Below are positions 1 through 20,850 of a stretch of DNA of 20,850 nucleotides, piece by piece. Position numbers and translations under genes: made by a program. Origin of the DNA: a virus. The notes below the pieces were generated by a model that had not been told where the DNA came from, did no database searches, and saw only the letters and a list, made by a program, of their open reading frames with translations. The DNA is taken from positions 1 to 20,850 of the IMG/VR virus record IMGVR_UViG_3300044647_001526; one strand, 5' to 3'. The first letter of the stretch is position 1; every line of letters begins with the position of its first letter.

Positions 1-494
1 ACAGCAGCGGCTTTATCCGTAAGGCCAGAACCCGCATTAAAGCTTTCGACGTGGTCGGAAGCGCCAATGCAGGGATTCTTGAGTTCTGGGACACCACTGT
101 CGCGCCCACCGCTGCCACTTATGGCCGCAGCGTAACGACAGTGACTGTGGCCAGCGTTGCCCACGGCCTAAGAACAGGCGACGTTGTGGGCATCTCCTTC
201 GAAGAAGCTTCCGGGGTCATCGCGACTCCCGGGAGCTACGTCATCACCGTGACAGGCGTCGACGCCTTCACGCTAACCGACATCAACAGCGGGACTATCG
301 CCAGCAGCACCGTCTGCCGCTATGTTTCCAACAAGCAGAACGGCTATAACGCCCGTTGGCTTGCCACGTACCACACGTCTGCCAGCGACATCTTCTTCAA
401 CGGGTTCAGCCTTCCCGGCGAGGGTTTCCTCGCTCGGATTGGCGTGTACGTCTACGCGGATGAACTAGCATCCATCAACGTCTACTACGGGTGA
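1..494 (+). CDS. Virion-type hypothetical protein, 3' part (5' end outside window)
   Basis: The reading frame is open from the first complete codon at position 3 to TGA at 492-494. A GTG at 51 is in frame, but the upstream codons are also open and read like the same protein (S-S-G-F-I-R-K-A-R-T-R), so this is most likely the C-terminal part of a gene that starts before the window. About 163 residues are visible. They are rich in Ser, Thr, Val and Gly with aromatic strands and no membrane segment or catalytic motif, as in beta-rich virion proteins. A middle stretch with VASVAHGLRTGDVVGISF and ITVTGVDAFTLTD resembles small all-beta insertions; similar wording (DTAHGAVEGDFVTFSG) occurs inside the large tail protein at 15950. 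It lies just upstream of small basic proteins and adaptor genes, where phages often keep coat or decoration genes. Exact function unknown. Confidence 0.75.
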   Translation, partial: SSGFIRKARTRIKAFDVVGSANAGILEFWDTTVAPTAATYGRSVTTVTVASVAHGLRTGDVVGISFEEASGVIATPGSYVITVTGVDAFTLTDINSGTIASSTVCRYVSNKQNGYNARWLATYHTSASDIFFNGFSLPGEGFLARIGVYVYADELASINVYYG

Positions 495-501
495 TGGTGC
501 A

Positions 502-762
502 ATGGCCAAGACCCCAGCGTGGACCCGTAAAGAAGGGAAGAACCCCGCTGGGGGCTTAAACGCCAAGGGCCGAGCTTCGGCGAAGGCGCAGGGGATGAAT
601 CTGAAACCACCTGCGCCAAAGCCAAAGACTAAGGAAGACAAGGGCCGACGCGCGTCATTCTGTGCCCGGATGGGCGGAATGAAGGCGAAGCTGACGAGCG
701 AGAAAACGAAACGCGATCCGAACAGCCGGATTAACAAAAGCCTGCGAGCATGGGGATGTTGA
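502..762 (+). CDS. Small basic conserved phage protein (86 aa), possibly DUF6321-like
   Basis: This 86-residue, Lys/Arg-rich protein starts with MAKTPAWTRKEGKNP and ends with SRINKSLRAWGC. The pattern PAWTRKEGKNPxGGLNAKGR, then SFCARMGGMKxKLTSEKT, then DPxSRINKSLRAW is one I recall from a short family widespread in marine phages (from memory DUF6321, not checked). Two Cys residues, one in SFCARM and one as the last residue, could bind metal or form a disulfide. It has no signal or membrane segment. It follows the preceding gene after 7 bases and is the first of five consecutive very small genes. Function is unknown; the charge suggests nucleic-acid contact or packaging inside the capsid, which is inference only. 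Confidence 0.8.
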   Translation: MAKTPAWTRKEGKNPAGGLNAKGRASAKAQGMNLKPPAPKPKTKEDKGRRASFCARMGGMKAKLTSEKTKRDPNSRINKSLRAWGC

Positions 763-764
763 CT

Positions 765-1034
765 ATGGGTAACGTAAACCTGACCCCTGAAGAGCTCGAG
801 TCCATGCTGGATCGGGTGGCCAAGCGAGGTGCGAGGGCCGCGCTCGAAGAGCTTGGGCTCCATGACGACTCGGCGGCTAAAGACATTGATCAGCTTCGGA
901 ACCTGCTTGTATCATGGCGTGATACAAAGAAGGCTGTCTGGTCAACGGCGGTCAAGGTTTTGACGACGACGCTTTTGATGTTCATCCTCGCGGCCGTCGG
1001 CTTTTATGTGAAGAATAACTCAGGGCCGCAGTGA
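765..1034 (+). CDS. Small one-TM protein, DUF6127-like (89 aa)
   Basis: Three in-frame ATGs are possible, at 750, 756 and 765. The one at 765 gives MGNVNLTPEELESML, follows the previous stop (760-762), and has a GGGGAT ribosome-binding-like stretch at 752-757, so it is preferred. The N-terminal half is an amphipathic helix (TPEELESMLDRVAKRGARAALEEL), followed by GLHDDSAAKDIDQLRNLL. The C-terminal third has one hydrophobic helix (TTLLMFILAAVGFYV) ending in a short polar tail. This layout matches, from memory, the DUF6127 family of short phage and alphaproteobacterial membrane proteins. A single-TM protein here could be a holin-like or membrane-anchoring accessory protein, but nothing visible proves lysis function. 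Confidence 0.72.
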   Translation: MGNVNLTPEELESMLDRVAKRGARAALEELGLHDDSAAKDIDQLRNLLVSWRDTKKAVWSTAVKVLTTTLLMFILAAVGFYVKNNSGPQ

Positions 1035-1035
1035 T

Positions 1036-1248
1036 ATGAACCGCGCCAGTATGGCCAAACAGGTGGAGACTTCTGTGGCTGGGAAAGACGCTTGCTACGA
1101 TAAGGTTAAGGCCCGTTACAAGGTCTTCCCGTCGGCCTATGCCAGCGGGGCTCTTGCCAAGTGCCGCAAAGTTGGTGCAGACAAGTGGGGCACCGGGTCC
1201 AAGAAGTCTGCCAAGAAGGGCGCGGCCAAGAAGTCGAGGACGTTCTGA
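1036..1248 (+). CDS. Small Lys-rich protein with histone-like tail (70 aa)
   Basis: The start at 1036 follows the previous TGA by one base; a second in-frame ATG at 1051 gives MAKQVETSVAGKDACY and is equally plausible. The core has two Cys (DACYDKVKARYKVF and ALAKCRKVGADKWG) around a Tyr-rich helix. The last 15 or so residues (KKSAKKGAAKKSRTF) are almost all Lys, Ala and Ser, like histone H1 tails. The core pattern, with YKVFPSAYASGALAKCRKVG, recalls a short family seen in marine phages and large DNA viruses (possibly DUF5872, from memory and unchecked). The strong positive charge makes DNA binding a reasonable but unproven guess. It overlaps the next gene as TGATG. Confidence 0.75.
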   Translation: MNRASMAKQVETSVAGKDACYDKVKARYKVFPSAYASGALAKCRKVGADKWGTGSKKSAKKGAAKKSRTF

Positions 1249-1523
1249 TGGCTGTCCGCAAAACAGAGAAGGGCGCAGCTCTTCGCCGCTGGTTCAAAGA
1301 GGACTGGAAGGACGTCCGCACCGGGAAGGCTTGCGGCCGCCAAGAGGGCGAGAGCCGCGGAACCCCATACTGCCGCCCAAGCAAGCGGGTGAGCGAGAAG
1401 ACCCCGAAGACGGCATCGGAGATGACGACCTCGGAGAAGCGTGATAGAATCGCACAGAAGAAGAGCTTGGGGCAGCCCGCTGGCGCACCGAAGCGTGTCA
1501 AACCTCTGAGGAGAAAGCCATGA
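1248..1523 (+). CDS. Small basic Cys-containing phage protein (91 aa)
   Basis: The ATG at 1248 shares its first base with the preceding TGA (1246-1248), so translational coupling is likely. The frame is open further upstream, but only through sequence that codes for the previous gene. The protein begins MAVRKTEKGAALRRWFKEDW, then DVRTGKACGR and GTPYCRPSKRVSEKTPKT, and ends in a Lys/Arg-rich tail with PKRVKPLRRKP. The WFKEDW box plus two Cys flanking a basic segment is a pattern I recall from short uncharacterised proteins of phages and large DNA viruses. No enzymatic motif is visible. Its small size, high charge and Cys residues match its neighbours, which suggests that this run of genes has a shared role. 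Confidence 0.75.
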   Translation: MAVRKTEKGAALRRWFKEDWKDVRTGKACGRQEGESRGTPYCRPSKRVSEKTPKTASEMTTSEKRDRIAQKKSLGQPAGAPKRVKPLRRKP

Positions 1524-1645
1524 TGTACGGCAAGAAAAAGGGCGGCAAGGGCTGCTCGGCAGATATGGTCAGCCCGCGCAAGGCTATGGCAATGGGCATG
1601 AAACCTGCGGGCGGCAAGAAGCCTGCCAAGAAGGGCATGAAGTAA
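1520..1645 (+). CDS. Tiny basic peptide gene (41 aa)
   Basis: An ATGATG at 1520-1525 overlaps the stop of the preceding gene (TGA 1521-1523), and the frame runs to TAA at 1643-1645. The peptide starts MMYGKKKGGKGCSADMVSPR and ends GGKKPAKKGMK. It is made largely of Lys, Gly, Met and Ala with a single Cys. The ATGA overlap, the similar composition to the preceding genes, and the next ATG three bases after the stop support a real gene even though it is short. The intact 125-base space between two genes would otherwise be unexplained in this tightly packed region. Function unknown. Confidence 0.6.
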   Translation: MMYGKKKGGKGCSADMVSPRKAMAMGMKPAGGKKPAKKGMK

Positions 1646-1648
1646 GTC

Positions 1649-2314
1649 ATGACAACCTCAGGGACCCGGACGTTCAATCTGGACGTCGGCGAGCTTATCG
1701 AAGAGGCATTTGAGCGGTGCGGGCTTGAAGTCCGCACAGGCTACGATGCGCGCACGGCACGGCGGTCCCTGAACTTGATGCTCGCAGAGTGGGCAAACCG
1801 GGGTCTGAACCTGTGGACCGTGAGCCAAGCCACGATCACCGTGACCCAAGGCGTTGCGACTTACACGGTCAGCGCCGACCACGCGGACATCCTCGAGGTA
1901 GTCCTGCGTAGAAGTGGTACGGATTACGAGGTCGAACGGATCAGTCGCAGCGAATATTTTTTGCTGCCCAATAAGACTACGCAGGGTCGGCCGTCGCAGT
2001 TCTACTACGACCGCAAGATTTCCCCGGTTATCAACCTGTGGCAGGTTCCGGAGAACTCGACCGACCAGATCGTCTACTACTACGTCCGCCGCATCGAGGA
2101 CGCAGGAACCCTGCAGAACACCACGGACATGCCGTGGCGGTTCTATCCGTGCATGGTCGCGGGCTTGGCCTACTACCTTGCCATGAAGCGGGCTCCGGAT
2201 CGGATGGGCATGCTCAAGGCGGTGTACGACGAAGAGTTCACGCGCGCGGCCGAGGAAGACGAAGACCGGGTGCCGCTCAAGCTGCAGCCGGATGTGGCCT
2301 ACCTGAGGTTCTGA
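1649..2314 (+). CDS. Head-tail adaptor-like structural protein (P22 gp4-like, 221 aa)
   Basis: The 221-residue protein begins MTTSGTRTFNLDVGELIEEAF. A helical N-terminal part (ARTARRSLNLMLAEWANRGLNLW, residues about 34-56) is followed by a beta-rich centre (ATITVTQGVATYTV; QIVYYYVRRIED) and a helical C-terminus with MPWRFYPCMVAGLAYYLAMKRAP. The pattern of two helices ending in LMLAEWxxRGLNLWT, a beta sheet, then a final helical domain is characteristic of adaptor proteins that ring the portal of short-tailed phages; I associate it with the P22 tail accessory factor gp4 family. It would sit at the head-tail junction. The position, upstream of a second adaptor-like gene, fits. The fold assignment rests on recalled patterns only. 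Confidence 0.75.
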   Translation: MTTSGTRTFNLDVGELIEEAFERCGLEVRTGYDARTARRSLNLMLAEWANRGLNLWTVSQATITVTQGVATYTVSADHADILEVVLRRSGTDYEVERISRSEYFLLPNKTTQGRPSQFYYDRKISPVINLWQVPENSTDQIVYYYVRRIEDAGTLQNTTDMPWRFYPCMVAGLAYYLAMKRAPDRMGMLKAVYDEEFTRAAEEDEDRVPLKLQPDVAYLRF

Positions 2315-2640
2315 TGCCATACGCCAGTGGGAAACATGCTTGGGGTATTTCGGATCGCTCCGGCGTTCGGTACCGCCTGCGCGAAATGCGCAAGGAGTGG
2401 ACCGGGCTGCTCGTCGGACCGGACGAGTACGACCCCAAGCATCCGCAACTCTTCCCGCCAAAGGCCTATCCCGACCCGCAGGCGCTGCGCAATCCTCGCC
2501 CCGAGCAGGACTTGGTAGAGCAAAGAAGCGTCCAGTGGAGCTGGGACCCAGTCGGAGGCCCCCCGGACAACGGGATCAACCCTCCGAATAACCTGCAGGC
2601 CCAAGGCTCCGTTGGAATAGTTATGGTGGTGACCACATGA
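2314..2640 (+). CDS. Conserved phage structural-module protein (108 aa)
   Basis: The ATG at 2314 uses the last base of the preceding TGA (2312-2314). The 108-residue product starts MPYASGKHAWGISDRSG and contains YRLREMRKEWTGLLVGPDEYDPKHPQLFPP, which I recall from many uncultured aquatic phage genomes next to adaptor genes. The middle is Pro-, Asp- and Trp-rich with little predicted secondary structure, and the C-terminus (GSVGIVMVVTT) is a beta strand. The ending VMVVTT is echoed by VTVVTT in the small protein at 17872. No known function; a small linker or plug in the connector is possible. It overlaps the next gene by ATGA. Confidence 0.75.
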   Translation: MPYASGKHAWGISDRSGVRYRLREMRKEWTGLLVGPDEYDPKHPQLFPPKAYPDPQALRNPRPEQDLVEQRSVQWSWDPVGGPPDNGINPPNNLQAQGSVGIVMVVTT

Positions 2641-3284
2641 GCCTTACCTACGCCCAGTTGAAGCAGGCCATTCAGGACTATACGCAGAACACGGAAACGA
2701 CTTTCGTGAACAACCTGCCGCTGTTCATCCGGTTCTCGGAAGAGCGCATCCTGAAGACCGTGCAGCTTAGCCTGTTCCGCAAGAACGTGACCACGACGGC
2801 CACCACGGGCAACCAGTTTCTGGCTTGCCCGTCGGATTTCCTGGCCCCGTTGTCGCTGTCCTTCACGACCTCCGGAGACAAGGTCTTTGTAGATTTTAAG
2901 GATGTGACCTTTGCTCAAACCTACAACCCGGACCCGACAGATACGGCCCTGCCGCGTTACTATGCGCAGTTTGATGTGGACAACTTCATCCTCGCCCCCA
3001 CCCCGGCTGCGGCGTATGTAATGGAGTTGCATTACTTCTACCGCCCAGCCAGCATCACCGCCGGGGCTGAGAGCGGGACCACGTGGCTGAGCGACAATGC
3101 CGAACTGACGCTGCTTTACGGCGCGCTGGTAGAGGCGTACATTTTCATGAAGGGCGAGTCCGACATGATGGCGCTGTACGAGAAGCGCTTTGTCGAAAGC
3201 CTGACGGCGCTCAAGATGTTGGGCGAGGCGAAAGAAACAACTGACGAATACCGTAAGGGTATGGTCATAAGGGCTAAAGAATAA
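2637..3284 (+). CDS. Second head-tail adaptor-like structural protein (215 aa)
   Basis: The start ATG overlaps the preceding stop in ATGA (2637-2640). The product starts MSLTYAQLKQAIQDYTQNTE and continues with FIRFSEERILKTV, a beta-rich core with RYYAQFDVDNFILAPTP and YVMELHYFYRP, and a helical end (LYEKRFVESLTALKMLGEAK). That order, an N-terminal helix pair, a beta sheet and a C-terminal helix pair, resembles adaptor or tail tubular A-like proteins of short-tailed phages, and parallels the layout of the gene at 1649. Two adaptor-like proteins in one genome is normal in podovirus-like connectors. It is translationally coupled to the next gene (TAATG at 3282-3286). Exact family not certain. 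Confidence 0.75.
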   Translation: MSLTYAQLKQAIQDYTQNTETTFVNNLPLFIRFSEERILKTVQLSLFRKNVTTTATTGNQFLACPSDFLAPLSLSFTTSGDKVFVDFKDVTFAQTYNPDPTDTALPRYYAQFDVDNFILAPTPAAAYVMELHYFYRPASITAGAESGTTWLSDNAELTLLYGALVEAYIFMKGESDMMALYEKRFVESLTALKMLGEAKETTDEYRKGMVIRAKE

Positions 3285-3580
3285 TGGTCGGCGCAACACT
3301 AGAGCTTCCACGGGGCCTCCCTGTCGTAGGGGTCAAGACCACAAGCGGCCGGGGCATGACGCCCGAGGAGCTTGCGGAGATGTGCGCAGACAAGATCGTC
3401 TACGTCTCGGACACTGCACCCCCGGAGATTCGGGATCAGGCCCGGGCGTTCAAGTTGCAGGTGCAGAAGGTTGTCGAATCTTACTTGCAACAAGCTGTTC
3501 GCAGCGACCGAACAACAGTGTATAATGCGCTGACTGAGGCTGGGCACCCTGAGCTAGCCGATCTCATAAGGAGACTTTGA
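3284..3580 (+). CDS. Small hypothetical phage protein (98 aa)
   Basis: The ATG at 3284 overlaps the previous TAA by one base. The product has an extended N-terminus (VGATLELPRGLPVVGVKT) followed by helices (TPEELAEMCADKIVYV; EIRDQARAFKLQVQKVVESYL; RTTVYNALTEAG). It is soluble and charged, with no catalytic signature. The size and position between adaptor and virion genes are compatible with a small chaperone, connector subunit or decoration component. I do not recognise the family. The 3' end of the gene contains the AAGGAG that serves the next gene. Confidence 0.7.
   Translation: MVGATLELPRGLPVVGVKTTSGRGMTPEELAEMCADKIVYVSDTAPPEIRDQARAFKLQVQKVVESYLQQAVRSDRTTVYNALTEAGHPELADLIRRL
3568..3573 (+). 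promoter_or_regulatory. Ribosome-binding site for the gene at 3583
   Basis: AAGGAG lies nine bases before ATG 3583. It decides that ATG over the overlapping TTG at 3577. Confidence 0.8.
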
Positions 3581-3582
3581 CC

Positions 3583-4029
3583 ATGGCCTTCACGGGAAAT
3601 TTCATGGCGACTAGCTTCAAGCAGCAAATTCTTGAAGCCGTTCACGACTTCCGCCTAACTGGCGGCGACACCTTTAAGTTGGCGTTGTACACCAACTCGG
3701 CCTCGTTCACGGCGGCCACCACCGCCTACACCGCGTCGAACGAAGTTTCGGCTTCGGGTTCGTACTCGGCTGGCGGCGGTTCGTTGACCCGGATCGATCC
3801 GACAACTTCGGGGACGACTGCGTTCACCGACTTTGCCGACCTGACGTTCACCTCGGCTACGATCACGGCCCGCGGTGCGCTGATCTACAACTCGACGCCC
3901 ACCCACACCTACACCAATCCGGCGGTGGTTGTGCTCGATTTTGGAACGGACAAGACTTCGACGGCTGGCGATTTTACCATCGTCTTCCCTGCCGCGGATG
4001 CAAGTAACGCCCTGATTCGGATTGCCTAA
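3583..4029 (+). CDS. Conserved virion-type protein (148 aa)
   Basis: Translation begins at ATG 3583, behind a clear AAGGAG. The product starts MAFTGNFMATSFKQQIL and has a helix followed by repeated beta strands: GGDTFKLALYTNSASF, then a Ser/Thr/Gly-rich stretch with YSAGGGSLTRIDP, FADLTFTSATITARGALIYN, VVVLDFGTDKTSTAGDFTI and a final hydrophobic ALIRIA. I recall this pattern from a very common small structural protein of aquatic phages, usually found near tail-fibre genes. There is no enzyme motif or transmembrane segment. A minor virion, decoration or tail-tip role is inferred from context. Confidence 0.78.
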   Translation: MAFTGNFMATSFKQQILEAVHDFRLTGGDTFKLALYTNSASFTAATTAYTASNEVSASGSYSAGGGSLTRIDPTTSGTTAFTDFADLTFTSATITARGALIYNSTPTHTYTNPAVVVLDFGTDKTSTAGDFTIVFPAADASNALIRIA

Positions 4030-4032
4030 GAC

Positions 4033-4647
4033 ATGGTCGATGTCGTCGTCCCCTTCACCGGCTGGGGCCGAGCGGGGTTCGGCGAACTCGCTTGGGGTGA
4101 GGGCAGTCTTGCTGTCGGCTTTGCCACGGGCGAAGTCGGCACAGTTGCCGTTACGACGACAGCCAACATCTTGGTCGATGTTACGGGGGTCTTTGGGACG
4201 GGGGAGGTCGGAACTGCGACGGTCGAGGCGGATGCCAACGTCGTCGCGACAGGCGTCTTCGGAACCGGGCAGGTTGGCATCGTCACTGTTTCTGAGGGCG
4301 CGGGTGTCACTGTTGATGTCACTGGCGTCGAGGCTTTCGGGCAAGTCGGCACGGCGGGCGTTCAGGAGTCGGCCTCTGTCAACGTCACTGGAGTTGAGGC
4401 GACCGGGGCAGTTGGAACGGCCGACGTTTCCGGGAAAGCCCGGGTCATTGTCACTGGCGTCTCGGCTACGGGGGCAGTAGGAACTGCTGGCGTCTCCGGC
4501 GATGCCCGTGTCACAGTCATTGGTGTTTCTGCGACAGGGAGCGTCGGCGCGGTCAAGGTGTGGGGGCGTATTGTTCCAGACCCCGGAAACAGCTATACTC
4601 AGATCAGCCCGGCTCCCGGGTCGATCTGGACTGAAATCGCAGCGTAA
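4033..4647 (+). CDS. Gly/Val-rich tandem-repeat protein (204 aa)
   Basis: ATG 4033 follows the previous stop by three bases. After an N-terminal Trp-containing segment (MVDVVVPFTGWGRAGFGELAWG) come seven tandem units of 22-24 residues with consensus VTGVxATGxVGTAxVxxxAxV, roughly residues 27-177. A Trp-containing cap (QISPAPGSIWTEIA) ends the protein. Each unit gives two or three short beta strands with Gly turns, so a beta-solenoid or elongated shaft is likely. The sequence is not similar to known enzymes. Neighbours are virion and fibre-type proteins, so a fibre shaft or linker is the most reasonable role. A large antisense open frame across this region is a by-product of the composition. 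Confidence 0.75.
   Translation: MVDVVVPFTGWGRAGFGELAWGEGSLAVGFATGEVGTVAVTTTANILVDVTGVFGTGEVGTATVEADANVVATGVFGTGQVGIVTVSEGAGVTVDVTGVEAFGQVGTAGVQESASVNVTGVEATGAVGTADVSGKARVIVTGVSATGAVGTAGVSGDARVTVIGVSATGSVGAVKVWGRIVPDPGNSYTQISPAPGSIWTEIAA
4111..4560 (+). repeat. Seven imperfect tandem coding repeats of about 66-72 bp
   Basis: The coding repeats behind the VTGVxATGxVGT units recur about every 22-24 codons. The last three complete units are most alike, which suggests recent duplication; the first units are more diverged. Confidence 0.7.
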
Positions 4648-4656
4648 GGGAACGAG

Positions 4657-5460
4657 ATGGCCAGCACATACTCGAACAGTGGTATCGAGCTCATCACGAC
4701 CGGCGAACAGTCGGGCACGTGGGGCACGACGACCAATAATAACCTCCAGATCGTGGACCGGCTGATCAACGGCATCGGGACCATCACGCTCTCGGGGACG
4801 ACCCACACGCTAACCACTTCAGACGGCACGCTGTCAGATGGTCAGTACGGCGTGCTGGTGTTTGCAGGATCGCCGAGCGGAACGAACACTGTCACCATCG
4901 CACCCAACGATGCGCAGCACCTGTACATCGTCAAGAACAGCTCGGGCCAAAGCATTATTCTGACGCAGGGTTCCGGGGGCAACGTCACTGTAGCCAACGG
5001 CGACACGAAGATTGTGTACTGCGACGGCGCGGGCGCAGGGGCCGCGGTCGTAGACATCACGGCCGACTTCGCAATGTCGAGTGTGAACATCACCGGCGGC
5101 TCTGTTACTGGCATCACCGACCTCGCTGTTGCGGATGGCGGTACTGGGGCGTCGTCTGCATCTGCCGCGCGCACGAATCTTGGGCTTGGAACTGGAGACA
5201 GCCCGACGTTTACTGCGGTCACTGCTGGTCAGGTGGACATTACGGCGCAAGGAGACCTTCGTCTTCAAGACACCACGGGCGGAGAGTACGTTGCGCTTCA
5301 GGCCCCCGGCACTGTCTCTGCCAGCTACACTCTAACGCTCCCTGCAGCAGATGGCACAAGCGGGCAGGCTCTGGTAACAAACGGCTCCGGGACGCTTTCG
5401 TTTGCGGCGGCTGGAATTTCAACGGGCAAGGCAATCGCCATGGCCATCGTGTTCGGATAA
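4657..5460 (+). CDS. Tail-fibre-like protein (267 aa)
   Basis: ATG 4657 is preceded by an AAGGG-type ribosome-binding stretch. The N-terminus (MASTYSNSGIELITTGEQSGTWG) is followed by a beta-rich body of short strands and Gly/Thr/Ser turns, and near residues 158-177 by ADGGTGASSASAARTNLGLG. That last motif is typical of phage tail-fibre collar or shaft regions, where repeated GGTG-A-S--AR-NLGL segments trimerise. The C-terminus ends in GKAIAMAIVFG, a hydrophobic strand I recall from fibre proteins of aquatic phages. It would be a virion component taking part in host contact. No peptidase or depolymerase motif is visible. Confidence 0.78.
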   Translation: MASTYSNSGIELITTGEQSGTWGTTTNNNLQIVDRLINGIGTITLSGTTHTLTTSDGTLSDGQYGVLVFAGSPSGTNTVTIAPNDAQHLYIVKNSSGQSIILTQGSGGNVTVANGDTKIVYCDGAGAGAAVVDITADFAMSSVNITGGSVTGITDLAVADGGTGASSASAARTNLGLGTGDSPTFTAVTAGQVDITAQGDLRLQDTTGGEYVALQAPGTVSASYTLTLPAADGTSGQALVTNGSGTLSFAAAGISTGKAIAMAIVFG

Positions 5461-5465
5461 GGAGA
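5459..5465 (+). promoter_or_regulatory. Ribosome-binding site supporting GTG start at 5472
   Basis: AAGGAGA overlaps the TAA of the preceding gene and sits six bases before the GTG start codon at 5472. Confidence 0.75.
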
Positions 5466-5471
5466 TAGGCT

Positions 5472-5846
5472 GTGGCAAACCCGAATATTGTTAACGTCAC
5501 CACGATCACTGGCAAGTCTGCCGTGGTCGATCTGACCACCACCAACGCAACGCTTGTCGTCGAAAATCCGGCAGCGTCCAACAAGGTCTTCAAGATCAAC
5601 TCGCTGATTGTCTCAAACGTGGACGGAACCAACGCCGCCGACATCACGGTCAGCTTATTTAGCGAGGACAACATCGGCGGCACGGCGACTCAGATCGTAA
5701 GCACCGTGAGCGTGCCTGCGGACGCCTCGCTGGTGGTTATCGACAAGAACACCTCAATCTATCTTGAGGAAGACAAGTCGATTGGCGCGACTGCGGGTTC
5801 CGCGAGCGACCTGAAGGTCGTAGTGAGCTATGAGGAAATTTCGTGA
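5472..5846 (+). CDS. Small conserved virion-type protein (124 aa)
   Basis: The start is GTG 5472 behind AAGGAGA. The product begins MANPNIVNVTTITGKSAVVDL and contains ASNKVFKINSLIVSNVDG, ADITVSLF, VPADASLVVIDKNTSIYLEE and a terminal VVVSYEEIS. It reads as an all-beta jelly-roll-like or sandwich domain. The pattern of KVFKINSLxVSNVDGTNAAD plus VPADxxLVVI and a C-terminal SYEEIS is one I recall from many aquatic phage genomes as a structural protein of unknown role. It sits between a fibre-like gene and the first propeller gene, so a tail-tip, fibre-associated or capsid-decoration role fits. Confidence 0.78.
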   Translation: MANPNIVNVTTITGKSAVVDLTTTNATLVVENPAASNKVFKINSLIVSNVDGTNAADITVSLFSEDNIGGTATQIVSTVSVPADASLVVIDKNTSIYLEEDKSIGATAGSASDLKVVVSYEEIS

Positions 5847-5850
5847 CGTT

Positions 5851-5856
5851 AGGAGG
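5851..5856 (+). promoter_or_regulatory. Strong ribosome-binding site for the first propeller gene
   Basis: AGGAGG lies five bases before ATG 5862. It is among the strongest Shine-Dalgarno matches in the window, suggesting high expression of the propeller protein. Confidence 0.8.
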
Positions 5857-5861
5857 CTAGT

Positions 5862-7256
5862 ATGGCTACGTCCCAAGGCGGCTACGTCAACGGCGGCTTT
5901 GACCTTCTGAAGGCCCCCGACGCCCCGACCATCACGTCTGTCACGAACGACATCGGAACCATGTCCGTGGCATTCACTGCGCCCGCCAACCCCGGCGGAA
6001 GCGCGGTCACGGGCTATACGGTCACGGCGGTCAACGAAAGCACCGGGGCATCCGTCGGCGCGACGGGGTCGGCGTCTCCGATTACTGTAGCCACGGGCGG
6101 GGGCACCTTTAAGGTTCGCACTGCGGCGGCCAACATTTATGGGCCGGGGCGGGTGTCTGCGTTTGATACGGGGAATGTGGTGTTCTCTGGGGCGGAGTTG
6201 TATGCGTGGGGTAATAACGGTAACGGTCGCCTCGGAGACAACACCACAGCAAACAAGTCAAGCCCGGTTCAAGTGGGCGCTTTAACAACTTGGCGTCAAG
6301 TTGCGGCAGGTTTGGCAGGCGGTGGTCACACCGCCTGCGTTAAGACAGATGGCACGCTCTTTACTTGGGGTCAAAACACCAACGGCCAACTTGGCGACGG
6401 CACCGTCATCGCCCGCTCCAGCCCTGTTCAGGTCGGCGCTCTTACGAACTGGTCTCAAGTAGCAGCGGGGGGCGGGATCACCGCCTGCGTTAAGACAGAC
6501 GGAACTCTTTTTACTTGGGGTCTCAACACCAGCGGCCAACTTGGCGACGGCACCGTCGCCGCCAAGTCCAGCCCTGTGCAGGTTGGAGCTTTGACTAACT
6601 GGGCGCAGGTTGCGGCAGGCGATGACCACACCACCTGCGTTAAGACAGACGGAACTCTTTTTACTTGGGGTTTGAACTCCAGCGGCGAACTTGGCGACGG
6701 CACCGCTGTTAACAAGTCTAGCCCTATTCAAGTTGGAGCTTTGACTAACTGGGCGCAGGTTTCATCTGGCAACAACCACACCGCCTGCGTTAAGACAGAC
6801 GGAACTCTTTTTACTTGGGGTTCCAACGGCGACGGCCAACTTGGCGACGGCACCGCTGTTAACAAGTCTAGCCCTATTCAAGTTGGAGCTTTGACTAACT
6901 GGACGCAGGTTTCGGCAGGCAGTAATCACACCGCCTGCGTTAAGACAGACGGAACTCTTTTTACTTGGGGCCGCAACGGCAACGGCCAACTTGGCGACGG
7001 CACCGTCATCGCCAAGTCCAGCCCTGTGCAGGTTGGAGCTTTGACTAACTGGGCGCAGGTTGCGGCAGGCGGTAGTGACACCGCCTGCGTTAAGACAGAC
7101 GGAACTCTTTTTACTTGGGGTCTCAACACCAGCGGCCAACTTGGCGACGGCACCGCTGTTAACAAGTCTAGCCCTATTCAAGTTGGAGCTTTGACTAACT
7201 GGGCGCAGGTTGCGGCAGGCAGTGTTCACACCACCGCCCTTTTTGGAGTAACCTAA
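5862..7256 (+). CDS. FN3 plus seven-bladed RCC1 beta-propeller protein (464 aa)
   Basis: The N-terminal part, residues about 18-108, looks like a fibronectin type III domain: AP-DAPTITSV, SVAFTAPANPGGSAVTGYTVTA and FKVRTAAANIYGPG match the FN3 strand pattern. From residue 113 there are seven RCC1-like repeats, beginning LYAWGNNGNGRLGD and then six copies of T(D)GTLFTWGxNxxGxLGDGT-xxx(K/R)SSP(V/I)QVGALTNW. A short final strand (HTTALFGV) pairs with the first blade, so the propeller closes exactly at seven blades. RCC1 folds serve as protein- or ligand-binding platforms; in phages such proteins occur with tail fibres. It is probably a virion adhesin or receptor-binding protein. It is directly abutted by a second propeller gene at 7257. 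The blades are almost identical at DNA level. Confidence 0.85.
   Translation: MATSQGGYVNGGFDLLKAPDAPTITSVTNDIGTMSVAFTAPANPGGSAVTGYTVTAVNESTGASVGATGSASPITVATGGGTFKVRTAAANIYGPGRVSAFDTGNVVFSGAELYAWGNNGNGRLGDNTTANKSSPVQVGALTTWRQVAAGLAGGGHTACVKTDGTLFTWGQNTNGQLGDGTVIARSSPVQVGALTNWSQVAAGGGITACVKTDGTLFTWGLNTSGQLGDGTVAAKSSPVQVGALTNWAQVAAGDDHTTCVKTDGTLFTWGLNSSGELGDGTAVNKSSPIQVGALTNWAQVSSGNNHTACVKTDGTLFTWGSNGDGQLGDGTAVNKSSPIQVGALTNWTQVSAGSNHTACVKTDGTLFTWGRNGNGQLGDGTVIAKSSPVQVGALTNWAQVAAGGSDTACVKTDGTLFTWGLNTSGQLGDGTAVNKSSPIQVGALTNWAQVAAGSVHTTALFGVT
6198..7253 (+). repeat. RCC1 blade array, exact 150-bp period
   Basis: A 37-base segment within the codons for CVKTDGTLFTWG is identical at 6484, 6634, 6784, 6934 and 7084, a strict 150-bp spacing, with a near copy at 6334. 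Differences between units cluster in short windows corresponding to loops. Confidence 0.92.
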
Positions 7257-8405
7257 ATGCCGAATTTCTCCGCAAAATGGGGCTTGATGGAGCAACTGCA
7301 GGCCGTGGCCGCAGGGACGTGGACGGGGTTGCCGCTGCCGCAGCTTTACGCTTGGGGGCTTAACACCAATGGCCGTCTCGGCGATAACACCATTGTTAAC
7401 AAGTCTAGCCCTGTTCAAATCGGAACGCTAACAAACTGGTATCAGGTTTCTGCGGGTAATGCCTTCAGCGCCTCTATCAAAACCGACGGAACTTTATGGT
7501 CGTGGGGCGTCAACACTAACGGTCGGCTTGGTGACGGCACAGTCATCGCTCGCTCCAGCCCTGTTCAACTTGGTTCACTGACTAACTGGTATCAGGTTTC
7601 TTCGGGGTACAGCCACGCCGCCTCTATTAAGACAAACGGGACGCTGTGGACTTGGGGGTACAATTACAACGGCCAGCTTGGTCAAAATGACCGCGTTTCT
7701 CGTTCTAGCCCCGTTCAAGTTGGTGCGCTGACAAACTGGCATCAGGTTTCTGCGGGTAATGCCTTCAACGCCTCTATCAAAACGGATGGTACTCTTTGGG
7801 CTTGGGGACACAATGATCGTGGGTCTCTCGGCCAAAACAATACCATCTACCGCTCCAGCCCTGTTCAGGTAGGGGCTTTGACAACGTGGAGCAAAGTCTC
7901 GGCCGGGGGGAGATTTGCTGCTGCTATAAAAACCGACGGAACTTTATGGTCGTGGGGGTATAACGGCGTTGGCGTACTAGGTGACGGCACCACCATCAAC
8001 CGCTCAAGCCCTGTTCAAATAGGGGCTTTGACAAACTGGGCGCAGGTTTCTTGTCCGAGCGCCGGAACTCACACTGCCGCACTCAAGACTGATGGTACGA
8101 TGTGGACTTGGGGGCGTAACAACTACGGCCAACTTGGCGACGGCACCATCATCAACCGCTCCAGCCCTGTTCAAATAGGGGCTTTGACAAACTGGTATCA
8201 GGTTTCTGCAGGCAATGGTCAAACTGCCTCTATCAAAACAGATGGAACATTGTGGACGTGGGGCAGCAACAACTACGGCCAAGTCGGCGACGGCACAGTC
8301 ATCGCTCGCTCCAGCCCTATCCAAGTTGGTGCGTTGACAAAGTGGAACCAAGTCTCGGCAGGTACAAGATTCATCGCCGCCATCTTCCAAGGTTCATCCA
8401 ACTAA
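7257..8405 (+). CDS. Second seven-bladed RCC1 beta-propeller protein (382 aa)
   Basis: The ATG at 7257 follows the previous TAA with no gap; GGAG about eight bases upstream can serve as ribosome-binding site. The first 29 residues ([20 protein letters not shown], then TWTGLPLP) form a short anchor unlike the FN3 domain of its neighbour. Seven RCC1 repeats follow from residue 30: [14 protein letters not shown], then LWSWG, LWTWG, LWAWG, LWSWG, MWTWG and LWTWG blades. A closing strand (FIAAIFQG) ends it. One blade has a two-residue insertion ([17 protein letters not shown]), so its spacing is 156 rather than 150 bp. The blades use Trp where the upstream paralogue uses Phe (LWTWG against LFTWG). 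A virion surface or receptor-binding role is inferred from context. It overlaps the next gene as TAATG. Confidence 0.85.
7344..8393 (+). repeat. RCC1 blade array of second propeller gene
   Basis: Seven blade-coding units recur about every 150 bp, with one 156-bp unit near 8050. Segments such as those coding for IARSSPVQ are shared almost exactly with the upstream gene, indicating exchange or a recent common source. Confidence 0.88.
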
Positions 8406-10225
8406 TGCCCCAGAAAACCTTCCACTTCCTCGCAGGCCTCCCCCGCTCCGGCAGCACGGTACTTGCTGCCCTCTTGAACCAGCATCCTGACCTCCACGCC
8501 AGCCCCACCAGCGGCATGGGCGAGGTGATGTTCAACACCTTCAAGGCGTGGCAGGGTAGCTCGGCGGAGCAGGCGGCACCGGACGAAGACCAGATCAAGG
8601 CCGTGCTGCGCGGCATCATGGATGCCAAGTACGCCAAGGTGGAAAAGCCTGTCGTGATCGACAAGGCGCGGAACTGGGCCGAGGTTTCAAGCCTGCGGGT
8701 GCTGCACGAACTTCTGGGCCGAAAGCCGAAGATCATCGCCACCGTTCGCAACATCGACGACTGCGCGGCATCCTTCGTGCGCGTGGCGAAGCCCAACGAC
8801 GTTGAGGATTTTCTCCGCAACAGTGACCTGATCGACCACCTCAAGAAGTCCTATCAGGTGCTTCTCACGGGCTTCAACTACGACCAGTCCTGCTTCCTCT
8901 TTGTTGAGTACGAAGACCTGATCGCCGACCCCAAGAAGCAACTCGCCCGCATCCACGAGTTTCTTGAGATCGGCGACTTCGACTACGACTTCAACCACCT
9001 CGACGAGCATGCCCCCAAGGAGCGCGACGAGGAAATCTGGCAGGTGCCGGGCCTGCACACGGTGGCACCGAAGCTGGCCAAGCGCCACAACGAAGACTCC
9101 GCCGACGTGCTGCAGCACATGCGCCAGAACTTTGTGCAGCCCTGCTTCTGGCGCGAAAAGCCGCTGACGACCGAGATGATCCACCCGCTCGACATGCAGT
9201 TGGCCGCCGGGATCATTGGCGACTTCAAGCGCGGCGAGGAGATTGCTCAGGAGCTGGCGATCAAGGAGCCGAAGAACCATCGCGCGGCCTTCAATCGCGG
9301 CTGGTACGAGATGCGGAAGGGCCACCTGCTGGACGGCATGATGCTGCTTGAGCGTGGCCGGATTGAAAAGGTTTTCGGCAACGAGGCACCTAAAGTGCCG
9401 ACGCCGCTTTGGGATGGGGTATCGACGGGCACGATCCTGTTGAACTTGGAGGCTGGCCTCGGCGATCAAATACATGGCGTCCGCTATGCGCGCGAGTTGA
9501 AGAAGCGCGGCAATCAGGTCATCGTGGCCTGCTCCGGCGCGCTGGCGATGACCATGCGCAAGGTTGATGGCGTGGACATGGTCATCCAGCACGAGGCTGC
9601 TTTCGGCGTCGTGCATGACTTCTGGGTGCCCAGCATGACGGCCAGCATCCCGCTGGGCTGGCAGTACAAGCACATCGACGGGTCGGCCTACATCCCGAAG
9701 CCAGATGTAGCTAAGGGCGACAAGTTTCGGATCGGCCTGCGCTGGCAGGGCAACCCCGAGTTTGAGCATCAGCAGCATCGGCTGTTCCCGGCGCAGTATC
9801 TGTTCAACGCGGTCAAGGGGCTGGATGTTGAGTACGTCAGCCTGCAGCGCGACGAGGGCGCGGAGCACAGGCCCGCGTGGGTCAGGGAGCTGCCTTTGGC
9901 GCACTGGGAAGACACCCGGCAGGCTATCGCTTCCTGCGATCTTGTGGTATCGTCTTGCACATCAGTTTCCCACATGTCGGCTGCAATGGGTATACCGACA
10001 TGGATTGTCACGCCCGTGCTTCCGTATTATCTTTGGGCAAAGCCGGGGAACACGACGGAGTGGTACGACAGCGTGCGGCTGTTCCGTCAAACTGGACACG
10101 GGGACTGGGTGACGGTCTTTGGAGAATTGAAAAAGGAGTTGCTCTATGCCTACGAAAACGGGCTACTGGATTCGCGTCAAAAACGGCCAAGTCAAAGACG
10201 TTTGGGATTACAAGCCGTCGGCTGA
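8405..10225 (+). CDS. Sulfotransferase-TPR-GT9 (heptosyltransferase-like) fusion (606 aa)
   Basis: ATG 8405 shares a base with the previous TAA; the frame is open upstream only through the propeller gene. Residues about 5-255 form a PAPS-dependent sulfotransferase: the 5'-phosphosulfate loop GLPRSGST at 11-18 and a 3'-phosphate motif TVRNIDDCAASF at 113-124, then EYEDLIADP. Residues about 263-325 look like a TPR helix pair (AFNRGWYEMRKGHLLDGMMLLERG). Residues about 342-580 match the GT9/heptosyltransferase-like domain of bacterial TPR-glycosyltransferases: ILLNLEAGLGDQIHG, RIGLRWQGNPEFEHQQHR, CDLVVSSCTSVSHMSAAMG, then SVRLFRQTGHGDW. It could transfer a sugar and sulfate to a shared glycan. 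Its last 26 codons overlap the next gene in another frame. Substrates cannot be read from sequence. Confidence 0.85.
   Translation: MPQKTFHFLAGLPRSGSTVLAALLNQHPDLHASPTSGMGEVMFNTFKAWQGSSAEQAAPDEDQIKAVLRGIMDAKYAKVEKPVVIDKARNWAEVSSLRVLHELLGRKPKIIATVRNIDDCAASFVRVAKPNDVEDFLRNSDLIDHLKKSYQVLLTGFNYDQSCFLFVEYEDLIADPKKQLARIHEFLEIGDFDYDFNHLDEHAPKERDEEIWQVPGLHTVAPKLAKRHNEDSADVLQHMRQNFVQPCFWREKPLTTEMIHPLDMQLAAGIIGDFKRGEEIAQELAIKEPKNHRAAFNRGWYEMRKGHLLDGMMLLERGRIEKVFGNEAPKVPTPLWDGVSTGTILLNLEAGLGDQIHGVRYARELKKRGNQVIVACSGALAMTMRKVDGVDMVIQHEAAFGVVHDFWVPSMTASIPLGWQYKHIDGSAYIPKPDVAKGDKFRIGLRWQGNPEFEHQQHRLFPAQYLFNAVKGLDVEYVSLQRDEGAEHRPAWVRELPLAHWEDTRQAIASCDLVVSSCTSVSHMSAAMGIPTWIVTPVLPYYLWAKPGNTTEWYDSVRLFRQTGHGDWVTVFGELKKELLYAYENGLLDSRQKRPSQRRLGLQAVG
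10133..10138 (+). promoter_or_regulatory. Ribosome-binding site for the overlapping gene at 10146
   Basis: AAGGAG lies inside the 3' end of the fusion gene, seven bases before ATG 10146, supporting that start despite the 80-base overlap. Confidence 0.75.
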
Positions 10226-10571
10226 CAAGCTGGCGTCTGAGCCCGGCTGGCGCGAGGCTGTAGAAGTCATGCCTGATCTTGTGCCGAACCGCGAGATGAT
10301 GACCACGCACCTGATCGACATCGACGTCGAACCTGCGCAGATCGTTTGGGGCAAGCGCGACATCGAGGTTGACGAGCGCAAGGATGGCTTGCGGGGGTCT
10401 GCCAAGGCCGAGTTTAAGGCTGTGGTTGATGCAGAGGTTGCCAAGGAAACCGACCAGTATCCCGAGACGCAGTATGACGCTGCTGTCGTGGATGCGGCTC
10501 GCGTTGTCTTTGAGGCCCGCATGGACGAGATCGCCGCTGCGACGACCCACGAGGCTGTTGACGCTCTGTAA
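10146..10571 (+). CDS. Hypothetical protein between glyco-enzyme and propeller (141 aa)
   Basis: The start at ATG 10146 is supported by AAGGAG and gives MPTKTGYWIRVKNGQVKDVWDY. The sequence is acidic, with a small beta-type N-terminus, a middle segment (LIDIDVEPAQIVWGKRDIEV) and a helical C-terminal half with conserved-looking EFKAVVDAEVAKE and AARVVFEARMDEIAAATTHEA. There is no known catalytic signature and no membrane segment. Its place just before a propeller-type virion gene, and its helical tail, would fit a fibre-assembly chaperone or virion accessory protein, but that is only positional inference. Its 5' end lies within the preceding gene. Confidence 0.7.
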   Translation: MPTKTGYWIRVKNGQVKDVWDYKPSADKLASEPGWREAVEVMPDLVPNREMMTTHLIDIDVEPAQIVWGKRDIEVDERKDGLRGSAKAEFKAVVDAEVAKETDQYPETQYDAAVVDAARVVFEARMDEIAAATTHEAVDAL

Positions 10572-10575
10572 GGAG
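10570..10575 (+). promoter_or_regulatory. Ribosome-binding site for third propeller gene
   Basis: AAGGAG overlaps the preceding TAA and lies eight bases before ATG 10584. Confidence 0.78.
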
Positions 10576-10583
10576 TATTTCCG

Positions 10584-11822
10584 ATGAGCGACCGCTTTCC
10601 CGGTGGCGTAATCAGCAAGACACCGCCCACGGTCGTCGCACCCGTTGACGGCGAGGGCGGTTCCGCGTCTGGCGTTTGGACGCTGGCGGAGCAGCTTGGG
10701 TTGCAAAAGGCGGGCGTGTGGCCGCAAAAGGTTTTGCCTCGAGAGCTTTATGCTTGGGGTAAAAACACTAACGGCGCGGTTGGTGATAATACAACCATTA
10801 ACCGCTCTAGTCCGGTACAGGTTGGAGCGTTAGTTAATTGGAAACAGGTTTCCGTTGGATACAGCTTTTCAGGCTCTGTGAAAACAGACAACTCACTTTG
10901 GATGTGGGGTAACAACGGTAGTCGCCAACTCGGCCAAAACAACGCCATCTATCGATCAAGCCCCGTTCAGGTTGGGGCGCTGACTAACTGGAAGCAGCTT
11001 GCTCTTGGGCCTACCTCTTCGGCATGTGTAAAAACGGACAATACGCTTTGGACGTGGGGCGGCAACAGCTCTGGCCAGCTTGCTCAAAATAACACAACCG
11101 TCCTATCCAGCCCCGTTCAGGTCGGCACGTTAGCTAATTGGAATCAGGTGTCTTCTACCCAAGGCGGTTCTGGAGGCTGCGCAGCGGTAAAAACAGACGG
11201 CACTCTTTGGACGTGGGGCGACAATGGGTATGGCAGGCTTGGAACTAATCAGAGTGCCGCAACTAGAAATAGTGCTTCTAGCCCTGTGCAGGTTGGTGGC
11301 TTAACAACATGGCAACAAGTTTCCTGTGGAAGTCAGCACACCGTCGCTATCACAACAGCCGGGGCGCTTTATGCGTGGGGGCGAAACGACGACGGCCAAC
11401 TCGGCCAAAACAGCACCCTCAATCGATCAAGCCCCGTTCAGGTTGGAGCACTCACAACTTGGTCATATGTTGGTGGAGGGGGTAGGCACACCGCTGCCAT
11501 TAAAACAGACGGAACCCTTTGGACGTGGGGTCGAAATCAGTTTGGTGAAGGCGGTTTAAACATCGACACTGCCAAGTCCAGTCCAACGCAAGTGGGCGTC
11601 CTTACAAATTGGACGGTTGTTTCAGCGGGATATCGAAACACTGCTGCCATTAAATCCGATGGAACTCTTTGGTCGTGGGGTGAAAACGATTCTAGTCTGG
11701 GCGCTGTTGGTGACGGAACAACCATTGATCGTTCCAGCCCAGTTCAAATTGGGTCTTTGACAACTTGGTCTAATGTGGGAGTCGGATTTGGTGGTACGCT
11801 TGCAATTACTAAAGACCCATAA
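10584..11822 (+). CDS. Third seven-bladed RCC1 beta-propeller protein (412 aa)
   Basis: Residues 1-54 form a short N-terminal module (MSDRFPGGVISKTPP, then ASGVWTLAEQLGLQKAGVWP) of a kind I recall as an anchor in several unrelated phage virion proteins. From residue 55 there are seven RCC1 blades: LYAWGKNTNG, LWMWGNNGSR, LWTWGGNSSG, LWTWGDNGYG, LYAWGRNDDG, LWTWGRNQFG and LWSWGENDSS. A closing strand (GGTLAITKDP) completes the ring. Blades are more diverged from each other than in the gene at 5862, with insertions in blades 3, 4 and 7. The GC content drops sharply at the anchor-propeller junction, as if the propeller were a separately acquired module. It is probably a virion adhesin paralogous to the two upstream propellers. 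Confidence 0.83.
   Translation: MSDRFPGGVISKTPPTVVAPVDGEGGSASGVWTLAEQLGLQKAGVWPQKVLPRELYAWGKNTNGAVGDNTTINRSSPVQVGALVNWKQVSVGYSFSGSVKTDNSLWMWGNNGSRQLGQNNAIYRSSPVQVGALTNWKQLALGPTSSACVKTDNTLWTWGGNSSGQLAQNNTTVLSSPVQVGTLANWNQVSSTQGGSGGCAAVKTDGTLWTWGDNGYGRLGTNQSAATRNSASSPVQVGGLTTWQQVSCGSQHTVAITTAGALYAWGRNDDGQLGQNSTLNRSSPVQVGALTTWSYVGGGGRHTAAIKTDGTLWTWGRNQFGEGGLNIDTAKSSPTQVGVLTNWTVVSAGYRNTAAIKSDGTLWSWGENDSSLGAVGDGTTIDRSSPVQIGSLTTWSNVGVGFGGTLAITKDP
10746..11819 (+). repeat. RCC1 blade array of third propeller gene
   Basis: Seven coding repeats of about 150 bp, with longer units near 11140-11300 and 11680-11720. It is less regular and more diverged than the arrays at 6198 and 7344. Confidence 0.85.
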
Positions 11823-11825
11823 GCC

Positions 11826-12518
11826 GTGAAATCCCTCAACTTCAGCTATGACCTCGGCGTGTCGGCAGCGCACATCATCCGCATCCCGAACCACGAGATG
11901 TCGATGCAGAAAGCCCAGCGCGCTGCAGACAGCTGTGACTTGGCGGGCATGCCGTGGGAATACTGGGACGCCTACGACGGCATCCAGAACCCCATCCAGC
12001 CGCCAGCGCACCACGGCGGCGTGCCTGCCATGGTCAAGGTCACCGACCACTACATGACCCGTGGCGAGGTGGCCTGCGCGTTGAGCCACATCAGCCTCTG
12101 GCAGAAGTGCGTGCTGGAAGACCGCCCGCTCGTGATCCTTGAGCATGACGCCGTCATGGTGCAGCCCTACACGCAGCATGCCGTATTCAACTCGATCTGC
12201 TATCTAGGCAGCAACGAGCAGGTGAACCAAGGCTGGGGTGTCATGCCGACGCCGCCGCATGCCAGCGAGGGGCCCAACTACCACTTCATCTGCCGGGCGC
12301 ACGCCTATGCCGTCGATCCTGCCGTGGCCAAGAACATGCTGGCCCATGTGCTGAAGTACGGCATCAGCGCCCCGCTCGACATTCTCTTGCGCGCCGACAT
12401 TTTCCCCATTCACCAGATGGGCGTCTTCGCATATGACGTGAAAGACCAAGAGACGACGATCTTGGGCCGCCCGAAAGAGGGCCGGAGCACCCTTCGCAAC
12501 GATAGGTTGGAAACGTGA
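11826..12518 (+). CDS. Glycosyltransferase family 25-like protein (230 aa)
   Basis: The start is most likely GTG 11826, three bases after the propeller stop. The product has the GT25 (LPS biosynthesis, LgtB/LpsA-like) layout: an N-terminal IIRIPNHEMSMQKAQRA strand-helix, the core motif RGEVACALSHISLWQKC at residues 79-95, and the strand PLVILEHDAVM at 101-111. Further on are YAVDPAVAKNML (161-172) and PLDILL (183-188). GT25 enzymes add hexoses to lipooligosaccharide or collagen-like acceptors. The usual acidic motif after the strand is E-D-D; here it is E-H-D, so metal use may differ. It starts the run of sugar genes after the third propeller and overlaps the next gene by GTGA. Donor and acceptor are unknown. 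Confidence 0.8.
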   Translation: MKSLNFSYDLGVSAAHIIRIPNHEMSMQKAQRAADSCDLAGMPWEYWDAYDGIQNPIQPPAHHGGVPAMVKVTDHYMTRGEVACALSHISLWQKCVLEDRPLVILEHDAVMVQPYTQHAVFNSICYLGSNEQVNQGWGVMPTPPHASEGPNYHFICRAHAYAVDPAVAKNMLAHVLKYGISAPLDILLRADIFPIHQMGVFAYDVKDQETTILGRPKEGRSTLRNDRLET

Positions 12519-13087
12519 ACTTTTCTGTCGTCTTCCATGACCACACCAAGGCGACGCTCTCACGCATCTTCAATAAAGTCCTGATCCCGAACACCGTCAT
12601 TGAGATCGGCGTCTTTGAGGGCGAGACCACCTTCAACCTGACCAGCCTGCTCCGAGGTTCGGGGGCCTACCGCCACTACGCCATCGACCCGTTCGCGGCA
12701 TCAGAGAACCTCACCGACACCACGGTGGCCTCGGCCCGCGATGTCTTCACCAGCTTCCTGCCCGAGTTCCCCGAAGTCGAACACATCGACAAGCCCTCGC
12801 TGGATGGGCTGATTGAACTCAAACAGCGCGGCGTCGTTGCCGACTTGATCTACGTCGATGGCTCACACTTCGCCAAGGATGTCCTTCTTGATGCAGCTCT
12901 GGGGTTCGAACTCCTGCGCGTGGGCGGCGTCATGGTCTTCGACGATGCGGTCAGCTGGCGGTACGGCGAGAGCATCCACGACAGCCCGAAGCAGGCCGTT
13001 GACGCCTTCATCGCCTGCAACTGGAACCGCCTGAAGGTTCTGGAAGCGCCCGGCGGCTACCAAGTGGCGATCCAGCGGACATGCTAA
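12515..13087 (+). CDS. Class I SAM-dependent methyltransferase (190 aa)
   Basis: GTG 12515 overlaps the preceding stop (GTGA). A Rossmann-type methyltransferase core is visible: motif I VIEIGVFEGETTFNL at residues 28-42, an acidic strand end AIDPFA at 56-61, the post-motif strand DLIYVDGSHFAKDV at 110-123, and LLRVGGVMVFDDAVSW at 133-148. The DGSH and FDD pair is typical of the Methyltransf_24-type family often found in sugar and LPS gene clusters. The substrate may be a sugar hydroxyl, which fits the surrounding glycosyltransferases and heptose genes, but this cannot be read from sequence. Its final seven bases overlap the next gene. Confidence 0.8.
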   Translation: MNFSVVFHDHTKATLSRIFNKVLIPNTVIEIGVFEGETTFNLTSLLRGSGAYRHYAIDPFAASENLTDTTVASARDVFTSFLPEFPEVEHIDKPSLDGLIELKQRGVVADLIYVDGSHFAKDVLLDAALGFELLRVGGVMVFDDAVSWRYGESIHDSPKQAVDAFIACNWNRLKVLEAPGGYQVAIQRTC

Positions 13088-13608
13088 TCTTCACCAACGG
13101 CTGCTTTGATATCCTGCACGTCGGCCACATCCGATACCTGCAGGCGTCAAAAGCGCTCGGCACGAGGCTGGTCGTCGGCCTGAACTCTGACGCATCCGTC
13201 CGACGGATCAAGGGCCCAGATCGTCCAATCAATTCCCAAGAGGATCGGGCCGAGGTTCTGCGGGCGCTGGCCTGCGTTGACGAGGTCGTGATCTTCAACG
13301 AGGACACGCCCTACGAGCTGATCAAAAGCCTGCGTCCTGACGTCATCACCAAGGGCGGCGACTATGCCGAAGAAGATGTTGTCGGAAGAGGCTTGGCAAA
13401 GGTTGTGATAATCCCCTATACTGTCAACAAGTCGACAACAAGGATTATCGAACATGCGCGTGGAGAAGGGCTGGGGGCACGAGGAAATCTTTGCCTCGAC
13501 GGAGACCTACTGTGGGAAATTTCTGTGCTTCGAGCAGGACAAGAAGTTCTCGATGCACTTCCATGTCGACAAGGACGAGACGTGGTACGTCCTGCAGGGC
13601 GTCTTTGA
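13081..13608 (+). CDS. rfaE2: D-glycero-beta-D-manno-heptose 1-phosphate adenylyltransferase (RfaE2/HldE C-domain type)
   Basis: The enzyme would join heptose 1-phosphate with ATP to form ADP-heptose. Residues 1-128 match the C-terminal domain of HldE closely: TNGCFDILHVGHIRYL with the catalytic HxGH at 13-16, VVGLNSDASVRRIKG, RPINSQEDRAEVLRAL, NEDTPYELI, LRPDVITKGGDY at 84-95, and KSTTRIIE at 117-124. In E. coli this domain is fused to a kinase; here the kinase is a separate gene two genes downstream. The enzyme core ends about residue 128, yet the frame continues for about 45 more residues of unfamiliar, Arg/Leu-rich sequence. That extension overlaps 155 bases of the cupin gene and looks like a read-through tail. 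The start ATG overlaps the preceding stop. Confidence 0.88.
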   Translation: MLIFTNGCFDILHVGHIRYLQASKALGTRLVVGLNSDASVRRIKGPDRPINSQEDRAEVLRALACVDEVVIFNEDTPYELIKSLRPDVITKGGDYAEEDVVGRGLAKVVIIPYTVNKSTTRIIEHARGEGLGARGNLCLDGDLLWEISVLRAGQEVLDALPCRQGRDVVRPAGRL

Positions 13609-13801
13609 GCTAACGACCATTGATACGGCGACGGCCACGTATTCCTCGCGTAGGCTCTACCCCCAAGACACGTGGCGCAACCGTCCGCTCCTGCCCCACC
13701 AGTTGCACTGCATCTCTGGTCCGGGCGTCATCATCGAAGTCTCAAGCCGGGACACGGCCGCCGACAACTACCGCGTCTTGTCGGGAGACAGCCAGACATG
13801 A
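13454..13801 (+). CDS. Small cupin (mannose-6-phosphate isomerase type II-like, 115 aa)
   Basis: Starts MRVEKGWGHEEIFASTE. A single cupin barrel is evident: YCGKFLCFEQDKKFSMHFHVDKDETWYVLQG with metal-ligand candidates H35, H37 and E42, then PLLPHQLHCISG with H82. GWGHE near the start and the H-x-H-5x-E pattern resemble the sugar-phosphate isomerase cupins at the C-terminus of ManC-type enzymes; small stand-alone relatives occur in phages. It could bind or isomerise a sugar phosphate or nucleotide sugar for the neighbouring heptose enzymes, but a non-enzymatic binding role is also possible. It overlaps the upstream gene by 155 bases in another frame and the downstream kinase gene by ATGA. Confidence 0.82.
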   Translation: MRVEKGWGHEEIFASTETYCGKFLCFEQDKKFSMHFHVDKDETWYVLQGVFELTTIDTATATYSSRRLYPQDTWRNRPLLPHQLHCISGPGVIIEVSSRDTAADNYRVLSGDSQT

Positions 13802-14511
13802 TGGTTCTTGTCATAGGCGACGTCTGCGAAGACATCTACGTCTACGGCACGACGGAGCGGAAGAACCCAGAAGCGGGGGCCACGCTCCTGCAGCAGACGG
13901 GGACGCGCCGCTCTCTTGGTATGGCGGCCAACGTGGCCGAGAACCTCCGCGCCTTTTGCGATGTGGTGAGCCACTTCCCTAACGAACCGTATTCGAAGAA
14001 GATGCGGTTCTACGGCGAAGATGGCGTGACTCAGCTCTTGCGGGTTGACCAAGACGTCCGGAGCAAGCCTTACCAACTCTCGTCCCCAGAGTATTACGCC
14101 AAGTTCGACGCTATCGTGGTGTCGGACTACGACAAGGGCTTCATCACCCAAGACAACCTCTACGGCCTGATCCAGCGGTACAAAGGTCCGATGTTCGTGG
14201 ACACCAAGAAGACGGACCTGAAGCCCCTGTCCGGCCCCACCTACAAGATTAACAGCCTTGAGCACGGCAAGCTCAAGAGCGAGCCTGACGATCTGGTCGT
14301 GACCTGCGGGGCGGGCGGATGCTGGTACAAGGGCGAGAACTACCCTGCACCGAAGATTGACGTGGTCGATGTGTGCGGGGCAGGAGACACCTTCTTAGCC
14401 GCGCTGGCCTACCACCGCACGGAGTACAAGGACATGGCCGGGGCGCTCAGCGCCGCCAACTACTACGCCGCCATAGCCTGTAGCCGTCCGGGCGTCTATG
14501 CGGTGAAATGA
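13798..14511 (+). CDS. rfaE1: PfkB-family heptose 7-phosphate kinase-like protein (RfaE1/HldE N-domain type, 237 aa)
   Basis: ATG 13798 gives an ATGA overlap with the cupin stop; upstream frame is open only through the cupin gene. The sequence follows the HldE kinase domain: VLVIGDVCEDIYVYG, NPEAGATLL, SLGMAANVAENL, QLLRVDQD, FDAIVVSDYDKGFIT, FVDTKKTDLKPLSGPTYKIN, VVTCGAGGCWYKG, then the PfkB signature VVDVCGAGDTFLAAL with the catalytic Asp in GAGD. It would phosphorylate D-glycero-D-manno-heptose 7-phosphate at C1. It is short (237 against roughly 310-320 residues), missing parts of the N-terminal lid region and of the segment after the IN motif. The substrate is inferred from similarity to HldE and from neighbours; another sugar kinase activity is possible. 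Confidence 0.8.
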   Translation: MMVLVIGDVCEDIYVYGTTERKNPEAGATLLQQTGTRRSLGMAANVAENLRAFCDVVSHFPNEPYSKKMRFYGEDGVTQLLRVDQDVRSKPYQLSSPEYYAKFDAIVVSDYDKGFITQDNLYGLIQRYKGPMFVDTKKTDLKPLSGPTYKINSLEHGKLKSEPDDLVVTCGAGGCWYKGENYPAPKIDVVDVCGAGDTFLAALAYHRTEYKDMAGALSAANYYAAIACSRPGVYAVK

Positions 14512-14921
14512 TCATGAAACTTGTCGGTTTCACGGCGTCCGCCTTTGACATGCTGCACGCGGGGCACATTGCCATGCTCGAAGAGGCCGCGTCCCTGTGT
14601 GACGTGCTTGTCTGCGCGCTGCACGTCGATCCAAGCCTTGAGCGGCCGGAGAAGTCAAAACCTCTCCAGCCCCTTTCCGAGCGGTACATCCAGCTCAGTG
14701 CGGTAAGACATGTAGCCCGCATCATCCCATACCAGACCGAGGCAGAGCTTGAGCGGCTGATTGCGCTCCTCTGCCCAACGGTCCGCATCATCGGCGAAGA
14801 GTACGAAGGCAAGGACTTCACTGGCAAAGAGCTATGCGCGAGACTCGGTGTGCTGATACACTACAACCGCCGCCGCCATGACCTGTCCTCCACCCTGCAG
14901 CGGAGCCGGGTTTCTCGTTGA
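14508..14921 (+). CDS. Glycerol-3-phosphate cytidylyltransferase-like nucleotidyltransferase (137 aa)
   Basis: The start at 14508 overlaps the kinase stop by ATGA; ATG 14514 is an alternative. Cytidylyltransferase motifs are clear: GFTASAFDMLHAGHIAMLEEA with HAGH at residues 17-20, VDPSLERPEKSKPLQP, SERYIQLSAVRHV at 58-69, and TVRIIGEEYEGKDFTG at 91-106. The C-terminal RRRHDLSST stands where the SSTx motif of the family occurs. It may make a CDP- or other nucleotide-activated alcohol or sugar. It is the second nucleotidyltransferase of this fold in four genes, but is clearly different from RfaE2 (SERYIQL rather than the KSTT and KGGDY pattern). Substrate unknown. Confidence 0.8.
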   Translation: MIMKLVGFTASAFDMLHAGHIAMLEEAASLCDVLVCALHVDPSLERPEKSKPLQPLSERYIQLSAVRHVARIIPYQTEAELERLIALLCPTVRIIGEEYEGKDFTGKELCARLGVLIHYNRRRHDLSSTLQRSRVSR

Positions 14922-15199
14922 GGTACGTCGTTGACATCGACGGTACAATCTGTACCCAGACAGCGAGCTCCTACCCAGAAGCCCAACCGCATGCCGACCG
15001 GATTGCCAAGATCAACGCGCTCTATGATCAGGGTTGCGAGATCATCTACTGGACCGCCCGGGGCATGTCGTCTGGCACCGACTGGTCCGAGCTGACGAAA
15101 AGGCAACTGGACCAGTGGGGCTGTAAGTACCACCACCTTTGGATGGGAAAACCCTCATACGACATATGGGTGGACGACAAAGCTCAATGGCTATTCTGA
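14918..15199 (+). CDS. Small HAD-superfamily phosphatase (93 aa)
   Basis: The likely start is TTG 14918 in a TTGA overlap with the previous stop; no ATG lies nearby in frame. The HAD motifs are present: YVVDIDGTIC (motif I, Asp6 and Asp8), IIYWTARG (motif II, Thr46), MGKPSYD (Lys78) and IWVDDKAQ (motif IV, Asp86 and Asp87). With 93 residues it is a minimal, nearly capless member, much shorter than GmhB (about 190 residues). Between kinase and epimerase genes, it is a reasonable candidate for the heptose-1,7-bisphosphate phosphatase step, but similarity to GmhB itself is not visible. It overlaps the next gene by 13 bases. Confidence 0.78.
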   Translation: MRYVVDIDGTICTQTASSYPEAQPHADRIAKINALYDQGCEIIYWTARGMSSGTDWSELTKRQLDQWGCKYHHLWMGKPSYDIWVDDKAQWLF

Positions 15200-15948
15200 T
15201 CACCGGACATCGCGGCTTCATCGGCCAGAATATGATGAAGGCCCTCGGACCTCGGGCCGTTGGCCATGAGTGGGGAGACGGCGAGCCCAACCTCGACGGC
15301 ATCGAGCGGGTCATCCACCTTGGCGCAATCAGCAGTACGGCCTGCCGGGACTGGGACGCGCTTCTTGAGCAGAACGTCGTATCTTCCGTGCGTCTCCTGT
15401 CGGCCTGCGATGAGCGTGGCATCCCCATCCAGATTGCTTCCTCGGCGGCCGTTTACGGACCAAAGGCCTCAACCTTTGTCGAGACGGACAAGCCCAACCC
15501 ACGAAACCCCTACGCCCTGTCAAAATTTATTGTCGAGAAATACGTTGAGCGTCATGCGTGGACTATGCCTGTCCAGCTCTTTCGGTACTTCAACGTCTAC
15601 GGTCCGCACGAGGGCCACAAGGATCAGCCCTCACCACACAGTCTTTTCCGCAGGCAGGCCGCCTCCGGAGTGATCGAGGTCTTTGAGGGAAGCGAGAACT
15701 TTTGTAGGGATTTTGTCCCAGTTGAAACCGTCATCGATATCCACCTGCGTTTCTTTGACCTATCCTGCTCAGGCGTGTACAATGTCGGAACCGGAGCGAC
15801 CTCGTCGTTCATGGACGTGGCTCGGCAGGTTGCTTCGGAGACCGGGGCAGAGATCAAAGAGGTGCCGATGCCCGCGCAGTTGAGACGGAACTACCAGCCC
15901 TACACACGGGCTGACATGACAAAAACGCGCAGCGCCCTGAAGGTTTAA
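15187..15948 (+). CDS. hldD: ADP-L-glycero-D-manno-heptose 6-epimerase-like (HldD, 253 aa)
   Basis: ATG 15187 gives MAILITGHRGFIGQN with the NAD(P)-binding GxxGxxG. Further features match HldD/RfaD specifically: VIHLGAISST at 42-51 (HldD has a similar HEGACSST), the SSA and YALSK catalytic set (S85-86, Y109, K113), RYFNVYGPHEGHK at 133-145, VFEGSENFCRDFV at 165-177, GVYNVGTGATSSF at 196-208 and YQPYTRADMT at 236-245. The reaction would convert ADP-D-glycero-D-manno-heptose to the L-glycero form. It is shorter than the about 310-residue bacterial enzyme: around 30 residues are missing after the first helix and the C-terminal helices are absent. Start overlaps the HAD gene by 13 bases. It is the last sugar gene before the tail genes resume. 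Confidence 0.88.
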   Translation: MAILITGHRGFIGQNMMKALGPRAVGHEWGDGEPNLDGIERVIHLGAISSTACRDWDALLEQNVVSSVRLLSACDERGIPIQIASSAAVYGPKASTFVETDKPNPRNPYALSKFIVEKYVERHAWTMPVQLFRYFNVYGPHEGHKDQPSPHSLFRRQAASGVIEVFEGSENFCRDFVPVETVIDIHLRFFDLSCSGVYNVGTGATSSFMDVARQVASETGAEIKEVPMPAQLRRNYQPYTRADMTKTRSALKV

Positions 15949-15949
15949 T

Positions 15950-17869
15950 ATGCCCTACGCAAAACTCCAGTTTAAGCCGGGGATCAACCGGGAAGTGACC
16001 TCCTATACCAACGAGGGTGGGTGGTTCGACGGCGACAAGATTCGTTTCCGGTTTGGATTTCCGGAAAAGATCAAGGGCTGGGTCAAACAGTCCTCTAACT
16101 CTTTTTTGGGGTCATGTCGCGCGCTTTTGCCGTGGGTCACGCTAAACCAAGACAGGTACATTGGCGTTGGGACCTCGGTCAAATACTACATCAACCGCGG
16201 CGGTGGCTATAACGACATCACGCCCCTTCGGGAAACAACGACGGCAGGGGCCGTCACGTTCACGGCGACAGACGGGGACTATGTGCTTGAGGTCTCTGAC
16301 ACGGCCCACGGCGCGGTCGAGGGAGACTTTGTCACTTTCTCTGGCGCGGCCAGCCTTGGTGGCAACATCACGGCGGGCGTCCTGAACCAAGAGTATCAGA
16401 TCGTCAACGTGGTGAATGCCAACACCTACCATGTCGAGGCTCGTTTGGCAGGCACCTCGATCAGCTCTATCACTGTCAACGGCAACCTTGCCCCCACCTA
16501 CGTCACCGCCAACGCGTCAGACTCTGGCAATGGCGGGGCCTCTGTGGTCGGCGCGTACCAGATCAACACTGGCCTCGACACCACCGTGTTTGGGGCGGGT
16601 TGGGGCGTTGGCCCATGGAGTCGTGGAACGTGGGGCTCTGCCTCGACGGGGGGCCTTGCTATCAACACGCTTCGCCTCTGGTCGCATGACCCCTATGGCG
16701 AAGACCTGCTCATGAACGTCCGAGACGGCGGCATCTATTACTGGGATGCAAGCGCGGGTCTGGCCACGCGGGCCGTGGCCCTCAACTCCTTGGCAGGTAG
16801 CAACACTGCCCCGACCATCGCAAAGCAGATTCTGGTTTCTGACCGCGACCGCCACGTCATCGCGTTTGGTTGCGACCCCGAGGGGAACCCCGGCGTCCAA
16901 GACCCGCTGACCATCCGGTTCTCGAGCCAAGAGAGCCTAACCCAATGGGCGAGTACCGCGACGACAACTGCGGGGGAGTTGCGTCTCGGCTCTGGGTCCG
17001 AGATCGTTTGCGCCTTGGAAACCCGCCAGCAAATTCTGGTGTTCACCGACACCACGCTCTACGCGATGCAGTACCTTGGCCCTCCGTTCACATTCGGGGT
17101 CGGGGCGATTTCGGAAAGCATTTCCATTCGCAGCCCGAACAGCGCCGTGTCGGTTAACGACATGGTCTTCTGGATGGGCCGCAACGAGTTCTATGTCTAC
17201 GGCGGTACTGTCGAGCGGCTGCCTTGCACCGTGCGCGACTACGTCTTTGACAACTTCAATGAGGGGCAGGCGGAGAAGGTTGTCTCTGGCGTCAACACCA
17301 CGAACTCAGAGGTCTGGTGGTTCTACCCGTCGGCCACCTCTGAGAGCGTCGACCGCTACGTGGTCTACAACTACCTTGAGCAGTGCTGGTACTACGGAAA
17401 CCTTGGTCGCACGGCATGGGTTGATCGTGGCGTTTTAACCAATCCTTTGGCGGCCAGCGCGGATGGCTACCTCTACGAACACGAAGTCGGCTTTGACGAC
17501 GGCAGCACCAGCCCCGCATCAGCCATTGCGGCCTACGTCGACTCGAGCCCCATCGATATCGGCGAGGGGGACCAGTTTATGTTCATCGACAGAATGATCC
17601 CAGACCTGTCGTTCGAGAACACGGCAAGTGCCAACCCAACGGTGGCGTTCGCCCTGTCCGTTCAGAACTACCCGTTCGGTTCCTACTCGGCCACGACCAG
17701 TCAGAACTTTACCCGAACTCAGGTCGTCCCCGTCACCGTGGCCACCGAGCTTTTGTTCTATCGCCTACGTGGAAGACAGATGTCGCTCAAGGTTTCCTCG
17801 TCTGGCCTCGACATGACATGGCGTCTGGGCTCGCCGAGGGTTAGCCTTCGGCCGGACGGGCGGAGGTAA
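15950..17869 (+). CDS. Large tail protein, P22 gp10-like tail stabilization protein (639 aa)
   Basis: Starts MPYAKLQFKPGINREVTSYTNEGG directly after the epimerase stop. The sequence FDGDKIRFRFGFPEKIKGWVKQ followed by beta-propeller-like repeats (LLPWVTLNQDRYIGVGTS; LLMNVRDGGIYYWDAS; RHVIAFGCDPEGNP; LVFTDTTLYAMQYLGPPFTFG; DMVFWMGRNEFYVYGG) fits the family of phage stabilization and tail-hub proteins such as P22 gp10, which close the portal channel. Residues about 100-190 include an inserted beta domain with DTAHGAVEGDFVTFSG. The length is greater than P22 gp10 (about 470 residues), as is usual for aquatic relatives. It would act in the tail hub downstream of the adaptor proteins encoded at 1649 and 2637. 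The family name is by recalled pattern. Confidence 0.75.
   Translation: MPYAKLQFKPGINREVTSYTNEGGWFDGDKIRFRFGFPEKIKGWVKQSSNSFLGSCRALLPWVTLNQDRYIGVGTSVKYYINRGGGYNDITPLRETTTAGAVTFTATDGDYVLEVSDTAHGAVEGDFVTFSGAASLGGNITAGVLNQEYQIVNVVNANTYHVEARLAGTSISSITVNGNLAPTYVTANASDSGNGGASVVGAYQINTGLDTTVFGAGWGVGPWSRGTWGSASTGGLAINTLRLWSHDPYGEDLLMNVRDGGIYYWDASAGLATRAVALNSLAGSNTAPTIAKQILVSDRDRHVIAFGCDPEGNPGVQDPLTIRFSSQESLTQWASTATTTAGELRLGSGSEIVCALETRQQILVFTDTTLYAMQYLGPPFTFGVGAISESISIRSPNSAVSVNDMVFWMGRNEFYVYGGTVERLPCTVRDYVFDNFNEGQAEKVVSGVNTTNSEVWWFYPSATSESVDRYVVYNYLEQCWYYGNLGRTAWVDRGVLTNPLAASADGYLYEHEVGFDDGSTSPASAIAAYVDSSPIDIGEGDQFMFIDRMIPDLSFENTASANPTVAFALSVQNYPFGSYSATTSQNFTRTQVVPVTVATELLFYRLRGRQMSLKVSSSGLDMTWRLGSPRVSLRPDGRR
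17862..17866 (+). promoter_or_regulatory. Ribosome-binding site for the gene at 17872
   Basis: GGAGG lies five bases before ATG 17872, overlapping the last codons of the large tail protein gene. Confidence 0.75.
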
Positions 17870-17871
17870 GG

Positions 17872-18171
17872 ATGGCCTCGCGCAATCTCGTCAAACCGTT
17901 TTTCCCTGTTCCTCCAACGGAGTACTCCGCCACGTACATGGCAGAGCTGGTCCGGTCGTTCACTGTCTACCTGAACCAGATGCAAAACCCGGGCGAAGGC
18001 CGGGCGACGTTTATGGTTTTGACTGCCCTGCAAGATACAGACCAAGGCCTTGAGACTGGAGCCTTGTTCCAACAGGATGGTTTTGTTAAGATCACTCAAG
18101 CAAACACGCCGCACGTTGGTGGCCTTTCAGGCATCACGGCAACGGGCACAGTCACGGTGGTAACCACATGA
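17872..18171 (+). CDS. Small conserved phage tail-module protein (99 aa)
   Basis: Starts MASRNLVKPFFPVPPTEYSATYMAEL after a GGAGG site. It contains a helix (YMAELVRSFTVYLNQMQNPGEGR) and a beta segment (ATFMVLTALQ), then ALFQQDGFVKITQAN and a Gly/Thr-rich strand ending TVTVVTT. I recall PPTEYxxTYMAELxRxFxxxLxQMQNPGEGR followed by GALFxxDGFVKI as a recurring small protein next to gp10-like proteins in aquatic phages. Possibly a fibre adaptor or tail-tip linker. It ends in ATGA with the next gene. Confidence 0.78.
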   Translation: MASRNLVKPFFPVPPTEYSATYMAELVRSFTVYLNQMQNPGEGRATFMVLTALQDTDQGLETGALFQQDGFVKITQANTPHVGGLSGITATGTVTVVTT

Positions 18172-18905
18172 GCCTTCTCTCAGCTATCGGCAGCCTTGTC
18201 GGCATGGTCACAGGTGGACCCGGGGGCGCGGCCCTTGGCTCTGGCCTTGGCACCCTTCTCAGCGGCGGCAGCATTTCTGACGCGTTTAAGACCGGGATCG
18301 GCAGCCTGCTGACCGGGGGTCTGGGCGGGAAAGCCGGGATCGTCTCCGACCTTCTTGGCGGTGGGGCCTCGTCCCGTGGCGCTGGCGAAGCAATCTTTGG
18401 GGCCTTCGGTGGACAGGGCGGCAGCCAGAACCTGATGGAGTCACTGATTCCGGGTCTTGGCGGAACCAAGGCCCCCGGTTCGACGGCCCCGGGCCAAACC
18501 CGAGCGCCTGCTCAGGGCGGTCTGCAAGGTCTCCTCTCGGCCTTTGACAACCCGCTCATGATGGCGGCGATCCTCAAGGCCACCGAGCCGAAAAACGTGA
18601 GCGTCACGACCCCCGAGCAACAGCGCCAGCTCCAAACGGGAGAGCGCCTGCCAGACTATCAGGGCACTCCGGCGTTTGACTACCGCTACGCCCGTGGCGG
18701 TATGATCGAGGGCCCCGGAAATGGAACCAGCGATTCTGTTCGCGCCCGCATCTTTCAGGGCGGCCGCCCCGTCCAAGAAGCACGGCTCTCGGACGGTGAG
18801 TTTGTCATGACCAACGCCGCTGTTCGCGGTGCAGGAAACGGCGACCGCGCCCGTGGTGCGGCCGAGATGTACCGGATGATGAACAAACTTGAGCGGAGAG
18901 CATAA
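18168..18905 (+). CDS. Gly-rich virion protein with conserved C-terminal motif (245 aa)
   Basis: The ATG overlaps the preceding stop (ATGA). The first 85 residues are a Gly/Ala/Leu-rich, weakly amphipathic region (SLVGMVTGGPGGAALGSGLG; LLTGGLGGKAG; GAGEAIFGAFGGQGG), followed by a Pro/Ala linker and a helix (FDNPLMMAAILKATEP). The C-terminus, residues about 176-242, has ARGGMIEGPGNGTSDSVRAR, ARLSDGEFVMTNAAVRGAGN and EMYRMMNKLE, a motif I recall in phage internal or ejection-type proteins. The hydrophobic Gly-rich region might insert into the host envelope during DNA delivery, an inference only. Next gene starts in its stop (TAATG). Confidence 0.75.
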   Translation: MSLLSAIGSLVGMVTGGPGGAALGSGLGTLLSGGSISDAFKTGIGSLLTGGLGGKAGIVSDLLGGGASSRGAGEAIFGAFGGQGGSQNLMESLIPGLGGTKAPGSTAPGQTRAPAQGGLQGLLSAFDNPLMMAAILKATEPKNVSVTTPEQQRQLQTGERLPDYQGTPAFDYRYARGGMIEGPGNGTSDSVRARIFQGGRPVQEARLSDGEFVMTNAAVRGAGNGDRARGAAEMYRMMNKLERRA

Positions 18906-19981
18906 TGGTCGATCAAACCGTCCGCCAAGAGAGCATCACGCTTCTTCCTGAGTATCAGGAAAAGTACCTAAAAGACCTCTTGTCCAACATCTACCGTGTC
19001 GATCCGGCGACCGGCAAGCCTGCTGGTATTGCTGCGATCTCTCCGCTTTACGGCAAGCCTGTCGTGGATGCGCAGGGTAAGCCTGTTTATGAGATGGACG
19101 CGCAGGGCCAGCCCCGCCTCGACATCCGTGGCCAGCCGATCCAGAAGGTCGAGGGCGGCGTTCCGCGGCCCGAGATCATGCCGTTCACCCCAGCCCAACA
19201 GCGGGCCGTGCAACTTGGCGCTCAGGGCATTGGTGTCTATGCGCCCATGCTCCGCACGGGCGAGCAGACGATGGCGCAGGGCGTGGCTGCATTGGGCGGT
19301 ACCAGTGGCGCATACGACCCCATGTCCTACAAGTCCTTCTACGACCCCTTCGTCGAGCAGGTTGTCAGCGCGTCTGAGCGGGACATCATGCGTCAGGGCG
19401 AGCAGGAGCGTCAGCGCATTGGTTCATCGGCCGTCGAGGCTGGGGCCTTTGGTGGTTCGCGTCAGGCCGTGGCGGAGCAGGAGTTGCAGCGCAACCTCGC
19501 CGACCAGATGGCTCGCACCGGGGCGCAGCTCCGTTCGGCCGCCTTCACAGGCGCACAGCAGCAAGCGCAGAACGTCTTCGAGAACCAGATGAACCGCGGC
19601 CAGAATGCGGCTCAGATTTTCCAAGGTCTGGGCACGGCGCAGGCGGCGCTGGGCGAGGCTGGTCAGGCTGCAGCGCAGCGGGACGTCAACGCGCTCTTCA
19701 ACGTGGGCGCACTCGAGCAGGCGCAGCGCCAGTCGGAGTACGACGTGCAGCGGGCCGGGGCCATCGAGTCGGCCTACGAACCATTCCAGCGCTTCTCCTA
19801 CATGTCCGACATCCTGCGCGGCGTCCCCTCGACGCAGCAAACGCTTGGCGTTACGAGCGTCCCGACGCCCAGCCCGGTGTCCTCGATCCTCGGCACGGCC
19901 ATGGGTCTCGGCTCCTACGCAAGCAAGTACGGCGGCGGACAAGGTATCCTCGGTTCTCTCTTGAACCCAAGCGGAGCTTAA
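18905..19981 (+). CDS. Coiled-coil internal virion/DNA-ejection-type protein (358 aa)
   Basis: Starts MVDQTVRQESITLLPEYQEKYL in a TAATG overlap. Residues about 35-85 are rich in Gly, Gln and Pro (YGKPVVDAQGKPVYEMDAQG), then long Ala/Gln/Arg helices follow (QQRAVQLGAQGIGVYAPML; DIMRQGEQERQRIGSSAVEAG; QAVAEQELQRNLADQMARTG; LGTAQAALGEAGQAAAQRDV), ending in a Gly-rich C-terminus. The helical, Gln/Ala-rich make-up and position after the Gly-rich protein fit phage internal or ejection proteins that travel with the DNA. AGAFGGSRQAVAEQELQR resembles a motif in such proteins from aquatic phages. No enzymatic motif is visible, and I do not claim a specific family. Confidence 0.72.
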   Translation: MVDQTVRQESITLLPEYQEKYLKDLLSNIYRVDPATGKPAGIAAISPLYGKPVVDAQGKPVYEMDAQGQPRLDIRGQPIQKVEGGVPRPEIMPFTPAQQRAVQLGAQGIGVYAPMLRTGEQTMAQGVAALGGTSGAYDPMSYKSFYDPFVEQVVSASERDIMRQGEQERQRIGSSAVEAGAFGGSRQAVAEQELQRNLADQMARTGAQLRSAAFTGAQQQAQNVFENQMNRGQNAAQIFQGLGTAQAALGEAGQAAAQRDVNALFNVGALEQAQRQSEYDVQRAGAIESAYEPFQRFSYMSDILRGVPSTQQTLGVTSVPTPSPVSSILGTAMGLGSYASKYGGGQGILGSLLNPSGA

Positions 19982-19982
19982 T

Positions 19983-20850
19983 ATGTCAGGTGTCTACAAC
20001 CGTAAGCTCTTTCGTCAAAGCGGCGCTCGCGACGAGCTTCGCAAGATGGGCGGGATCATGTCCAGCTCCGAGGAGCTGATGCGCGAGGCCCTGATGACCG
20101 GGATGCAGGCTCCGGGGCCCGCGGACCTTGGACCTATGGCCATGCCGCGGCAGCAGCCGATGGGGATGCCTGCGCCTCCGGTTATGCAGCCGCAGCAACC
20201 GATGATGCAGCAACCGATGGCTCCCATGCCGATGGACATGGGGATGCAGCAACCGATGGCCCCCATGCCGATGGACATGGGGATGCAGCAACCGATGATG
20301 CAGCAACCGATGATGCAGCCGCAGCAGCCAATGATGCAGCAACCGATGGCGGAGCCTGCCTTCATGCCGCCGGGGATGCCGCAGTCTGCGCAGATGCCGA
20401 TGCAGCCCGTTGGTTTCAACGAGGGCGGCCCAATTATCGTAGGGGCGGGAACTAAGTTTCCACGCGTGGTTGACATCACCCAGCAGGCTGGCACCGTTGT
20501 CGAAGCTCCGAAGGTCAGCCCTGACGCTCTTGCTACCGCAGAGAAGCTGGCGGGGGAAGTTGACGACAGAGACCCGGAAGAGGTTGGTCCGGAGATTGTT
20601 GACGCCGCAACAAAGGACGGCTTTGAGCCAACCGGAGATACTAAAACAGACCTTGCAAATATCTACGCTCAGTTGACTGGTGACCTTTCAGCCTACGAGA
20701 AGAACATTGACGAGCTCAACCGCGGCATCATTGGTGCGGCGATTGGGGCTGGGACCTCCGCACGTGCTACTGAGAATATCTCGAAAGGCCTTCTCGTGGG
20801 TCTCGAAGGTGCGAGAGCAACTGAAGAGCGCCGGGCTGGCGATGCTCGGG
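19983..20850 (+). CDS. Met/Gln/Pro-rich repeat protein, 5' part (3' end outside window)
   Basis: ATG 19983 follows the previous stop by one base, and the frame stays open to the window edge (289 codons visible). The N-terminus (MSGVYNRKLFRQSGARDELRKMGG) precedes residues about 48-140 made almost only of Met, Gln and Pro (MQPQQPMMQQPM and MAPMPMDMG units). After VGFNEGGPIIVGAG comes an acidic, helical region (EKLAGEVDDRDPEEVG; DLANIYAQLTGDLSAYEKNID) and a Gly/Ala-rich segment (GIIGAAIGAGTSA). It is probably another structural or ejection-type protein of the tail module. The low-complexity centre is likely disordered or forms an extended linker. Function unknown. Confidence 0.72.
   Translation, partial: MSGVYNRKLFRQSGARDELRKMGGIMSSSEELMREALMTGMQAPGPADLGPMAMPRQQPMGMPAPPVMQPQQPMMQQPMAPMPMDMGMQQPMAPMPMDMGMQQPMMQQPMMQPQQPMMQQPMAEPAFMPPGMPQSAQMPMQPVGFNEGGPIIVGAGTKFPRVVDITQQAGTVVEAPKVSPDALATAEKLAGEVDDRDPEEVGPEIVDAATKDGFEPTGDTKTDLANIYAQLTGDLSAYEKNIDELNRGIIGAAIGAGTSARATENISKGLLVGLEGARATEERRAGDAR
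20205..20350 (+). repeat. Low-complexity tandem repeats coding Met/Gln/Pro units
   Basis: Two 39-bp units (20205-20243 and 20244-20282) differ by one base. They are followed by several 15-bp units coding for M-Q-Q-P-M variants up to about 20350. Confidence 0.85.

Follow-up and report, generated by a model that had tools for sequence, protein, structure and literature searches.

Whole-propeller alleles at linked RCC1 genes in the tail region of an uncultured phage

Introduction

Many phages encode RCC1 proteins, one jumbo coliphage as many as eleven, and these proteins are filed under DNA metabolism. Mass spectrometry has found such proteins in virus particles: coliphage W70 virions contain RCC1 proteins belonging to phrog_4219 (PMC11370258), and GAP32 virions contain an RCC1-like structural protein (PMC5259590). 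In published work, the function of phage RCC1 proteins is called unknown or is guessed to be DNA ordering (PMC7247149), an idea that was put forward by the phAPEC6 authors (PMC7247149) and repeated by the W70 authors (PMC11370258).

Other work has described how phages diversify and how propellers grow. Islands of low metaviromic recruitment in marine phages are enriched in host-recognition genes (PMC3909814), and tail fiber modules are shared between Alteromonas phages (PMC10579305). In addition, recently amplified beta-propellers are widespread, RCC1/BLIP-II proteins and a few viral members included (Pereira and Lupas 2022, PMC9218822). Here, we describe A, B, and C, three RCC1 propeller genes that an uncultured phage carries in its tail region. 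A first-pass annotation of the same DNA had drawn attention to exact 150-bp repeats in gene A and had proposed a constant scaffold with variable loops, diversified by duplication, recombination, or selection.

Results

The DNA that we analyzed, hereafter the window, is a stretch of 20,850 nt from an IMG/VR virus record. Gene A (5862-7256) is followed directly by gene B (7257-8405), then by a sulfotransferase-domain gene (8405-10225) and gene C (10584-11822), all on the plus strand. The 464-aa product of gene A consists of an FN3-like anchor, A_N (5862-6197), and a seven-bladed RCC1 propeller (6198-7253) with TWG or AWG motifs at 6204, 6363, 6513, 6663, 6813, 6963, and 7113. It belongs to the RCC1 family, matching PF00415 over seven stretches (E 8.4e-93) with 305 bits against a curated cut-off of 21.7. 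Residues 19-94 of A_N gave phmmer matches to titin domains, and A_N alone had no Pfam match. Genes B (PF00415, E 3e-80) and C (E 1.8e-62) have shorter anchors of about 28 and 55 aa, respectively, ahead of propellers (7341-8402 in B and 10749-11819 in C) that form the second and third allelic positions. Each of the three genes has seven RCC1 repeats, and all match phrog_4219 in PHROGs. The sulfotransferase-domain protein between B and C has 606 aa (PF13469, E 2.4e-19); its long C-terminal part gave no Pfam match.

The RCC1 interval is bounded by a plus-strand gene for a tail stabilization-like virion protein (15950-17869; phrog_3287, E 7e-66). Neighboring genes match phage structural families, namely, phrog_2941 and phrog_3287 (both virion structural) and phrog_4287 (DNA ejection), and there are weak tail fiber matches at 4657-5460. 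The virion protein at 15950-17869 is only about 42% identical to those of the closest annotated phages, from which we conclude that the window represents an uncultured phage group; the same protein is 96% identical in amino acids in a sister contig, L073.

Several other features of the window were recorded. Positions 13081-15948 hold a gene run that resembles the ADP-heptose pathway, with matches mostly below curated cut-offs: adenylyltransferase domains like HldE part II (TIGR02199, E 1.5e-52 and 1e-19), an HldE part I-like kinase domain, a small HAD phosphatase, and an HldD-like epimerase (TIGR02197, E 1.4e-57). Judged from these resemblances, the phage may be able to change host surface sugars. 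A 66-nt tandem repeat (4384-4527, 2.2 copies) lies inside a gene (4033-4647) that likewise varies from phage to phage. Short tandem repeats of 39, 21, 15, and 12 nt occur near the end of the window (20204-20349), and their plus strand is rich in Gln, Met, and Pro codons. Antisense open reading frames over the gene A repeat (e.g., 6282-6731 and 6762-7418, minus strand) were dismissed as by-products of the repeat.

Between phages, the fast-evolving unit is the whole propeller, which is swapped as a discrete cassette, rather than isolated loops. We distinguished 21 alleles of A in 37 contigs, 19 of B in 32, and 11 of C in 12. When A propellers were compared at the DNA level, 282 pairs were 50-75% identical and 18 pairs were 99-100% identical; for B, 229 pairs fell at 50-70%, one at 85-90%, and 23 at 99-100%. 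The distribution is bimodal with almost nothing intermediate, in a sample of a few dozen contigs whose geographic independence is uncertain. The few intermediate cases were the B propellers of two contigs at 90% and the C propellers of three contigs at 95%. Within the allele table, every allele was restricted to one of the three positions.

The replacement of propellers is most apparent among close relatives. In seven contigs that are 94-100% identical over the region corresponding to 2637-5460, the A and B propellers were either about 100% or only 54-65% identical. One of these comparisons separates the two positions cleanly: G012 shares its B, not its A, with G020, G016, and G018, and these three share their A, not their B, with G017 and G019. 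The combinations seen were A1B1, A1B2, A13B1, A8B1, A7B2, A5B3, and A6B3, of which A1B1, A1B2, A7B2, and A6B3 recurred, in two contigs each, under different IMG/VR sample numbers. A and B therefore are exchanged and reassort independently. Swapping of propellers on near-identical DNA is as expected for the part of a protein that recognizes the host.

While the propellers were replaced between near-identical phages, the anchor and flanks were conserved. Relative to the window, the DNA of contig L169 was 89% identical in the A anchor, 67% in the A propeller, 94% in the B anchor, 64% in the B propeller, 96% in the sulfotransferase gene, and 61% in the C propeller. Identity thus changes abruptly at the borders of gene parts, with sharp boundaries against the anchors and the sulfotransferase gene. 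More generally, A_N DNA was 87-93% identical to that of relatives whose propellers were 60-69% identical, anchor identities varying slightly between our two comparisons, which used different programs and stretches. For most relatives, pS was about 0.2 in the A anchor and 0-0.1 in the B anchor. The sulfotransferase protein was 80-99% identical in amino acids to relatives that hold the whole gene and whose other genes differ far more, and pS in the first part of the gene was about 0.17 in most pairs. Likewise, L073 was 91% identical in DNA over 9 kb downstream, but its A, B, and C proteins were only 59%, 66%, and 54% identical to those of the window.

Between the A and B propellers lies a nearly invariant stretch of ~75 nt. 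The junction (7245-7328, plus strand) consists of GGAGTAACC-TAA followed by the first 72 nt of B, and the string GGAGTAACC-TAA-ATGCCGAATTTC...GACGGGG was letter-identical in most of the phages compared, many of them with unrelated propellers. The junction is a candidate recombination handle and would be the natural place for homologous recombination, but the ribosome site of B probably lies in it too, along with the B anchor.

The RCC1 genes occupy the fiber interval, among genes for tail or other virion structures. In relatives of the phage backbone that lack RCC1, about 5 kb of tail fiber- or adhesin-like genes (phrog_18345, 24898, 8745, YadA_head, and the SGL propeller) lie between the homologues of 3577-4029 and 4033-4647. 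In RCC1 phages nothing occupies this site (7-32 nt in most), and their RCC1 cassette sits within the 9.4-10.1 kb between 5846 and the stabilization protein in contigs holding both ends. The opposite arrangement was found in 18 loci without RCC1. Mutual exclusion is incomplete, however, because in 15 other non-RCC1 loci the first site is short as well and the second is unmeasurable. In one contig of 10,499 nt (L147), 5.9 kb without RCC1 separate the homologue of 5472-5846 from the stabilization gene.

Within gene A, the 37-mer CCTGCGTTAAGACAGACGGAACTCTTTTTACTTGGGG occurs exactly five times on the plus strand (6484-6520, 6634-6670, 6784-6820, 6934-6970, and 7084-7120). This exact match count bears out the five identical copies at 150-bp spacing reported in the first-pass annotation, whose lists of loop residues were also correct. 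Tandem Repeats Finder returned a 150-nt period over 6306-7232 (6.2 copies, score 1194) and an additional higher period of 450 nt. The description of the repeats as exact holds for the 37-mer; elsewhere, adjacent 300-nt registers are 82-91% identical, blade 1 has three extra codons, and blade 2 has many synonymous differences from other blades. Similarly, most amino acid changes do fall in the three windows that had been named, yet "confined" was too strong, as changes also occur at blade columns 9, 22, 31, 34, 35, and 41. The second window (AVNK versus VIA or VAA) is a linked block with synonymous changes that is common to blades 4, 5, and 7. Among 76 phage RCC1 proteins, window A ranked third in blade-to-blade DNA identity (mean 0.80 versus a median of 0.59), and its repeat pattern therefore exceeds chance.

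Gene A is present letter for letter in two other IMG/VR contigs, and the array is therefore not a one-off assembly artifact. There were zero differences across gene A in the three contigs of this allele; along the 8 kb that one of them, L010, has in common with the window, 13 synonymous changes were the sole differences. With the gene identical in other contigs and the L010 changes elsewhere, we see no sign of active hypermutation of the loops; between phages, no loop-level hypervariation was found. All 13 differences cluster within 260 nt of the sulfotransferase gene (8557-8815), near the end of the overlap and outside A and B, a pattern that suggests a recombination edge or a strain switch.

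An AlphaFold2 model of the gene A product, built with 15 relatives, had a mean pLDDT of 87.7 and a pTM of 0.82. In VIA-align, the model matched HERC2 RLD2 with a Z of 53.6 and an rmsd of 1.5 over 351 residues; other matches were UVR8 (Z about 51), RCC1 (about 50), and BLIP-II (32). The product is thus predicted to have a seven-bladed RCC1 fold. DSSP placed the strands of each blade at columns 18-23, 30-35, 39-44, and 49-3. Because the loops of an up-and-down blade emerge alternately on its two sides, columns 4-17 and 36-38 should share one face, with columns 24-29 and 45-48 opposite, an assignment that follows strand order in the predicted model and not coordinates.

By this assignment, variable positions map to one face of the predicted structure. 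Mean entropy was higher on the first face than on the second by 0.81 bits in window A (permutation P = 0.003), by 0.91 across blades of other phage proteins (P = 0.015), and by 0.77 within single phage proteins (P = 0.002). The contrast was absent from RCC1 loci in 21 cellular contigs (-0.08, P = 0.57; within proteins, 0.29, P = 0.16), an imperfect control in that phage-derived patterns served to find the loci and a phage-built model to align them. These more distant loci came from a genome scan with B; a scan with the A alignment found no relatives in cellular genomes. Window A and about 580 blades of other phage proteins vary at similar columns (Spearman 0.72), and in those blades the three windows are again the most variable columns. 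Together with the one-face location, this agreement supports the constant scaffold and variable surface that had been proposed. The opposite-face loops and strand 4 (RSSPVQ) are nearly constant in phage blades, but not in cellular blades.

Six of the seven blades of window A have their nearest relative within the same protein. A long block is identical in blades 4, 5, and 7, while the grouping of the blades changes in other segments; in a pairwise-incompatibility permutation test, mosaicism was supported at P = 0.010, or at P = 0.024 when blade 2 was left out. Such relationships within one protein, combined with mosaic segments, indicate that the window's A allele arose by recent blade amplification with mixing of segments. 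There were no exact shared words of at least 26 nt between the window A propeller and any other protein, including B and C, and on this basis we rejected blade exchange with other propellers. Both duplication and recombination, two of the suggested sources of diversity, are visible, the first as blade amplification and the second as allele swaps and mosaicism.

Variation in blade number had been raised as well, but the count is essentially fixed: nearly all of 77 distinct proteins have 7, 14, 21, or close to 28 blades, and we rejected such variation as a general mechanism. Since other proteins carry 14 or 21 blades, multiples of seven seem to be preferred. One A gene (L026, 4754-5996) has six very uniform blades, reflecting either a true deletion or a collapsed assembly. 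A protein of 1,408 aa (L014, 2598-6821) carries about 29 RCC1 blades and is identical in three contigs.

Selection, the third suggested source, fared less well. Between alleles, pN/pS of the propellers was 0.3-0.45 with synonymous sites near saturation (pS 0.62-0.82), values that preclude a claim of positive selection. In window A, the one-face loops of blades 3-7 had a pN/pS of 1.22, compared with 0.39 elsewhere. Few events underlie this ratio, so it fits relaxed constraint as well as diversifying selection.

Discussion

We consider it likely that A, B, and C are virion-attached host-recognition adhesins whose propellers are exchanged by recombination. The conserved N-terminal anchor would join the tail, while the seven-bladed propeller would show its one variable face to the cell surface. 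Attachment to the virion is suggested by gene position and by the published proteomics of other phages, and the propellers would be the parts that bind receptors. We infer homologous recombination as the mechanism of exchange, with whole propellers moving between conserved anchors. Exchange is independent at A and B, and for this reason different combinations appear on nearly identical phages. New alleles would come partly from blade amplification or conversion inside one propeller, and the window's A is a recent product of this kind, with its 37-nt core common to five copies and its other segments mosaic. The blade number would return to seven because a propeller must close.

Alternatively, the propellers might have no special role, having undergone ordinary recent blade amplification after which loops diverged most for being least constrained. 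Widespread recently amplified propellers, RCC1/BLIP-II included, speak for this account, as does a loop pN/pS of about 1, which fits relaxed constraint; loop columns are also more variable in cellular RCC1 (3.0 versus 1.8 bits). It explains the repeats within the gene well and, as an account of how one allele arose, is compatible with the adhesin reading, but it leaves unexplained both the discrete swapped alleles and the conserved opposite-face loops that cellular blades lack. As a full explanation, we find it improbable. We give still less credence to the view that RCC1 proteins organize or condense phage DNA, in the head or after injection. PHROGs files these families under DNA metabolism, and such a role was proposed in the phAPEC6 paper (PMC7247149) and repeated in the W70 paper (PMC11370258). 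Furthermore, the basic propellers of B and C (pI 9.8 and 9.2) would suit nucleic acid binding, and DNA binding cannot be dismissed on charge. However, the A propeller is acidic (pI 6.2), and condensation gives no reason for swapped alleles on a nearly identical background, for a location in the fiber interval, or for variation on one face.

Two further explanations concern the source of the variation. Assembly could have joined co-occurring strains through the repeats, creating chimeric A/B combinations. Some contigs do end inside propellers (e.g., L009 and L013), a sign of assembly trouble there, yet the same combinations recur across different sample numbers, contigs that share an allele match in it at 99-100% across about 1 kb, and no exact match of at least 26 nt joins the window A propeller to unrelated alleles, making chimerism very unlikely. 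A diversity-generating retroelement acting on the loops is hardly credible. Asparagine AAC codons do occur in one variable window, and phage receptor-binding proteins are common targets of these elements (PMC10743442). We rejected this mechanism because nine related contigs, the longest 51-57 kb and others fragments, contained no reverse transcriptase and the variable sites showed no adenine specificity (A in 18 of 39 state pairs among blades 3-7); the identity of gene A across its three contigs also speaks against it.

An extension of the adhesin reading, for and against which we see equal odds, is combinatorial recognition, in which three linked, position-specific propellers are swapped independently of one another via near-invariant handles, while blade amplification within the locus creates new propellers that keep a count of seven. 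If so, a phage population would hold many A x B x C combinations, and RCC1 would be a general phage adhesin scaffold rather than a DNA-condensing protein. The allele pattern points to host recognition instead of DNA metabolism, which makes the question directly testable. In addition, these propellers, with one face kept constant and the other variable, are a natural collection in which to study the rise of new binding specificity in repeat proteins.

Gene A shares its fold, its seven blades, and the WG...GQLG motif with the RCC1/BLIP-II superfamily (PF00415; UVR8, HERC2 RLDs, RCC1, and BLIP-II). It differs from the superfamily in that it has no eukaryotic partner context, carries an FN3-like anchor, and has unusually uniform blades; the comparison with eukaryotic RCC1 itself (RanGEF, chromatin binding) covered the fold. 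The third variable window of A aligns with the Trp-Arg of the GWRHT repeats of UVR8, residues that serve in photoreception and at the dimer interface (PMC5108777). The Trp triad of UVR8 is absent from A, whose columns 37-39 read GGH, GGI, DDH, NNH, SNH, GSD, and SVH.

Among phages, the closest counterparts are the RCC1 proteins of W70, GAP32, and phAPEC6, which likewise occur in several copies per genome, and the W70 PHROG is common to A, B, and C; allele exchange is not reported in the available portions of those papers. As in the propellers surveyed by Pereira and Lupas (PMC9218822), near-identical blades reflect recent amplification, but that survey found many altered blade numbers, whereas here seven is kept and the gene is an exchanged phage cassette. 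Finally, the locus resembles hypervariable fiber and receptor-binding protein modules, in which near-identical phages keep a conserved N-terminal part and replace the receptor-binding part (PMC3909814 and PMC10579305). It departs from those modules in that the exchanged unit is an RCC1 propeller, present at three linked positions, of which A and B reassort separately.
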